From Sphaerotilus mobilis (GTDB taxonomy: Bacteria > Pseudomonadota > Gammaproteobacteria > Burkholderiales > Burkholderiaceae_C): 64,000 nt of DNA. How positions within the stretch are numbered: the stretch's first letter is position 1; each line of letters opens with the position of its first letter. The notes beneath the pieces are model-generated. The model was not told the DNA's origin. It was given only the letters and a program-made list of their open reading frames with translations, and did not search any database. A program made the position numbers and the translations under genes. The DNA lies in contig NZ_SGWV01000008.1 of the NCBI RefSeq assembly GCF_004216565.1, forward strand, positions 1 through 64,000, in the 5' to 3' direction. Shown in pieces: positions 1 to 64,000 of the stretch.

Positions 1-110
1 AACGTTTGGAACGGCCAGAGCGACACGCGGCGGCAAGAAACCGAGGCCGGACGCGCCAGCGTGTGAAGTTGGGCAGCATCGGTGAACAGCGTGAGCGGCT
101 CGGTTTTCAT
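1..110 (-). CDS. Second integron cassette ORF, partial (runs off the window)
   Basis: An open frame starts with ATG at 110-108 and stays open for 36 codons to the window edge, so only the N-terminus is visible. It begins MKTEPLTLFTDAAQ and I do not recognise the family. It starts 34 bases past the cassette junction at 149/150, the usual spacing for a cassette ORF, and it points away from the integrase like the cassette before it. Calling it a gene rests mainly on this position. No function can be given. Confidence 0.45.
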   Translation of the reverse strand, partial: MKTEPLTLFTDAAQLHTLARPASVSCRRVSLWPFQT

Positions 111-143
111 GATTGACGCGGTTCGGGCATGAATGGGCGAGTG

Positions 144-200
144 GCCTAACGTCTGAATTCAGCGGACGCCGAAGGCGTCCGCTGCAATGATGGGTTGGGC
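144..200 (-). other. attC recombination site of the first integron cassette
   Basis: Read on the minus strand, the site opens with GCCCAAC (200-194) and closes with GTTAGGC (150-144). These match the R'' (RYYYAAC) and R' (GTTRRRY) boxes of attC sites. Between them is an 11-bp perfect stem (160-170 with 174-184) around a three-base loop. The folded bottom strand is what IntI recombines. The 57-base length is typical of short attC sites. The predicted crossover lies between G150 and T149. Identification is from consensus boxes plus the palindrome, without a covariance search. Confidence 0.85.
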
Positions 201-215
201 ATCAGAGAGCGCCAC

Positions 216-656
216 CTAGAAGCGGCAGGCCAAGACATGGACTGAACTCTCATGGACATACTCGGCCTTCCAATAGTGCGGGTCATTGATTTCGCGAAGA
301 ACGACGCCCGTTGGCAACGCGGCCGGTTTCGCCAGGAATGGCTTCCCGAGCATGACAAAGATGCTTCCCGGCTGTGGCCACTCCTCGGCAGTTTCAACAA
401 CGACGTTTCCAAGAGCCAGTTCCGCTTGAAGTAGCGCGCGAAGCGGCTCCTGGAGTCGCAGCAGTCGGGCGGCCTTAAGTTCAGCTGCGGCCGCGCCGCT
501 TGGCACGGGGACGGCTCGCGCTGCAAGCTCGGGACTCAGCGGATAGGTCGGCGAATTCCTCTTACTGCATGAGAGGCAAAGGCCGGCGTTCGCAACGAGT
601 GTTTCGCCGAGAGCGAGTCGGCCGCATTGTGGGCAAGAGCGCCGAACGGAATTCAT
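216..656 (-). CDS. Gene-cassette protein with N-terminal zinc ribbon, unknown function
   Basis: A 146-residue protein from ATG at 656; a TTG at 665 is a less likely start. Near the N-terminus two CxxC pairs (CPQCG and CLSC, about 15 residues apart) form a probable zinc ribbon. The middle is alanine- and leucine-rich and helical, and the C-terminus has a few aromatic residues. No known domain beyond the zinc ribbon is recognised. The gene fills the segment between attI and the first attC, so it is the first cassette of the integron and the one best placed for expression from an attI-side promoter. The cassette (708 down to 150) is 559 bp. Confidence 0.65.
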   Translation of the reverse strand: MNSVRRSCPQCGRLALGETLVANAGLCLSCSKRNSPTYPLSPELAARAVPVPSGAAAAELKAARLLRLQEPLRALLQAELALGNVVVETAEEWPQPGSIFVMLGKPFLAKPAALPTGVVLREINDPHYWKAEYVHESSVHVLACRF

Positions 657-665
657 GATGCTCAA

Positions 666-855
666 CGTCGTTTAGGGGACATGGTGTAGGGATTGCTCTG
701 CAGCCTAACGCGCAGTCCCGGTGTCGCCCACGCGCGGATGCTAGCGCCCTCGGTCCCAGGTGAACAGCCCCCTTTGGGGCCCTCTTCAAGGTGATGGGGG
801 ACGGTGAATAGGCCGCCTAAATTGGTCCGTCTGCATTGAAGCTCCTAGGACGTCC
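666..855 (-). other. Integron attI region and intI leader
   Basis: The 190 bases between the first cassette ORF and intI hold the expected attI site. On the minus strand a GTTAGGC core lies at 709-703, the same core as closes the attC at 150-144, so the first cassette spans 708 to 150. The rest, to 855, should hold the second integrase-binding site, the intI promoter and possibly a cassette promoter, but I cannot place these from sequence alone. No LexA-type operator was seen. The core identity is observed; the attI assignment follows from the known layout of integrons. Confidence 0.65.
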
Positions 856-1848
856 ATGAGCGATAACCCGAGCACCTCGGCGGTGACGACTAAACCGAAG
901 CTGCTGACGCTGCTTCGGCAGGCGATCCGTGTCCGGCAATATGCCCTGCGCACCGAGGAGGTGTATGTCGGCTGGGCTCGGCGCTATATTCATTTTCATG
1001 GGCTGCGTCATCCACAAGATTTAGGAGGACCGGAGGTGACGGCCTTCCTGACGCATCTGGCGTCGGAGCGCAACGTCAGTGCGTCGACACAGTCGCAGGC
1101 GCGGGCCGCCTTGTTGTTCTTGTATCGGGAGGTGCTCGGCGTCGATCTGCCGTGGCTGGACGAGGTGGTGATCGCCAAGCCTTCGCGGCATCTGCCGGTC
1201 GTGTTGACGCCTCGTGAGGTCGAGCGGCTGCTCAATGAGCTGAGCGGTGCGCAGTGGTTGGTGGCGGCTTTGCTGTATGGCACCGGCATGCGCTTGCTCG
1301 AAGGCTTGCGGCTGCGGGTCAAGGATGTGGAGTTCACGCGCCGGGAATGCGTGGTGCGCGATGGCAAGGGTGGCAAGGACCGGGTGACCGTCCTGCCGGA
1401 GAACCTGATCGGTCCTTTGCAGCAGCAACTGGTCAGCGCCAAGGTGCAACACGAGCGGGACCTGGCGGCGGGTCTGCCGGGGGTGTGGCTGCCCGATGCC
1501 TTGGCGGTGAAATATCCGGCCGCGCCCAGGGTCTGGGGCTGGCAGTGGGTGTTCCCGAGTCCTGCAACCAGCACGGATCCGCGCAGCGGTGTCGAGCGGC
1601 GACATCACCTGCATGAGCAGTCGGTGCAGCGCGCGGTGTCGCTGGCCGCCCGGCGGGCGGGGGTGGACAAGCCGGTGTCGCCGCATGTGCTGCGCCATTC
1701 CTTTGCGACGCATCTGCTGCAGGCCGGCTACGACATCCGCACGGTGCAGGAACTGCTGGGCCATGCGGACGTGCGCACGACCATGATCTACACACATGTG
1801 CTGAACCGGGGCGGGCGCGGGGTGCGCAGTCCGCTCGACAGCTTCTGA
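856..1848 (+). CDS. intI: Integron integrase IntI (tyrosine recombinase)
   Basis: Site-specific recombinase that inserts and excises gene cassettes at attI and attC. The 330-residue protein has an N-terminal SAM-like core-binding domain (about 15-100) and a tyrosine recombinase catalytic domain. Catalytic residues are all present: R146 (TGMRLLEG), K171, H277 and R280 (SPHVLRHSF), H303 (LLGHADV) and Y312. The IntI-specific insert, absent from XerC/D, is present at about 213-245 with the KYP and WGWQWVFPS signatures. Start ATG 856 gives the normal family length. It diverges from the cassettes, the canonical integron layout. Nothing suggests truncation, so it is probably active. Confidence 0.95.
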
Positions 1849-1918
1849 ACCCGGGTGCTGCGTCCACATGCCTGCGCCGTGAGCCTTGCGTGGCGATGTG
1901 CGGCATGTCCCGCAGGCG

Positions 1919-2314
1919 TCAATGTGCCAGCCAGGCGCGTGACAGACACCAGGCGCCAAAACCCAGCATGGGGACGAAGGTGAGGATCATCCCCAGCGCC
2001 CGGGGCAGGCCCCAGCCCTTGAGGACCAGGATGGCGGCGTGCATGAGTCTGCCGATCAGCAACGAGGCGCCGCCAGCCCACAACATCCACGCAGGCGCGC
2101 CGGTGGCTTCCGAGGCCGCCATCGCCAGCAGCACGATGGGGACGGTTTCCGTGTAGTTGCCGTGCGCCCGCATGCGACGCAAGAGCGTCTGGTCACCGCC
2201 GTCGAAGAACTGGATACCGGTGATCGCGCGCCGCAAGCCCACCATCACGGTGAGTGGAATCTGCAGCAGGGCAAAGATGCCGATGAACACGGCTGAGATC
2301 GGGATGCTTTGCAT
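1919..2314 (-). CDS. MAPEG family membrane protein
   Basis: A 131-residue protein with four predicted membrane helices: near the N-terminus, around residues 55-70, around 75-95 and at the C-terminus. The pattern GLRRAITGIQFFDGGD followed by RMRAHGNYTETVP matches the MAPEG family (membrane-associated proteins in eicosanoid and glutathione metabolism; bacterial YecN/COG3788 branch). The RAHGNYTE segment carries the usual glutathione-site Arg/Asn/Glu. It stands alone between intI and the ammonium channel. A glutathione-dependent role is known for eukaryotic relatives; the bacterial substrate is not known. Confidence 0.8.
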   Translation of the reverse strand: MQSIPISAVFIGIFALLQIPLTVMVGLRRAITGIQFFDGGDQTLLRRMRAHGNYTETVPIVLLAMAASEATGAPAWMLWAGGASLLIGRLMHAAILVLKGWGLPRALGMILTFVPMLGFGAWCLSRAWLAH

Positions 2315-2519
2315 GGTGTTTCCTGGGGGATGTTTGTGCGGTCGGCATCAAACACCACTTGCTCCGGGCATGCAATCTTCCTTGCGGATTGGCGTGTGTC
2401 GGTTGCGCCTGGCGAGATCACAGATCGAAGGCCGGAGGGCCCCTCGCGGTTCAGAGATCGGCAGGCCGGCCCGCAATTTGCAACATCCGGCCAGCCCTCC
2501 ACTCCCGCTCGCCCGCCCC

Positions 2520-3737
2520 ATGCCCACCCTCGACACTGGCAACACCGCCTGGATGCTGGTTGCCACCGTGCTGGTGCTGTTGATGACCTTGCCCGGTCTG
2601 GCGCTGTTCTATGCCGGCATGGTGCGCAAGAAGAACCTGTTGGCGACGATGGCGCAGGTGCTGGCGACGTGTGCGCTGGTCTCGTTGCTGTGGTGTGCGG
2701 TGGGCTACAGCCTGGCGTTCCGGCCGGGCAATGGCTGGTTGGGGGACTTCGGGGCCGTGTGGCTGGGGACGCTGGCGATGGATCTGGCGCAGGGGCAGGC
2801 CAGTGTTCATGCGCTGGCGCCGACGGTGCCGGAGTCGGTGTTCGTGATGTATCAGCTGAGCTTCGCGGTGATCACGCCTGCCCTGATCGTGGGCGCGTTT
2901 GCTGAACGCATGCGCTTTGCCGCCCTGTTGTGGTTCATGGGCCTGTGGTCGCTGGTGGTTTATGCGCCGGTGGCGCACTGGGTCTGGGGGCCCGGTGGAT
3001 GGCTCGGGGCGCTGGGGGCGCTGGACTTTGCCGGGGGCACCGTCGTGCATGTCAACGCGGGTGTGGCCGGGCTGGTGGCGGCCGCGATCCTGGGGCGGCG
3101 GCTGGGCTATGGCGAGGTGCCGCTGATGCCGGCCAACCTGGGCTGGACGCTGACCGGCGCGGGCCTGCTGTGGGTCGGCTGGATGGGCTTCAACGGCGGC
3201 TCGGCGATGGCCGCCGATGGGCGGGCGGGCATCGCGATCCTGAACACGCAGATGGCCGCCGCCGCCGGCACGCTGGCCTGGATGGCGGCGGAATGGCTGG
3301 TGCGGGGCACGCCGACGCTGCTGGGCCTGTGCAGTGGCGCGATCGGCGGGCTGGTGGCGGTGACGCCGGCCTCGGGCTATGTGACGCCGGCCTCGGCGGC
3401 ACTGATCGGTGCGCTGGCGGGTGTCGCCTGCTACTGGGGCGCCACGGGCCTGAAACGGATGCTGGGGGCGGACGACAGCCTGGACGTGTTCGGCGTGCAT
3501 GGCGTGGCGGGCCTGCTGGGGGCCTTGCTGACCGGCGTGCTGGCCGATCCGCGCATCGGCGGCGTCAGCGGCTCGCTGCTCGCGCAGGCGACTGCCGTGG
3601 GGGCCGTCGCGCTCTACAGCGCGGTGGCAACGGCCGCGATCCTGTGGCTGATCGGCGCGACGCTGGGTCTGCGGGTCAATGCGCGACAGGAACACGCCGG
3701 GCTGGACCTGAGCCAGCACGGCGAACGGGTCGAGTGA
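2520..3737 (+). CDS. amtB: Ammonium transporter (Amt/MEP/Rh family)
   Basis: A 405-residue integral membrane protein with about 11 helices, which conducts NH3 across the inner membrane. Family signatures are clear: NTAWMLVATVLVLLMTLPGLA at the N-terminus, the conserved FAGGTVVHVNAG with the first pore histidine, and FGVHGVAGLLGALLTG with the second. ATG 2520 is chosen because the N-terminus then aligns with Amt proteins; the open frame extends far upstream without homology. No glnK-type PII gene lies beside it, unlike many proteobacterial loci. The 205-base leader from 2315 shows no sigma-54 promoter with correct spacing. Confidence 0.93.
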   Translation: MPTLDTGNTAWMLVATVLVLLMTLPGLALFYAGMVRKKNLLATMAQVLATCALVSLLWCAVGYSLAFRPGNGWLGDFGAVWLGTLAMDLAQGQASVHALAPTVPESVFVMYQLSFAVITPALIVGAFAERMRFAALLWFMGLWSLVVYAPVAHWVWGPGGWLGALGALDFAGGTVVHVNAGVAGLVAAAILGRRLGYGEVPLMPANLGWTLTGAGLLWVGWMGFNGGSAMAADGRAGIAILNTQMAAAAGTLAWMAAEWLVRGTPTLLGLCSGAIGGLVAVTPASGYVTPASAALIGALAGVACYWGATGLKRMLGADDSLDVFGVHGVAGLLGALLTGVLADPRIGGVSGSLLAQATAVGAVALYSAVATAAILWLIGATLGLRVNARQEHAGLDLSQHGERVE

Positions 3738-3769
3738 CCCGCAGCAGCACGACAAGGACGGCAAGCAAC

Positions 3770-4159
3770 ATGGCCCTGATCAACGACCCCACCCCGGCAC
3801 GCCTGAGCGAGAGCGACAAGCTCGGCATCGCCGCGCATCTGCATGTGGCGATGCGCCGCAAGATCGGTCGGGTGACCGATGTGGAATGGCTGGTGCGCGA
3901 CGCGACCTATGCGCGCGAGGTCATCCGCATCGCGCTGGCCGAACGCGATCACCCCGAGTTGCAGGGCTGGGCGCTCAAGCTGCAGGCCGCCCTTTTTCCG
4001 CCAACGTCAACGCAGACGCAGACGCAGACGCAGACGCCGACCCGCACGGCGCAGGCCGCCAACAGCGGCCCGATGCCGCTGGATGCCAACGCGGGAGCGG
4101 ACGCACCCCTGCGGCCGGCGCAGGGGCTGCTGGGGCGTTATGTGGGCGGCTTGCGCTGA
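3770..4159 (+). CDS. Uncharacterised protein with TQ-repeat linker
   Basis: A 129-residue soluble protein starting ATG 3770, 32 bases after the ammonium channel. Residues 10-75 (TPARLSESDKLGIAAHLHV to LQGWALKLQ) are compact and helical and resemble short uncharacterised Burkholderiales proteins. Then follows a low-complexity linker encoded by a hexanucleotide repeat (TQTQTQTQT) and a tail ending GLLGRYVGGLR. No catalytic motif is visible. It may be cotranscribed with the upstream channel, but nothing shows a functional link. Confidence 0.65.
   Translation: MALINDPTPARLSESDKLGIAAHLHVAMRRKIGRVTDVEWLVRDATYAREVIRIALAERDHPELQGWALKLQAALFPPTSTQTQTQTQTPTRTAQAANSGPMPLDANAGADAPLRPAQGLLGRYVGGLR
4010..4036 (+). 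repeat. In-frame hexanucleotide tandem repeat (ACGCAG)n
   Basis: Four and a half perfect copies of ACGCAG, followed by a degenerate ACGCCG copy, encode alternating Thr and Gln in the linker of the surrounding gene. A six-base unit changes the linker length but never the frame, so slippage would give length variants rather than on/off switching. Confidence 0.85.
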
Positions 4160-4300
4160 TCGGCCCGAGCGCGTCGTGGCGTGCCGGTTGTGAACAAGTC
4201 GAGCCTAATCCGGTCGATGTGAAACCGGCCGGTGGGCATCACCGGCGCCTCGCCGCACACTCTGGCGACAGCCACATGGCGTGGTCGGAGGGAGTCAGCG

Positions 4301-4660
4301 ATGGCGGAGAACAACACAGGCCCGGCGGGCACGGCAGGCACGGCCGGCAGCACCGGCGCTTCGGTGGCGGACCAGAACCGGCAACTGGTCGAGACGGCGA
4401 TGGACGCGCTGGATCGGCTGCTGCGCCTGTTCCAGGTCGAACGCATCGTCTATCTGGTGCTGACCGGGGTGTCCTTCGTGATGCTGCTAGCAGCGGGCTA
4501 CATGATCGTCACGACCGAGAAGGCCGACACGACCAGCCTGGTCGCGGTGTTCGGCAGCACCGGTCTGGTGACGGCGTCGTCGGCCCGCATCAGCCATTTC
4601 TTCAACCGGGCCTTCACCTTGGTGGAGAGCCTGATCAGCAACCTGAGCAAACATGGATGA
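4301..4660 (+). CDS. Small membrane protein of unknown function
   Basis: A 119-residue protein from ATG 4301, which has a purine-rich GGAGG about 10 bases upstream; a longer frame from 4232 lacks this. The N-terminal 20 residues are Gly/Thr/Ala-rich. Next comes an amphipathic helix (VETAMDALDRLLRLFQVER), then two hydrophobic segments (about residues 50-68 and 75-90). The C-terminus is helical. It ends 8 bases inside the next gene, implying translational coupling. I do not recognise the family. Two membrane helices between helical arms could suit a membrane scaffold, but that is only inference. Confidence 0.6.
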   Translation: MAENNTGPAGTAGTAGSTGASVADQNRQLVETAMDALDRLLRLFQVERIVYLVLTGVSFVMLLAAGYMIVTTEKADTTSLVAVFGSTGLVTASSARISHFFNRAFTLVESLISNLSKHG

Positions 4661-5417
4661 CGCCCAGATCGCGTCGACGCTGAGCGAGCTGCAGCGTTCG
4701 TCGAAGACCTCGCTGGGCATGGTCCTGCTGGGCGCTGCCTGCCTGATCGGTGCGCTGGTCTACAGCGCCACGCGGCTGGCGCCGCTGGAGGCTCGTCTGG
4801 CCGAGATGGATGTGAAGCTTGCGGAGCGGCAGGTCCTGCTTGAACAGGCCGATGCCCGCCTGAAGCAGACGGTCGACTCCTTCGAGCTGTTCCAGGTGGG
4901 CACGCGCTTCCTGATCAACCGGCAGTACCCCGAGGCCCTGGCCGCCTTGGAGGAATACACGCAGCGTTTCCCCGACAGCAGCGAGGCACACGGCATCCTG
5001 GGCTATGCGCAGCTGCGTCAGGCCCTGTTCCTGACGGCAGAGGCCAAGGGCGCTGCGCCGGGTGCGGAGGTGCCTCGGGCGCTGGCCGCATCCGAACAGC
5101 ATCTGCGCCGTGCGATCGAACTGGCGCAAGGCCGGCCTGATCAGGTCGTGCGGCCCTGGCCGGCCTACAACCTGTCGCTGCTGCTGATGCAGACCGGCCG
5201 CAAGGAGGAGGCGCTGCGCAACGTCACCGATCTGCTCAAGGCCGATCCGGGCATGGTGCGTTGGCTGTGTGGCGATGGTCAGTTCCGCCCCATGCGGCTG
5301 GATGCGGCGCTGGCCGACCGGTTTGTCGAGCAGGTCGAAGCGGCGGCGCGCAGCCAGTCGCTGTCCGAATGCTGGGTGACGAAGGCGCCTGTGGCCAAGG
5401 TCAAGCCCAAGGCCTGA
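4653..5417 (+). CDS. Membrane-anchored TPR-like protein, unknown function
   Basis: A 254-residue protein overlapping the previous gene by 8 bases. It has a short cytoplasmic start, one membrane helix (about 21-41), a coiled coil (about 43-72, rich in E/A/L) and a helical repeat region. In that region FLINRQYPEALAALEEYTQRFPDS and the AYNLSLLLMQTGRKEEAL stretch look like TPR units. The tail has two cysteines and ends Lys-rich. TPR domains bind partner proteins; the coupled small membrane protein upstream is the obvious candidate. The function is unknown. Confidence 0.65.
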   Translation: MDDAQIASTLSELQRSSKTSLGMVLLGAACLIGALVYSATRLAPLEARLAEMDVKLAERQVLLEQADARLKQTVDSFELFQVGTRFLINRQYPEALAALEEYTQRFPDSSEAHGILGYAQLRQALFLTAEAKGAAPGAEVPRALAASEQHLRRAIELAQGRPDQVVRPWPAYNLSLLLMQTGRKEEALRNVTDLLKADPGMVRWLCGDGQFRPMRLDAALADRFVEQVEAAARSQSLSECWVTKAPVAKVKPKA

Positions 5418-5544
5418 GTCCAGCGCACGGCGCACGGCCGGTTGCAGCCGCCCGCCCGGCGGTGACAATGCCGGCTGGCCTGCGCCATGCCGTGAGCGGC
5501 GGCGCACACGGCGATCATGCCGACGACCGACGACCCCTCCCGCG

Positions 5545-6513
5545 ATGTCCGAACCTTCCAACCGCGACCCCCGCGCAGCCCTTGCCGACGAGCCGGGTGC
5601 CTTGCCCGAACTGGGCACCGGCATCGACCATTTCCCCTCGCCGGCCAGCATCACGCCGGTCGACGAACACCTGATGCGCCTGGCGCTGGACCAGGCGCTG
5701 AACGCCCACCTGGCGGGCGAGGTGCCGGTCGGGGCGGTCATCGTGCAGCACACCGCCGATGGCCCGAAGGTGCTGGCCACGGGCTACAACCGGCCGATCA
5801 CGACACACGATCCGACCGCCCACGCCGAACTGGTGGCCTTGCGCCACGCGGCCGCGCTGGTCGAGAACTACCGGCTGCCGGATTGCGAGCTCTATGTGAC
5901 GCTCGAACCGTGTCCGATGTGCGCGATGGCGCTGCTGCACGCGCGCTTCAAGCGGGTGGTCTTCGGTGCCCGCGACCCGAAGACCGGCGCGGCCGGATCG
6001 GTGGTCGACCTGTTCGGCCTGAACCAGCTCAACCACCACACCGCCGTGGTCGGTGGCGTGCTGGAAGAGCCTTGCGGCCGGGTGCTGCGCGACTTCTTCG
6101 CCGAGCGCCGGGCCCAGCAGAAGGCCGAGCGCCTGGCGCGTGTGGCCGAGGGCATGACCGGCACGTCACACGACCGTGAGCCCGAGGCCGATGCCCCGGT
6201 CGGCCTGGTGCATGCGCCCATCGTCGGCCACCCGGCGGCGACGCCGCTGCAGCCTGCCAGCGCGGATGTCGACTACGGCGGCCATCCGCCCGGTCCGCCC
6301 CACAGCACGCGCGAGAACGACACGCTGACCTTCACGCTGCCCGAGGTGATCGAGGACCCCTCGCTGCCGGTCACCCAGCTCGCGCCGCTCGAACCGATGC
6401 CGCTGCCCGATGTGGCCGAGGCGACCCTGACGCAGCTGGGCGGGCTCAGCGCCTTCGCGGGCCTCGATGCCCTGGGGCCCGACAAGGACCGCGGGCCTGG
6501 CACGCGGGCATGA
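5545..6513 (+). CDS. tadA: tRNA adenosine(34) deaminase TadA with long C-terminal extension
   Basis: Deaminates adenosine-34 to inosine in the anticodon of tRNA-Arg(ACG). The core (about residues 40-195) shows the zinc-binding HAE (TAHAELVAL) and PCxxC (LEPCPMCAMAL) motifs and the TadA-type GAAGSVVDL loop. Most TadA proteins have about 150-170 residues; this one has 322. It carries an N-terminal extension of about 40 residues and an acidic, Pro-rich C-terminal extension of about 115 residues with no recognised domain. An internal start near residue 45 is possible but would not explain the C-terminus. A hairpin terminator follows. Confidence 0.92.
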   Translation: MSEPSNRDPRAALADEPGALPELGTGIDHFPSPASITPVDEHLMRLALDQALNAHLAGEVPVGAVIVQHTADGPKVLATGYNRPITTHDPTAHAELVALRHAAALVENYRLPDCELYVTLEPCPMCAMALLHARFKRVVFGARDPKTGAAGSVVDLFGLNQLNHHTAVVGGVLEEPCGRVLRDFFAERRAQQKAERLARVAEGMTGTSHDREPEADAPVGLVHAPIVGHPAATPLQPASADVDYGGHPPGPPHSTRENDTLTFTLPEVIEDPSLPVTQLAPLEPMPLPDVAEATLTQLGGLSAFAGLDALGPDKDRGPGTRA

Positions 6514-6543
6514 GCCCGGGCTGACCACCGTGTCCGTCCCCGC

Positions 6544-6577
6544 CGAGGCCGCGCGTCAGCGGCCTCGTCCGTTTCTT
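6544..6577 (+). terminator. Probable rho-independent terminator after tadA
   Basis: A 9-bp perfect GC-rich stem (6544-6552 with 6559-6567) with a 6-base loop is followed by a short pyrimidine run, TCCGTTTCTT. It lies 30 bases after the tadA stop and ends 20 bases before ldcA. The T-tract is interrupted, so efficiency is uncertain. Confidence 0.55.
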
Positions 6578-6596
6578 GAATCCTGAAAGCCCTTGC

Positions 6597-7547
6597 ATGT
6601 CCGCAGCCACGTCCCCGTCTTCCCGTCCCGACCTGGGCGAGCTGCATGTCTACAGCCCCTCCGGCGTGGTGGCGCAGGCCGCCGTGCTCAAGCGCGCAGC
6701 CAAGCGGCTGGGGCAGGCCGGCTACCGCGTCAGCATCGACGAGGCCGCGCTGGCGCGCCACCAGCGCTTTGCCGGTGACGACGACACGCGCCTGGCCGCG
6801 CTGCACCGCGTCGCCACGGCCGCCCCGCATGTCGCACTGGCCAGCCGGGGCGGCTACGGCCTGACGCGGCTGCTCGACCGGATCGACTGGACACTCATCG
6901 CGCAGGCGGTCGAACGTGGCACGCACTGGGTCGGTCACAGCGACCAGACCGCCCTGCAAGCCGGCCTGCTGGCCCACATCGGCAACAGCCCGAACGCGGT
7001 GACCTGGCATGGCCCGCTGGCCTGTGCCGACTTCGGTGCCAGCGATGCCGACGGCGGGCTGGACGAGGTCACGCCCGACTGCTTCCACGAGGCCGTCAGC
7101 GGCGAGCTGGAGGCGATCGGCTTTCGCGTGCCGGAAGGCCACGACGGCCTGGCCGTGAGCGGCCGGCTCTGGGGCGGCAACCTGTGCGTGCTGACCAGCC
7201 TGCTGGGCACGCCGCACTGGCCCCGGGTGCGCGGCGGCATCCTGTTCCTGGAAGACGTCAACGAGCATCCCTACCGGGTCGAACGCATGCTGCTGCAGCT
7301 GCAGCAGGCGGGTGTGCTGGGGGCGCAGAAGGCGATCTTGCTGGGCGACTTCAGCGGCTGGAAGAAGAGCCCGCTGGACCGGGGCTACAACCTCAAGGCC
7401 ATGGTCGAACACCTGCGCAGCGTCTGCGCGGTGCCGGTGCTGACCGGCCTGCCGGTTGGCCACGGCCGCACCAAGGTCACCTTGCCCTCGGGCCTCAAGG
7501 CGGATCTGGTGGTGCAGGGCCGCGATGCCCTGGTCGCCTGGGGCTGA
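6597..7547 (+). CDS. ldcA: L,D-carboxypeptidase LdcA (peptidase S66)
   Basis: Cytoplasmic peptidase that removes the terminal D-Ala from murein tetrapeptides during cell-wall recycling. The 316-residue frame from ATG 6597 has the S66 landmarks. The nucleophile serine is in the GHSDQTAL segment, the catalytic glutamate in GGILFLEDVNEHPYR and the catalytic histidine in GLPVGHGRTKV. The SRGGYG motif is also present. TTG at 6576 is an alternative start. It lies 12 bases before a four-gene peptide ABC importer, which suggests the importer recovers murein peptides. That link is inferred from context. Confidence 0.92.
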   Translation: MSAATSPSSRPDLGELHVYSPSGVVAQAAVLKRAAKRLGQAGYRVSIDEAALARHQRFAGDDDTRLAALHRVATAAPHVALASRGGYGLTRLLDRIDWTLIAQAVERGTHWVGHSDQTALQAGLLAHIGNSPNAVTWHGPLACADFGASDADGGLDEVTPDCFHEAVSGELEAIGFRVPEGHDGLAVSGRLWGGNLCVLTSLLGTPHWPRVRGGILFLEDVNEHPYRVERMLLQLQQAGVLGAQKAILLGDFSGWKKSPLDRGYNLKAMVEHLRSVCAVPVLTGLPVGHGRTKVTLPSGLKADLVVQGRDALVAWG

Positions 7548-7559
7548 GGCGCGCGTGTG

Positions 7560-9800
7560 ATGCGGGGCTGGCCGCTGGTCCTGTTGCTGACCCTGTTGGC
7601 GGGGCTCGGCGGCTGCGGCAACAGCCCCTATCCGCCCGGCGCGGCCGAGGCCAACACGCTCTACACCGCCTTCACCGAACGCTCGCCGCGCCACCTCGAC
7701 CCGGTCGCGTCCTACTGGAACCAGGACACGCCCTACACCCACAGCATCTACGAGCCGCTGCTCGCCTACCACTACCTCAAGCGGCCGTACACGCTGATCC
7801 CGCGCCTGGCGCTGGCGGTGCCCGAGCCGGTGCTGAAGGATGCGCAAGGCCGCACGCTGCCGGCCGATGCGCCCGATGAGCGGGTGGCCGAGAGCGTCTA
7901 CGAGATCGCGATCCGGCCGGGCGTGCGCTACCAGCCGCACCCGGCCTTCGCGCGTGATGCACAGGGGCGTTGGCGCTACCACGGCGCGCATGCAGAACGG
8001 CTGGCCGACGAGCCCGACGCGCCGCTGGCCTTCCCGCATCTGGACACGCGCGAACTGGTCGCCGCCGACTTCGTGCTGGCCTTCCAGCGCCACGCCACGC
8101 CGCGCCTGCCCGCGCCGATCTACAGCCTGCTGGCCGAGCATGTGGTGGGCATGGCCGACTACGCCGCCCAGGTCCGCGCCGAAGATCAGCGCCTGCGCGC
8201 CGGCCTGAGCGCCGACGCGCCCGACCTGCCGTGGCTGGACTTCCGCCGCTGGCCGCTGGCGGGCGTGACGGCGCCCGACGCGCACACCCTGCGCATCCGC
8301 CTGAAGGGCCGCTACCCGGCCTTCCGCTACTGGCTGGCGACGACCTTTGTCGCGCCGGTGCCGTGGGAGGTCGAGGCCTTCCACGCCGAGCCCGGCCGCG
8401 CCCGCCGAGGTCTGACGCTGGACCGCTGGCCGGTCGGCACGGGGCCCTACATGCTGGCGGTCTACGAACAGGACCGCCGCCATGTGCTGGTGCGCAACCC
8501 CCACTTCCGCCACGAGACCTATCCCTGCGAGGGCATGCCCGGCGATGCCGAACGCGGCCTGCTGGCCGATTGCGGCCAGCCCTTGCCCTTCATCGACCGT
8601 GTGGAGTTCCGCATCGAGCGCGAGGCCGCCACGCTCAAGACCAAGTTCCTGCAGGGCTGGCTGGATGCGCCCGAGGTCGAACGCACCGACCGCGGCTCGG
8701 ACTACGCGCTGGACATGCGCGACGACGACGCGACCCGCGAGCGCCTGAGCGAACGTGGCCTGCAATTGCCCGAGGCCGACGACCTGGTCATCTGGTACCT
8801 GGGCTTCAACATGCTCGACCCCATCGTTGGCCAGGGCGACACACCCGAGCGTCAGCGCCGCAACCGGGCCCTGCGCCAGGCGGTGGCGATCGCGCTGGAC
8901 TGGGGCGAACACGCCCGCATCTTCCCGGCCAAGGGTGGGCGCGAGGCCATGGGGCCCTTGCCGGCTGGCATCGCCGGTTCGCGGCTGGGCACACGCGAGG
9001 GCGTCAACCCGGTGACACACCGCTGGGTCGACGCGCCGGCCGAGCCCGGCGGCGGCCATGCCGTACGCCGCAGCCTGGACGAGGCCCGGGCGCTTTTGCG
9101 CGAAGCCGGCTACCCGGACGGGCGCGATGCGGCGAACGGCCAGCCGCTGGTCCTGCACCTCGACTTCTACCGCGCGATGACGCCCGAGCTGCGCGCCGAG
9201 ATCGCCTGGCTGACCGGCCGCTTCGCCGCCATCGGCATCACGCTGGACCTGCGTGCGACCGACAACAACCAGTTCCAGGACAAGGTGCGCAAGGGCCGTC
9301 ACCAGCTCTATTTCTCCGGCTGGGGCGCGGACTATCCGGATGCCGAGAACTTCCTCTTCCTGCTGCATGGCCCGAACGGCAAGAGCCGCAGCGACGGCGA
9401 GAACCTGTCGAACTACGCCGATGCGGACCATGACGCGCTGTTCCGCCGCATCCAGCTGCTGCCGGACGGCCCGACGCGGCAGGCGCTGATCGACCAGGCG
9501 GTCGCCATCCTCCAGCGCGACACGCCCTGGGCCTGGGGCTATGTCTCGCCCGGCCGGGCGGCCTGGCAGCCGTGGGTGCGCAACGCGGGCGTGCCGGTGC
9601 TGACCAAGGACCAGCTGCGCTACCTGCGGCTGGACACGGCGCAGCGCGCCCGCCTGCTGGCGCAGTGGAATGCGCCGCGCTGGCAGGTGCCGCTGGCGGT
9701 CCTGGCGCTGTCGCTGGCGGGGGCCGTGCTGCTGTGGCGGCGCCTGTTGCGGCGCCGCGCGATGGCGTCCGGCCGTGACCCGAGGAGGCTCAGGCCATGA
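7560..9800 (+). CDS. Peptide ABC transporter substrate-binding lipoprotein with C-terminal membrane helix
   Basis: Family 5 extracellular solute-binding protein (746 residues) of an oligopeptide importer. The N-terminus is a lipoprotein signal (hydrophobic run then LAGLGGC), so the mature protein should be acylated at that cysteine. The body has the family's LYTAFTERSPRHLDPV start, a PVGTGPYML segment and the late YFSGWGADYPDAENF. Unusually, the last 45 residues hold a further membrane helix (VPLAVLALSLAGAVLLW) followed by an Arg-rich tail. GTG 7557 is an alternative start. It overlaps the next gene (9797) by four bases in an ATGA arrangement. Confidence 0.88.
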   Translation: MRGWPLVLLLTLLAGLGGCGNSPYPPGAAEANTLYTAFTERSPRHLDPVASYWNQDTPYTHSIYEPLLAYHYLKRPYTLIPRLALAVPEPVLKDAQGRTLPADAPDERVAESVYEIAIRPGVRYQPHPAFARDAQGRWRYHGAHAERLADEPDAPLAFPHLDTRELVAADFVLAFQRHATPRLPAPIYSLLAEHVVGMADYAAQVRAEDQRLRAGLSADAPDLPWLDFRRWPLAGVTAPDAHTLRIRLKGRYPAFRYWLATTFVAPVPWEVEAFHAEPGRARRGLTLDRWPVGTGPYMLAVYEQDRRHVLVRNPHFRHETYPCEGMPGDAERGLLADCGQPLPFIDRVEFRIEREAATLKTKFLQGWLDAPEVERTDRGSDYALDMRDDDATRERLSERGLQLPEADDLVIWYLGFNMLDPIVGQGDTPERQRRNRALRQAVAIALDWGEHARIFPAKGGREAMGPLPAGIAGSRLGTREGVNPVTHRWVDAPAEPGGGHAVRRSLDEARALLREAGYPDGRDAANGQPLVLHLDFYRAMTPELRAEIAWLTGRFAAIGITLDLRATDNNQFQDKVRKGRHQLYFSGWGADYPDAENFLFLLHGPNGKSRSDGENLSNYADADHDALFRRIQLLPDGPTRQALIDQAVAILQRDTPWAWGYVSPGRAAWQPWVRNAGVPVLTKDQLRYLRLDTAQRARLLAQWNAPRWQVPLAVLALSLAGAVLLWRRLLRRRAMASGRDPRRLRP

Positions 9801-10813
9801 GCCTGCGCCCGATGCTGGCTTTCCTGTTCCGGCGCTTGCGTGACGCTGCGCTGGTCCTGGTGGGCGTGCATGTGCTGACCTTCTTGCTGTTCTTCGGTGT
9901 CAACACGCCCGATGACATGGCGCGGCTGGCACTGGGCGGCAAGCGCGTCACGGCCGAACAGGTCACGCACTGGAAACGCGAACGTGGCTATGACCGGCCC
10001 TTGCTCTGGAATGGCGATGAACACGGGGCTGCCGCGCTGACGCAGACCATCTTCTGGCAGCGCAGCGCCTCCTTGCTGCAGCTGGACTTCGGCCGCGCCG
10101 ACAGCGAGAGCGGCGGCGACATCGGCCGCGAGGTCGCCCGCCGCATGGCGGTCAGCGTGCAACTCGCCTTGCCGCTGTTTGTGCTGCAGGGGCTGGCCAG
10201 CCTGCTGATCGCGCTGGCGCTGGTTGCCGTGCGCGGCAGTGCGCTGGAGCGCTGGGGCGGGGCGCTGACCTTGCTGATGCTGTCGGTCTCCAGCCTGTTC
10301 TACATCGTCGCCGGGCAGGCGCTGTTCTCGCACCTGCTGCGGCTGGCACCCGTCTCGGGCTGGGCGGACGGCTGGGCGTCCTGGCGCTTCCTGGCCCTGC
10401 CGCTCGGTCTGGCGCTGCTGACCCGTCTGGCTGGCGATGTGCGGCTCTACCGCGCGATGCTGCTGGAAGAGGCCGGCAAGCCGCATGTGCGCGCCGCCCG
10501 CGCCCGGGGCCTGGGCGAGTCCGCCGTGCTGGGCCGACATGTGCTGCGCAACGCGGCCGTGCCGGTGCTGACCAGCGCCGGCCTGGTGCTGCCGCAGGTC
10601 TTCCTGGGCAGCCTGGTCTTCGAGAGCTTCTTCGGCCTGCCGGGCCTGGGCGCCTATGCGATCGAGGCGATCGCGGCGCAGGACTTCGCGGTCGTGCGGA
10701 CCATGGTCGTGCTCGGCGCGGCGCTGTACGTGGCCGCCATGCTGCTGGTCGACGCCGCGCTGTGGTGGGCCGATCCACGCATCCGCCTGGCGGGCACGGA
10801 GGCGGGCCGATGA
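9797..10813 (+). CDS. Peptide ABC transporter permease (DppB/OppB type)
   Basis: First inner-membrane permease of the importer, 338 residues with about six helices. The N-terminal FRRLRDAALVLVGVHVLTFLLF segment is typical of the OppB/DppB branch. The cytoplasmic EAA loop for ATPase contact is KPHVRAARARGLGESAVLGRHVLRN. The C-terminal VFESFFGLPGLGAYAIEAI is characteristic of the family. A GAGGAGG-like ribosome site is 11 bases before ATG 9797. The start overlaps the preceding stop, and the end overlaps the next start at 10810. Confidence 0.92.
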   Translation: MSLRPMLAFLFRRLRDAALVLVGVHVLTFLLFFGVNTPDDMARLALGGKRVTAEQVTHWKRERGYDRPLLWNGDEHGAAALTQTIFWQRSASLLQLDFGRADSESGGDIGREVARRMAVSVQLALPLFVLQGLASLLIALALVAVRGSALERWGGALTLLMLSVSSLFYIVAGQALFSHLLRLAPVSGWADGWASWRFLALPLGLALLTRLAGDVRLYRAMLLEEAGKPHVRAARARGLGESAVLGRHVLRNAAVPVLTSAGLVLPQVFLGSLVFESFFGLPGLGAYAIEAIAAQDFAVVRTMVVLGAALYVAAMLLVDAALWWADPRIRLAGTEAGR

Positions 10814-12216
10814 ACACGCTGGACGCGCCGATCTGGATTGTGCTGGCGCAGGCCCGGCCGGTGCTGCTGTGGACCGACCTGCTGCTCTGGGCCTTGTTGA
10901 TCGGCGGCGTGCTGGTCGCCGGGCGGCTGCGGCGCGATCCCTTGCAGCGGCGGGCCTGGCGGCGCGTGCTGGCCACGCCGGGCGCGCCCGCAGCGCTGGT
11001 CGTGCTGGCGGCGATGGGCACGCTGGCGATGCTCGACAGCGTGCACTTCCGACGCGCCTTGCCCTCGGCCGCCGGTGCGCCGACGGTGCAGGCCACGCAG
11101 ACCGAATCGCTGCTGGACCTGCTGCTGGCCCGGCCGCTGGCGATGCGCGAATCGGGCTATTCCCATCCGCTGGACGCCTGGACGCTGACCCGCGAAAGCG
11201 TCGTGCGCCACGGCGTGGTGACGCGCGAGCCGCAGCGCCTGGCGCATGGCGGCGCGCATCTGATCGACCCGGCGGCCGAGCGGGGGCGCGATCTCGTCGT
11301 GCGTGGCGTGTCGGGCGGCCTGACCGGCCTGCTGCTCGCGCTGGCCGGGATCACCGCCGTGTCGCGCCAACGCCCGGACCGGCTGCGCGGCCCCGCCCGC
11401 GAGGCCGCCATCGCCGTCGCCGTGCTGGCCACGCTGGCCGGCAGCGTCGTGGCCTGGGCGGGCGCCTGGCATGTGCTGGGCACCGACCGCATCGGGCAGG
11501 ACGTGCTGGTGCAGGCGCTCAAGAGCGTGCGCACCGCCCTCGTGATCGGCCTGCTGGCGAGCCTTGCCACCGTGCCGCCGGCCCTCGCGCTGGGTCTGCT
11601 GGCGGGCTGGTATCGCGGCGCGGTGGATGCGGCGGTGCAGGGCGTGACCGCCGTGCTGGCCGCCATCCCCAACGTGCTGCTGATCGCGGCCGGCGTGCTG
11701 CTGGCGCAGGCGGCCATCGATGCGCGGCCGCAGGCGTTTGCCTCGGCGCTGGAACGGGCCGATGCCAAGCTGCTGCTGCTGTGTCTGATCCTCGGCCTGG
11801 GTGGCTGGGCGGGCCTGTGCCGGCTGGTGCGGGCCGAAACGCTGCGGCTGCGCTCGCTGGACTTCATCCGCGCCGCGCGGGGCTCGGGGCTGTCGGACGC
11901 CCGCATCGTCTGGCGCCACCTCGCTCCCCACGTCGCCCATCTGGTGCTGATCCAGGCGGCGCTGGACCTGTCCATGCTGGTGCTCTACGAGGCCGTGCTG
12001 ACCTATGTCGGCGTCGGCGTCGACCCGGCGCTGCAGAGCTTCGGCAGCATGATCAACCTGGCCCGCAGCGAGCTGCTGCGCGAGCCGGTCGTCTACGGCT
12101 CGGTCGGCGCGGCCTTTGTCTTCATGGTCGTGCTGGTGCTGGCGCTGAACGTGCTGGCCGACGCGATCCGGCTCGCCTTCGACCCCCGCGCGGCGCTCGG
12201 CGGGGGGCGTCCATGA
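10810..12216 (+). CDS. Peptide ABC transporter permease (DppC/OppC type)
   Basis: Second permease of the same importer, 468 residues from ATG 10810 (ATGA overlap with the first permease). It is longer than typical OppC proteins (about 300). The extra length is an N-terminal part with two helices and a large soluble segment containing the AMRESGYSHPLDAWTL stretch, before the usual core starting GTDRIGQDVLVQAL. The EAA loop is SLDFIRAARGSGLSDARIVWRH. The C-terminal YVGVGVDPALQSFGSMIN is family-typical. The N-terminal extension is reminiscent of the YejE-like branch. Confidence 0.9.
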   Translation: MNTLDAPIWIVLAQARPVLLWTDLLLWALLIGGVLVAGRLRRDPLQRRAWRRVLATPGAPAALVVLAAMGTLAMLDSVHFRRALPSAAGAPTVQATQTESLLDLLLARPLAMRESGYSHPLDAWTLTRESVVRHGVVTREPQRLAHGGAHLIDPAAERGRDLVVRGVSGGLTGLLLALAGITAVSRQRPDRLRGPAREAAIAVAVLATLAGSVVAWAGAWHVLGTDRIGQDVLVQALKSVRTALVIGLLASLATVPPALALGLLAGWYRGAVDAAVQGVTAVLAAIPNVLLIAAGVLLAQAAIDARPQAFASALERADAKLLLLCLILGLGGWAGLCRLVRAETLRLRSLDFIRAARGSGLSDARIVWRHLAPHVAHLVLIQAALDLSMLVLYEAVLTYVGVGVDPALQSFGSMINLARSELLREPVVYGSVGAAFVFMVVLVLALNVLADAIRLAFDPRAALGGGRP

Positions 12217-13874
12217 GCAGGGCCTTGCTCGACATCGACGAGCTGTGTGTCGACCTGCAGGACGACGAGCTGGGCACACGCCGCGTCCTGCACGGCCTGA
12301 CGCTGGCATGGCGACGCGGCGAGACGGTCGCGCTGGTCGGGCCGTCCGGCAGCGGCAAGAGCCTGACGGCGGCGGCGATCCTGCGGCTCCTGCCGGACAA
12401 CGCCTGGATCGCATCCGGCGACGTGCGGCTGGCCGCCCGGGCCGGTCAACACGTCGAGCCGCAGAACCTGCCCGACCTGGGCGAGGCCGAGCTGCGAGCG
12501 GTGCGCGGCGCTCGCATCGGCATCGTCTTCCAGGACCCGGGCGCCAGCCTCAACCCGGTGCTGACCATCGGCCGCCAGTTGCAGGAGTCGCTGCAGGCCC
12601 ATACGCTGCTGCGCGGTGCGGCGGCCCGGGACAAGGCCTTGCGCTGGCTGGCCGAGGTGGGCCTGCCGGCGTCGGCGCTGGACCGCCACGCCTTCGAGCT
12701 GTCCGGCGGCCAGCAGCAACGCGCCATGCTGGCCATCGCGCTGGCCGGCGAGCCCGATCTGCTGATTGCCGACGAGGCCACGTCCGCGCTGGATGTGGTG
12801 ACCCAGGCCCAGGTGCTGGACCTGATCGACCGCCTGCAAGCCGAACGCCGGCTCGGCCTGCTGCTGATCACGCACGACCTGGCGGTGGCCGCCGCCCGCG
12901 CCGACCGCATCGCGCTGCTGGACCAAGGGCGGCTGGTGGCGGTCGGACCGCCCACCTTGCTGCTGGGTCGTGACGGCGCACCCGCCTTGCCACTGCTGCG
13001 CGAGCTGCTCGACGCGGTGCCAGGTGGGGCAGGCTGGGGCGCCGAACGGACGCACGGTCCGTCGTCCGCAGACCCGCCCGTGCTCCGGGTCGAAAACCTT
13101 CGCGTTGACTACCCCGGCAGGCGGCGCTGGGGCGTGGCGCGGGGTGGGCAGGTGGCGGTCGACGGCATCGGCTTCTCGGTCGCGGCCGGGCGCACGCTGG
13201 CGCTGGTGGGGGCCAGCGGCTGCGGCAAGTCCAGCGTCGCGCTGGCGCTGGCCCGGTTGCTGCCCGAGGACGCGGTGGCGAGCGGCTCGGTGCGGCTGGG
13301 CGAGACGGCGCTGTTGCCGCTCGCCGGCCGGGCCTTGCGCGCGGCCCGCCGCGACATCCAGCTGGTCTTCCAGGATCCGCTCGCCTCGCTGGACCCGCGC
13401 CAGCGTGTCGGCGACATGCTGGCCGAGACGCTGGCCTCGCTGCGGCCGGAGTGGGACGTGGCCCGCCGCGCCGCGCGCATCGCCCACCTGATCGAGCAGG
13501 TCGGCCTCGCCGGGCTGGACCTGGGCCGTCACCCGCATGCCTATTCGGGCGGCCAACGCCAGCGTCTGGCCTTCGCCCGTGCGCTGGCCTGCGAGCCGCG
13601 TGTGCTGATCTGCGACGAGCCGACCTCGGCGCTGGACCTGATCACGCAGGCTCAGGTGCTGAGCCTGCTGGCCCGGTTGCAGCGCGACACGGGCGTGGCG
13701 CTGGTCTTCATCACCCACCACCTGGCGCTGGTCGAGGCCATCGCCGACGAGGTCGCGGTGATGGACGCCGGCCGGATCGTCGAATCCGGCCCGGTCGCGC
13801 AGGTCCTCAACCCGGTGCAGGGCCAGCGCCATGCCGTGACGCGGGCACTGTGGGCGGCCTTGCCGCGGCTGTGA
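12213..13874 (+). CDS. Peptide ABC transporter ATPase, two fused nucleotide-binding domains
   Basis: A 553-residue protein with two complete ABC ATPase domains, as in YejF-type proteins. The first has Walker A GPSGSGKS, signature LSGGQQQRAM and Walker B LLIADEATSALD. The second has Walker A GASGCGKS, signature YSGGQRQRLAF and Walker B VLICDEPTSALD, with H-loop ITHH. ATG 12213 overlaps the permease stop. One fused ATPase serving two permeases completes the importer. The stop at 13872-13874 directly abuts the stop of the convergent permease gene, leaving no room for a separate terminator. Confidence 0.93.
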   Translation: MSRALLDIDELCVDLQDDELGTRRVLHGLTLAWRRGETVALVGPSGSGKSLTAAAILRLLPDNAWIASGDVRLAARAGQHVEPQNLPDLGEAELRAVRGARIGIVFQDPGASLNPVLTIGRQLQESLQAHTLLRGAAARDKALRWLAEVGLPASALDRHAFELSGGQQQRAMLAIALAGEPDLLIADEATSALDVVTQAQVLDLIDRLQAERRLGLLLITHDLAVAAARADRIALLDQGRLVAVGPPTLLLGRDGAPALPLLRELLDAVPGGAGWGAERTHGPSSADPPVLRVENLRVDYPGRRRWGVARGGQVAVDGIGFSVAAGRTLALVGASGCGKSSVALALARLLPEDAVASGSVRLGETALLPLAGRALRAARRDIQLVFQDPLASLDPRQRVGDMLAETLASLRPEWDVARRAARIAHLIEQVGLAGLDLGRHPHAYSGGQRQRLAFARALACEPRVLICDEPTSALDLITQAQVLSLLARLQRDTGVALVFITHHLALVEAIADEVAVMDAGRIVESGPVAQVLNPVQGQRHAVTRALWAALPRL

Positions 13875-15098
13875 TCAGGCCAACGAGGCCAGCCAGGCGG
13901 CGCAGATCGCCATCGACCCCAGCGTCACCGGCACGCCGACCCGGGCGTGGGTGCGCCAGTCGAGGGTCACGCCCCGGCGCTGGGCGGCGTCGACCACGAT
14001 GATGTTGGCGATGCTGCCAACGATCAGCAGGTTGCCGGCCAGGGTGCTGACCAGCGTCAGCGTCAGCCCTGCCAGCGCATGTGTCGCATGGGGCAGCAGC
14101 AGCATCACGGCGGGCACGTTGGAGACCAGGTTGGACAGGCCGAAGGTGGTCAGCGCCAGTGGCGCTGGATCACCGAGTGCGATGCCGGCTTGCGCCAGCG
14201 CGTCGACCGCCTGCTGCGGCAGGCCGGTGGCCGCGAAGGCGTGATTGACGATGAACAAGCCGATGAAGAGCAGCAGCAGCTCGTGGTCGACCAGGCCCAG
14301 CATGTCGCGCGAGTGCAGCTTGCGGCTGAGCAGCAGCAGGCCGGCGCCGGTCAGTGCGACGACTTCGCGCGGCCAGTCGGTCAGCAAGAAGCAGGCGACG
14401 ATGCCCAACGCCACCGCCAGGCCCTTGGCGGTCTGCCAGCGGTCGAGCATGATCTCGGGCGCCTGCGCAGAGGCCTCGACCGGACCCAGCCAGCGGCCAC
14501 GGAACAGTCGCGCCACGATCGCCCAGGTCAGCGCCAGGGCCAGCAGCACCGGCAGTGCGGCGTCGCGCAGGTGGCGGGCGAAGTCGAGCTTCAGGGTCTC
14601 GCCGATCAGCATGTTCTGCGGGTTGCCGATCAGCGTCGCGGCCGAGCCGATGTTGGACGCGCAGGCCAGCGCCAGCAGCAGCGGCAGCGGGTTCAGGCCG
14701 CGTCGCCGGGCGGCGTCGACCAGCACCGGCGCGACGGCCAGGCAGACGATGTCGTTGCTGAACACCGCCGACAGGACGGCACTGACCGCGATCAGCGCGG
14801 CCAACAGCGCCTGGGGCGGCAAGGGCAGGGCGGCCAGTGCCCGCGTCGCCCAGTCGTAGAAGCCGCCCAGTCGCATCTGGGCCGACACGACCATGAAGGC
14901 GAACAGCAGGATCACCGTGGGGATGTGCACGGCTTGCGCGGCTTCTTGCATCGACACGGCATCCAGGCCGATCAGCGCGATGGCGCCGAGCAGCGCGACG
15001 CCGGTGCGGTCGAGCTGCAGCAAGGGCAGTCCGCCCAGGATCATGCCCAGATAGACCAGCGAGAAGATGAGGACCACGAGGTCCTGGGTCGGCGTCAT
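13875..15098 (-). CDS. Anion permease, ArsB/NhaD-SLC13 (IT superfamily)
   Basis: A 407-residue membrane protein with about 11 helices. The repeated landmarks of the ion transporter superfamily are visible: FSNDIVCLAVAPVL with SNIGSAATLIGNPQN in the first half, and GLSNLVSNVPAVMLLLP with GSIANIIVVDAAQ in the second. These correspond to the paired helical-hairpin substrate sites of SLC13, CitM and ArsB transporters. The substrate cannot be read from sequence; dicarboxylates, sulfate, arsenite and Na+/H+ exchange all occur in the superfamily. It is a single-gene unit convergent with the peptide importer. Confidence 0.8.
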   Translation of the reverse strand: MTPTQDLVVLIFSLVYLGMILGGLPLLQLDRTGVALLGAIALIGLDAVSMQEAAQAVHIPTVILLFAFMVVSAQMRLGGFYDWATRALAALPLPPQALLAALIAVSAVLSAVFSNDIVCLAVAPVLVDAARRRGLNPLPLLLALACASNIGSAATLIGNPQNMLIGETLKLDFARHLRDAALPVLLALALTWAIVARLFRGRWLGPVEASAQAPEIMLDRWQTAKGLAVALGIVACFLLTDWPREVVALTGAGLLLLSRKLHSRDMLGLVDHELLLLFIGLFIVNHAFAATGLPQQAVDALAQAGIALGDPAPLALTTFGLSNLVSNVPAVMLLLPHATHALAGLTLTLVSTLAGNLLIVGSIANIIVVDAAQRRGVTLDWRTHARVGVPVTLGSMAICAAWLASLA

Positions 15099-15116
15099 GG
15101 CGGACTTCCAGAAACA

Positions 15117-15142
15117 GCAAGACCGGCCGGAGCCGGTCTTGC
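15117..15142 (-). terminator. Hairpin terminator after the PhoH gene
   Basis: A 10-bp perfect stem (15117-15126 with 15133-15142) with a 6-base loop lies 20 bases past the stop of the minus-strand PhoH gene. On that strand it is followed by TGTTTCTGG, a weak T-tract. It probably ends PhoH transcription before the permease gene that begins at 15098. Confidence 0.55.
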
Positions 15143-15162
15143 GGGGGTGGGCGGCAGGCCCG

Positions 15163-16959
15163 TCAGAGCACGTCGGAGGCGAAGTCCGCCAGCCGCGAAC
15201 GCTCGCCGCGCGCCAGCGTGATGTGGCCGGCGTGCGGCCAGCCCTTGAAGCGGTCGACCGCGAAGGTCAGGCCCGACGAGCCTTCGGTCAGGTAGGGCGT
15301 GTCGATCTGCGCGAGGTTGCCTAGGCAGACGATCTTGGTGCCCGGACCGGCGCGCGTGACCAACGTCTTCATCTGCTTGGGCGTCAGGTTCTGGGCCTCA
15401 TCGATGATGACGAACTTGTTGAGGAAGGTCCGCCCGCGCATGAAGTTCAGGCTCTTGATCTTGATCTTGCTGCGCACCAGGTCGTTGGTGGCCGCACGAC
15501 CCCATTCGCCGGCGGCGCTGTCGCCCCGCGCCAGCACCTCGAGGTTGTCGTCGAGCGCGCCCATCCACGGCCCCATCTTTTCCTCCTCGTTGCCGGGCAG
15601 GAAGCCGATGTCCTCGCCGACCGGCACGGTCACGCGGGTGACGATGATCTCGGAGTAGCGCCGGTCGTCGAGCACCTGCGCCAGGCCCGAGGCCAGCGTC
15701 ATCAGCGTCTTGCCGGTGCCGGCGGTGCCGGTCAGCGTGATGAAGTCGCAGTCCGGGTCCAGCAGCAGGTTCAGCGCGAAGTTCTGCTCTCGGTTGCGGG
15801 CCATCACGCCCCAGACGCTGTGCTTGGCGTGGGTGTAGTCCTTGAGCGTCTTCAACACCGCCGACTTGCCGGTGATCTCGGTGACCTTGGCATAGAGCGC
15901 GGCATTGCCCGGGGTCTCGAGGTAGACGAACTGGTTGACCATCAGCGCGGGGACCAGCGGGCCGCTGATGCGGTAGTAGGTCGAGCCGCCTTGCTGCCAG
16001 CTCTCCATGGTCTTGCCGTGGCGCTCCCAGAAGTCCGACGGCAGGGCCATGACGCCGGTGTAGAGCAGGTCACCGTCTTCGAGGGTCTTGTCGTTGAAGT
16101 AGTCCTCTGCGGGCAGGCCGAGCGCACGCGCCTTGATGCGCATGTTGATGTCCTTGGACACCAGCACGACCTCGCGACCGGGCATGGCGTTGCGCAGGCT
16201 TTGCACCACGCCGAGGATCTGGTTGTCGGCCTTGCCCTGGGGCAGGCCGTCGGGCAGCTTGATGTCCAGGAAGGTGGTCTGGAAGTAGAGCTTGCCACCG
16301 GCCTCGCGGTGCCCGGTCTTGGCCAGCGAGATGCCGCTGGCGGCGTCGAGCTTGCCGTTGTCGTCCAGGCTGGCGGCCAGGGCGTCGAGTTCGCGGCTGA
16401 CCTGGCGCACGTTGCGCGAGACCTCGCTCATGCCCTTCTTGTGGCCGTCAAGCTCTTCGAGCGTGATCATCGGCAGGTAGATGTCGTGTTCCTCGAAGCG
16501 GAAGATCGACATCGGGTCATGCATCAGCACATTGGTGTCGAGCACGAACAGCTTGGCCGGCCCGGTGCCGCGCGGCTTGCGCGAGCGCGTCGCCACCGGG
16601 GTGGGCGCGGCGGGCTGGGCAGGCGGCTGGACCACGGCGGGCGAGCCGGCCTTGGCGGTCGCCGGTGCCTTCGCGGGACGCGCCACCTTGGCAACGGGCT
16701 GGGGCGGCGTCACCTCCGGTGTGGCGACGGCGGCCGGCGCCTTGGCCTTGCGGGACTTGAGCGCCACGGTCGTCACCGCCGGCACGGGCGGGATGGCCGC
16801 GAGGACGGGGCTGGTGGCGACCAACTCATCGACGTCGTCGACGAGGTCTTCCTGGACGGCCGGCGCGCTGCGCTTGGCGCTGCGGCCGAGGGCCGGCTTG
16901 TCGTACTTGGCGGGATCGAGGACAGCGCCGCGTTTGGCGGGAGGTTGAGGCAGAGGCAT
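15163..16959 (-). CDS. PIN domain-PhoH family ATPase (PhoH2 type)
   Basis: A 598-residue fusion of a PIN nuclease domain and a PhoH ATPase/helicase domain. After a low-complexity Ala/Pro/Lys N-terminus of about 130 residues, the PIN domain starts with KLFVLDTNVLMHDP. The PhoH domain has Walker A LTGTAGTGKT and Walker B FVIIDEAQN with the TPKQMKTLVTRAG segment. PhoH2 proteins are known to unwind and cleave RNA. The start MPLPQPP (ATG 16959) is chosen; the upstream frame overlaps the terminator of bcp. It is read from its own unit, after the bcp terminator. Confidence 0.92.
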   Translation of the reverse strand: MPLPQPPAKRGAVLDPAKYDKPALGRSAKRSAPAVQEDLVDDVDELVATSPVLAAIPPVPAVTTVALKSRKAKAPAAVATPEVTPPQPVAKVARPAKAPATAKAGSPAVVQPPAQPAAPTPVATRSRKPRGTGPAKLFVLDTNVLMHDPMSIFRFEEHDIYLPMITLEELDGHKKGMSEVSRNVRQVSRELDALAASLDDNGKLDAASGISLAKTGHREAGGKLYFQTTFLDIKLPDGLPQGKADNQILGVVQSLRNAMPGREVVLVSKDINMRIKARALGLPAEDYFNDKTLEDGDLLYTGVMALPSDFWERHGKTMESWQQGGSTYYRISGPLVPALMVNQFVYLETPGNAALYAKVTEITGKSAVLKTLKDYTHAKHSVWGVMARNREQNFALNLLLDPDCDFITLTGTAGTGKTLMTLASGLAQVLDDRRYSEIIVTRVTVPVGEDIGFLPGNEEEKMGPWMGALDDNLEVLARGDSAAGEWGRAATNDLVRSKIKIKSLNFMRGRTFLNKFVIIDEAQNLTPKQMKTLVTRAGPGTKIVCLGNLAQIDTPYLTEGSSGLTFAVDRFKGWPHAGHITLARGERSRLADFASDVL

Positions 16960-17027
16960 CGAGTTCAGGCTTCGCGGGCTGAGGACAGGCCACGTCGGCC
17001 GGCGGGACGGTCGGCGGTCGCGGCAAC

Positions 17028-17057
17028 AAAAAAGCCGCACAGCAAGCTGGGCGGCTT
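17028..17057 (-). terminator. Rho-independent terminator of bcp
   Basis: On the minus strand, AAGCCGC pairs with GCGGCTT across a 10-12 base loop, followed by an uninterrupted run of T residues (17033-17028). It lies about 100 bases past the bcp stop and before the PhoH start, so it separates the two transcripts. Confidence 0.8.
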
Positions 17058-17152
17058 CATCAGGGGGTGCGATCTGGTCGTCGCAGGCATGAATTCATTA
17101 TGCACGGGCGTCGTGGCGGCACTCGTGACCGCCTTCACGCCCTTGCAGGCGT

Positions 17153-17632
17153 TCAGGCGGTGGTGATGTTGAGTTCGCGCACGGCCTTGAGGACTTCCTC
17201 GACGTGGCCAGCGACCTTGATCCCACGCCACTCGGCGCGCAGCACGCCTTCGGCATCGATCAGGAAGGTCGAGCGTTCGATGCCCTTGACCTTCTTGCCG
17301 TACATGATCTTGTTCTTGACCACGCCGAACATGTGGCAGAGCTTCTCTTCGGTGTCGGCGATCAGCTCGAAGGGCAGTTCCAGGTTCTGCTTGAACTTGT
17401 CGTGCGAGGCCATGTTGTCCCGCGAGACGCCAAAGACCACCGCGCCGGCGTCCTTGAAGTCCTGATGCTGGTCGCGGAACTGCATCGCTTCGGTGGTACA
17501 ACCCGGCGTGTTGTCCTTCGGGTAGAAGTACAGCACCACTGCCTTGCCCAGGAAGGCTTGCGACGTGAACTTGACGCCTCCCGTGGCGTTGGCGTCGATG
17601 TCCGGCAGGGCTTTGTTGAGAGCAGGCGTCAT
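17153..17632 (-). CDS. bcp: Thiol peroxidase Bcp (peroxiredoxin Q family)
   Basis: Reduces hydrogen and organic peroxides in the cytoplasm. The 159-residue frame from ATG 17632 has the core YPKDNTPGCTTEA with the peroxidatic cysteine; the helix that follows reads MQFRDQHQDF. The resolving cysteine found five residues later in E. coli-type Bcp is replaced, so this is an atypical or 1-Cys form. A partner thiol, or the cysteine in the later CHMFGV segment, would have to complete the cycle. The upstream frame to 17770 has no homology and is not included. Confidence 0.92.
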   Translation of the reverse strand: MTPALNKALPDIDANATGGVKFTSQAFLGKAVVLYFYPKDNTPGCTTEAMQFRDQHQDFKDAGAVVFGVSRDNMASHDKFKQNLELPFELIADTEEKLCHMFGVVKNKIMYGKKVKGIERSTFLIDAEGVLRAEWRGIKVAGHVEEVLKAVRELNITTA

Positions 17633-17782
17633 GCAGCGTTCTATCAGGAGAAGCACTCGGTCGAGTGCAATCCCGTGATTATAAAACGCCTGGACTGATC
17701 GCCCTTGCTCATCGGCTTGCTCAACAGCCTGATCGGGGGCTGGCGCAGCGGCCCGATGCGTGCGATGCACGTGCTGATCGGA

Positions 17783-18154
17783 TCAATCAAGCAGCAGCAC
17801 CGCCACGGCGCGGCGACCTTCGCCGACCAGGATGTTGTAGGTGCGGCAGGCGGCGGCGGTGTCCATGCTCTCGACGCCGATGTGACGGGTCAGCAGCGGG
17901 TGGCTCAGGCGCGGCGAGACGAACTGGTGGCGCGTGCCGGTGCCGACGATCACGACCTCGGGCTGCAAGGCCAGCAGCCCCTCAAAGTGCGAGACCTGCA
18001 AGTCCTCGGCGCGGGCACATGGGAAGGCGACGATCTCTCCCTGCCACGGCACCATCACGCTGGTGGTCCAGACCTGCTGGTTGACCGTCAACTGGGTGGC
18101 GGTGCTGGCCTGGATGGCGTTGACGCCTTCGAGGCGTTCGGGTTGGAACTTCAC
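17783..18154 (-). CDS. Mth938-like domain protein (DUF498)
   Basis: A 123-residue protein matching the small Mth938/Xcc1710 family: a central LQPEVVIVGTGTRHQFVSP strand-loop and a C-terminal ESMDTAAACRTYNILVGEGRRAVAVLL. These are conserved single-domain proteins of unknown biochemical role, related to the mitochondrial assembly factor NDUFAF3. It diverges from alaA, with a 117-base gap between the two starts. Assignment to the family is firm; function is unknown. Confidence 0.85.
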   Translation of the reverse strand: MKFQPERLEGVNAIQASTATQLTVNQQVWTTSVMVPWQGEIVAFPCARAEDLQVSHFEGLLALQPEVVIVGTGTRHQFVSPRLSHPLLTRHIGVESMDTAAACRTYNILVGEGRRAVAVLLLD

Positions 18155-18271
18155 GGTGCTGGCACGGCCTGGTGAGCCCTTGGGCTGGGGCTAAAATTCT
18201 ATGCTTTGTGCCCCAGGCAGCGCTCGGAAGGGTCCGTGGTTGCCGGTCGTGGCCATCCATCAGGAGACCTT

Positions 18272-19501
18272 GTGCTCAAGCCCGTCGCCAAGTCCAGCAA
18301 GCTCGCCAACGTGTGCTACGACATCCGTGGCCCGGTGCTGGAGAAGGCCCGCCAGATGGAGGAAGAAGGCCACAAGATCATCAAGCTCAACATCGGCAAC
18401 CTCGCCGTGTTCGGGCTGGAGCCGCCCGACGAGATCGTGCAGGACATGATCCGCAACATGCCGCATTCGGCCGGCTACACCGACAGCAAGGGCCTGTTCG
18501 CGCCGCGCAAGTCGGTCGTGCACTACACGCAGGAGAAGGGCGTCAAGGGCGTGACGGTGGACGATGTCTACCTCGGCAACGGCGCCTCCGAGCTGATCGC
18601 CATGAGCATGAACGCCTTGCTCGACGATGGCGACGAGGTGCTGATCCCCTCGCCCGACTACCCGCTCTACACCGCCGTCGTGGCGCTGTCCGGTGGCCGT
18701 CCGGTGCACTACCAGTGCGACGAGCAGAGCGAGTGGTACCCCGACATCGCCGACATCAAGGCCAAGATCACGTCGCGCACCAAGGCGATCGTGGTCATCA
18801 ACCCGAACAACCCGACCGGTGCGCTCTACCCGGACAGCCTGCTGCTTGAACTGATCGAGGTCGCGCGCCAGCATCAGCTGATCATCTTTGCCGACGAGAT
18901 CTACGACAAGACGCTCTACGACGGCAACTCGCACACCAGCATCGCCTCGCTGTGCGATGACGTTCTGACGCTGACCTTCAACGGCCTGAGCAAGAACTAC
19001 CGCTCCTGTGGCTACCGGGCCGGCTGGATGGTGGTCTCGGGCGACAAGCGCCATGCCCGCGACTACATCGAGGGCCTGACGATGCTGGCCTCCATGCGCT
19101 TGTGTGCCAACACGCCCGGGCAGCTGGCGATCCAGACCGCGTTGGGTGGCTACCAGAGCATCAAGGACCTCGTCGCGCCGACCGGCCGGCTGTGCCGCCA
19201 GCGGGATCTGGCGCACAAGCTGCTGACCGACATCCCCGGCGTCAGCTGCGTCAAGCCCAAGGGTGCGCTCTACATGTTCCCGCGCCTGGACCCCAAGCTC
19301 TACCCGATCGAGGACGACCAGGCCTTCGCTTACGAGCTGCTGGCCGAGGAGAAGGTCCTGATCGTGCAGGGCACCGGCTTCAACTGGCCGACCCCGGACC
19401 ACTTCCGGCTGGTCTTCCTGCCCAACTCGGACGACCTGACCGATGCGGTCATGCGCATCGCACGTTTTCTCGACGGCTACCGGCGCCGCCACGGTCGCTG
19501 A
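18272..19501 (+). CDS. alaA: Alanine aminotransferase AlaA (class I/II)
   Basis: PLP-dependent transfer of the glutamate amino group to pyruvate. The 409-residue length is close to E. coli AlaA. The fold-type I pattern is clear: NIGNLAVFGLEPP near the start, VVINPNNPTGALY, and the PLP lysine in FNGLSKNYRSCGYRAGW. Start GTG 18272 is chosen because AGGAGA (18262-18267) lies five bases upstream and the protein then begins where AlaA does. Homoserine dehydrogenase follows 79 bases later, the alaA-hom-thrC order seen in many betaproteobacteria. Confidence 0.92.
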   Translation: MLKPVAKSSKLANVCYDIRGPVLEKARQMEEEGHKIIKLNIGNLAVFGLEPPDEIVQDMIRNMPHSAGYTDSKGLFAPRKSVVHYTQEKGVKGVTVDDVYLGNGASELIAMSMNALLDDGDEVLIPSPDYPLYTAVVALSGGRPVHYQCDEQSEWYPDIADIKAKITSRTKAIVVINPNNPTGALYPDSLLLELIEVARQHQLIIFADEIYDKTLYDGNSHTSIASLCDDVLTLTFNGLSKNYRSCGYRAGWMVVSGDKRHARDYIEGLTMLASMRLCANTPGQLAIQTALGGYQSIKDLVAPTGRLCRQRDLAHKLLTDIPGVSCVKPKGALYMFPRLDPKLYPIEDDQAFAYELLAEEKVLIVQGTGFNWPTPDHFRLVFLPNSDDLTDAVMRIARFLDGYRRRHGR

Positions 19502-19580
19502 GCCGCTGCGACGTCGTCCGTCCTCGCCCGCTTTCCCGTTCCCCTAGACCCCTGAACCTGGCGCTCTGCGTCCCGCTTCC

Positions 19581-20891
19581 ATGAAACCCATTCAAGTCGG
19601 CCTGCTCGGCATCGGTACCGTCGGCAGTGGCACCTTCAACGTGCTGACCCGCAACCAGGAAGAGATCCGCCGCCGCGCGGGCCGGGGCATCGAGATCACG
19701 ATGGTGGCCGACCTCAACGTCGAGCGCGCCCGCGAGGTCGTCGGCGATCGTGCCCAGGTCGTGGCCGATGCGCGCCAGGTCATTGCCAACCCGGACATCG
19801 ACATCGTCATCGAGCTGATCGGCGGCTACGGCATCGCCCGCACGCTGGCGCTGGAGGCGATCGCCGCTGGCAAGCACGTGGTCACCGCCAACAAGGCGCT
19901 GCTGGCCGTGCACGGCTCGGAGATCTTCGCCGCCGCACGCGAGCGTGGCGTGATGGTTGCCTTCGAGGCCGCCGTGGCCGGTGGCATCCCCATCATCAAG
20001 GCCCTGCGTGAGGGCCTCACCGCCAACCAGATCCAGTGGGTCGCCGGCATCATCAACGGCACCACCAACTTCATCCTCAGCGAGATGCGCGACAAGGGCC
20101 TCGACTTCGAGGTCGTGCTCAAGGAGGCGCAGCGCCTGGGCTATGCGGAAGCCGATCCGACCTTCGACATCGAAGGGGTCGATGCGGCCCACAAGGCCAC
20201 GCTGATGAGCGCGCTGGCCTTCGGCATCCCGGTGCAGTTCGACAAGGCGCACGTCGAGGGCATCACCAAGCTCCAGGGCGCGGACATCCGCTACGCCGAG
20301 CAGCTCGGCTACCGCATCAAGCTGCTGGGCATCGCTCGCCGCCAGGCCGCCGGCATCGAGCTGCGTGTGCACCCGACGCTGGTGCCCAGCAAGCGCCTGA
20401 TCGCCAACGTCGAAGGTGCGATGAACGCGGTGATGGTGCAGGGCGATGCCGTGGGCACCACGCTGTACTACGGCAAGGGCGCCGGCAGCGAGCCGACCGC
20501 ATCGGCCGTGATCGCCGATCTGGTCGACATCACCCGTCTGCACACCGCCGACCCCGAGCAACGCGTGCCCCACCTGGCCTTCCAGCCCGACGAGCTGCAT
20601 GCCACGCCGATCGTGTCGATCGACCAGGTCGTGACCTCCTTCTATCTGCGCCTTCGGGTGGCCGACCAGAAGGGCGTGCTGGCCGCCATCACGCGCATCC
20701 TGGCCGAGTCCGACATCTCGATCGATGCGGTGCTGCAGCGCGAATCGGCCGAGGGCGAGCACTCCACCGACGTCATCATCCTGACGCACGAGACCGTCGA
20801 AGGCCGCATGCGTGCGGCGCTGACGCAGATGCAGGCCTTGCCGACGGTGCTTGCGCCCATCGTCAGCCTGCGCAAGGAAGAACTCGCCTGA
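19581..20891 (+). CDS. hom: Homoserine dehydrogenase
   Basis: NAD(P)H-dependent reduction of aspartate semialdehyde to homoserine in threonine and methionine synthesis. The 436-residue monofunctional enzyme has a Rossmann start (VGLLGIGTVGSGT), the family motif AGIINGTTNFILSEM and the catalytic region EADPTFDIEGVDAAHK. A C-terminal ACT domain (about residues 355-430, RVADQKGVLAAITRIL) probably binds a regulatory amino acid such as threonine. thrC follows 8 bases later, so the two are cotranscribed. Confidence 0.97.
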   Translation: MKPIQVGLLGIGTVGSGTFNVLTRNQEEIRRRAGRGIEITMVADLNVERAREVVGDRAQVVADARQVIANPDIDIVIELIGGYGIARTLALEAIAAGKHVVTANKALLAVHGSEIFAAARERGVMVAFEAAVAGGIPIIKALREGLTANQIQWVAGIINGTTNFILSEMRDKGLDFEVVLKEAQRLGYAEADPTFDIEGVDAAHKATLMSALAFGIPVQFDKAHVEGITKLQGADIRYAEQLGYRIKLLGIARRQAAGIELRVHPTLVPSKRLIANVEGAMNAVMVQGDAVGTTLYYGKGAGSEPTASAVIADLVDITRLHTADPEQRVPHLAFQPDELHATPIVSIDQVVTSFYLRLRVADQKGVLAAITRILAESDISIDAVLQRESAEGEHSTDVIILTHETVEGRMRAALTQMQALPTVLAPIVSLRKEELA

Positions 20892-20899
20892 GGCCGTCG

Positions 20900-22318
20900 A
20901 TGAAGTACATCAGCACCCGCGGCGACCAGACCCCGCGCGGCTTCTCCGAGATCCTGCTCGAAGGCCTGGCACCGGACGGCGGGCTCTACCTGCCCGTCGC
21001 CTACCCGACGGTCGACGCGGCGACGCTGGCCGCTTGGCGCGGCTTGTCCTACGCCGACCTGGCCTTCGAGATCCTGTCGCTCTACATCGACGACATCCCG
21101 GCCGAGGACCTGCGCACGCTGGTGCGCAAGACCTACACCGCCGAGGTGTTCGGCACGGCGGCGATCGTGCCGCTCAAGCCGCTGGAATCCGGGTTGATGC
21201 TCGAAGCCCTGTCCAACGGCCCGACGCTGGCCTTCAAGGACATGGCCATGCAGTTGCTGGGCCACCTGTTCGAGTACGAACTGGCCCGACGCGGCGAGAG
21301 CCTCAACATCCTGGGCGCCACCTCGGGCGACACCGGCAGCGCGGCCGAACATGCGATGCGCGGCAAGAAGGGCGTCAACGTCTTCATGCTCAGCCCGCAC
21401 GGCCGCATGAGCCCCTTCCAGCAGGCGCAGATGTTCAGCCTGCAGGACGCCAACATCCACAACCTCGCGGTCGAGGGCGTGTTCGACGACTGTCAGGACA
21501 TCGTCAAGGCGGTCTCCAACGACCTGGCCTTCAAGCGCAAGTACCGCATCGGCACGGTCAACTCGATCAACTGGGCCCGCCTGCTGGCCCAGGTCGTGTA
21601 CTACTTTGCCGGCTACTTCCAGGCCACCTCGACGAACGACCAGGTGGTCAGCTTCACGGTGCCTTCGGGCAACTTCGGCAACGTCTGCGCCGGCCATGTC
21701 GCCCGGATGATGGGCCTGCCGATCGCGCAGCTGGTGGTCGCGACCAACGAGAACAACGTGCTGGAGGAGTTCTTCCGCACCGGCACCTACCGGGTGCGCG
21801 CCAGCGCCGAGACCTGGGAGACGTCGAGCCCGTCGATGGACATCTCCAAGGCCAGCAACTTCGAGCGTTTTGTCTTCGACCTGCTGGGTCGTGACGGTGC
21901 GCGCACGCAGGCGCTGTTCGGGGCGGCCTTGTCGACCGAGGGCGCATTCACGCTGTCGGCCGACGAGTTCGCGCGGGTGGCCAGCTACGGCTTCGTGGCC
22001 GGGCGCAGCACCCATGCCGACCGGCTGGCGACCATCCAGGCGACCTGGCAGGGTCATGGCGTGCTGGTCGACACCCACACGGCCGACGGCCTGAAGGTGG
22101 CGCGCGAGCGTCGCCAGGACGGCATCCCGATGATCGTGCTGGAGACGGCCTTGCCGGCCAAGTTCGAAGCCACGATCACCGAGGCGCTGGGCGAGGACGT
22201 GCACGCGCCTCGGCCGGCCCATCTGGCGGATCTGGAGTCGCGTCCCAAGCGCTTTCAGATCGTGCCGGCCGACACGGCCACGGTGCAGCGCTACATCGAG
22301 GCGCACGTCAGCTTGTGA
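20900..22318 (+). CDS. thrC: Threonine synthase
   Basis: PLP enzyme converting O-phosphohomoserine to threonine. The 472-residue protein from ATG 20900 belongs to the longer threonine synthase class. It begins MKYISTRGDQTPRGFSEIL, has the PLP lysine in NGPTLAFKDMAMQLLG and the phosphate-binding GATSGDTGSAAE. The start lies 8 bases after hom, supporting a hom-thrC operon. The end is 58 bases before mobB. Confidence 0.97.
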   Translation: MKYISTRGDQTPRGFSEILLEGLAPDGGLYLPVAYPTVDAATLAAWRGLSYADLAFEILSLYIDDIPAEDLRTLVRKTYTAEVFGTAAIVPLKPLESGLMLEALSNGPTLAFKDMAMQLLGHLFEYELARRGESLNILGATSGDTGSAAEHAMRGKKGVNVFMLSPHGRMSPFQQAQMFSLQDANIHNLAVEGVFDDCQDIVKAVSNDLAFKRKYRIGTVNSINWARLLAQVVYYFAGYFQATSTNDQVVSFTVPSGNFGNVCAGHVARMMGLPIAQLVVATNENNVLEEFFRTGTYRVRASAETWETSSPSMDISKASNFERFVFDLLGRDGARTQALFGAALSTEGAFTLSADEFARVASYGFVAGRSTHADRLATIQATWQGHGVLVDTHTADGLKVARERRQDGIPMIVLETALPAKFEATITEALGEDVHAPRPAHLADLESRPKRFQIVPADTATVQRYIEAHVSL

Positions 22319-22376
22319 CCCCCGGGCGCGGGTGTCGACCTGCGCCCGATCCTGCTTCGCTTCCCGGATTCGTCTC

Positions 22377-22931
22377 ATGCACGTTGTCGGTCTCTGTGGT
22401 GTGTCCGGCTCGGGCAAGACGACCCTGGCCGAAGGCCTGATCGCTGCGTTCCGCGCCCGCGGCCTGCGTGTCTCGGTGGTCAAACACGCGCACAAGCGGT
22501 TCGACATCGACGTGCCGGGCAAGGACAGCTGGCGGCATCGCCAGGCCGGTGCCTTCGAGGTCGTCATCGCCAACGACCACCGGCTGGCCAAGGTGCGCGA
22601 GTTCGCGTCGCCCGAGGCGCTGGATGTCCACCAGATGCTGGCCGAGCTGGTCGACCTCGGGCCCGGGCACTGGGTGCTGGTCGAAGGCTTCAAGCACGCC
22701 AGCCTGCCCAAGATCGAGGTCTGGCGCGCGACGCCCGGCGCTGTCGCGCTGTATGCGCAGGGCGATCCGCATGTCATCGCGCTGGCGGTCAAGGCCGGCG
22801 CGGCGCTGCCCGAGCCGACCGGGCTGCCGGTGCTGGATCTGGACAGCCCCGCGCAGATCGTCGACTTCCTGTTGCAAGATCCGCGACGCCACGCCTACGA
22901 CGCCACCGTCCACGTCCCCCATGTCGACTGA
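22377..22931 (+). CDS. mobB: Molybdopterin-guanine dinucleotide synthesis adaptor MobB
   Basis: A 184-residue GTP-binding protein that assists attachment of GMP to molybdopterin. The P-loop GVSGSGKTTLAEGL follows a start MHVVGL. Other MobB features are the VKHAHKRFDIDVPGKDSWRH segment and VLVEGFKH. It overlaps the moeA start by 11 bases, so it heads a molybdenum cofactor operon with moeA, moaD and moaE. Confidence 0.94.
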   Translation: MHVVGLCGVSGSGKTTLAEGLIAAFRARGLRVSVVKHAHKRFDIDVPGKDSWRHRQAGAFEVVIANDHRLAKVREFASPEALDVHQMLAELVDLGPGHWVLVEGFKHASLPKIEVWRATPGAVALYAQGDPHVIALAVKAGAALPEPTGLPVLDLDSPAQIVDFLLQDPRRHAYDATVHVPHVD

Positions 22932-24201
22932 ACCTGCCCGCCGCCCCGCCTCGCCCCTGCTGCCGCTGGACGACGCGCTTGAACGACTGCTGAGCACCGT
23001 GTCGCCCTTGCCCGCGACACGCGGGGAGCGGGTCTCCACCTTCCAGGCCCGCGACCGCATCCTGGCCGAGGACGTCATCTCCTTGCTTGACGTGCCGCCG
23101 GCCGACAACACCTCGATGGACGGCTACGCGCTGCGTGTCGCCGACATCGTGGGTGACGAGACGCGCCTGCGAGTTGATCAGCGCATCCCCGCTGGCGTGG
23201 TGGGCCAGCCCCTGAAGCCGGGCACCGCCGCGCGCATCTTCACCGGCGCGCAGATCCCGCCCGGCGCCGATGCGGTGGTGATGCAGGAACAGACCCGCCA
23301 CGAACCGGATGCGGCCGGCGGGCTCGGCCATGTGGTGATCCAGGCCCGTCCCGAAGCCGGTCAGTGGATCCGCCGTCAGGGCGAGGACGTGCGCGTGGGC
23401 AGCACCGTGCTGCACGCGGGCACGCGGCTGAACGCGGCGGCGCTGGGCCTGGCGGCGTCCGTTGGCGCGGCCAGCCTGGGCGTCGCGCCGCGCCCGCGTG
23501 TCGCGCTGTTCTCGACCGGCGACGAGCTCGTCATGCCCGGCGAGCCGCTGCGGCCCGGTGCCATCTACAACTCCAACCGCTACACGCTGCGGGCCTTGCT
23601 CGAAGGCCTGGGCTGCGAGGTCACCGACCTCGGCATCGTGCCGGACCGGCTGGCCGACACGCGTGCCGCCCTGCGGGAAGCCGCGCAGTCGCACGACCTG
23701 ATCCTCACCTCCGGCGGCGTCTCGGTCGGCGAGGAAGACCACATCCGGCCGGCCGTGGAAGCCGAAGGCCGGCTGCACCTGTGGCAGATCGCGATGAAGC
23801 CCGGCAAGCCGCTGGCCTTTGGCAGCGTGCGCCGCGCCATCGATGCGCCGGATCCGGAGCGCCACCTCGGGGCCTGGTTCATCGGCCTGCCGGGCAATCC
23901 GGTGTCCAGCTTCGTCACCTGTTTGCTGATGGTGCGACCGGTGATCCGGCGCCTGCAGGGCGCGACCGACCTCGCGCCCAAGGCCCTTCCGTTGCGTGCC
24001 GACTTCGACTGGCCGCGTGCCGACAAGCGGCGCGAGTTCCTGCGTGTGCGCGTCAACGATCGGGGTGGGCTGGACCTGTTCCCCAACCAGAGCTCCGGCG
24101 TGCTGACCTCGGCCCACTGGGCCGACGGCCTGGTTGACAACCCGGGTGGCCAGACCATCGCCGCCGGCGACACCGTGCGCTTCATCCCCTTCACCGAATG
24201 A
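22921..24201 (+). CDS. moeA: Molybdopterin molybdenumtransferase MoeA
   Basis: Inserts molybdate into adenylylated molybdopterin. The 426-residue protein shows the MoeA signatures: NTSMDGYALR in domain I, the MoCF-binding FSTGDELVMPGE and SGGVSVGEEDH in domain III, and LPGNPVSSFVTCLL. The start ATG 22921 lies inside the end of mobB and the stop overlaps the moaD start (ATGA), so translation is coupled through the operon. Confidence 0.96.
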   Translation: MSTEPARRPASPLLPLDDALERLLSTVSPLPATRGERVSTFQARDRILAEDVISLLDVPPADNTSMDGYALRVADIVGDETRLRVDQRIPAGVVGQPLKPGTAARIFTGAQIPPGADAVVMQEQTRHEPDAAGGLGHVVIQARPEAGQWIRRQGEDVRVGSTVLHAGTRLNAAALGLAASVGAASLGVAPRPRVALFSTGDELVMPGEPLRPGAIYNSNRYTLRALLEGLGCEVTDLGIVPDRLADTRAALREAAQSHDLILTSGGVSVGEEDHIRPAVEAEGRLHLWQIAMKPGKPLAFGSVRRAIDAPDPERHLGAWFIGLPGNPVSSFVTCLLMVRPVIRRLQGATDLAPKALPLRADFDWPRADKRREFLRVRVNDRGGLDLFPNQSSGVLTSAHWADGLVDNPGGQTIAAGDTVRFIPFTE

Positions 24202-24467
24202 GTCGCCTGCAGACCATGAAGATCCAGCTGCGCTACTTTGCCGCCCTGCGCGAGGCCCTCGGCCCCGGCGAGACGCTCGAACTGGCCGGCCCGGCCACCG
24301 TCGCCGAGGTGCGTGACCTGCTGATCGCACGCGGCGGCGCCCACGCCAGCGCGCTGGCCCGCGGCCGGGCCGTGCGCGCGGCGCTGAACCAGGCCATGGT
24401 GGCCGAGAGCGCCGCGCTGGCCGATGGCGCCGAACTGGCCTTCTTCCCGCCCGTCACTGGCGGCTGA
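24198..24467 (+). CDS. moaD: Molybdopterin synthase small subunit MoaD
   Basis: Ubiquitin-like sulfur carrier of molybdopterin synthase, 89 residues, ending in the required Gly-Gly (PPVTGG) that is thiocarboxylated. The beta-grasp pattern KIQLRYFAALREALG is typical. ATG 24198 overlaps the moeA stop; an internal ATG at 24216 (MKIQLRY) would give the usual 83-residue length and is a plausible true start. Confidence 0.93.
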   Translation: MSRLQTMKIQLRYFAALREALGPGETLELAGPATVAEVRDLLIARGGAHASALARGRAVRAALNQAMVAESAALADGAELAFFPPVTGG

Positions 24468-24488
24468 CCCACTGCCCCGGAGCCCGCC

Positions 24489-24995
24489 ATGGCCACGATG
24501 CCCCGCGTCTCGATCCAGACCGCCGACTTCGACCTGGCTGCCGAGGTTGCCGCGCTGCGCGCCGGTGACGGTGGCGTCGGCGCGGTCACGTCCTTTGTCG
24601 GCACCGTTCGCGACCGCGACGACGGCGCTGGCGTGCGCGGCATCAGCACGATGGAGCTGGAGCACTACCCCGGCATGACCGAGCGCGCCATCGAGGCCAT
24701 GATCGACGAGGCCCTGCGCCGCTTCGACATCCGCGCCGCGCGGGTCATCCACCGCGTCGGCCTCCTGCAGGCGCTCGACCAGATCGTGCTGGTGGCCGTC
24801 AGCTCGGCGCACCGCGGCCAGTCCTTCCAGGCCTGCGAATTCCTGATGGACTACCTCAAGTCCGAGGCGCCGTTTTGGAAGAAGGAAACGACACCCGAAG
24901 GCGCCCGCTGGGTCGACGCCCGCGTCAGTGACGACGCGGCGGCGCAGCGCTGGGGCCTGTCGACCCGCAACGCGGTGGCGGGCGAGGGCGCTTGA
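24489..24995 (+). CDS. moaE: Molybdopterin synthase large subunit MoaE
   Basis: Catalytic subunit that adds two sulfurs from MoaD to precursor Z. The 168-residue protein has the conserved GAVTSFVGTVRD, MELEHYPGMTE, HRVGLL and the active-site region AHRGQSFQACEFLMDYLK followed by APFWKKE, including the catalytic lysine. It is 21 bases after moaD and overlaps the crcB start by four bases. Confidence 0.96.
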   Translation: MATMPRVSIQTADFDLAAEVAALRAGDGGVGAVTSFVGTVRDRDDGAGVRGISTMELEHYPGMTERAIEAMIDEALRRFDIRAARVIHRVGLLQALDQIVLVAVSSAHRGQSFQACEFLMDYLKSEAPFWKKETTPEGARWVDARVSDDAAAQRWGLSTRNAVAGEGA

Positions 24996-25384
24996 GCGCC
25001 TCGATGCTGCTGCAAGCCGGCGCGGTTGCGGCCGGCTCGGCGCTGGGCGCGCTGGCGCGCTGGCAGGTGGGTGTCTTGTTCAACCCGGTCTTCAAGGGCT
25101 TTCCGCTGGGCACCTGGCTGGTCAACGTGGTTGGCGGCTTGCTGATCGGCGTGGCCATGGTGGCGTTGCAGCGCTGGCCCGATCCGCTCTTGCGCCTGCT
25201 GCTGGTGACTGGCCTGCTGGGCGGCTTCACGACCTTCTCGAGTTTCTCGTCCGAGTCGCTGGCGCTGCTGCAGGCCGGTCGATATGGCTGGGCGCTGGCG
25301 CACACGCTGGCGCATGTCGTGGCCTCGCTGGCGGCGGCGGCGGGCGGCTTCGCGCTGGCGCGGGCGATCTGGCCGGCGGCCTGA
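24992..25384 (+). CDS. crcB: Fluoride ion channel CrcB (Fluc)
   Basis: A 130-residue four-helix membrane protein that exports toxic fluoride as a dual-topology dimer. Landmarks are GALARWQVG, the asparagine in GTWLVNVVGG and the phenylalanine-rich pore segment GGFTTFSSFSSE. The start TTG 24992 overlaps the moaE stop; an ATG at 25004 is an alternative. Its fusion to a molybdenum cofactor operon is positional only. No fluoride riboswitch can precede it, because there is no leader. Confidence 0.93.
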   Translation: MSASMLLQAGAVAAGSALGALARWQVGVLFNPVFKGFPLGTWLVNVVGGLLIGVAMVALQRWPDPLLRLLLVTGLLGGFTTFSSFSSESLALLQAGRYGWALAHTLAHVVASLAAAAGGFALARAIWPAA

Positions 25385-25533
25385 AGTTCCTGGCGCTGCG
25401 GGGTTGATCCGCACCGGCTTGACGCAGCGCAAGCGCCCGTCGATGCCGGCGATCCGGGGATCAGTGGGCTGGCGGGCAGGCTTGAAATGGACCGGGCTCG
25501 CCTCATGTCGTCCTGCATCCGGAGGACCAACCC

Positions 25534-28125
<2,592 letters not shown>

Positions 28126-28300
28126 CCCAGCCGGCCGAGCGCCGGGCCGCCCCAAGCCGGCCGGCCATCCCCTCGGGGGATCGCCCGGCGTACCCGCCGG
28201 GCGAGGGGCACCATCCCAGCCGGCCGAGCGCCGGGCCGCCCCAAGCCGGCCGGCCATCCCCTTGGGGGATCGCCCGGCGTACCCGCCGGGCGAGGGGCAC
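28126..28300. repeat. Two tandem copies of an 86-bp palindromic intergenic element
   Basis: Copies at 28126-28211 and 28215-28300 are identical except for one base (CTCGGGGG versus CTTGGGGG) and are separated by CAT. Each copy holds two adjacent palindromes: ATCCCC/GGGGAT, and GCCCGGCG/CGCCGGGC around a TAC-containing loop. This is the architecture of REP/BIME-like dispersed elements. The element starts at the base after the clpB stop and ends on the first base of the stop codon of the convergent gene. It may also serve as a bidirectional terminator. Confidence 0.85.
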
Positions 28301-29550
28301 TAGATCACTGGTCCCCGGGGCAGCGCGGCATCCAGCGCCATGAGTTTCGGGCGCAGCTGCGGCCAGTCGGTCTGGGTGGGCGTGAAGATCACGTGCATCG
28401 CGATGCCCGGGTGGCTGTGCAGCATGCGCAGGCCCTGGGCGTGCAGGCCACCCATCAGCAGCAGTTCGTCGGTGGGGCCGTCGATGTCGAGCTGCTTGCG
28501 GTTGCTGGCGGCGGCCGCCAGCAGCAAGGTGCCGCGGCGCGCCAGCTCGGTCGACTTGGGATGCAGGCCGGCATGGGCCAGCACGCGGCTGGTCGAGACC
28601 TCGAACAGGCAGATGTCACGCACGCCGGGTAGGGCGCTGACCTCGTGCACGAAGCGCTCCATCGGCTTGGGCCGGGCGCTGCCGCTGCGGGTGTCGGGCA
28701 TCGCCAGGCGGACCTCGCGCGACGGCGCCAGCGTGTCCAGCAGGGCCAGGCCCTGACCGTCCGGGTGTTGCTGCGACTGGATGTGGTTCCAGGTCGCGCT
28801 CAGGTAGGCCCAGGCTTCGGCCGGGCGGCTGACCATGGGCGCCAGCCGGGTCTGCACGCCGGCACCGGCGGTCAGGCCACCAGCGACCGACTTCAGCGCG
28901 ATGGCCGTTGCCGGCGCCAGCGGCATCAGCTGCAGGTGCGGGCACTCCCAGGCCGGGCTGAACAGCAGCTCACGCAGCGGCTGCAACTGTTCCGGCACGG
29001 CGTGGCTGGGCAGGTCGCCCATCATCACCACCGCCAAGGTGGCGCGGCTCAGCAGCACGCGGGTCAAGGCCGTGCGCGATTGGGTGTCGGTGTCGGCGTC
29101 GGTGCTGTAGATGCGCACGACGCCCTGCTGGCTGGCGGGGCAGTCGACAAATTCCAGGCTCGCCAGCGTCGTGCCGTAACCCTGACGGCGGATCACGAGG
29201 CGTTGAACCGGTCGACCGGCCGCCGCCGCGACCGCCTGCAGCAGGTGGCTGGCGGCGTGGCAGGCGAGGTCGTGCAGGGCGATGTAGGACGGCTGCAGGT
29301 GGTCAAACTGCTGCTGCAGCGCGTCACCGACCTCGCAGGACACGAACAGCTCGCGGGTCTGGTTGCCGACCGCGCGACCGATGTCCGGCCGTTCGCCGAG
29401 GTAGTCGCCTGGGTTGGGCGCGATCAGCGTGTGGATCTGGCTTTCGGGACCGTTGTCGCGCACGGTGTCGAAGGTCGACAGGCCCATCGGACGGGAATCC
29501 ATGCCGGGATCAGCGCGGCGACGCGAGGGCAGTTCGAGCGGACGATTCAT
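28300..29550 (-). CDS. Uncharacterised Roadblock/LC7-like protein, paralogue 1
   Basis: A 416-residue soluble protein. ATG 29550 ([12 protein letters not shown]) is chosen for the GGAGG about 6 bases upstream. The middle (about 60-250) is an alpha/beta domain shared with two neighbours: compare [14 protein letters not shown] here with LFVTGSPAQAMRAH in paralogue 3. The last 115 residues, from about [16 protein letters not shown], have the helix-strand-strand-helix-strand pattern of Roadblock/LC7 proteins. No enzyme motif is seen. It diverges from nadB across 187 bases. Roadblock proteins elsewhere regulate small GTPases; none is encoded here. Confidence 0.65.
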
Positions 29551-29737
29551 GCCGGGCCTCCGGTCCAGTCGGACCTTGCGCTGGGAACTGCCGCAGGGCG
29601 CGCAACGGTCGTCTGAGGCGACCATCGCTGCAGCATTTGTTTACATTCGGTCATCCTATCATCCAGCCCCCACCGACAGCGATGAACCCAAGCGGCCAGC
29701 TCCGAGCCGCCCGCAGGTGTCGCGCAAAAGCCGCTTC

Positions 29738-31363
29738 ATGAGCTCCAACACCGTTTCCGCAGGCCTGCCCGTTGTCATCATCGGCGCCGGTCTGGCCGGC
29801 CTGACCGTCGCCCTGCACCTGGCCCAGGAGGGCCGCGACGTGGTCGTGCTGGCCAAACGCAGCCTGGAGGAATCGGCCACCGCCTGGGCGCAGGGTGGCA
29901 TCGTCGGCGTGCTGGGCGACGACGACAGCGTCGACAGCCATGTGCGCGACACCCAGGAGGCCGGCGCCGGTCTGGTCGACGAGCACACCGCCCGCTTCAT
30001 CGCCGAGCGCAGCGCCGAGGCGGTGAGCTGGCTGGTCGACCGGGGCGTGCCGTTCTCGGCCGACCCGGAAGGCCCGCTGGGCCTGCACCTGACGCGCGAG
30101 GGCGGCCATGCCGTGCGCCGGATCGCCCACGCGGCGGACGCGACCGGCAAGGCCATCCACGAGGCGCTGCTCGCCGAGGTCCGCCAGCATCCACGCATTT
30201 CGCTGCGGGCACGGTGGATGGCGGTCGACCTGATCACCTCGCGCCATGTGCGCCGCAACGAGGCGCCGCGCTGCTACGGCGTCTACGCGCTGGACATCGA
30301 CACCCGCCGGGTCGAGACCCTGCCGGCCGAGGCGGTCGTGCTGGCCAGTGGCGGCGCCGGCAAGGTCTACCGCTACACGACCAACCCGGACACCTCCACC
30401 GGCGACGGCATCGCCATGGCGTGGCGGGCCGGCTGCCGGGTCGGCAACATGGAATTCATCCAGTTCCACCCGACCTGCCTCTACCACCCGCAGGACCGCA
30501 GCTTCCTGATCACCGAGGCGCTGCGCGGCGAGGGCGGCCTGCTGCGCCTGCCCGACGGCACCCGCTTCATGCCACAGCACGACGAACGCGCCGAACTCGC
30601 GCCGCGCGACGTGGTGGCCCGGGCGATCGACTTCGAGATGAAGCGCCACGGCCTGGACCATGTCTGGCTGGACGCGACCCACCTCGGCGAAGCCTTCCTG
30701 CGCGAGCACTTCCCGACCATCCACGCCCGTTGCCTGGCGCTGGGCATCGACATCGCCGTGCAGCCCATCCCGGTGGTGCCGGCGGCCCACTACACCTGCG
30801 GCGGCGTCGTCACCGACCTGTTCGGCCGCACCGACCTGCCGGGCCTCTACGCCGTTGGCGAGACGACCTACACCGGCCTGCACGGTGCCAACCGGCTGGC
30901 CAGCAACTCGCTGCTGGAATGTGTGGTGCTGGGGCGGACCTGTGCCGAGTCCATCCTGGCGCGGCCCTCCGAGCGGCACCCGTCGGTGCCGGCCTGGGAC
31001 GAAAGCAAGGTCGAGGACGCCGACGAGCAGGTCGTCATCTCGCACAACTGGGACGAACTGCGCCTGCTGATGTGGAACTACGTCGGCATCGTGCGCACCA
31101 CCCGCCGGCTGGAGCGGGCATTGCACCGCATCGAGTTCCTGCGCAGCGAGATCGACGACTACTACAAGAACTTCCGCGTCAACCGCGACCTGCTGGAGCT
31201 GCGCAACCTGGTCGACTGTGCCGAGCTGATCGTGCGGTCGGCGCTGATGCGCCACGAGAGCCGCGGCCTGCACTTCAGCCGCGACTTCCCGGACACGCTG
31301 CCGGTCAGCTTCCCCACCATCCTGGTGCGCGAGGCGCGCCGGCGCACGATCGACGCCGGTTGA
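29738..31363 (+). CDS. nadB: L-aspartate oxidase NadB
   Basis: FAD flavoprotein that oxidises aspartate to iminoaspartate, the first step of de novo NAD synthesis. The 541-residue protein has the FAD-binding start [19 protein letters not shown], the [10 protein letters not shown] motif, the catalytic-domain [12 protein letters not shown] and TEALRGEGG, and the C-terminal helical domain. ATG 29738 follows the alignment; the upstream frame is not coding. It acts with NadA, encoded 400 bases away in convergent orientation with one small gene between. Confidence 0.96.
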
Positions 31364-31402
31364 TTCCGGCGCGATGGCGCCCAGCGGATCGCTGGCCTTC
31401 GC

Positions 31403-31687
31403 TCAGCGCCGCGCCCGCATCGCGATGCGGGCCTGCACAAATTCGAAAGCAAAGCTGACCGCGTCGCTGATGGTCTGTTCCATCGACAGGCGCTCCTTCT
31501 CGGTCAGGTAGAAGGCCAGGTCGACGGTGTGGCGGATGTAGCGCGCCCCCAGCCGGTTGAGCGCCACGCAGGCCACGTCGGGCAGCTGTTCGGCGCTCAG
31601 GTAGGGGTAGTTCGATGCCATGCGCGCGACGGCGTCGAACACCGGGCGTTCGTAGTGGTTGTGCACGGAGCTGAAGTCGGGCGTCAT
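31403..31687 (-). CDS. ComFB family protein
   Basis: A 94-residue protein whose centre, LPDVACVALNRLGARYIRHT, followed by VDLAFYLTEKE, matches the late-competence ComFB family. ComFB-like proteins are small, lack catalytic motifs and in cyanobacteria and Bacillus have been linked to cyclic dinucleotide binding and competence. It lies 101 bases downstream of nadA on the same strand and may be the last gene of the paralogue 3-paralogue 2-nadA unit. Family assignment is from memory of the motif. Its role here is unknown. Confidence 0.65.
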   Translation of the reverse strand: MTPDFSSVHNHYERPVFDAVARMASNYPYLSAEQLPDVACVALNRLGARYIRHTVDLAFYLTEKERLSMEQTISDAVSFAFEFVQARIAMRARR

Positions 31688-31788
31688 GGCAGGCGGTTCC
31701 GCTGAGGTCGGTCTGACGGCCTTATCGGCCAGCGCTCACCGAACTTGAACAAACCCGCAAGGTCGGCCGTGGCGCCGTGACAGCCTGC

Positions 31789-32910
31789 TCAGGCTGCGCC
31801 CATGCGGGTCGACATCGGCGCGGCGACGGCCGACGGTTGCGCGGCGACGAAGTCGAGCATGCGGCGGATGCAGCCTTCGGCCTGCGTGCGCACCGGCTCG
31901 TCGACCTGGATCTCGCCGTGGCCGTGTTCGAGGCAGTCGATCACACCCTGCAGGGCGTTCATCGCCATCCACGGGCAGTGTGCGCAGCTCTTGCACGTCG
32001 CGCCATTGCCGGCGGTCGGCGCCTCAATCAGCACCTTGCCCGGCGCGGCCTGGCGCATGCGGTGGAACATGCCGTTGTCGGTGGCGACGATGAACTCGCG
32101 CGCGTCCAGCTCGATCACCGCCTTGAGCAGCTGCGCGGTCGAGCCGACCACGTCGGCCTGTTCGACCACGTGCTGCGGCGACTCGGGGTGCACCAGGATC
32201 TTCGCGCCCGGGTGTTCGCGGCGCAGCAGCTCCAGCTCCAGGCCCTTGAACTCGTCGTGCACGATGCAGGCGCCGTTCCACATCAGCATGTCGGCGCCGG
32301 TCTCGCGCTGGATGTAGCCGCCCAGGTGGCGATCCGGCGCCCACAGGATCTTGCGGCCCTGGGCATGCAGGTGGCGCACGATGGGCAGGGCGCAGCTGCT
32401 GGTGACCATCCAGTCGGCGCGGGCCTTCACGGCCGCGCTGGTGTTGGCGTAGACCACCACGGTGCGGTCCGGGTGGGCATCGCAGAAAGCGTTGAAGGCG
32501 TCGCTCGGGCAACCCAGGTCGAGCGAGCAGGTGGCGTCCAGGTCGGGCATCAGCACCCGCTTGGCAGGCGACAGGATCTTGGCGCTCTCGCCCATGAAGC
32601 GCACGCCCGCGACGACCAGCGTCTGCGCCGCATGGTCGCGGCCGAAGCGGGCCATCTCCAGCGAGTCGGAGACGCAGCCGCCGGTCTCCACCGCCAGGTC
32701 CTGCAGGTCACCGTCGACGTAGTAGTGGGCGACCAGCACGGCGCCACGGGCCTTGATCAGCTCGGCGGCGCGGGCCTTCAGATCCCGCCGCTGCGCGGGC
32801 GTCAGCGGCGCGGGCACCTTGGCCCAGGCGTGGGCGGTGCAGGTGGCGCCGCTGGCGTCCTGCTGGTCATAGTCGTACTGGGCGGACTGCTGCGGGGTGG
32901 CGGTGGTCAT
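31789..32910 (-). CDS. nadA: Quinolinate synthase NadA
   Basis: [4Fe-4S] enzyme condensing iminoaspartate with dihydroxyacetone phosphate to quinolinate. The 373-residue protein shows the family pattern: [35 protein letters not shown] and the C-terminal cysteines [13 protein letters not shown] that help hold the cluster. It starts 82 bases after the stop of a Roadblock-like gene on the same strand. NadB is convergent to this group. Confidence 0.96.
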
Positions 32911-32991
32911 GGCGGGGCGGCGCAGGGGCCGCAGGTGCAGGGCTGAAGAACGGGCGGGGATGCTAGCCCAGCCCCCGAGCCCCTTGGGCTC

Positions 32992-34167
32992 TCAGGCCAG
33001 GGCGTTGCGGGCGACGGTGGCCATCCAGCGCAGCTCGGCGGTGTCGGTCGTGGCCGGGTCGCTGAGGGCGAGCAAGGCCAGGTCGCGGCCATCCTCAGGC
33101 AGGCGCAGCAGCAGGTGCTGGCGCTGGGCATGGGTCCAGCTGAGGGTGTCGGGCGATGTCTCGGTGGCCGCGTTGCTCTGACGCCAGCCACGGGCGACAC
33201 GCCCGGTCTCGGCCGCACCGGCGGCCAGCCAGTCCGCATCACCCTGCTGCGCCAGCAAGGCCGCGTCGGCCAGCCGCAACACGGCGCAAGCCCGCACACC
33301 GGGCACGGCGATCAGCTGTTCGCAGGCCGACTTGTGCAGCCGGTCGGGCGGACCCAGCGGCGGCAGGTCGACGCGGGGCTGTACCTTGCTCGACTCGGCA
33401 TGCGGGGCCGTGCGCAGGGGTTTCGGTCGGGCCACGCGGGACTCCAGGTCGGGACCGGCAGGGGCGCCGGTCGGGGTGTTGGGGAAGGTCACGCCGATCG
33501 GCTCCAGCAAGACACGTCGCAGCAGGTCCAGGTTCCAGTGCTTGCGACCGGCCCGGGGCCAGTCGAAGGCCTGCACCCGCACGCCCGCCGGCCAGGTGTG
33601 GCGACGCAGCCGGGCCGCCCGGGTCGACGCCTCCACCGGCACGGCCACTTGCCAGACCGGGCCCTGCCAACCGGACGCCGGCAAGGCGTGTTCGAGCACG
33701 CGCAGCCAGTCGTGGTCGGCGCTGCCCCCGGCCATCACCACCAGCCGGTCGGCCTGGCGCATCAGCGACAGGGCCAGCTTGAGAGACGCCGTGTGGTGCG
33801 GCAGGGTGCGCAGCAGCAGCACGCCCAGCGCCTGGCCGTCGAGCGTCAGTTCGACGTGTTCGGCGTGCAGCAAAGGGGCCAACTGGCCTTCGCGGCGCAT
33901 CGACAGCTCGGTGATCGCGCCGGTGCCGGCCTCGGCCAGATCCACCATGGCCAACGCCGGCCAGCTGCGTGAGGCGTCCCAGATCACCAGCCAGCTCAGA
34001 GCGGTGGCCGCCGTCTTGCCAAAGATCCGCGCCAGCGCCGGCGCGTCGGGCGCCTTTTCAGTGGTGCGCAGCTCGCGCTTGAGCAGGCGCACGCGCGGGA
34101 GCTCGCCGGTCGGGGGCGTCGATGGTGTCGTGGGTTGGGCCAGCAGGCCCGGACCGGGGCGGCTCAC
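32992..34167 (-). CDS. Uncharacterised Roadblock/LC7-like protein, paralogue 2
   Basis: A 391-residue protein starting GTG 34167, two bases after the stop of paralogue 3, so the two are probably translationally coupled. It shares the alpha/beta region of its neighbours, notably LMRQADRLVVMAGGSADHDWL and WPAGVRVQAFDWP, which parallel LMERSDLTAVIVGPLPPSAID and WPAGMQVQTLAEP in paralogue 3. The C-terminal 110 residues (from LHKSACEQLIAVPGVRACAV) look like a divergent Roadblock/LC7 domain. It is the most diverged of the three. The function is unknown. Confidence 0.6.
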   Translation of the reverse strand: MSRPGPGLLAQPTTPSTPPTGELPRVRLLKRELRTTEKAPDAPALARIFGKTAATALSWLVIWDASRSWPALAMVDLAEAGTGAITELSMRREGQLAPLLHAEHVELTLDGQALGVLLLRTLPHHTASLKLALSLMRQADRLVVMAGGSADHDWLRVLEHALPASGWQGPVWQVAVPVEASTRAARLRRHTWPAGVRVQAFDWPRAGRKHWNLDLLRRVLLEPIGVTFPNTPTGAPAGPDLESRVARPKPLRTAPHAESSKVQPRVDLPPLGPPDRLHKSACEQLIAVPGVRACAVLRLADAALLAQQGDADWLAAGAAETGRVARGWRQSNAATETSPDTLSWTHAQRQHLLLRLPEDGRDLALLALSDPATTDTAELRWMATVARNALA

Positions 34168-34169
34168 GC

Positions 34170-35582
34170 TCAGTTCAGCACCTGTTGCGCTTCCATGATG
34201 CGGAAGCGGGTCATGGCCAGGTTGCTGCGCAGCTTGTCGAGCACGGCGAGGATGAAGAAGTCCGGATGCGCCTGCAGCGTGCGCAGGATGTGGTAGCGGC
34301 TGCCGGCTGTCACCAGCACCTCGTCGACCGGATCGTTGACCCGCGCATGGCCAAGCTGGCGCAGCGTGCGGCGGTGGACCCGCAGCACCTCGCTGGCGGC
34401 GACGGCGGCGCGGTCGATGTCCGGGCCGCGACCTTCGCTGGCGACGACCTGACCGGAATTGATGTCGACCAGCGCCGCGAAGATCAGGCCATCCAACAGC
34501 ATCAGCTCATGGAGCACGCTGGCCGCGCGCTGCGCATCGGGGGCGCGGCGTGTGGCTTCATGGCCGCCGGCGGCGTCGCCGGCGCCTGTGCTGGGATAGG
34601 CCGACGCGGCCGACGGATAGGCCGGCGAGGCCACCAGCACCGTCGTCGTGTTGTTGGTGTGCACGCTCTCGTTGTGCGGTGCCGGGCTCAGCGAAGGCGG
34701 ATAGGTCGGCGCAAAGGCCGAGGCCAGGCCAAAGCCGCTCGGACCCGCTTCGGCACGCGCCATGGCCGCATGGCTGGACCCCGGTCCGCCCGGCGCCACG
34801 CGGGCCTGGGTGGCAGGACCCGCCGCTGCGCCGTGGCTGCCCTTGATCTGGTTCCAGTGCGCCAGCAGCTTGTTCCAGACCGCGCTGGCGCTGGTCAGCG
34901 GCTCGGCCAGCGTCTGCACCTGCATGCCGGCCGGCCAGCTCAAGGCCTCGATCTTGTTGGCGATCCAGGACGCACCGACCGGCAGCAAGAACAGCAGGTG
35001 CGGGCAATGCCAGGTGTCGCTGGCGATGGCGGTGCGCAGCTGCGTGAGCATCTCGTCGATCGCCGACGGCGGCAGCGGGCCGACGATCACAGCGGTCAGG
35101 TCCGAGCGTTCCATCAGCGCATAGGGGATGGCGCTGACATCGGCGCCCTGACCGCGCACATCGGCGTGGTAGACCTTGAGCGTGTCGCCAGCCCGGCGCG
35201 GCAGGGTCGTGCGCTCGATCATGGCCAGCGTGCCCAGCGTCGTCTGGTCGCGCAGGTGCAGGCGTTCGACCGGCTGGCCGCTGGCGTCGGCCAGGGCCTT
35301 GATGACCGCCGCCGCCCACATCTGGGCCGGGTCGTGCAGGCTGATGATGCGCTGGTCGGCGCCATGTTCCTCGCGGCTGCCCGCGAAGTGGGCCCGCATC
35401 GCCTGGGCCGGCGAGCCGGTGACGAAGAGGTCGCGCAGGTTGCGGTCGACGATCTGGCCGCGGTCATTGACCTCGCCCGCCACCGATTCGAGTATCGCGG
35501 TGGCCACAAAGTCGGGTGGCGACTCACGCCGCTCGGCCGGCTCGCGCAGCGGGGTCAAATCTCCAAACAGGCTTTTCAGCAT
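34170..35582 (-). CDS. Uncharacterised Roadblock/LC7-like protein, paralogue 3
   Basis: A 470-residue protein starting ATG 35582 (MLKSLFGDLTPLRE). It has the shared alpha/beta domain (about 25-235), a low-complexity linker rich in Ala, Pro, Ser and Gly (about 240-350), and the clearest Roadblock/LC7 domain of the three at the C-terminus (LHELMLLDGLIFAALVDI, then INSGQVVAS, and the late YHILRTLQAHPDFFILAVLD). It heads the probable paralogue 3-paralogue 2-nadA-ComFB unit. The domain call rests on pattern; the biological role is unknown. Confidence 0.65.
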   Translation of the reverse strand: MLKSLFGDLTPLREPAERRESPPDFVATAILESVAGEVNDRGQIVDRNLRDLFVTGSPAQAMRAHFAGSREEHGADQRIISLHDPAQMWAAAVIKALADASGQPVERLHLRDQTTLGTLAMIERTTLPRRAGDTLKVYHADVRGQGADVSAIPYALMERSDLTAVIVGPLPPSAIDEMLTQLRTAIASDTWHCPHLLFLLPVGASWIANKIEALSWPAGMQVQTLAEPLTSASAVWNKLLAHWNQIKGSHGAAAGPATQARVAPGGPGSSHAAMARAEAGPSGFGLASAFAPTYPPSLSPAPHNESVHTNNTTTVLVASPAYPSAASAYPSTGAGDAAGGHEATRRAPDAQRAASVLHELMLLDGLIFAALVDINSGQVVASEGRGPDIDRAAVAASEVLRVHRRTLRQLGHARVNDPVDEVLVTAGSRYHILRTLQAHPDFFILAVLDKLRSNLAMTRFRIMEAQQVLN

Positions 35583-35825
35583 GAATTCCTCGTCGTCGCG
35601 GCTGCGCTGCCGGTCGGTAAACCGGCGGGGTATCGTGTTCTGGATCGGTGCAAACGCATCATCGACGCGTCGGCCAGCCCCTACTTTAGTCGGATGGGTT
35701 ACGGCCGCAAACGGCGGTGAGAAACAGTTGGCAACAGGTCGGGGCCTCGCCACAAGGGCGCACACGCGGCGCTGTGTCACGGGCCGGCGGGGCGTGCCAG
35801 GGACCATGCTCTTTATCATGCTGGG

Positions 35826-37157
35826 ATGACTTCCATCGCTGCCGCCGACGCCCTTGGCAACCCCGCTGCCATCCTGCGCCGGGACGCCCGGACGATCGGC
35901 CTGGTCGGCCTGGTGCACGGCACCTCGCACTTCTTCCACCTGCTGCTGCCGCCGCTGTTTCCGCATTTCATGCGCGAATTCGGCTTGAGTTATTCCCAGC
36001 TCGGCCTGCTCGTCACGGTGTTTTTCGTGATATCCGGCGTGGGTCAGGCCTTGTCGGGTTTCCTGGTCGACCGCATCGGTGCCCGGCCGGCACTGATGGG
36101 CGCACTCGCCTGTTTTGTCGCCGCCGCGCTGCTGGCGGCCGGTGCCGAGGGTTATGGCGGGTTGCTGCTCGCCTCGGCCATGGCCGGACTGGGCAATGCG
36201 CCGTTCCACCCGGTCGATTTCACGATCCTGAATCGGCGGGTGTCGACGCCCCGTCTGGGACACGCCTATTCGGTCCACGGCATCAGCGGCAACCTGGGCT
36301 GGGCGCTGTCGCCGATCTTCTCGACCGAGTTGTTCGCGCTGACCGGCTCGCTGCGCTGGACCTACGCGGCGGTGGCCATGGTGGCGCTGCTGGTGCTGGC
36401 CATCGTCTGGTGGCGGCGCGATGACCTGGACGACCGCGCCGCCCTGCGCCGCTCGGTCGAGCCGGCGCAGGGCGCTGTCCCGGCGGGTGGCCAGGCGGGT
36501 GCCCAGGCGAGTGCCCATGCGAGTGCCCAGGCGGAAGGGGCCAGCGCGTCCACCTTCGGCTTTTTGCGCCTGCCCTCGGTCTGGCTGTGTTTCTCCTTCC
36601 TGTTTTTCACGACCAGCGCGCTGGCGGCGATCCAGAGCTTCGCCAGTCCTGCTCTGCAACTGCTGCATGGCGTGCCGCTGCGCTGGTCGGCCTGGGTCGT
36701 CAGCGCCTACATGGTCTGCGGCGCGCTGGGCATGGTCGCCGGTGGCTTCCTGCTGGCCCGCGCCGAACGCCTGGAGCCGTTGATCGCCCGGGCGCTGATG
36801 CTGGCCGGCAGCTTTCTGGTGCTGGCTGCGATGCCCTGGGTGCCGGGCTGGCTGGCGCTGGCGCTGGTGGCCGCAGCGGGCATCGGCACAGGGCTGGCCG
36901 GACCGTCGCGCGACATGCTGATCCGGCGCGCCGCGCCACCGGGCGCGTCCGGTCGTGTCTACGGCCTGGTGTATTCCGGCCTGGACCTGGGGTTTTCGGT
37001 CGCCGCGCCGATCTTCGGCTGGCTGCTCGACCGCGGTCAGCCGGCTGGCGTGCTGCTCGGTTCGGCACTGGCCCTGGTCGCGGCGGTGGTCGCCTCGGCG
37101 CTGGTCGGGCGACATACCGCACGCGGGGCCGCATCCCGCGCACCGGCATCAGCCTGA
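35826..37157 (+). CDS. MFS transporter
   Basis: A 443-residue major facilitator protein with 12 helices. The A-loop signature between helices 2 and 3 is GFLVDRIGARPAL, and GMVAGGFLLARAERLEP is its counterpart in the second half. The start VGLVHGTSHFFHLLLPPLFP is reminiscent of Fsr-type efflux proteins, so drug or metabolite efflux is likely but the substrate is unknown. The central cytoplasmic loop contains a 12-base tandem repeat encoding GAQASAHASAQAEG. It diverges from paralogue 3 across 243 bases that must hold both promoters. Confidence 0.85.
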   Translation: MTSIAAADALGNPAAILRRDARTIGLVGLVHGTSHFFHLLLPPLFPHFMREFGLSYSQLGLLVTVFFVISGVGQALSGFLVDRIGARPALMGALACFVAAALLAAGAEGYGGLLLASAMAGLGNAPFHPVDFTILNRRVSTPRLGHAYSVHGISGNLGWALSPIFSTELFALTGSLRWTYAAVAMVALLVLAIVWWRRDDLDDRAALRRSVEPAQGAVPAGGQAGAQASAHASAQAEGASASTFGFLRLPSVWLCFSFLFFTTSALAAIQSFASPALQLLHGVPLRWSAWVVSAYMVCGALGMVAGGFLLARAERLEPLIARALMLAGSFLVLAAMPWVPGWLALALVAAAGIGTGLAGPSRDMLIRRAAPPGASGRVYGLVYSGLDLGFSVAAPIFGWLLDRGQPAGVLLGSALALVAAVVASALVGRHTARGAASRAPASA

Positions 37158-37196
37158 GTCAAAGCATTCGGATCTGAAGCGGGCGACAATTTCCGG

Positions 37197-39137
37197 ATGT
37201 CATCCAAGTCCCTTTCCGTCTCGCTGCGTCGCCCGTCGGCGCACCGTTGGACGTCGCTGGTCCGCCTGGTCGGCGGGCTGTTCACGGCGTTTGTCCTCTT
37301 GTGCGCCGTCGCGCCGCTGCGCGCGGCTGAGTTCCTCGAACCCGACCAGGCCTTCAAGCTGTCGGCGCGCAGCCCGGACGGCGCCCAGATCGAGGTGCGC
37401 TACGAGATCGTCGACGACTACTACATGTACCGCGAGCGGCTGGCGGTCGTTGCCGCGCCCGACGGCGTGCAGCTGGGCGCGCCGGTCATCCCGCCGGGCA
37501 AGGTCAAGTTCGACGAGACCTTCCAGAAGGACGTCGAGACCTACCGCCGCGAGCTGGTCTACCGGGTGCCGGTCACCTCGGCACCGGCCGAGTTCAAGCT
37601 GACGGTGACCAGCCAGGGCTGCGCCGATGCGGGCCTGTGTTATCCGCCGCGCGAGCAGGTGCTGAAGGTCAAGACCGACGGCGGTGCGATCCGCTCGGTC
37701 GAGGTCCTGGGCGACGAGGCTGGTGCGGCCTGGACGCCTGTGGCCGCGACCGCGCAGGCGATCACCGCCGTGGCGGCCGTGCAGCCGGCGCCTGCCGCCG
37801 GCTCGGACGATGCGGTCTCGCGCGCGCTGCGCTCGGGCAGCCTGTGGAGCGTCGTCGCGGTGTTCGCGCTGGCGGGCCTGCTGCTGTCCTTCACGCCGTG
37901 TGTGCTGCCGATGGTGCCGATCCTCTCGTCCATCATCGTGGGGCAGGGTGCTGCCACCTCGCGCTCGCGGGGGCTGATGCTGTCGATCAGCTATGCGCTG
38001 GGCTTGGCACTGGTCTACACGCTGTTTGGCGTGCTGGCCGGGCTGGCGGGCGAGGGTCTGGCCGCGACGCTGCAGACGCCGGCGGTGCTGGGCGCCTTCG
38101 CCGCGCTGCTGGTGATCCTGTCGCTGTCGATGTTCGGTGCCTATGAGCTGCAGATGCCGGCGTCCTTGCAGACCCGCCTGACCGCCTGGTCCGGCAACCT
38201 GGGCGGCGGCGGCCATCACCTGGGTGTGTTCGTGATGGGCGGCATCTCCGCGCTGATCGTCGGCCCCTGCGTGGCCGCACCGCTGGCCGGCGCGCTGCTC
38301 TACATCTCGCAGACCCGCGACGTGCTGATCGGCGCGGTCGCGCTGTTCGCGCTGGCCTGCGGCATGAGCGTGCCGCTGCTGCTGGTGGGAGCGTCGGCCG
38401 GTTCGCTGTTGCCGCGCGCCGGTGCCTGGATGGACGGCGTCAAGCGCTTCTTCGGCATCACCATGCTGGCCGTGGCGATCTGGATGCTCACGCCTGTGAT
38501 CCCGACCTGGGTCGCGATGGCCGCCTGGGGCCTGCTGCTGATCGTCTCGGCGGTGCTGCTGGGCCTGCTGGACCGGCTGTCGGACTCCGCCTCGATGCTC
38601 GCTCGCAGCGCCAAGGGCCTGGCCCTCGTGCTCGCGCTGGTCGGCGCGGCGCAGTGGATCGGCCTGCTGTCGGGTGGCCGTTCGGTCTTGCAGCCGCTGG
38701 GCCATCTGGCCGGCGGCGCGGGGCCGGCCTCGGCCGCGGGTGCCAGCGGCGTGACGGCCAAGGTGCCCCACGACGCCGGGCTGGCGGCCTACCGCCGGGT
38801 CAAGACCTCGGCAGAACTCGACCAGATCCTGAAGACCGCTGGCCAGCCGGTGATGCTGGACTTCTATGCCGACTGGTGCGTGTCCTGCAAGGAGTTCGAG
38901 CAGTTCACCTTCCCCGACCCGCAGGTGCAGGCCAAGCTGGCAGGTGCGCTGCTGCTGCAGGCCGATGTGACGGCCAATGACGCGGCCGACCGCGAACTGC
39001 TCAAGCGCTTTTCCCTGTTCGGCCCGCCCGGCATCCTGTTCTTCGACGCCCAGGGTCAGGAACGCAGCGCCGCCCGGGTGATCGGCTACCAGAACGTCCC
39101 GCAGTTCCTGCAGAGCCTGACCAGCGCCGGGCTGTAA
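37197..39137 (+). CDS. dsbD: Thiol:disulfide interchange protein DsbD
   Basis: Inner-membrane protein that carries electrons from cytoplasmic thioredoxin to periplasmic thiol proteins. The 646 residues include a signal peptide and the periplasmic N-domain with its cysteine pair in CADAGLCYPP. Eight membrane helices follow, with the redox cysteines in FTPCVLPMVP and GPCVAAPLAG. The C-terminal thioredoxin-like domain has the CVSC active site (YADWCVSCKEF). All three redox pairs are intact. It is 39 bases after the MFS gene. Confidence 0.96.
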   Translation: MSSKSLSVSLRRPSAHRWTSLVRLVGGLFTAFVLLCAVAPLRAAEFLEPDQAFKLSARSPDGAQIEVRYEIVDDYYMYRERLAVVAAPDGVQLGAPVIPPGKVKFDETFQKDVETYRRELVYRVPVTSAPAEFKLTVTSQGCADAGLCYPPREQVLKVKTDGGAIRSVEVLGDEAGAAWTPVAATAQAITAVAAVQPAPAAGSDDAVSRALRSGSLWSVVAVFALAGLLLSFTPCVLPMVPILSSIIVGQGAATSRSRGLMLSISYALGLALVYTLFGVLAGLAGEGLAATLQTPAVLGAFAALLVILSLSMFGAYELQMPASLQTRLTAWSGNLGGGGHHLGVFVMGGISALIVGPCVAAPLAGALLYISQTRDVLIGAVALFALACGMSVPLLLVGASAGSLLPRAGAWMDGVKRFFGITMLAVAIWMLTPVIPTWVAMAAWGLLLIVSAVLLGLLDRLSDSASMLARSAKGLALVLALVGAAQWIGLLSGGRSVLQPLGHLAGGAGPASAAGASGVTAKVPHDAGLAAYRRVKTSAELDQILKTAGQPVMLDFYADWCVSCKEFEQFTFPDPQVQAKLAGALLLQADVTANDAADRELLKRFSLFGPPGILFFDAQGQERSAARVIGYQNVPQFLQSLTSAGL

Positions 39138-39207
39138 GGCACGCGTCGCGCGGGGCTTCTAAGCTGGCGCGATCGACCTTGCCCGGCCGCTCCGGCCCTT
39201 GCCCGCC

Positions 39208-39726
39208 ATGACCTCTGCCAGCCCGTCCATCCCCGCCATGCCGGCAACCTGCGACCTCTGCGACGTCCACAAGGCCGATCGCAGCGGCGACTTCCGCGTG
39301 CTGCCGCCGGTCTGGCGCAGCTTTGGTGGGCGGACCGCGTTTGCCGGGCTTGTGGTGACGGTGAAGTGCTTCGAGGACAACACCACCGTCAAGCAACTGC
39401 TCGAAGGCCCCGGCCTGGGGCGCGTGCTGGTGGTCGACGGGGGTGGCTCGCTGCGCCGGGCGCTGGTGGGCGGCAACATCGGCGCGGCGGCGGCCCGCAA
39501 TGGCTGGGCCGGCGTGCTGGTCGACGGCTGTGTGCGCGATGTCGCCGAGCTGGCCGCCTGCGATGTCGGCATCCTGGCGCTGGCGCGCATGCCCCTGCCG
39601 ACCGAGCGCCGCGTCGCCGGCGAGGTCGATGTGCCCGTGCAGGTGCAGGGCGTCACGGTGCGTCCGGGCGAGTGGTTGTGCGCCGATGTCGATGGCGTCG
39701 TCGTGATGCCCCGGGCGCCGGCCTGA
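39208..39726 (+). CDS. RraA-like protein (regulator of RNase E / HMG aldolase family)
   Basis: A 172-residue protein with the RraA fold: [12 protein letters not shown] at the start, [32 protein letters not shown] and [10 protein letters not shown], ending [13 protein letters not shown]. The conserved [10 protein letters not shown] and RD pair correspond to the metal/substrate site of class II pyruvate aldolases of this superfamily. Such proteins are annotated either as RNase E inhibitors or as 4-hydroxy-4-methyl-2-oxoglutarate aldolases; sequence alone does not decide. A later ATG at 39238 is an alternative start. Confidence 0.88.
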
Positions 39727-39817
39727 AAGCAGCCGGCGCTCAAGTCCGGGGCTGATCGGCCGACAACAGGGAGACCGGCCAGCGGACGTTTCGGGGGCCG
39801 GTCCAACCTGGCCGCGC

Positions 39818-40684
39818 ATGTCCCCCTTCGTCCTTGCCGATCCCCTGATAGACACGCAGCAACTCGCCACGCTGGTGCGCGACATCGGCATTCCGCCGCG
39901 TCCGCAGCTGCTCGAACGCCTGCACGACGAGCTGACGCATGACCAGCCGCGGCTGGACATGCTGGTGCAGCTGGCCTCCTTCGACGTGGCCATCGCCGCC
40001 GCGCTGCTCAAGGTGGCCAACGCGCGCGGACCGGGCACCCGCGCCGGAGCCGGCACCTTGCGGCGTGCCTTCGAGCAACTGGGCAGCAAGCGCTGCATTG
40101 CCATCCTGAGCGCGCTGGTGCTGCGCAAGGTCCTGCCGGTGCCGTCCAGCACCTTCGAACGGTTCTGGGACGTGGCCCACCGCCGCAGCCTCGCCATGGC
40201 CTGGCTGGCGCGCCAGCTCGGTGTGGTCGAGGCCGATCTGGCACACACCTTCGGGCTGTTCTGCGACGTCGGCATCCCGGTGCTGCTGCAGCGTTTCTTC
40301 AACCCGAGCTACCGCGTCACGCTGGCCGAGGCCAACCTGGGTCATCGGCCGTTCACCGACGTCGAACGCGCCCGCCACAGCACCGATCACGCGGCCGTGG
40401 GCGCCGCGCTGGCGCAGAGCTGGGGCGTCAGCGACGAGATCGTCGAGGCCGTTGCCTGGCACCACGACTACCGGGTCTTCACGCAGCCCGGGCGCAGCCG
40501 GGTCGCCCATCTGGTCGCCCTGGCCTTGGTGGCCGACCGCTACCTGCAGCGCCGCGAGGGGCGCAACCGGCACGGTGAGTGGCAGCGCGGCGGTCAACAG
40601 GCGCTGATCGCCCTGGGTGCGCGCGAGGCCGATTTCGACGTCTGGTGCGACGAGCTGGGCAGCCAGCTCGAACTGATGGTCTGA
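39818..40684 (+). CDS. HDOD domain protein
   Basis: A 288-residue single-domain protein of the HDOD type. The IGIPPRPQLLERL start, LLKVANARGPG, RRAFEQLGSKRCIAIL and HTFGLFCDVGIPVLLQ segments follow the domain pattern, and HSTDHAAVGAALAQSWGV with AVAWHHDYR covers the HD-like end. HDOD proteins lack full HD catalytic residues and act in signalling and stress responses, often through protein contacts. It has no attached output domain. It is convergent with serB. Confidence 0.85.
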   Translation: MSPFVLADPLIDTQQLATLVRDIGIPPRPQLLERLHDELTHDQPRLDMLVQLASFDVAIAAALLKVANARGPGTRAGAGTLRRAFEQLGSKRCIAILSALVLRKVLPVPSSTFERFWDVAHRRSLAMAWLARQLGVVEADLAHTFGLFCDVGIPVLLQRFFNPSYRVTLAEANLGHRPFTDVERARHSTDHAAVGAALAQSWGVSDEIVEAVAWHHDYRVFTQPGRSRVAHLVALALVADRYLQRREGRNRHGEWQRGGQQALIALGAREADFDVWCDELGSQLELMV

Positions 40685-40709
40685 GCCGCCAGGGCGTCCG
40701 GGCGCCGTC

Positions 40710-41429
40710 TCAGGGCCGGACGACGTCCAGCAGCCGGTCCAGGCCGCCGTCCTCAATCGCCACCATGGCCTGCTCGCGCACGGCCGGCTTGGCATGGTGG
40801 GCAACCGACAGACCGACCACCGACATCATCGGCAGGTCGTTGGCACCGTCGCCCATCGCGATCGCCTGATGCGGCTCGATGCCCATCGCGGCGCAGGTGG
40901 CCAGCACCGTGCGGCGCTTTTCCTCGCCGTCGCAGATGTCGCCCCAGGCCTGGTCGACCAGCCGGCCGGTCAGCTGGCCGTCGACGATTTCGAGCAGGTT
41001 GCTGCGGGTCCAGTCCAGGCCCAGGCGCTGCTGCAGGCGATCGGTGAAATAGGTGAAGCCGCCGGAGACCAGCAGCGTCTTCAGCCCGGCAGCCTGGCAG
41101 GCCCGCACCAGCGCCTCGGCGCCAGGGTTGAGCTGCAGGCGTTGCTCGTAGACCTCGTCCAGCGCACGGGCCGGTACGCCCTTGAGCAGGGCGACACGCT
41201 GGCGCAGGCTGTCCTTGTAGTCGGCGATCTCACCGCGCATCGCAGCGGCGGTGATGGCGGCGACCTCCGGCTTGCGGCCGGCGGCATCGGCGATCTCGTC
41301 GATGCATTCGATGTTGATCAGCGTCGAGTCCATGTCGAACGCGATCAGCTTGAAGTCGGCCAGGCGCAGCGGTGGGGTGAAGCCGCGCACGGTGAGGCCG
41401 GGGGCGATCGGGAACGTCGGTTCGGGCAT
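40710..41429 (-). CDS. serB: Phosphoserine phosphatase SerB
   Basis: HAD-superfamily enzyme for the last step of serine synthesis. The 239-residue protein has motif I FDMDSTLINIECIDE (both catalytic aspartates), motif II serine in LLVSGGFTYF and motif IV AMGDGANDLPMM. It lacks the N-terminal ACT-like region of some SerB proteins, as is common in betaproteobacteria. ATG 41429 is chosen over an upstream in-frame ATG at 41513, which adds a Pro-rich stretch with no homology. Confidence 0.95.
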   Translation of the reverse strand: MPEPTFPIAPGLTVRGFTPPLRLADFKLIAFDMDSTLINIECIDEIADAAGRKPEVAAITAAAMRGEIADYKDSLRQRVALLKGVPARALDEVYEQRLQLNPGAEALVRACQAAGLKTLLVSGGFTYFTDRLQQRLGLDWTRSNLLEIVDGQLTGRLVDQAWGDICDGEEKRRTVLATCAAMGIEPHQAIAMGDGANDLPMMSVVGLSVAHHAKPAVREQAMVAIEDGGLDRLLDVVRP

Positions 41430-41509
41430 GGTCGGGGAGGGCAGGCAAGGCGGGAGACATGGCGCGGGGCGCGTGTCCCCGGCAAACCCGGGATTCTCCC
41501 CGATGCGGG

Positions 41510-42625
41510 TCAACCCTGGGTCTTGAACACACCCACAGCTTCGAGCAGCTGGCCGGACTGGCCCTTGAGGGACTGGGCGGCGGCCGACACCTCTTCGACC
41601 AGCGCGGCGTTCTGCTGCGTCACGCTGTCGATCTGCGAAATGGCCTGGTGGACCTGATCGATGGCGCGGCTCTGTTCGCTGCCGGCGTCGGCCATCGAGC
41701 TGATCAGGCCGCCGACACGCCCGACCCGGTCGAGCAGGTCCTGCATGTTGTCACCGGCTTGCTGCACCAGGCGCTGGCCGGCGTCGACCTTTTCGGTCGA
41801 ATCGCCGATCAGCGTCTTGATCTCGCGGGCGGCGGTGGCGCTGCGCTGGGCCAGCGCGCGGACCTCGCCGGCAACGACCGCAAACCCGCGACCCTGTTCG
41901 CCCGCCCGGGCCGCTTCGACGGCGGCATTGAGCGCGAGGATGTTGGTCTGGAAGGCGATGCCGTCGATCACGCCGATGATCTCGTTGATCCGGTTGGCGC
42001 TCTGGTGGATGTCCTGCATGCGCTGCACCACCTGCCCGACCAGTTCGCCACCCTTGGTGGCGACATCGCGGGCGCCGTCCATCTCGCGGCGGGCGTCCTG
42101 GGCGCTCTGGGCATGGCTGCGCACGGTCGAGGCCAGCTCGTCCATCGTGCTGGCGGTCTGCTGCAGCGCGGCGGCCTGGTTCTCGGTGCGGGTCGACAGG
42201 TCGTTGTTGCCCAGCGCGATCTGCTCGGACGCCGAGGCCACGCTGTCGACCGACATGCGCACGCCGCCGACCGTCTCCGACAGGCGCTTGCGCATGTTGT
42301 TGAGTTCGGCACGCAGCCACGACAGCTCGTCGCGCCCGGGCGAGTCGATGCGGCTGACCAGGTCGCCCTTGGCGATGCGCATGACGGCCATCGCGGTGTC
42401 CTCGACCGGTGCCTTGATGCTGGCGCGGATGAACCAGCCGAGCGTCATGCCGATGCCGCCGAGCAGGACGGCAGCGACGACCAGGGCCAGCGCGGCATCG
42501 TCGGCGCCTCGTTCTCGCAAGGGCACGGCAGCGGCGAGCGCGAGGCCGACCAGCATCAGGGTCATCAGGGCAAAGCCGGCCAGGACACGGTTGGCCTGGC
42601 TGTAGCGGCGCAGCAGTTCGATCAT
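41510..42625 (-). CDS. Methyl-accepting chemotaxis protein with minimal periplasmic loop
   Basis: A 371-residue chemoreceptor. ATG 42625 (MIELLRRYSQANR) is chosen over an upstream frame. Two helices (about 15-33 and 44-64) are joined by only about 12 residues, so there is no room for a periplasmic ligand domain. A HAMP-like segment and the long signalling coiled coil follow, with the invariant hairpin tip GVIDGIAFQTNILALNAAVE. It may sense membrane or cytoplasmic state, or work through a partner. No other chemotaxis gene is nearby. Confidence 0.9.
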   Translation of the reverse strand: MIELLRRYSQANRVLAGFALMTLMLVGLALAAAVPLRERGADDAALALVVAAVLLGGIGMTLGWFIRASIKAPVEDTAMAVMRIAKGDLVSRIDSPGRDELSWLRAELNNMRKRLSETVGGVRMSVDSVASASEQIALGNNDLSTRTENQAAALQQTASTMDELASTVRSHAQSAQDARREMDGARDVATKGGELVGQVVQRMQDIHQSANRINEIIGVIDGIAFQTNILALNAAVEAARAGEQGRGFAVVAGEVRALAQRSATAAREIKTLIGDSTEKVDAGQRLVQQAGDNMQDLLDRVGRVGGLISSMADAGSEQSRAIDQVHQAISQIDSVTQQNAALVEEVSAAAQSLKGQSGQLLEAVGVFKTQG

Positions 42626-42770
42626 CGAGATGTCTCCACGGAAGCGCCGGTTTCCGGGGGGGTACTGCTGGGCCGACGCTGACGCGCATGTTGCTTGCAG
42701 ACGAGGCCGCACCATGCGCCGATGAAGGCCGGAAATGCCCGGCATCTGGGCTCCTGCGGTGCCGCGCCCG

Positions 42771-45700
42771 TCAGCGCACGGTGCGGGGCGCCGTCGGCGC
42801 GGGTCGTGCAGGCGATGCGGCCAGCGGCGTGCCGAGCAGCCGGAAGACCTCGCGCACCGCCTGTGCCCTGTCCTTCGGGTCGGGCCAGGCGCGTTCGATG
42901 CGCAGCTTGTCGTTGCCGGCCAGCTTGATGTGGCGGTTCTTCTGCACCAGCTCGATGATCTTCATCGGGTCGATCGGCGGGTTGGGGCGGAAGTGGATGG
43001 CGATCACGCCGGGGCCGGCCTCGATCTTCTGCACGCCCCAGACCTTGGCCTGGATGCGCAGCCGGTGCAGGTCGAACAGGGTCTGGGCCTGCGCCGGCAG
43101 CTTGCCGAAGCGGTCGACCAGCTCTTCGAGCATCGCGTCGATCTTGTCGGCGCGGTCGGTGCTGGCCAGGCGCTTGTACAGGCTCAGGCGCATCTGCACG
43201 TCCGGGCAATAGGCCTCGGGCAGCAGCGCGGGTGCGTGCAGGTTGACCTCGGTCGTGCCGCCGAAGAAGCCGGTCGGCGACAGCAGATCCGGCTCTTGCC
43301 CGTTCTTCAGTGCGCGCACCGCCTCGGCCAGCATCTCGTTGTAGAGCTGGAAGCCGACCTCCATCATGTTGCCGCTCTGGTTGTCGCCCAGCACCTCGCC
43401 GGCGCCGCGGATCTCCAGGTCGTGCATCGCCAGGTAGAAGCCCGAGCCCAGTTCTTCCATGCTCTGGATCGCGTCCAGCCGCTGCTGGGCCTGCTTGGTC
43501 AGGCCCTCGATGTCCGGGACCATCAGGTAGGCATAGGCCTGGTGGTGGCTGCGGCCCACCCGGCCGCGCAGCTGGTGCAGCTGCGCCAGGCCGAACTTGT
43601 CGGCCCGGCTGATGACGATGGTGTTGGCGCTGGGCACGTCGATGCCGGTCTCGATGATGGTCGAGCACAGCAGCAGGTTGTGGCGCTGGGCGACGAAGTC
43701 GCGCATCACCCGTTCCAGCTCGCGTTCGGGCATCTGGCCGTGGGCCACGCCGATGCGGGCTTCGGGCAGCAGTTCCTCCAGCTTCTGGCGCCGGTTCTCG
43801 ATCGTGTCGACCTCGTTGTGCAGGAAGTAGACCTGCCCGCCGCGCTTCAATTCGCGCAGCACGGCCTCGCGGATCGTGCCGGTGGTCTCGTTGCGCACAA
43901 AGGTCTTGATGGCCAGGCGGCGCTGCGGCGCGGTGGCGATCACGCTCAGGTCACGCAACCCTTCGAGCGCCATGCCCAGTGTGCGCGGGATCGGCGTGGC
44001 GGTCAGCGTCAGCACGTCGACCTCGGCGCGCATGGCCTTCATCTGCTCCTTGTGGCGCACGCCGAAACGGTGCTCCTCGTCGATGATCAGCAGGCCCAGG
44101 TTCTTGAACTTCGTCTCCGGGCTCAGCAGCTTGTGCGTGCCGACCACGATGTCGATGGTGCCGGCGGCCAGGCCCTCCATCGCCGCCTTGACCTCCTTGG
44201 GCGAGCGGAAGCGGCTCATCTCGGCGACCTTGACCGGCCAGGGCGCAAAGCGGTCGGCAATCGTCTGGAAGTGCTGCTCGGCCAGCAGCGTGGTGGGTGC
44301 CAGCAAGGCCACCTGCTTGCCGCCGGTGACCGCCACGAAGGCGGCGCGCAAGGCCACCTCGGTCTTGCCAAAGCCGACGTCGCCGCAGACCAGCCGGTCC
44401 ATCGGGCGCGGGCTGATCATGTCCTGGATGACGGCATGGATCGCGGCGGCCTGGTCTGGCGTCTCCTCGAAGCCGAAGCTGGTCGCGAAGGCCTCGTAGT
44501 CCTGCGGGCTGTAGCGGAAAGGATGGCCCTCGCGCGCGGCCCGGCGGGCGTAGAGGTTGAGCAGCTCGGCCGCCGCGTCGCGGACCTGTTCGGCGGCCTT
44601 GCGGCGGGCCTTCTCCCATTGGCCCGAGCCGAGCCGGTGCAGCGGCGCCTCGTCCGCGCTGACGCCCGTGTAGCGGCTGATCAGCTGCAGCTGCGCCACC
44701 GGCACATACAAGGTCGCCTGGTCGGCGTATTCGAGGAACAGGAACTCGTTGCTCGCGCCGTCGCCCGCCAGGTCGATGTTGACCAGCCCTCGGTAGCGGC
44801 CGATGCCGTGGTTGGCGTGCACCACCGGGTCGCCGACCTTCAGCTCGGAGAGGTCCTTGATCAGCGCGTCGACGTCGCTGGTGGCCTCCTGCTTGCGGCG
44901 CCGGCGCACCGTTGGTGTGGTGTCGAACAGCTCGGTCTCGGTGACCAACTGGATGCCGAAGTCGGCCGTCGCATCGGTCCAGAAAAAGCCCGAGGCCATC
45001 GCCGCCGTGGTGATCGCATAGGCGTGGTCGCTGGCGATGAAGGCGGCCAGCGTGTCGACCGGGGGCGGCTCCAACCGGTGGTCACGCAGCAGCTCCAGCA
45101 GGCTCTCGCGCCGGCCGGCGCTCTCGGCCACCACCAGCAGGCGCTGGCCGGTCTCGCGCAGCCGGGCCAGCTGGTCTTCGAGCCGGCGCAGCGGGTCGGG
45201 CGCGCCGCGCTGCACGCTCAGGTCGGGCAGCGGCCGGGCCCAGTCGACAGGGCCCAGGCCGCGCACCGCCAGTTGGGCGAAGTCGTTGCAGCGGGTGAAG
45301 AAACCTTCGCCGCGCAGGAACAGCTCCTCGGGCGGCAGCACCGGCCGTTCCGGGTCGTGCTGTAGGAAGCGGTGGCGCTCGCGGGTCTCGGTCCAGAAGC
45401 GCTCCAGGGCCTCGTCGACCTCGCCGTGCAGCACCAGCGAGGCCTGCTCGCCGAGGTAGTCGAAGAAGGTCGCCGGCTCGTCGAAGAACAGCGGCAGGTA
45501 GTACTCGATGCCCGAGGTGGTGATGCCCTGGGCCATGTCCTTGTAGATGCGGGCGCGGCTTGGGTCGCCGTCCATCTTCTCGCGCCAGCGCGAGCGGAAG
45601 GCGGTGCGCGCCGCGTCGTCCATCGGGAACTCACGGCCGGGCAACAGGCGCACCTCCGGCACGGGGTAGAGGCTGCGCTGGCTGTCCGGGTCGAAGACGC

Positions 45701-46289
45701 GGATCGAGTCGACCTCGTTGTCGAACAGGTCGACCCGGTAGGGCACCAGCGAGCCCATCGGGTAGAGGTCGATCAGCCCGCCGCGCACGGCGTATTCGCC
45801 GGGCGAGACGACCTGGCTGACATGCTGGTAGCCCGCCAGCGTCAGTTGCGAGCGCAGGCCCTGTTCGTCGAGCTTCTGCTTCTGCTTGAAGTGGAAGGTG
45901 TAGGCGGCCAGGAAGGACGGTGGCGCCAGCCGCGTCAGCGCGGTCGTCGCCGGCAGGATCACGACGTCCAGCGGATCGGCCGCCTTGCGCCGCTGCAGCA
46001 CCCGCCAGAGGGTGGCCAGGCGCTCGGAGATCAGGTCCTGGTGGGGGCTGAAGCTGTCGTAGGGCAGGGTCTCCCAGTCGGGGAAGACGGCCACCACCAG
46101 CTCGGGTGCGAAGAAGGCCAGCTCGTCGGGCAGGCGCTGCGCGTCGGCGGGTTCGGCCACGACGATGGCGACCAGCTCGCCGGCCGCCTTGCGGGCCTGT
46201 GCATGACGCGCCAGCAGCAGCGCGTCGGACGAGCCGATGGTGCGCGGGAGCGTGTAGCGTTTTCCGGGGACGAGGGTGGGCAGCTGCAT
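42771..46289 (-). CDS. mfd: Transcription-repair coupling factor Mfd
   Basis: ATP-dependent translocase that removes stalled RNA polymerase and recruits UvrA. The 1172-residue protein from ATG 46289 has the UvrB-like N-domain (ELVVAVFPDWETLPYD), RNA polymerase interaction domain (HANHGIGRYRGL) and the RecG-like motor with Walker A CGDVGFGKTEVAL and DEEHRFGV box, then the TRCF C-domain. Length is normal for the family. The gene diverges from tam, with 40 bases between starts. Confidence 0.97.
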   Translation of the reverse strand: MQLPTLVPGKRYTLPRTIGSSDALLLARHAQARKAAGELVAIVVAEPADAQRLPDELAFFAPELVVAVFPDWETLPYDSFSPHQDLISERLATLWRVLQRRKAADPLDVVILPATTALTRLAPPSFLAAYTFHFKQKQKLDEQGLRSQLTLAGYQHVSQVVSPGEYAVRGGLIDLYPMGSLVPYRVDLFDNEVDSIRVFDPDSQRSLYPVPEVRLLPGREFPMDDAARTAFRSRWREKMDGDPSRARIYKDMAQGITTSGIEYYLPLFFDEPATFFDYLGEQASLVLHGEVDEALERFWTETRERHRFLQHDPERPVLPPEELFLRGEGFFTRCNDFAQLAVRGLGPVDWARPLPDLSVQRGAPDPLRRLEDQLARLRETGQRLLVVAESAGRRESLLELLRDHRLEPPPVDTLAAFIASDHAYAITTAAMASGFFWTDATADFGIQLVTETELFDTTPTVRRRRKQEATSDVDALIKDLSELKVGDPVVHANHGIGRYRGLVNIDLAGDGASNEFLFLEYADQATLYVPVAQLQLISRYTGVSADEAPLHRLGSGQWEKARRKAAEQVRDAAAELLNLYARRAAREGHPFRYSPQDYEAFATSFGFEETPDQAAAIHAVIQDMISPRPMDRLVCGDVGFGKTEVALRAAFVAVTGGKQVALLAPTTLLAEQHFQTIADRFAPWPVKVAEMSRFRSPKEVKAAMEGLAAGTIDIVVGTHKLLSPETKFKNLGLLIIDEEHRFGVRHKEQMKAMRAEVDVLTLTATPIPRTLGMALEGLRDLSVIATAPQRRLAIKTFVRNETTGTIREAVLRELKRGGQVYFLHNEVDTIENRRQKLEELLPEARIGVAHGQMPERELERVMRDFVAQRHNLLLCSTIIETGIDVPSANTIVISRADKFGLAQLHQLRGRVGRSHHQAYAYLMVPDIEGLTKQAQQRLDAIQSMEELGSGFYLAMHDLEIRGAGEVLGDNQSGNMMEVGFQLYNEMLAEAVRALKNGQEPDLLSPTGFFGGTTEVNLHAPALLPEAYCPDVQMRLSLYKRLASTDRADKIDAMLEELVDRFGKLPAQAQTLFDLHRLRIQAKVWGVQKIEAGPGVIAIHFRPNPPIDPMKIIELVQKNRHIKLAGNDKLRIERAWPDPKDRAQAVREVFRLLGTPLAASPARPAPTAPRTVR

Positions 46290-46329
46290 GGCGGCGGATT
46301 CTAGGGAGCGCCCGTCAGAATCCCGGCCC

Positions 46330-47115
46330 ATGACGGACTGGAACGACACCCTCTACCTGCGCTTTGGCGACCAGCGCACACGCGCGGCCGTGGACCTGCT
46401 GGCGCGGGTCCGGCCTGACCCGGCGGTCGCCGTCGCCGAGGTGGTCGACCTCGGCTGCGGCCCCGGCAATTCGACCGCGCTGCTGGCCGCGCGCTGGCCC
46501 GGCGCCCGCATCACCGGCGTCGACAACTCAGCGGCGATGCTCAAGGCGGCTCGGCAGGCCTTGCCGGCGCTGGACTGGGTCGAGGCCGACGTGTCGACCT
46601 GGCGCGCGCCGGCCGGGCGACCGGTCGATGTGCTGTTCGCCAATGCGGTCTTCCAGTGGGTGCCGGACCACCGCCGCTTGCTGCCGCAGCTGCTGGCACA
46701 GGTCCGACCGGGCGGCGTGCTGGCCCTGCAGATGCCCGCCAACCGCGACGAGCCCAGCCACCGCTGGATGCGCGAGCTGCCCGGTCCCTGGGCCGGCCGG
46801 CTGGGCGTGGCGGCCCAAGCCATGAACCATGTGCTGGAGCCCGCCGACTATTACGACCTGCTGGCGCCGCTCGCCGCCGAGGTCGACATCTGGGAGACCC
46901 GTTACGAACAGGTCATGGCCGATGCGGATGCCATCGTCGATTGGGTACGTGCGACCGGCTTGCGGCCTTTCCTGGATGCGCTGGCCGATGACGGCGAGCG
47001 CGCGGCCTACCTGGCGGCCTACCGCGAACGCATCGACGCGGCCTACCCAGCGCGCGTCGACGGGCAACGGCTGTTCCGCTTCCCGCGGAGATTCGTGGTG
47101 GTGCGGCGGGCCTGA
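46330..47115 (+). CDS. tam: Trans-aconitate 2-methyltransferase
   Basis: SAM-dependent enzyme that methylates trans-aconitate, which otherwise inhibits aconitase. The 261-residue protein has motif I VVDLGCGPGNSTALL, the acidic end GVDNSAAML, the post-motif FANAVFQWVPDH and the family-specific QMPANRDEPSHRWMRE. ATG 46330 is chosen by alignment with Tam; an upstream frame to 46276 overlaps the mfd promoter region. Class I methyltransferases are similar to one another, but the NRDEPSH and AVFQW motifs favour Tam. Confidence 0.9.
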   Translation: MTDWNDTLYLRFGDQRTRAAVDLLARVRPDPAVAVAEVVDLGCGPGNSTALLAARWPGARITGVDNSAAMLKAARQALPALDWVEADVSTWRAPAGRPVDVLFANAVFQWVPDHRRLLPQLLAQVRPGGVLALQMPANRDEPSHRWMRELPGPWAGRLGVAAQAMNHVLEPADYYDLLAPLAAEVDIWETRYEQVMADADAIVDWVRATGLRPFLDALADDGERAAYLAAYRERIDAAYPARVDGQRLFRFPRRFVVVRRA

Positions 47116-47175
47116 GCGTGTCGGCCCGCAGCCGCTCTAGCTGCTTACCCGCTGACCCGCCTACCCGCGTACCTA

Positions 47176-47706
47176 CTACCAGGCCTGCCGGTTGAACATG
47201 CCCGAATAGACCTTGGCCGAACTCGCGCCATCACCCGCAACCCGCACGCCGGTGCGGCCGACCGGAGCGGCGCCGGTCAGGGCCTGCTCGACCGCCTCGC
47301 GGTCGCGGTAGGCCCAGCGCGTGGCCGTCAGCGTGGGCAGGGTCGCATCGGTCTGCAGCAGCAGATCGGCCAGCGGACCCAGACCGGCCGAGCGCGGCAG
47401 GCAGGCATCCACCGTCACGCCCTGGGCGCGCACGCGCATGACGTCCTCGACGGTGTCGACCAGCAAGACCAGGCGCCGATGCCCGAGGCAGGGCCGCAAG
47501 GTCGTGACCAGTGTGCTCATGCGGGACCAGCCGCACAGGCCCAGATCCAGCACGACATGGTCGATCTCGGGTTCCTGCCGCAGATAGGGCAGGGCACTGG
47601 CGAGTGTGTGGGTCCGGGCGATCTCGGCATCGGTCCGGCGGCGACGCAACTCATGCTGGAGAAGCACTTGCAGGTCGCTGGTGTGGCTGAGCAGCAGGGC
47701 TTTCAT
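47176..47706 (-). CDS. Degenerate receiver-like protein
   Basis: A 176-residue protein whose first 120 residues follow the receiver pattern: KALLLSHTSDLQVLL, a strand ending DHVVLDLGL at the usual phospho-aspartate position, and LVLLVDTVED. The acidic pair after strand 1 is missing, and the conserved lysine near the end (DACLPRS) is absent. It is therefore probably a pseudo-receiver that is not phosphorylated normally. The C-terminal 50 residues match nothing known. It diverges from a second degenerate signalling gene. This reading is inference from pattern. Confidence 0.5.
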   Translation of the reverse strand: MKALLLSHTSDLQVLLQHELRRRRTDAEIARTHTLASALPYLRQEPEIDHVVLDLGLCGWSRMSTLVTTLRPCLGHRRLVLLVDTVEDVMRVRAQGVTVDACLPRSAGLGPLADLLLQTDATLPTLTATRWAYRDREAVEQALTGAAPVGRTGVRVAGDGASSAKVYSGMFNRQAW

Positions 47707-47990
47707 GGCAACTACTTGTTTGAGTGGCTGAACCGCAGGTTAAAGTGGATTCGGCAGAAGGGGATTCCCCCATAGTGATGAAGTTCCTGATCTTCAGCGT
47801 CCGAATGGCTTGTCAAACCTCAAGATTTCCCGTTCTCGACCCTCGCTGCACAGCGTTGGTGCATTGATTTGGGGGATTGACCGACATGTTCGTGTAGTCG
47901 GGCACGACTCAGGCCTGTGGGTCTCGGTGGGCGCGTGTGGCCTCAGTAACATCGAAGAACCTTGTTTTTCCAGGTGGTCTTTTTTTCGTC

Positions 47991-48902
47991 ATGTCCAACT
48001 CGCGTACCGAACGGGTCTCCGTCTGCCACCTGGGCTTGGGTGGCGTCCTGCCTGGAGATCCGTCCGACGGATTGACCTGGGAAGCCATCGACAGCCTGGA
48101 CGCCCTGAGCGCCCAGCTTCAGCTGCACACGCCGCCGGCCATCGTGCTGGGATGCCCGAACCGCCAGCAGGCGCAGGCCTTGCTGGCCTGGAGCGGCCTG
48201 TCGCAGGCCGCTGCGGCCTCGGCCGTGCTGGTGGCCTGGCCCGCGCCCGACCGTGACCTAGCTCGGCGCCTGATCCAGATGGGTGTGCAGGACGTGCTGT
48301 CGCTCGACGATGCACAAGGTCCGCGCCTGAAGCGTGCCGTCTACCAGGCCATCGACCGCAAGGCTCAGGACCTCGAAGTGCGCCGTGCCTGGTCGATCGA
48401 CCTGGGCACCGGCCTGCCCAACCGGGCCTTGCTGGTCGAACTCCTGAACCAGCTCTGCGCGCTGCGCGAGCGCGAACCGGTGCCCATGGCGCTGCTGGTC
48501 TTCCGCCTCGATGGGCTGGACGCGGTCCAGGCCCGGCTGGGCCCGCAGGCCGCACAGCTGCTCAAGCGCAAGGCCGCCGTGCGCTTGCGTGCGGGACTGC
48601 GTTCGAGCGACGTCGTCGCCGTCGTCGGCAGCGACGCCTTCGCGGCGGTCCTGCCCAGCATGGAACGTCCGCAGGACGGCGAACGGGTCGCCGCCAAGCT
48701 GGCCCAGAGCATGAGCGAGCCCTACGTCGTCACCGGCCAGCAGGCCGTGCTGGGCATCGGCACCGGCGTCAGCCTCTACCCCGACCACGGCCGTCAGGCC
48801 GAGGAACTGCTGCGCCTGGCCTATGCCGGCGCGGTGCAGTCGCGCAACCCACGCCGCGGCGGTCTGGTCGGCGGCATGGACGACGCGGCCAACGACGACT
48901 GA
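47991..48902 (+). CDS. Pseudo-receiver with degenerate GGDEF domain, possible c-di-GMP effector
   Basis: A 303-residue protein from ATG 47991. Residues 1-125 look like a receiver lacking its aspartate (VLGCPN at that place) but ending in the typical RLIQMGVQDVLSLDD. Residues 135-290 are a GGDEF domain: GTGLPNRALLVELL, then GSDAF in place of GGDEF, then SLYPDHGRQAEELLRLA. Loss of the Glu should abolish diguanylate cyclase activity. RSSD lies five residues before GSDAF, the inhibitory-site RxxD spacing, so c-di-GMP binding is possible. Confidence 0.7.
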   Translation: MSNSRTERVSVCHLGLGGVLPGDPSDGLTWEAIDSLDALSAQLQLHTPPAIVLGCPNRQQAQALLAWSGLSQAAAASAVLVAWPAPDRDLARRLIQMGVQDVLSLDDAQGPRLKRAVYQAIDRKAQDLEVRRAWSIDLGTGLPNRALLVELLNQLCALREREPVPMALLVFRLDGLDAVQARLGPQAAQLLKRKAAVRLRAGLRSSDVVAVVGSDAFAAVLPSMERPQDGERVAAKLAQSMSEPYVVTGQQAVLGIGTGVSLYPDHGRQAEELLRLAYAGAVQSRNPRRGGLVGGMDDAANDD

Positions 48903-49007
48903 GGCGTCTGCGGCGTCTGCGGAGCCTGCGGCGATTCCGCCCGCCATTCACCGCTAATCATGCGGTGATTGCCAGGACTCTCCGGTCTTCTCAGCCACAA
49001 TCGCTGC

Positions 49008-50162
49008 ATGCGGCGCGGCGAAAACGGCACCTTCATCTGGCAACGGCCCGACTGGCCGGCGTGGCGCCTTGACTACGCGCCCTTGATCGAACCTTTGCTG
49101 GCGGTCAGCAGCGCCCACGGCCGGCTTCAGGGCCGGCTTGACGGCGTCGGGCTGGACCTGCGCCAGCGGGTCAGCCTGGGTGCCCTGACCGACGACGTCA
49201 TCCAGACCAGCGCCATCGAGGGCGAGGACCTGCCGCCCGAGTCGGTGCGTTCGTCGATCGCCCGTCGCCTGGGCGTGGACATCGGCGCGCTGGCCCCGGC
49301 CGACCGCCACGTCGACGGGGTCGTTGACATGGTGCTGGACGCCACGACGCACGCCGATCAGCCGCTCACGCTCGATCGCCTGCACGGCTGGCATGCGGCC
49401 TTGTTCCCCACTGGGCGCAGCGGCTTCGGGCGCACCCGGGTGGGCGACTTCCGGGATGACGCCAACGGCCCGATGCAGGTGGTGTCGGGCCCGCTGCACG
49501 CGCCACGGGTGCACTTCGAGGCGCCGAGCGCCGAGCGCCTGCCGGCTGAGATCGCCCGCCTGCTCGACTGGGTCGACGCGCCGGTGACGTCGAGCGCCCT
49601 GCACGACCTGCCCGCGCTGCTGCGTGCCGGCATCGCCCACCTGTGGTTCGTCACCTTGCACCCCTATGACGACGGCAACGGCCGCATCGCGCGGGCCATC
49701 GGCGATTTGCTGTTGTCGCGGGCCGACGGCATGGCCCAGCGGGTCTACAGCCTGTCGGCGCAGATCCAGCAGCAGCGCGCTGGCTACTACGCCATCCTGG
49801 AACGCACCCAGCGCGGCGACCTCGACGTGACCGCTTGGCTGCACTGGTTCCTGCAGGCCTTGCGCCAGGCGGTCGACGAGGCCGATCGCACGCTCGACGA
49901 GGTGCTGGCCCGCAGCCGCTTCTGGCAGGGCTGGTCACATGTGGCCTTCAACGAGCGCCAGTTGCGGGTGCTGGCCCGCCTGCTGGACGGCTTCGAAGGG
50001 GCCTTGAACAACCGCAAGTGGGCTGCGCTGGCCCGCTGCTCGCCCGACACCGCCTTGCGCGACCTGAATGACCTGCTGGCGCGTGGCGTCATCGCGCGCG
50101 ACGGCGGCGGGCGCAGCGTCAGCTACCGGCTGGTGATGCCCGGCCGCAGCGACAGCGGCTGA
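49008..50162 (+). CDS. Fic family protein (AMP transferase type)
   Basis: A 384-residue Fic protein. The catalytic loop HPYDDGNGRIAR has the histidine and anion-binding GNGR of AMP-transferring Fic enzymes. An N-terminal inhibitory helix is present as TSAIEGE, the (S/T)xxxE(G/N) motif, giving a class II, autoinhibited protein. The DUF4172-like N-terminus (FIWQRPDWPAWR) and a C-terminal winged-helix region with LNDLLARGVIARD are typical of the COG3177 group. Such proteins may be toxins or modifiers; targets are unknown. Its end overlaps the convergent davA end by 40 bases. Confidence 0.9.
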   Translation: MRRGENGTFIWQRPDWPAWRLDYAPLIEPLLAVSSAHGRLQGRLDGVGLDLRQRVSLGALTDDVIQTSAIEGEDLPPESVRSSIARRLGVDIGALAPADRHVDGVVDMVLDATTHADQPLTLDRLHGWHAALFPTGRSGFGRTRVGDFRDDANGPMQVVSGPLHAPRVHFEAPSAERLPAEIARLLDWVDAPVTSSALHDLPALLRAGIAHLWFVTLHPYDDGNGRIARAIGDLLLSRADGMAQRVYSLSAQIQQQRAGYYAILERTQRGDLDVTAWLHWFLQALRQAVDEADRTLDEVLARSRFWQGWSHVAFNERQLRVLARLLDGFEGALNNRKWAALARCSPDTALRDLNDLLARGVIARDGGGRSVSYRLVMPGRSDSG

Positions 50163-50947
50163 TAGAGATCGGGCCGGCGGTCGGCCAGCGGATCGTGCCG
50201 TCGCGCCTGTTCCAGGCTCGTGCGCGACAGCCCGACCGTGAACAGGTCTTCGCCTCGATGCGCCTGCCGCAGCACCGCGCCGCTGGCATCGGCCACGGTG
50301 GACAGGCCGCCGTAGGACAGCGGGCCTTCGACGCCGCAGGCGTTGGCATAGGCCAGCATGACGCGGTTCTCGCAGGCGCGCGCCGACACCAACCGGTGCG
50401 GGACCTCGTCAAAGCCCGTCATGTTGGCGGTCGGCACCAGCACCGCGTCGACGCCCTGCAGCGCCAGCAGGCGCACCGTCTCCGGGAACTCGACGTCGTA
50501 GCAGATCAGCAGCCCGAGCCGCCAGCCGCGCCAGTCGAACACCTGCGAGGCGACATCCCCGGCGCTGAACTGGGCGCGGTCCCGTTCACCAAACAGATGG
50601 GTCTTGCGGTAGTGGCCCAGCCGCGCGCCGTCCGGGCCGAAGGCGAGCGCGGTGTTGTAAGGCTTTTGCCCGTCCGGATGGGTCTCGGCCATGCCGACGA
50701 CCAGCGCCAGGCCATGTCGCCGCGCCACGGCGGCTGCCGCCTGCGCCAAGGGCCCGTCGACCGCTTCGGCGACGCGGCGCACCGCGTCCGCGCCGATGGC
50801 ATAGCCGGTCAGGCTCATCTCCGGGCACAGCAGCAGGTCCGCACCCGCCGCACGGGCCTGGGCGGCGGTGGCGTCCAGACCTTGCAGGGCTGCGGCGGGT
50901 GTCGCGGCATAGGCCGTCTGCCAGATGGCGAGGTTCAGATCGTTCAT
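50123..50947 (-). CDS. davA: 5-aminovaleramidase (5-aminopentanamidase), nitrilase superfamily
   Basis: Hydrolyses 5-aminopentanamide to 5-aminovalerate, step two of the aminovalerate route of lysine breakdown. The 274-residue protein has the carbon-nitrogen hydrolase triad: Glu in CPEMSLTGY, Lys in YRKTHLFGE, Cys in LLICYDVEFPE. The LTGYAIG, LVPTANMTGFD and YANACG segments are the ones I know from Pseudomonas putida DavA. It starts 10 bases after davB. Its neighbour makes this identity much stronger than a generic amidase call. Confidence 0.88.
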   Translation of the reverse strand: MNDLNLAIWQTAYAATPAAALQGLDATAAQARAAGADLLLCPEMSLTGYAIGADAVRRVAEAVDGPLAQAAAAVARRHGLALVVGMAETHPDGQKPYNTALAFGPDGARLGHYRKTHLFGERDRAQFSAGDVASQVFDWRGWRLGLLICYDVEFPETVRLLALQGVDAVLVPTANMTGFDEVPHRLVSARACENRVMLAYANACGVEGPLSYGGLSTVADASGAVLRQAHRGEDLFTVGLSRTSLEQARRHDPLADRRPDLYQPLSLRPGITSR

Positions 50948-50957
50948 GGCCGCTTCC

Positions 50958-52625
50958 TCAATCGGGCAGGGCGACCGGGCCCAGCGTTGGGTAGAGATCG
51001 CCCGGCCCCGGGTTGTCGGCCGGGCAATGCCCGCCCAGCTGATGCACGATGCCCCAGACCGCGTTGAGCGAGGTCTGCACCGCGCCTTCGACCCAGGCCG
51101 GCGTGAAGGACACGTCGTCGCCCGCGATGAAGATGCCGCGTTCGGCCGCCGGCAGGCCGTCCTGCATGAAGTGCCCGTGCATGCGGTGGTTGTAGCGGTA
51201 GTGGCCCGGCAGCGCGCCCTTGAAGGCGCCCAGGAAGTAGGGGTCGGCCTCCCAGGACACGGTGATCGGGTCGCCGACGATGTGGCTGGCGATGTCCACA
51301 TCCGGGTAGATCTTGGCGAGCGCCGCCAGCGCCAGCTGCACGCGCTTTTCCGGCCCGTGCGGCAGCATCTTCAGCGCGTCGCTCATCCAGGCGTAGGACA
51401 GGCAGATCACGGCCGGCCGGTCGGGGCCGTGGTCGAACAGGTAGGTGCCGCGCGTCAGGCGGTCGGTCAGCGTCATGCTCATCACGTCGCGGCCGGTGCG
51501 CGGGTCGCGGTCCTTCCAGAACGGCCGGTCGACCATCACAAAGGTCTTGCTCGACTGCATGTAGCGGGTGCGGTCCAGCGCCATCCACAGGGCCTGCGAG
51601 AACAGGTTTTCCTCGACCTCGATCTGGGTCGTCAGCAGCCAGCTCTGGCAGGTGACCAGCACGGCGGCATGCTCGCGCCGGGTGCCCCAGGTGTCGGTCA
51701 CGGCCAGACGGCCATCGGCCGCACGCGCGATCGCCGTCACGCCCGGCCGGCTCGCGCCGCCATGCAGGCTGGCCAGCGAGGTGCCGCGCGGCCAGTGCGC
51801 GATGTCCTCCGGCGCGTGCTGCCACAGGCCCATCGGCACCTGCTGCACGCCGCCCTCGATCAGGTGCTGGTTCTCGTCGCAGCCGGTCAGCACGACCCGC
51901 AGGATCTCCAGCATCGTGTTCGGGAAGTCCGAGTCCCAGCCGCCGGTGCCAAAGCCGACCTGGCCGAAGACCTCGCGGTGCCGGAAGGACAGCCGCGAGA
52001 ACGCGCGCGACTGCGCCACGAAGTCGTAGAAGGTGCGGTCGTCCCACAACGGCACGAGCCGGTTCCACAGCGCCTTGAGCTGCGCCACGTCGCGCTGGCG
52101 CAGAGCGGTCTGCAGCTCGCCGAAGCCGAGTTCGGACAAGGCCTCGTCCCAGGCGTGCGCCACCTCCTGGAACAGCGGCGGCAGATCGTCCAGGCCACGG
52201 GCGTAGTGGCTCTGCCCGGCCAGGTCGATGACGGTGCTCCCGGCGGCCGGCGTCAGCGGGTTGGGGAAGGGCCGGCGCTGCAGGCCGAGCTGGTCGACGT
52301 AGTGGAAGAAGGCCGTGCTGGACGCCGGGAAGCGCATGCCCCCCAGCTCGGCGACGACCCCGCCGCCGCCTTCAAAGGCTTGCGAGCGCAGCCGGCCGCC
52401 CATGCGCGAGGCCTCGTAGACGACCGGCTTGAGCCCGAGCTTCATCAGCTCATGCGCGGCCACCAGCCCGGCGATGCCGGCACCGACGATGCCGACCTCC
52501 GTGCCATAGGCCGCTGGCGGCAAGGACGCCAGCCCGGCCGGGTGACGCAGCCAGTCGTCGTAGGCAAACGGGAAGTCGGGACCGAAGACGGTCAGCGGCG
52601 CATCGGCAGGGCGGATCGGGGGCAT
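50958..52625 (-). CDS. davB: L-lysine 2-monooxygenase (flavin amine oxidase family)
   Basis: FAD enzyme that converts lysine to 5-aminopentanamide with release of CO2. The 555-residue protein has the dinucleotide-binding VGIVGAGIAGLVAAHELMK, ELGGMRFPASSTAF and the long conserved C-terminal GIFIAGDDVSFTPAWVEGA. The start PLTVFGPDFPFAYDDWLRHP is the form seen in Pseudomonas DavB. Related tryptophan 2-monooxygenases share much of this, so substrate specificity is inferred; davA beside it and an ArgP-like regulator divergent to it support lysine. Confidence 0.88.
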   Translation of the reverse strand: MPPIRPADAPLTVFGPDFPFAYDDWLRHPAGLASLPPAAYGTEVGIVGAGIAGLVAAHELMKLGLKPVVYEASRMGGRLRSQAFEGGGGVVAELGGMRFPASSTAFFHYVDQLGLQRRPFPNPLTPAAGSTVIDLAGQSHYARGLDDLPPLFQEVAHAWDEALSELGFGELQTALRQRDVAQLKALWNRLVPLWDDRTFYDFVAQSRAFSRLSFRHREVFGQVGFGTGGWDSDFPNTMLEILRVVLTGCDENQHLIEGGVQQVPMGLWQHAPEDIAHWPRGTSLASLHGGASRPGVTAIARAADGRLAVTDTWGTRREHAAVLVTCQSWLLTTQIEVEENLFSQALWMALDRTRYMQSSKTFVMVDRPFWKDRDPRTGRDVMSMTLTDRLTRGTYLFDHGPDRPAVICLSYAWMSDALKMLPHGPEKRVQLALAALAKIYPDVDIASHIVGDPITVSWEADPYFLGAFKGALPGHYRYNHRMHGHFMQDGLPAAERGIFIAGDDVSFTPAWVEGAVQTSLNAVWGIVHQLGGHCPADNPGPGDLYPTLGPVALPD

Positions 52626-52698
52626 GGCGGCAGGGCTCCGGGCAACGGTGGCAACAGCGGTCGCTGTGAGCGCGAGTGTGGCCAGGGCAGGGCCTTGT

Positions 52699-52743
52699 TT
52701 GAAGGAAGTTCAATCAAAATGCATTCACTCAATATTTCCTTGA
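52699..52743. promoter_or_regulatory. Two candidate LysR-type operators between davB and its regulator
   Basis: TTGAAGGAAGTTCAA (52699-52713) is a perfect inverted repeat containing the LysR T-N11-A box. A second dyad, TCAA-N7-TTGA, lies at 52729-52743, 30 bases on, with an AT-rich stretch between. Two sites one turn-multiple apart, just upstream of the regulator start and 74 bases before davB, is the usual LysR arrangement for autoregulation plus control of the divergent gene. The sites are seen directly; binding is inferred. Confidence 0.6.
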
Positions 52744-52749
52744 ACAACC

Positions 52750-53673
52750 ATGCTCGACGCCCGCCAGCTGCAAGCCTTTGTCGCGGTCCTGGAACACGGC
52801 GGCTTCGGCCCGGCCGCGCAGGCGCTTGACCTGACGCTGGCCGCCGTCTCGCTGCGCATCAAGTCGCTGGAATCCGGCCTCGGCCAGCGCCTGGTCGTGC
52901 GTGGCAAGACGGTCAGGGCGACAGCGGCCGGGCAGGCACTGCTGGCCCACGTCAAGCAGGTCCGGCTGATGGAAGCCGACCTGCTGGCCGGCCTGCCCGG
53001 TGGACGGGCACGCGGCGCAGCCGCCTGGCAGAGCCTGGGCGTGGCGATCAACGCCGACTCCGTCGCCAGTTGGTTCCTGCCCGGCGTGGCACCGCTGCTG
53101 CAGCGTCACCGGCTGCTGATGGAGATCGTCATCGACGACCAGGACCACACCCACGATGCCCTCAAGAGCGGCGACGTGGTCGGCTGCGTGACAACGCTGG
53201 CCCGCGCCATCCGCGGCTGCGTGGCCGAGCCCCTGGGCGCCTTGCGCTACCGCTGCGTCGCCTCGCCCGAGGTGGCCGCGCGCTGCCGCACGCCAACCGG
53301 CCGCCTGTCACCCCACCGCCTGCTGGCCGAGCCGGCCGTCATCTTCAACCGCAAGGACGCCCTGCAGGACACCTTCCTGGCCCAGCACCTGGGCCTGCGC
53401 CAGCCGCACTACCCACGCCACCACGCCCCAGCGGTCGACGCCTTCGAACGCGCCATCGAACTCGGCCTGGGCTGGGGCATGGTCCCCGAACAGCACCTGA
53501 CCGACCGCCCCAGCCTGGTCGAGGTCCTGCCCGATGCAACGGTCGACGTCCACCTCTACTGGCACCACTGGGCCCGCGAATCCGACCCCGCCCGCCGGCT
53601 GACCGAGTCGGTCAAGGCGGCGGCGCGGGGGAGCTTGCATCAGGAGGGGGAAGGGGCGTCAGCGGCGGTCTGA
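52750..53673 (+). CDS. LysR family regulator, ArgP/LysG type
   Basis: A 307-residue transcription factor with an N-terminal winged helix-turn-helix (MLDARQLQAFVAVLEHGGF, AAVSLRIKSLE) and a ligand-binding domain. NADSVASWFLPGV, VGCVTTLARAIRGC and LGALRYRCVASPEVA follow ArgP, which binds lysine or arginine. Divergent to davBA and next to two LysR-type dyads, it is probably the lysine-responsive regulator of that operon. ArgP more often controls the arginine/lysine exporter argO, which is not present here. The last 15 residues are Gly/Ala-rich and may be variable. Confidence 0.85.
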   Translation: MLDARQLQAFVAVLEHGGFGPAAQALDLTLAAVSLRIKSLESGLGQRLVVRGKTVRATAAGQALLAHVKQVRLMEADLLAGLPGGRARGAAAWQSLGVAINADSVASWFLPGVAPLLQRHRLLMEIVIDDQDHTHDALKSGDVVGCVTTLARAIRGCVAEPLGALRYRCVASPEVAARCRTPTGRLSPHRLLAEPAVIFNRKDALQDTFLAQHLGLRQPHYPRHHAPAVDAFERAIELGLGWGMVPEQHLTDRPSLVEVLPDATVDVHLYWHHWARESDPARRLTESVKAAARGSLHQEGEGASAAV

Positions 53674-54278
53674 TGGCACAAGGCTGCTCGAAGCAATCTT
53701 GGCAACCAACCTCATCGTGTGACGGTGCCACGGCATGTGCGGCGTGATCGACATGCCTTGGCGAATCGGGGTGGAAGGCATTCCGGTTGGGCTGGACAGC
53801 GAAGCCGCTTTAGGGCTGTAAGTGCGCGGCGGATTAAAGGCGGAAGGGCGACGCCTTGGCCGCTCGGTGGGGTTGGGGCTTGGGGCTTGGGTTGGGTGTC
53901 TGTAGATGTGACGGGAAGGTCTTCTCTGCAGCGTGAGGAGTCGGGGGCGGTCAGCGGGTGGACTCACGGCAATCGCCATCAAGCGGTCACTTGGTCTCAC
54001 GGCCGGCACCGCTACGGGCGGCAGCCATGGGGCGGTCAGCTGACTCTCGGGATGCCACGACGCTGCCTCCCACTGTGAGTGACCGCCCCAACTGCGCCAC
54101 GGACTCCTCCGACCCGAAGCGGACCGTCGTAATCTACGGAGGCGGACGTTCGGCCGAAAGCTTTTTGATGTTCCCTGTAATCTGCCGCAAATGTGGGGCA
54201 GAATTCAGCGCGCAGACCCGAGTGGATTATTGGGTCAAAATTAAACGAGCATCATCACTACGTGTTTAGTGCGCTTCT
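53674..54278. other. Intergenic left margin of the island, no supported gene
   Basis: These 605 bases carry no convincing gene. The left part keeps the high-GC style of the chromosome, with a G/T-rich stretch near 53872-53900 (repeated GGGGTTGGGGCTTGGGG-like units). From about 54160 the sequence becomes AT-richer. A 33-codon frame at 54168-54269 (start MFPVICRKCGAEF, one CxxC) could be a tiny or decayed gene but cannot be supported. The left boundary of the island probably lies here. No tRNA or direct repeat was recognised. Confidence 0.6.
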
Positions 54279-56675
54279 ATGAGTAAGCCAATCGAAGCCA
54301 TTCTGGCGGAATGCGAGGATCTAATCTCACGCAATGAGGTTAGTCGAGCATTCGACACTCTCCTTGCACTTATCCAGCATGGAAGCAAGGTCGACATCCA
54401 GCGCCTCCAACCGTCGCTGAGCGAAATCATTGTGCGCTTTCTCCCGAAACGGAAGCGCGACCTCGGCCAAGCGCTGGAGCAACGTCTTGGCACGAGCGAT
54501 GCGCGCGACGCCGTCCCGGTAGCGAAGACGAAGTCCGCACAAGGAGGCATCAAAGAGTTCGAGTCGACGGTCAGTGATCGCTTTGATGAGCTGAGCCGCT
54601 GGCACATTTTCCAGTGGTCAACGTATTACCGGGACGAACTGCGCGGCATCCTTGCCGACGTTGTTGATCTGATCCGGGCCGACAAGGCCGCAGATGCCGC
54701 ATTTGATCTTCTGCGCGACCACGCGCGTAAACACGCCAGAGAGATCTTCACGAAGGGCTATACCTTCGTTATGTCCCAGCCCTGGGCCGTTGCGGACTCG
54801 GCTGAAGGGAAGGCACTCGGCGGGCTCCGTTCCTTTCTAGTCTTGCCCGTTGAGCTGTATGCCGACCAGTCAGCCCGACTAAGTGCCCCGCAAGACTGCA
54901 GAGTCCTGAGGCGCGCAACCTCTCGGCTTCTGTCGGCAATCTTGCTTGGCTTCTCTGAAGCCACTTTGGGATCCAGTTCCGCGATTGAGATGCTGCGACG
55001 GACAGTCAAGTCCTGGGCGCATGTACTTCCACTCCTGGAGGGGCAGGATCTCAAGGCAGTCGATCAGCGCCTCGGGCTCGATACGCTATCGCCCATTCTC
55101 GGCGAGCCGTTGCATCGCTTGACATGCGCTCTGGATGAAGCGTCCCAGATGAGCAGTGTCGATCCAATAGTGGTGCTGTTCACCTCGATGAACTTGTACG
55201 ATCGAGTCCTAGACGTGACGCTTCGTCCACCGGCAGATTCCAGCGATACGAAGCCACTCGAAGTGGCGGTCATCGGTGGAGATGGTATCACCGCACGCTC
55301 GCAGATCGAGCAACGGGCCAAGCATGGCTACATTGCGTGCTTAACTAACAGGCCCGCGCGAGACTATTGGGGCGGAAAGTTTGTGCCTGGAACCATCGCA
55401 GAGCTCGTCGTGCCGCTTGCAGAAGCCAACAGTGGTTTTTTGCTTACTCGATTGCGGCAGCGGTTCCACGAAACCAAGGTCTTGATACCGAGGGGCGCTC
55501 CACTGCGTACCAACGTCGCAGAGCGCTTCCCTCTAGAGAACCCCACCCTTCTCACCTTCTTCCGTGTGCAGCGTCAGAGCATCCGTGCCCTCGAATCGAC
55601 CATTTCCAACCGCACTGGTGTTCTTCTTTGGTGCAGTGTCAGGCGCAGTGGAAAAACCACGGGGGTCACCGAACTAGCAAACGCCATCCAAGGGAAGAGC
55701 GCCGTCTTTCAGCGGTGTGAGATGACCGGCCTGGACCAGGCGAGTCGCGTGCTCTTTGAGGCTGTGCGCGATGCGCTCTCTGAATTGGTCCCGCTTCCGA
55801 AAGACTTCGTACGCAAGCTCGTCGCTCAGGCCGCTCCAATGGGTGTTGCTCCGAGCCAAGGCTCCATTCTGATTCTCGATGAGTACGACCGGCTGTTTGG
55901 CCTTCTTCGTGCCGCTGGGCGGCGGAACGAGGATGCACGCCACTTGGTTGTGCAGCCACTTCTCGACCAGCTTGTGGAGTTCGCCACTGAGAACTTGTTG
56001 ATCTTTCTCGGTCAGCAGCCAAACGCGCATTTTATCTTCATGGATCAGAACCAGTTGAGCGCGTACGTGCAGCAGGAGTCGTATCCGCTCTTCTCTCATT
56101 CGAAAGATGCGACGCAGGGCGAGTTCTGGGATCTACTGGAGAAGGTATTTTCAAATACACTGAAGTACGACGCATCGTTCGCGAATCGGGCCTTCGAGGA
56201 GACCGGCGGGCACCCGTTCTTGACGGTGAACCTTTTGCGAGAGCTGGTGGACTGGCTGATCAGCAAAAGCGTCGTTCCGAGCGACGTCATGCTGACCAGG
56301 GCAATGTTCGACGAGTTTATGGGTGAGAGACTCGATCCCAAGTCGATTGCGTTGAGCAAACACTTCGAGTATTTCAGGTCAGCCGCCGCCGAGGCACTTT
56401 CTGACGACGGCGCCAAGGAGGCGCCCTGGGTCCATACTGCTTATCACCTCTTGACTTTGCTCGGCACCTCCGGCGCAGGCGGGAAGCTGGCTGCGAATCG
56501 CGCCGACATCGAGGCATCGCTCACCGCCACGTTGGAGCTAGCTGGATTGTCGAGCTTCACATGCGAGTCCTTCATCGCCAGTGCGGCTCGAAGCAACTTC
56601 GTGGAGGTCGAGGATGATCAGGTCGCGGCCAAGATTCCCATCTTGGCCAGGATCGCTTCAGCGACCCGCAGGTGA
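54279..56675 (+). CDS. Large STAND-like P-loop ATPase of unknown function
   Basis: A 798-residue protein. The N-terminal 430 residues are mostly helical and match nothing known. An AAA/STAND ATPase core follows: Walker A SVRRSGKTT (G458-K459-T460, with Ser in place of the first Gly) and Walker B ILILDEYDRL (D534-E535), then a helical C-terminal domain. The RRSGKT form is like the archaeal-ATPase/STAND clade. Codon choice is visibly less GC-biased than in the flanking chromosome. The next gene starts 24 bases later, so they form a pair. A defence sensor/ATPase role is inferred from context only. Confidence 0.75.
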   Translation: MSKPIEAILAECEDLISRNEVSRAFDTLLALIQHGSKVDIQRLQPSLSEIIVRFLPKRKRDLGQALEQRLGTSDARDAVPVAKTKSAQGGIKEFESTVSDRFDELSRWHIFQWSTYYRDELRGILADVVDLIRADKAADAAFDLLRDHARKHAREIFTKGYTFVMSQPWAVADSAEGKALGGLRSFLVLPVELYADQSARLSAPQDCRVLRRATSRLLSAILLGFSEATLGSSSAIEMLRRTVKSWAHVLPLLEGQDLKAVDQRLGLDTLSPILGEPLHRLTCALDEASQMSSVDPIVVLFTSMNLYDRVLDVTLRPPADSSDTKPLEVAVIGGDGITARSQIEQRAKHGYIACLTNRPARDYWGGKFVPGTIAELVVPLAEANSGFLLTRLRQRFHETKVLIPRGAPLRTNVAERFPLENPTLLTFFRVQRQSIRALESTISNRTGVLLWCSVRRSGKTTGVTELANAIQGKSAVFQRCEMTGLDQASRVLFEAVRDALSELVPLPKDFVRKLVAQAAPMGVAPSQGSILILDEYDRLFGLLRAAGRRNEDARHLVVQPLLDQLVEFATENLLIFLGQQPNAHFIFMDQNQLSAYVQQESYPLFSHSKDATQGEFWDLLEKVFSNTLKYDASFANRAFEETGGHPFLTVNLLRELVDWLISKSVVPSDVMLTRAMFDEFMGERLDPKSIALSKHFEYFRSAAAEALSDDGAKEAPWVHTAYHLLTLLGTSGAGGKLAANRADIEASLTATLELAGLSSFTCESFIASAARSNFVEVEDDQVAAKIPILARIASATRR

Positions 56676-56699
56676 CGCACCCATAGACAACGAATCATT

Positions 56700-57719
56700 A
56701 TGAACGTTCAAGTTATCGCAGACTACCTCAGGAACCTTCACGTGCAACGCGACGTTGCCGTGGCCGCGTATTGGCTTGACGAGGCAGCATCGCGCTCAGA
56801 ACTCGTGTCCCAGCTCTCGGCTCTGCTGTCGGACCTACCCATCCTCATTGCCGCAGTCCCGAAAGGAGCCTTCGATGATGCGAATGGGATCATCGACGAC
56901 CTAGCGAAGACCATTTCGGACAACGTCGAGTGGTTCGGCGAGGAAAAGCGAACAGCCATTACTCGAGATGAGAAGTTCTCGCTGGTCCTGGTGTCAAAAC
57001 GGTCACTTGGCGTCCCCCAGCTTTCTTCACCGGTTACCTTGCCAGACTGGTTTCCGCAATGGCCCTGCGAGCTGTTGACGGTCACGATCAAGAACGTTAC
57101 GGACTCTATCGACATTTCATTCGCATCGCCGGATATCCCTGTCGCCTCTATCAACGCTTCGTTGCATGCGCTCGAATCTGCTCTATGTGCAAGGCTTGCC
57201 TCTGTCTATGGGCGCGCCCCGACAGCCGCTGCGAAGTTGCGTGCACGCCTTGGCGGAAGCAAGGGCCCTGTCGATTTGATACACCTGATCTCCCAGTCAG
57301 AGGACAAGAGACGTCGTGTCGCACCTGACGACTTCCGGCCGGGAGGTAGCGCAAGTGGTGAGTATCTTGTATCGCGACTGTTCAGCCAATGGTGGGAGTG
57401 CAGTCACAAAGACCTTCACAATCTTGCGGTCGACATAGCAGAAGCGCTGGATATCCACACGGGCTCCAATGTCGAGGCGCAACATTCCTTGGCATCGCTG
57501 CTGACACGTACTGTGAAACCGAAGCTCGCGGATACCCCGCCCGGGGTGACGCTTGCTCGCAATGCGATCGTCAGCTTGGCCCATGCGATTCAATTCACGA
57601 ATGCCGTTCATCATGCCGGCGACTACCCCAACTTTCCGGCTGTGCTCACGATCAGCTACGCAAAGGACTTGTCTCGGTCGTGTAAGCGTGCGGCGGCTGC
57701 ACTCGGCAATTTGGCTTGA
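56700..57719 (+). CDS. Uncharacterised partner of the STAND-like ATPase
   Basis: A 339-residue soluble protein from ATG 56700, in the same direction as and 24 bases after the ATPase gene. The first half is mixed alpha/beta (VAAYWLDEAASRSELVSQLS onward) and the second half helical, ending LSRSCKRAAAALGNLA. I see no signal peptide, membrane helix, nuclease, protease or nucleotide-binding motif. It shares the lower-GC codon use of the island. It could be an effector or a sensor for the ATPase; which one cannot be told. The family is not recognised. Confidence 0.65.
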   Translation: MNVQVIADYLRNLHVQRDVAVAAYWLDEAASRSELVSQLSALLSDLPILIAAVPKGAFDDANGIIDDLAKTISDNVEWFGEEKRTAITRDEKFSLVLVSKRSLGVPQLSSPVTLPDWFPQWPCELLTVTIKNVTDSIDISFASPDIPVASINASLHALESALCARLASVYGRAPTAAAKLRARLGGSKGPVDLIHLISQSEDKRRRVAPDDFRPGGSASGEYLVSRLFSQWWECSHKDLHNLAVDIAEALDIHTGSNVEAQHSLASLLTRTVKPKLADTPPGVTLARNAIVSLAHAIQFTNAVHHAGDYPNFPAVLTISYAKDLSRSCKRAAAALGNLA

Positions 57720-57983
57720 TCATGGGGACCGCGAATCAAGTGTAGGTTGGTTCAACACCTGCGCAAATGATCAACTGCATGGTGGATGCGGTAGACCAAA
57801 GAGGTCTGTTTTGCGGGCGCATGGGGATTCCTGCTCTTGGCCGGCAGCGCGCGTTCGCAGCCGAGCCAGCAAGCTGACATTACGGCCGGCGTCCTCGCTG
57901 GCGGAGGTTAGCTGTCGGCGATTCCGACTGAGGACCGGGCTGGCCAGGAGCTGTCGTTCACGAATGGCAAGTTTCAGCCATTG

Positions 57984-59036
57984 CTAAGCCCCAGACTGCA
58001 ATAGCCCTACCCGAAGTGAGCGGGCGTGGGCTGTGATGAAAGGGGGCGGCAGCGCGTTCCCGATCATGAGAGCAATTGACTCCTTACCATGCGCAACGTT
58101 GAACTTGTAGGAGCGCGGAAATCCTTGCAACACTGCAGCTTCGCGCAGACTGATGGTCCTATCCTGTCCCGGATGCAAAAAACGTCCTTTTGATGGGTTG
58201 TGGCAACCGCTGGTGATGGTAGGAGATACATCATCCCAAGAGAGGCGACCGTAGACATCACTGAAGCCATCGCTGCGCTTGTGACAGTCCAACTGGTATT
58301 TCGCGGGCAAGTCACAACGGCTGCCCCCATCCTTCGGTATAAGCGCTATGAGGTCTCGGACCTTCTGTGACCGGTTTTCGCCCAGGCTATGAAGCTTGTC
58401 CCGTCCCTGCCCTGGCTCAACCATGCCCTTTAGAGCTTGCCGAACCGTTAGGCGCATCTTTGCTTTTTCTCCGACCGCCGGTACATGTACCCTCGACGCG
58501 AGCATGATGAGCCGTTTGCGTCGCTGAGGTACTGAGTAGTCAGCCGCGTCCAGTACGTGGACTACGGTCTCGTAGCCAAGCGCGCGCAACCTGTTCTGCA
58601 TGCCGAGAAATCGTGCATCCTTTGCCAGTGCAGGAACGTTCTCAAGCATCACCGTTTTCGGCTTCATGACCTCGATGAAGCGGAGGAAGTCATCCACGAG
58701 ATCATTTCGGTCGTCGTTCACCGAGGTCATCTTGTTTTTGGTGCGCAGGCGGGAAAAGCCCTGGCATGGTGGGCAGCCAGCCAACAAGTCAAGCTCCCCA
58801 GCGGCAAGACTCGCCTGTTCAAGAATTTCCCGAGGATCGAGCTTGCGAATGTCCTCGGCGTAAAGTCGGACGTTGGGGTGATTAAGGCGGTAGGTTTCTT
58901 GCGCCTTATAGTCGAACTCTACCGCTGCGGCCACTGTGAAGCCCGCGCCTTTGAGCCCGAGGCTCAGCCCGCCGCAACCGCTAAATAGGTCAATGGCATA
59001 TAGCTTCCGTTCTGCTGGTTTCTTAGCGCGGATCAT
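57984..59036 (-). CDS. DNA C5-cytosine methyltransferase
   Basis: Methylates carbon 5 of cytosine within a DNA recognition site. The 350-residue protein has the ordered motifs: I (AIDLFSGCGGLSLGLKGAGF), IV with catalytic C91 (GCPPCQGFSR), VI (E132-N133-V134, MLENVPAL), VIII (QRRKRL) and X near the end (MIGNALPP). The target recognition region between VIII and IX is about 90 residues; its site is unknown. No Vsr or ordinary restriction endonuclease lies beside it. It begins 21 bases after the OLD-like gene on the same strand, so they form an operon. Confidence 0.93.
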   Translation of the reverse strand: MIRAKKPAERKLYAIDLFSGCGGLSLGLKGAGFTVAAAVEFDYKAQETYRLNHPNVRLYAEDIRKLDPREILEQASLAAGELDLLAGCPPCQGFSRLRTKNKMTSVNDDRNDLVDDFLRFIEVMKPKTVMLENVPALAKDARFLGMQNRLRALGYETVVHVLDAADYSVPQRRKRLIMLASRVHVPAVGEKAKMRLTVRQALKGMVEPGQGRDKLHSLGENRSQKVRDLIALIPKDGGSRCDLPAKYQLDCHKRSDGFSDVYGRLSWDDVSPTITSGCHNPSKGRFLHPGQDRTISLREAAVLQGFPRSYKFNVAHGKESIALMIGNALPPPFITAHARSLRVGLLQSGA

Positions 59037-59057
59037 TCGTACAAGGACGTCGATGCT

Positions 59058-60926
59058 TCAAGGTTGATCACTTTGACGATGGCGGGCCATCGCCTTAGGA
59101 AGATGCGCGACAAGAATCTGCGCAAGTTGGGCCAGCTCTGCCGATCCAGCGCGGTTACGGGCCAGAAGCTCTTCACCGTGCATGTCAGTGCGCTGATTGG
59201 TGGCGTCCTGACCGTACAACTCGACCGTCAGGGAACGCAAGCGGTCCTTGTGGTGCTGGGCTGTCGTCGCAGCAGCGTCGATTTTTCCAGCGGCGATCAG
59301 AACCAGCGCCTCTGGGCACAGCGTTGGAATAAAGTGTACATTTTGTCTCAGCCACGCAAGGTAGCGACGCTGGGCCGCCGCCCGCTGGACCGCATTACCA
59401 CCAGCAACCCCGCCATCCACGGTGAAGGCGGGCTCGACACCCACAGCCTCCAAAATCCTTGCGCCGAGACTTCCATCATCGGCCGCCGCGATTGTGTCTG
59501 GATCGACGAACTCGTCTAATCGCTTCTTGTCGCCATCGAGCAGTATCAGCGTATGACCAGGCGCCGACATCAACACAGGAACCTGGTACTTCAGGATTGC
59601 CTCAGCACCGCCTGTCATGTACTCAACCTTGAAGATCGCAGCTTGGGCTTGGTCTGAAAACAGCATCAGCGCCTGCTTCACGACAGATTTGGCAAGCTGG
59701 TCTTCCACTAGCACCCGCACTTCACCTCCGTCAACGACCCCAAGTCGTCGAAACGCGGCATACGGGTGGCTGGCATCCAGGACAACAAATCGGCCATCGT
59801 CAAGCTGATGGAAGGCCTTGATCGCATCGTCGGGCAGCGCGGCAATGAGATGCGGCGAGTGCGTAGAAAAGACCACCTGGAGCTGCTTGGTTCTGGCCAT
59901 CTTCGACAGGAATGCCAGCAAGCGCTCTTGTGCACCAGGGTGCAAGGAGACCTCCGGCTCATCCAGCAGAACTAGCGTGCCCCTTTGCGCGCCGAGAATC
60001 TGGACTACGCAGCTTGTTACCGCGACCTCTCCGCTGCCAGCGAACGCCTCAGAATAGCGACCATGCTTGGTCTTAAAAACCACGCTCAGCCCACCGTCTC
60101 CCTTGAAGAGTCGATGCCGAATCCAACGAGCTTCTTCATACTGCCTACCCAATACGAAGCTCGCTATTTCAAGCTCTTCCTGATTCAGCAGCCGGTTCTC
60201 CGTCGCCACCTTGCGATTGCGATACTTATAGGCCGTGTTGCCGGATTCTATGACGCGCGCAAGCAATTCGGCATCGTGCCGCACCTGATCCATTTTGCTT
60301 GAAATTCGCAGCGGGGACACCCTTGCCCCCTTGGGCGGAGGTGCATGAGGTACGGGCTCCTTCCCGAAGTAGAAGTACTTGTCGAACGCGCTCAATTCTT
60401 TTCGGAAGTTGATGTACAGAACCTTGCGCGACACCGGATTCCACCGGTCCTTGGAGCGTCCCCCATAAGACTTGTTCGGCTTCAATTCAGGCTCGACCAT
60501 GCCGTCACCAGGACTTTCCTTTGTCGGCTCCCAATAGTTGGGATCAGGCAACCCATTGCGCGTCTTGCGCACTCTAGCCTTGCGCGTTTCAACGATGCCG
60601 TTGAAGGCGGCATTGCGATAGCCGTAAATGAAGCGACTCGGGCTGCCCTCCCCTTCCTCAATAGGGTCAACCTTCGTGCTGAACCAGTACTGTCCGGTGG
60701 ACCGCCCGGCGGGCGCGCCATACAAGGCGTTCAGAACCGAGGTCTTCCCTGAGCCATTGGACCCGACCAAGGCTGTGACTGGAAATGAAAAGTCAATGCG
60801 CGTCCCGTCCGCTATGTTCTTGAAGCGGGGAAAGCGTATGTGGGTGATGTAGCCAGGAAAAACCTTCGCATATTTGCCGCGAATCGACTCAAGGCTAGCG
60901 ATCTCATCGCTGAGGTTCAACTTCAT
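59058..60926 (-). CDS. OLD-like AAA ATPase with TOPRIM nuclease domain
   Basis: A 622-residue protein with an ABC-type ATPase and a C-terminal TOPRIM domain, the OLD-family layout. Walker A is GSNGSGKTS (G60-K61-T62), the signature-like region is FAGSGEVAV, and Walker B is LVLLDEPEVSLHP (D322-E323) with the FSTHSPHLI histidine loop. TOPRIM acids are E408-D409 (VLVEDQLAK) and D464-x-D466 (LLDGDKK). Related OLD and fused AriA-AriB (PARIS) proteins act in phage defence. The gene leads directly into the C5 methyltransferase. It is probably a metal-dependent nuclease or nicking enzyme. Confidence 0.85.
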   Translation of the reverse strand: MKLNLSDEIASLESIRGKYAKVFPGYITHIRFPRFKNIADGTRIDFSFPVTALVGSNGSGKTSVLNALYGAPAGRSTGQYWFSTKVDPIEEGEGSPSRFIYGYRNAAFNGIVETRKARVRKTRNGLPDPNYWEPTKESPGDGMVEPELKPNKSYGGRSKDRWNPVSRKVLYINFRKELSAFDKYFYFGKEPVPHAPPPKGARVSPLRISSKMDQVRHDAELLARVIESGNTAYKYRNRKVATENRLLNQEELEIASFVLGRQYEEARWIRHRLFKGDGGLSVVFKTKHGRYSEAFAGSGEVAVTSCVVQILGAQRGTLVLLDEPEVSLHPGAQERLLAFLSKMARTKQLQVVFSTHSPHLIAALPDDAIKAFHQLDDGRFVVLDASHPYAAFRRLGVVDGGEVRVLVEDQLAKSVVKQALMLFSDQAQAAIFKVEYMTGGAEAILKYQVPVLMSAPGHTLILLDGDKKRLDEFVDPDTIAAADDGSLGARILEAVGVEPAFTVDGGVAGGNAVQRAAAQRRYLAWLRQNVHFIPTLCPEALVLIAAGKIDAAATTAQHHKDRLRSLTVELYGQDATNQRTDMHGEELLARNRAGSAELAQLAQILVAHLPKAMARHRQSDQP

Positions 60927-61497
60927 TGCGTGCTCACCATGCGCATCACGTCACTTCCGGGGCTCACAATGTCAGCCAACTGTCCTGCGCTAGCCACCAG
61001 CCGCAGCGGCTTTAAGATTTCTTCGGCATTTCTTCCCTGCATGCTTCCTGGCTCCCGATCATTTAGAAGTATCACCTATTCGGGCGGAAAATCCTGCCCC
61101 ACGAGGCGTGGGCTCGGGACCTCGCCATTGAAGCCGCCGACGCGCTGGCTATCGACAACTGCGGACTCGGAGCAACTCATCATTCCAGCGCAGACATGAG
61201 TGACTGCATTTTCGCAGCGTGGCGGGCGATTCGAAGATCTGCTCCGGGTCGGTACCGCCACACTGACCCTTGAGAGAGCGGACTCGGCCGAGCACTTGGG
61301 CGATGGCGTGCGGTCTGCCCGGGCAATCTGGCGCGATGGCAGCTTCCTGGGAACTGCGGTCACAGACTGCGGCACAAACCGAACGGCCGGTTCAGGTGGC
61401 CGGCGACGCTCGCCCACGCGGACTGAATGTCTCAGTCCAGTCTTCACCGGATCTTCCATCCAGCAACCCGATCGCCCCTCGAGCCTGCCCTCCCACC
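60927..61497. other. Intergenic right margin of the island, no supported gene
   Basis: These 571 bases hold no gene I can support. The first 150 bases continue the AT-richer style of the island and must contain the OLD-like gene promoter. The rest returns to high GC. Open frames exist on both strands (such as 61200-61592 on plus), but their products are Ser/Arg/Pro-rich with no domain and extend into the end of the dehydrogenase gene. This is the probable right junction of the island; no integrase, tRNA or flanking repeat was found. Confidence 0.6.
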
Positions 61498-62988
61498 TCA
61501 CCTCATCACATCCCCAATACACAAGTACTTCATCTCCACATAGTCCTCGATCCCATGGCGCGAGCCCTCGCGGCCGAGGCCGGATTGTTTGACGCCGCCG
61601 AAGGGGACTTCGGCCACGGAGATGAGGCCGGTGTTGATGCCGACCATGCCGGTTTCTAGTGCCTCGGCGACGCGGAAGATGCGGCCGATGTCGCGGCTGT
61701 AGAAGTAGCTGGCGAGGCCGAATTCGGTGGCGTTGGCCAGGTTGATGACGTCGGCTTCCGTGTCGAAGCGGAAGACCGGGGCGACCGGGCCGAAAGTTTC
61801 CTCGCGGGCGCAGAGCATGTCGGCGGTGACGTTGGCGAGCACCGTCGGCGTGTAGAAGCGCTCGGCCAGTGCGCCCGGGGCGCGGCTGCCGCCGGTCACC
61901 AGCGTGGCGCCCTTGGCGAGGGCGTCGGCCACGTGGGACTCGACCTTGTTCATGGCCTGGGCGTCGATCAGCGGGCCCTGGTTGACGCCCGGTGCGAAGC
62001 CGTTGCCGACCTGGATGGCGCGGGCCTTGGCGGCCAGTTTCTCGACGAAGGCGTCGTAGACGCCTGCCTGCACATAGAGCCGGTTGGCACAGACGCAGGT
62101 CTGGCCGGCGTTGCGGTATTTGCTGATCAGGGCGCCTTCGGCCGCGCTGTCCAGGTCGGCGTCGTCGAAGACGATGAAGGGTGCGTTGCCGCCCAGTTCG
62201 AGGCTGAGCTTCTTGATCGTCGGCGCGCACTGGCGCATCAGGATGCGGCCGACCTCGGTGGAGCCGGTGAAGCTCAGGTGGCGCACCACGTCGGAGGCGC
62301 ACAGGACGTTGCCGATCTCGATCGAGCGGTCGGCGTCGGCCGTCAGGATGTTGAGCACGCCAGCGGGCATGCCCGCGCGCAGGGCCAGTTCGGCACAGGC
62401 CAGCGCTGACAGCGGCGTCTGCTCGGCCGGCTTGATGACGACCGGGCAGCCGGCGGCCAGGGCCGGGGCGACCTTGCGGGTGATCATCGCGATCGGGAAG
62501 TTCCACGGCGTGATCGCCGCGCAGACGCCGATCGGCTGCTTGAGCACGATGAAGCGCTTGTTCGGATCGGTGGTCGGGATGGTCTCGCCGTAGACGCGCT
62601 TGCCTTCCTCGGCGAACCACTCGATGAAGCTGGCGCCGTACATGACCTCGCCGCGCGCCTCGGACAGCGGCTTGCCCTGTTCGGCGGTCATGATGCGGGC
62701 CAGGTCATCGGCATGCTGGACCAGCAGGTGGAACCAGCGCATCAGGATCGCGGCGCGTTCCTTGGCGGGCTTGGCCTTCCACGCGGGCCAGGCCGCATTC
62801 GCTGCCGCGATGGCCTGTTCGGCGTCGGCCGCGCCGGTGTTGGCGACGTCGGCCAGCCGTAGGCCGGTGGCCGGGTCTTCGACCGCGAAACGCGAAGCGC
62901 CCGCAACCCACTCGCCGTTGATCAGCGCATCGGTGCGCAGCAGGGTGGGGTCGGCGAGCAGGGCCAGCGGGGAGGTTTGGGTGTCCAT
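61498..62988 (-). CDS. gabD: Succinate/glutarate semialdehyde dehydrogenase (GabD/DavD type)
   Basis: NAD(P)-dependent oxidation of succinate semialdehyde, and in the lysine route glutarate semialdehyde. The 496-residue enzyme has the aldehyde dehydrogenase core: PWNFPIAMI, the Glu motif LELGGNAPFIVFDDAD and the catalytic cysteine in NAGQTCVCANR. The C-terminus FGGVKQSGLGREGSRHGI is typical of GabD. It is read after gbuA on the same strand with an 87-base gap. Both 4-guanidinobutyrate (via GABA) and lysine (via aminovalerate) breakdown need such an enzyme. Confidence 0.92.
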   Translation of the reverse strand: MDTQTSPLALLADPTLLRTDALINGEWVAGASRFAVEDPATGLRLADVANTGAADAEQAIAAANAAWPAWKAKPAKERAAILMRWFHLLVQHADDLARIMTAEQGKPLSEARGEVMYGASFIEWFAEEGKRVYGETIPTTDPNKRFIVLKQPIGVCAAITPWNFPIAMITRKVAPALAAGCPVVIKPAEQTPLSALACAELALRAGMPAGVLNILTADADRSIEIGNVLCASDVVRHLSFTGSTEVGRILMRQCAPTIKKLSLELGGNAPFIVFDDADLDSAAEGALISKYRNAGQTCVCANRLYVQAGVYDAFVEKLAAKARAIQVGNGFAPGVNQGPLIDAQAMNKVESHVADALAKGATLVTGGSRAPGALAERFYTPTVLANVTADMLCAREETFGPVAPVFRFDTEADVINLANATEFGLASYFYSRDIGRIFRVAEALETGMVGINTGLISVAEVPFGGVKQSGLGREGSRHGIEDYVEMKYLCIGDVMR

Positions 62989-63075
62989 GGTCGTGTGCAG
63001 CGTTGGGCGAAAGCGGGTGGGGAAGGGCGTCGGTCAACTCTACGCGGGGCGGCTAAGCGTTGGCTCACCGGGGGT

Positions 63076-64000
63076 TCAGCGGCGTGGCACGCCGGGCATC
63101 ACGCAGAGCATCTCGTAGAGCAGGTTGGCGCCCAGCAGCGCGGTGTTGCCGCTGGGGTCGTAGGGGGGCGAGACCTCGACCAGGTCGGCGCCGACGAGGT
63201 TCAGGCCGTGGCAGCCGCGGATGATCTCCAGCGCCTGCGGCACGGTCAGCCCGCCGATCTCGGGCGTGCCGGTGCCGCCGGCGTAGGACGGATCGATGCC
63301 GTCGATGTCGAAGCTCAGGTAGCAGGGCGCATCGCCGATGGTGGCGCGCACCTCGGCCATCAGCGGCGCGAGCGACTGCCACCAGACCTCGTGGGCCAGC
63401 ACCAGGCGGAAGCCCTGGCGGCGTGGCCAGTCGAAGTCATCGGCCGCGTAGCCACTGCCACGCAGGCCGATCTGCCAGACCTGCTGGGTGCGCAGCAGGC
63501 CTTCCTCGACCGCGCGGCGGAAGGGTGTGCCGTGGGCGATGCGCTCGCCGAACATGTCGTCGTTGACGTCGGCATGGGCATCGACATGCACCAGCGCCAC
63601 CGGGCCGTGGCGCGCGGCCATGGCGCGCAGGATGGGCAGGGCGATGGTGTGGTCGCCGCCCATCGTCAACGGCCGGCAGCCGGCGGCCAGCACGCGCGCG
63701 TAGTAGGCGGTGATGATGGCCAGCGACTTGTCCAGCGAGTAGGTGTTGATCGGCACGTCGCCCAGGTCGGCGACCTGCAGCGCGTCGAAGGGCGCGGCGC
63801 CGGTGGCCATGTTGTAGGGCCGGATCAGCGCCGACTCGGCGCGGATCTGGCGCGGCCCGAAGCGCGCGCCCGGCCGGTGGCTGGTGCCGATGTCCAGCGG
63901 GACGCCGATGAAGGCGGCGTCCAGGCCCTCGGGCGAGTCCGCCAGCGGCAGCCGCATCATGCTGGCGATGCCGCCAAAGCGCGGCATCTCGTTGCCGCCG
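63076..64000 (-). CDS. gbuA: Guanidinobutyrase (ureohydrolase family), 5' end beyond the window
   Basis: Mn-dependent ureohydrolase that splits 4-guanidinobutyrate into GABA and urea. Metal ligands are visible: H in MGGDHTIALP, the HVDAHADVND cluster and SFDIDGIDPSYAGG. The segments GGNEMPRFGGIASMMRLP at the visible start and LLGANLLYEMLCV near the end match guanidinobutyrase rather than E. coli agmatinase. The frame is open to position 64000, and the conserved GGNEMPRF lies at the very edge, so perhaps 10-15 residues are missing. GABA produced here would feed the adjacent gabD after transamination. Confidence 0.9.
   Translation of the reverse strand, partial: GGNEMPRFGGIASMMRLPLADSPEGLDAAFIGVPLDIGTSHRPGARFGPRQIRAESALIRPYNMATGAAPFDALQVADLGDVPINTYSLDKSLAIITAYYARVLAAGCRPLTMGGDHTIALPILRAMAARHGPVALVHVDAHADVNDDMFGERIAHGTPFRRAVEEGLLRTQQVWQIGLRGSGYAADDFDWPRRQGFRLVLAHEVWWQSLAPLMAEVRATIGDAPCYLSFDIDGIDPSYAGGTGTPEIGGLTVPQALEIIRGCHGLNLVGADLVEVSPPYDPSGNTALLGANLLYEMLCVMPGVPRR

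Follow-up and report, generated by a model that had tools for sequence, protein, structure and literature searches.

The described systems closest to the locus analyzed here are Gabija, HEC-04 (IbfA), the STAND NTPase defense proteins, and the ABC-ATPase-anchored restriction-like systems. The STAND NTPase defense proteins include Avs and bNACHT, and C-terminal sensor repeats are a feature of many STAND proteins. Gabija combines GajA, an OLD ATPase-TOPRIM, with the UvrD helicase GajB. HEC-04 is an ABC ATPase-TOPRIM described as one ATPase-TOPRIM protein in PMC12111858. The ABC-ATPase-anchored restriction-like systems of the Aravind group are cited in PMC12839542.

Our locus is part of a 64,000-nucleotide stretch of Sphaerotilus mobilis DNA, referred to as the window, and comprises four open reading frames, P1 to P4 (Table 1). 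The original prediction had described two facing modules that form an accessory island and differ in codon usage from the neighboring genes. Coordinates, strands and unbroken frames were found as described, and GC3 was 0.63-0.68 for P1 to P4 versus 0.90-0.95 for four flanking genes. By eye, the products of the flanking genes resemble amine oxidase, LysR regulator, aldehyde dehydrogenase, and agmatinase. GC content is 0.573 for the four-ORF block, and the lowest-GC segments of this length (6,648 bases) within the 64 kb are those on the island, while off-island segments have a mean of 0.701 (sd 0.015, minimum 0.661; n=948, strongly overlapping). Per kilobase, GC is 0.560-0.585 at 54 to 61 kb versus 0.69-0.72 at 48-54 kb; downstream, at 61-64 kb, it is 0.645 and then 0.69-0.72. 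The region lacks conservation across the genus: P1 and P4 were each present in one of 13 genomes, namely this genome alone. DNA alignment with the nearest congener stops at 53626 and restarts at 61498, which marks a foreign stretch wider than the four ORFs; at the same site the congener carries other DNA, 1.9 kb long and with a gene that by eye looks GGDEF-like. No RNA element was found in Rfam at gathering scores, and promoters and terminators were no more common than in shuffled sequences. The data support horizontal acquisition of the island, which consists of two independent, convergent accessory modules.

Table 1. Coordinates of the open reading frames and sequence features of the island
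Feature	Position in the window	Residues	Strand	Remarks
P1 ORF	54279-56675	798 aa	+	unbroken
P2 ORF	56700-57719	339 aa	+	unbroken
P3 ORF	57984-59036		-	unbroken; C5-cytosine DNA methyltransferase
P4 ORF	59058-60926	622 aa	-	unbroken; OLD-type ABC ATPase
Stretch without DNA match in nearest congener	53627-61497		no strand	DNA alignment
P1 HIFQW motif		109-119	+	H109, I110, W113, T115, Y117 invariant
P1 Walker A, SVRRSGKTT	55635-55661	453-461	+	motif; S457, G458, K459, T460 invariant in 18 members
P1 Walker B, ILILDEYD		530-537	+	D534-E535-Y536 invariant in 18 members
P1 GHP motif		643-649	+	behind ATPase core
P2 SSPxxLPxWFP motif		109-119	+	in alpha/beta N-terminal domain
P2 C-terminal part			+	helical, with H305

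P1 is predicted to consist of a helical N-terminal part, an ATPase core of STAND/ORC-like type within the C-terminal half, and a C-terminal part of about 180 mostly helical residues. Both the Walker A and the Walker B motif of a P-loop NTPase are present and intact. In Foldseek searches RuvB (E 1e-3) was the best match, followed by the archaeal ATPase 2fna (1.5e-3) and the plant NLR RPP1 (0.04), and ORC1 was also found; TM-scores of the top matches were at most 0.2 on the query with an rmsd above 11, and the predicted model had a pTM of 0.51. Among the 18 P1 members, AAA_22 of Pfam matched four (best 0.0006), and no NACHT or NB-ARC profile matched at 0.1. For the P1 of the window, Pfam gave AAA alone at 0.036, below the cut-off. 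Neither this protein nor its partner P2 had a PADLOC or NCBIfam match or a Pfam match above the cut-off, PHROGs matches were weak or absent, and a PDB profile search yielded a single match each, at E 0.45 for P1 and 0.38 for P2. When 37 P1 and P2 members were compared to PADLOC at E 0.01, the one match was PDC-S57 at 0.009. As matches in Pfam, NCBIfam, PADLOC, and PHROGs were weak or absent, an assignment of P1 or P2 to a known family was rejected. Motifs and weak fold matches suggest that P1 is STAND-like, as originally proposed, although NACHT and NB-ARC profiles lent no support. Quite likely, P1 acts as an ATP-driven switch.

P2 had been regarded as an unfamiliar partner, and this impression persisted. 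Family libraries gave no confident match, and fold searches against PDB and viral libraries yielded nothing at E <= 0.001, the matches being mostly weak AAA+-like pieces. No homology to P1 was detected (hhalign probability 0.3%). The lack of a confident fold or family match of P2 was counted against our best explanation. P2 itself may be the toxic effector in the two-gene form, at somewhat less than an even chance.

The pairing of P1 and P2 is constant. In all 18 other loci P2 immediately follows P1 in the same orientation; these loci comprise 17 contigs of four phyla and one Klebsiella plasmid typed as conjugative. The gaps from P1 to P2 range from -4 to 101 bases (n=18, the window and 17 loci with hand-chosen start codons, L019 left out), and the distances within P1 and P2 co-vary (Mantel r 0.87, p 0.0001, 17 pairs). 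The P1 tree conflicts with taxonomy: the window groups with Acidovorax and Sterolibacterium (100/100), and Acinetobacter and the Klebsiella plasmid form a group with a Burkholderiaceae MAG (100/100). Distribution is patchy and the family is very rare. It was found in 0 of 249, 0 of 397, and 0 of 297 other genomes, the best few candidates being scored per genome. A blastn search of E. coli genomes with the Klebsiella pair as query gave no P1-P2, and no P1 was detected in phage records or, by pattern scans, in viral contigs. The rarity of the family and the lack of P1 in these phage and viral sequences were counted against our best explanation.

Known defense genes were named near P1-P2 at 6 of 17 loci, for which 11 proteins of 7 loci were picked by eye and the other 10 loci were scanned in bulk. 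Both Gabija genes occur at two loci, just upstream of P1-P2 in L003 and at a distance of about 3 kb in L016. In L014 the pair is flanked by a type III REase and GmrSD; GmrSD is also near it in L008, SIR2 and a CAP12-type TIR in L017, and a DndB/DpdB-like gene in L004. At 1e-15, 82 neighbor ORFs matched 165 PADLOC families versus 20 matched by 82 control ORFs, counts that are inflated by redundant models, since two proteins account for the hits of many GajA models. Control ORFs also matched models of defense systems (SspH, HamB, mad8, BrxH), and the 25 of 62 Pfam families listed for the bulk neighbor set included metabolic ones, for example FMN_dh and alanine racemase. In four loci, forming one actinobacterial clade (100/100), a gene for an NYN nuclease follows P2; Amycolatopsis and Dactylosporangium have this three-gene form. 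The recurrence of the pair in distant bacteria, several times among virus-defense genes, makes P1-P2 a good candidate new defense system; judged from sequence and context, it probably acts against phages.

The identification of P3 as a C5 DNA methyltransferase was confirmed by matches to PF00145 (5.2e-58) and TIGR00675 (4.6e-47) and by GCPPCQ, ENV, and QRRKR, which we take to be the C5 methyltransferase motifs. P4 had been proposed to be an OLD-like ATPase-TOPRIM. Its ATPase part was supported by profiles, including PF13304 (1.3e-19), HEC-04 of PADLOC (3.3e-35), and the OLD structure 6p74 of PDB (6.7e-9, residues 310-382), and the ABC-type set of Walker A/B, signature, and H-loop is complete. 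A TOPRIM-like part is suggested by motifs: the C-terminal acidic residues E408, D464, and D466 are kept in the G069 homologue, and Pfam gave no TOPRIM match. P3 and P4 are adjacent in all of the nine other loci, six of which are viral contigs. Most likely, the two constitute an OLD nuclease of phage type that is guarded by methylation.

The original prediction had treated all four genes as one combination, and in this window they are indeed adjacent, convergent, and alike in GC and GC3, with neither P1 nor P4 found in the 12 remaining genomes of the genus. Elsewhere the pairs part company. None of the 18 other P1-P2 loci had a P3 match, and the sole P4 relative there is a weak match inside the GajA gene of L003; conversely, the available flanks of all nine other P3-P4 loci contained neither P1 nor P2. 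Because each pair recurs without the other, the locus holds two systems rather than one. With separate, convergent transcription units in addition, a single four-part defense system was rejected as largely refuted and is very improbable. The genes of each pair, on the other hand, were not scattered but adjacent in every other locus found. The original interpretation is partly supported: P1-P2 is unmatched in the libraries searched and has defense genes near several of its relatives, but a single combination of all four genes is not supported. For P3-P4, an ordinary type II restriction-modification system with an OLD-like nuclease, or a phage methylase shielding phage DNA next to an old-type exclusion gene, is a doubtful reading that retains considerable weight. 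A C5 methyltransferase with its motifs is present, P3 is 54-72% identical in seven of the nine loci (32-36% in two) versus 35-45% for P4, and in viral contigs the pair sits beside repressor-like or tail genes (by eye). However, no OLD nuclease is known to act as a sequence-specific restriction enzyme.

P1-P2 might also serve the upkeep of plasmids or mobile elements, using an ORC/TnsC/RuvB-like ATPase for replication, partition, or transposition, with the defense neighbors as fellow passengers. The fold matches of P1 to RuvB and ORC1, integrase-like ORFs seen by eye in L007 and L016, and the occurrence of the pair on two Klebsiella plasmids, both typed as conjugative and with IS elements nearby, would fit such a role. 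However, L009 and L010 are titled chromosome and the remaining loci are draft contigs, no transposase, integrase, or replication gene was recognized in the gene clusters common to P1-P2 loci, and the island lacks long flanking repeats, showing only short, chance-like ones, which makes this role improbable. A toxin-antitoxin-like or stress module not directed at phages, for example one arresting growth by RNA cleavage, could explain the constant pairing and the linked NYN nuclease gene of one clade. It is nevertheless unlikely: P1 and P2 are neither small nor toxin-like by profile, their surroundings are richer in defense genes than the controls, and a STAND-like ATPase would, to our knowledge, be an unusual antitoxin.

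Taken as a whole, an unnamed ATP-switch defense module P1-P2 next to a methylation-guarded OLD nuclease P3-P4 appears fairly probable. In the mechanism we infer, P1 would sense an infection cue, probably via its helical N-terminal half, and would switch state or oligomerize on ATP. P2, its constant partner, would pass the signal to an effector or be the effector. In the actinobacterial clade the NYN-domain protein encoded by the third gene would cut RNA as the effector, a role with somewhat better than even prospects. P3 would mark self DNA, and P4 would attack or abort when this mark or another signal is wrong. At just short of an even chance, P1-P2 may represent an unnamed two-component immune system of at least four phyla. 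Its STAND-like ATPase, with a sensor in the N-terminal half, would control a P2 of new fold, and a sub-clade would have added an NYN RNase as plug-in effector. If P1-P2 is anti-phage, it represents an additional immune module; its proteins in the window are nameless in Pfam, NCBIfam, and PADLOC 2023, and the P2 fold is unrecognized. Comparing the two-gene form with the three-gene (NYN) form would be a natural way to tell the roles of sensor, adaptor, and effector apart. In P3-P4, a methyltransferase that also occurs in viral contigs is linked to an OLD nuclease, and reading of DNA methylation by OLD thereby becomes testable.

In the passages of the defense literature consulted, no P1-P2-like system was recognized. 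P1 shares with the STAND NTPase defense proteins the P-loop, a D-E-Y Walker B, and a GxP-type motif behind the core, together with a weak NLR fold match. It differs from them in lacking a NACHT/NB-ARC profile match, in the position of the ATPase in the C-terminal half, and in having a separate conserved partner gene. Like GajA, P4 is an OLD-type ATPase with a putative TOPRIM part, and two other P1-P2 loci have Gabija itself in their vicinity. In contrast to Gabija, P4 matches GajA models weakly (best 1.8e-18), has a C5 methyltransferase as its partner, and has no GajB counterpart beside it; no helicase-like ORF was seen by eye next to P4, and the window gave no UvrD-like match to the L025 helicase query. 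HEC-04 is the best PADLOC match of P4, and its domain order (PMC12111858) would be alike, although the match is partial, with its best stretch at residues 238-472 of 622, and HEC-04 is presented there as a single protein, whereas the P4 relatives have an adjoining P3 in all nine loci. The ABC-ATPase-anchored restriction-like systems cited in PMC12839542 resemble our locus in that OLD-type ATPases, such as P4, occur in conflict systems.

The stretch 54279-60926 is filled by four unbroken open reading frames, those of the probable STAND/ORC-like ATPase P1 and its partner P2 on the plus strand and those of the C5-cytosine methyltransferase P3 and the OLD-type ATPase P4 on the minus strand, with 264 bases between the convergent pairs. 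Per-kilobase GC is 0.560-0.585 from 54 to 61 kb; on the left side values of 0.69-0.72 prevail, and on the right side GC climbs from 0.645 to 0.72. The 6.6-kb windows of lowest GC in the 64 kb are those on the island, and GC3 amounts to 0.63-0.68 in P1 to P4 compared with 0.90-0.95 in four flanking genes. P1 and P4 were each found in one of 13 genomes of the genus, both times that of the window. Low GC and GC3 and this distribution support the island as real and rightly flagged in the original prediction and, on the question of conservation in related strains, as not conserved genus-wide.

The aldehyde dehydrogenase gene was matched at the set threshold in 11 other genus genomes, and the region beside it was examined in 8 of these. 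Both island flanks are kept in one of the 8 (L047), the nearest relative by this gene (93% identical), where 1.9 kb with a GGDEF-like gene occupies the position of the window's 7.9-kb stretch; the left flank was absent from the 9 kb read in the other seven. Since the GGDEF-like gene was found in one of 13 genus genomes and not in that of the window, the site between the LysR and aldehyde dehydrogenase genes is variable. Neither an integrase match near the island nor long repeats flanking it were found. A phage-integrase match (E 1.4e-37) is located at 1201-1803, where the window begins with lower GC, some 52 kb from the island.

Coordinates of features at the island site and in P1-P2 loci of other genomes and plasmids
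Feature	Location	Remark
GGDEF-like gene	L047:4927-6648	occupies the island site of the closest congener; named by eye
dGTP triphosphohydrolase and NACHT gene	L068:12718-13959 and 18935-20001	
NYN-domain gene, ~485 aa	L009, L013, L017, L018, ~13.1-14.8 kb of each locus	plug-in third gene

The four genes had been regarded as one combination, which is not borne out, as each pair recurs without the other in the flanks examined (P1-P2 in 18 of 18 loci, P3-P4 in 9 of 9). The expectation that they are neighbours elsewhere holds within P1-P2 and within P3-P4, but not across the pairs: the 18 other P1-P2 loci contained no P3 match and a single, weak P4 match, within the GajA gene of locus L003. Relatives of the P3 methyltransferase (E <= 1e-30) were present in 5 of 16 P1-P2 genomes (L006 excluded), 35-43% identical, none of them in the examined flanks of P1-P2. 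The island is two modules, not one.

With P1 as query, 2 records were obtained from the plasmid collection. In the genome collection a two-row alignment yielded at least 17 loci, the scan having relied on two short patterns. At the plasmid locus and at each of the 17 genome-collection loci, the gene directly behind P1, on its strand, encodes a P2 relative; a Nocardia P2 as query retrieved the same two plasmid records and no others. The 17 loci comprise Acidovorax, Sterolibacterium, a Burkholderiaceae MAG, Acinetobacter, three further Pseudomonadota MAGs, one Acidobacteria MAG, three Gemmatimonadota MAGs, and six Actinomycetota. Across the genome samples searched the pair proved very rare, and P1 was seen neither in phage records nor, in pattern scans, in viral contigs; both points count against a defence role. 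Distances of P1 and P2 co-vary (17 pairs, r 0.87, p 0.0001). In the P1 tree, Acidovorax, Sterolibacterium and the window stand apart from the Burkholderiaceae MAG, which is placed with Acinetobacter and the Klebsiella plasmid, a grouping as expected of a mobile gene. Two copies look decayed, because the P1 match of L019 is partial (residues 308-580) and the P2 frame of L010 (12419-13450) contains a stop. The partial P1 and P2 of L019 share one open frame (9494-11467).

A defence role is proposed for P1-P2 from the genes around it. Eleven neighbouring proteins from 7 loci, chosen by eye, were scanned individually, among them the NYN gene of L013. Known defence genes were named at 6 of 17 loci: both Gabija genes directly upstream of P1 in L003 and about 3 kb upstream on the other strand in L016, in L014 a type III restriction enzyme and GmrSD on either side of P1-P2, GmrSD in L008, SIR2 and a CAP12-type TIR in L017, and a DndB/DpdB-like gene in L004. 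None was named at the other 11, 10 of which were scanned in bulk only, and this too speaks against defence. In the bulk test, 82 neighbour ORFs matched 165 PADLOC families at 1e-15 and an equal number of control ORFs, drawn from 13 of 16 requested regions in these genomes, matched 20, both counts being inflated by redundant models and the ORFs being crude calls; control ORFs likewise match models of SspH, HamB, mad8 and BrxH. Among the 25 of 62 Pfam families viewed for the neighbour set were NYN (4 members), GmrSD (2) and OLD-TOPRIM (2) as well as metabolic families. A second Klebsiella plasmid (L068) carries genes for a dGTP triphosphohydrolase and a NACHT protein no more than 10 kb from P1-P2.

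An NYN-domain gene follows P2 in 4 of 6 actinobacterial loci (484-487 aa in three; a match of about 489 columns in L009). It was probably gained once, since these four loci make one clade in the P1 tree (100/100), and suggests RNA cleavage as output in this clade.

P1 carries the motifs SVRRSGKTT, ILILDEYD and GGHPFLT, which we take to be Walker A, Walker B and GxP-type, and, past the presumed sensor-1 position, a segment of strong conservation around GQQPxAHFIxxDQNQLS. Helices make up its N-terminal 290 residues, which include the conserved motif HIFQW with H109, I110 and W113 invariant; an alpha/beta stretch comes next. In fold searches the predicted structure (pLDDT 77, pTM 0.51) matched RuvB, the archaeal ATPase 2fna, ORC1 and plant NLRs at E 1e-3 to 0.2 with query TM-scores <=0.2, which is compatible with a STAND/ORC-like ATPase, short of proof. 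The confident prediction for P2 (pLDDT 90, pTM 0.81) shows an alpha/beta domain with helices after it and gave no match at E <= 0.001 in the PDB or the viral library; fold evidence is weak for P1 and absent for P2, a further point against the defence reading. The invariant residues of P2 (W25, R32, F58, N62, S110, P111, P115, W117, P119) form no recognised active site. Our functional statements on both pairs are inferred from families, motifs and neighbours. The likeliest mechanism of P1-P2 would be an ATP-driven switch, whose partner would carry the effector or be the effector itself.

Relatives of P4 were found, at the set thresholds, in 1 of 249 other genomes of the order sample, 2 of 397 others of the phylum sample, and 6 viral contigs. 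A P3-like methyltransferase adjoins P4 in all 9 loci (identity to the window proteins 32-72% for P3, 35-45% for P4); the genes are convergent in L030 and on one strand in the others. Neighbours in the viral contigs resemble, by eye, phage repressors or tail genes. In the viral contig L025 a UvrD-like helicase and a Vsr-like gene (7885-11277; named by eye) follow the OLD-methyltransferase pair; tblastn matches to both occur in the viral contig L022 (13-3579), and none in the searched stretches of the other seven loci.

The surprise of the island is P1-P2, a conserved, patchily spread and unnamed pair. Because PADLOC was used in its 2023 version and later discovery papers were covered in part, the family has possibly been named independently since. 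In PADLOC, P3 matched DruM2 and type II methyltransferases best, and P4 matched HEC-04 best. HEC-04, like the related IbfA, is an ATPase-TOPRIM protein with reported anti-phage action (PMC12111858). P3-P4 belongs with the OLD-type systems, as a variant whose partner is a methyltransferase, and on the simplest reading it would act as a methylation-guarded OLD nuclease.
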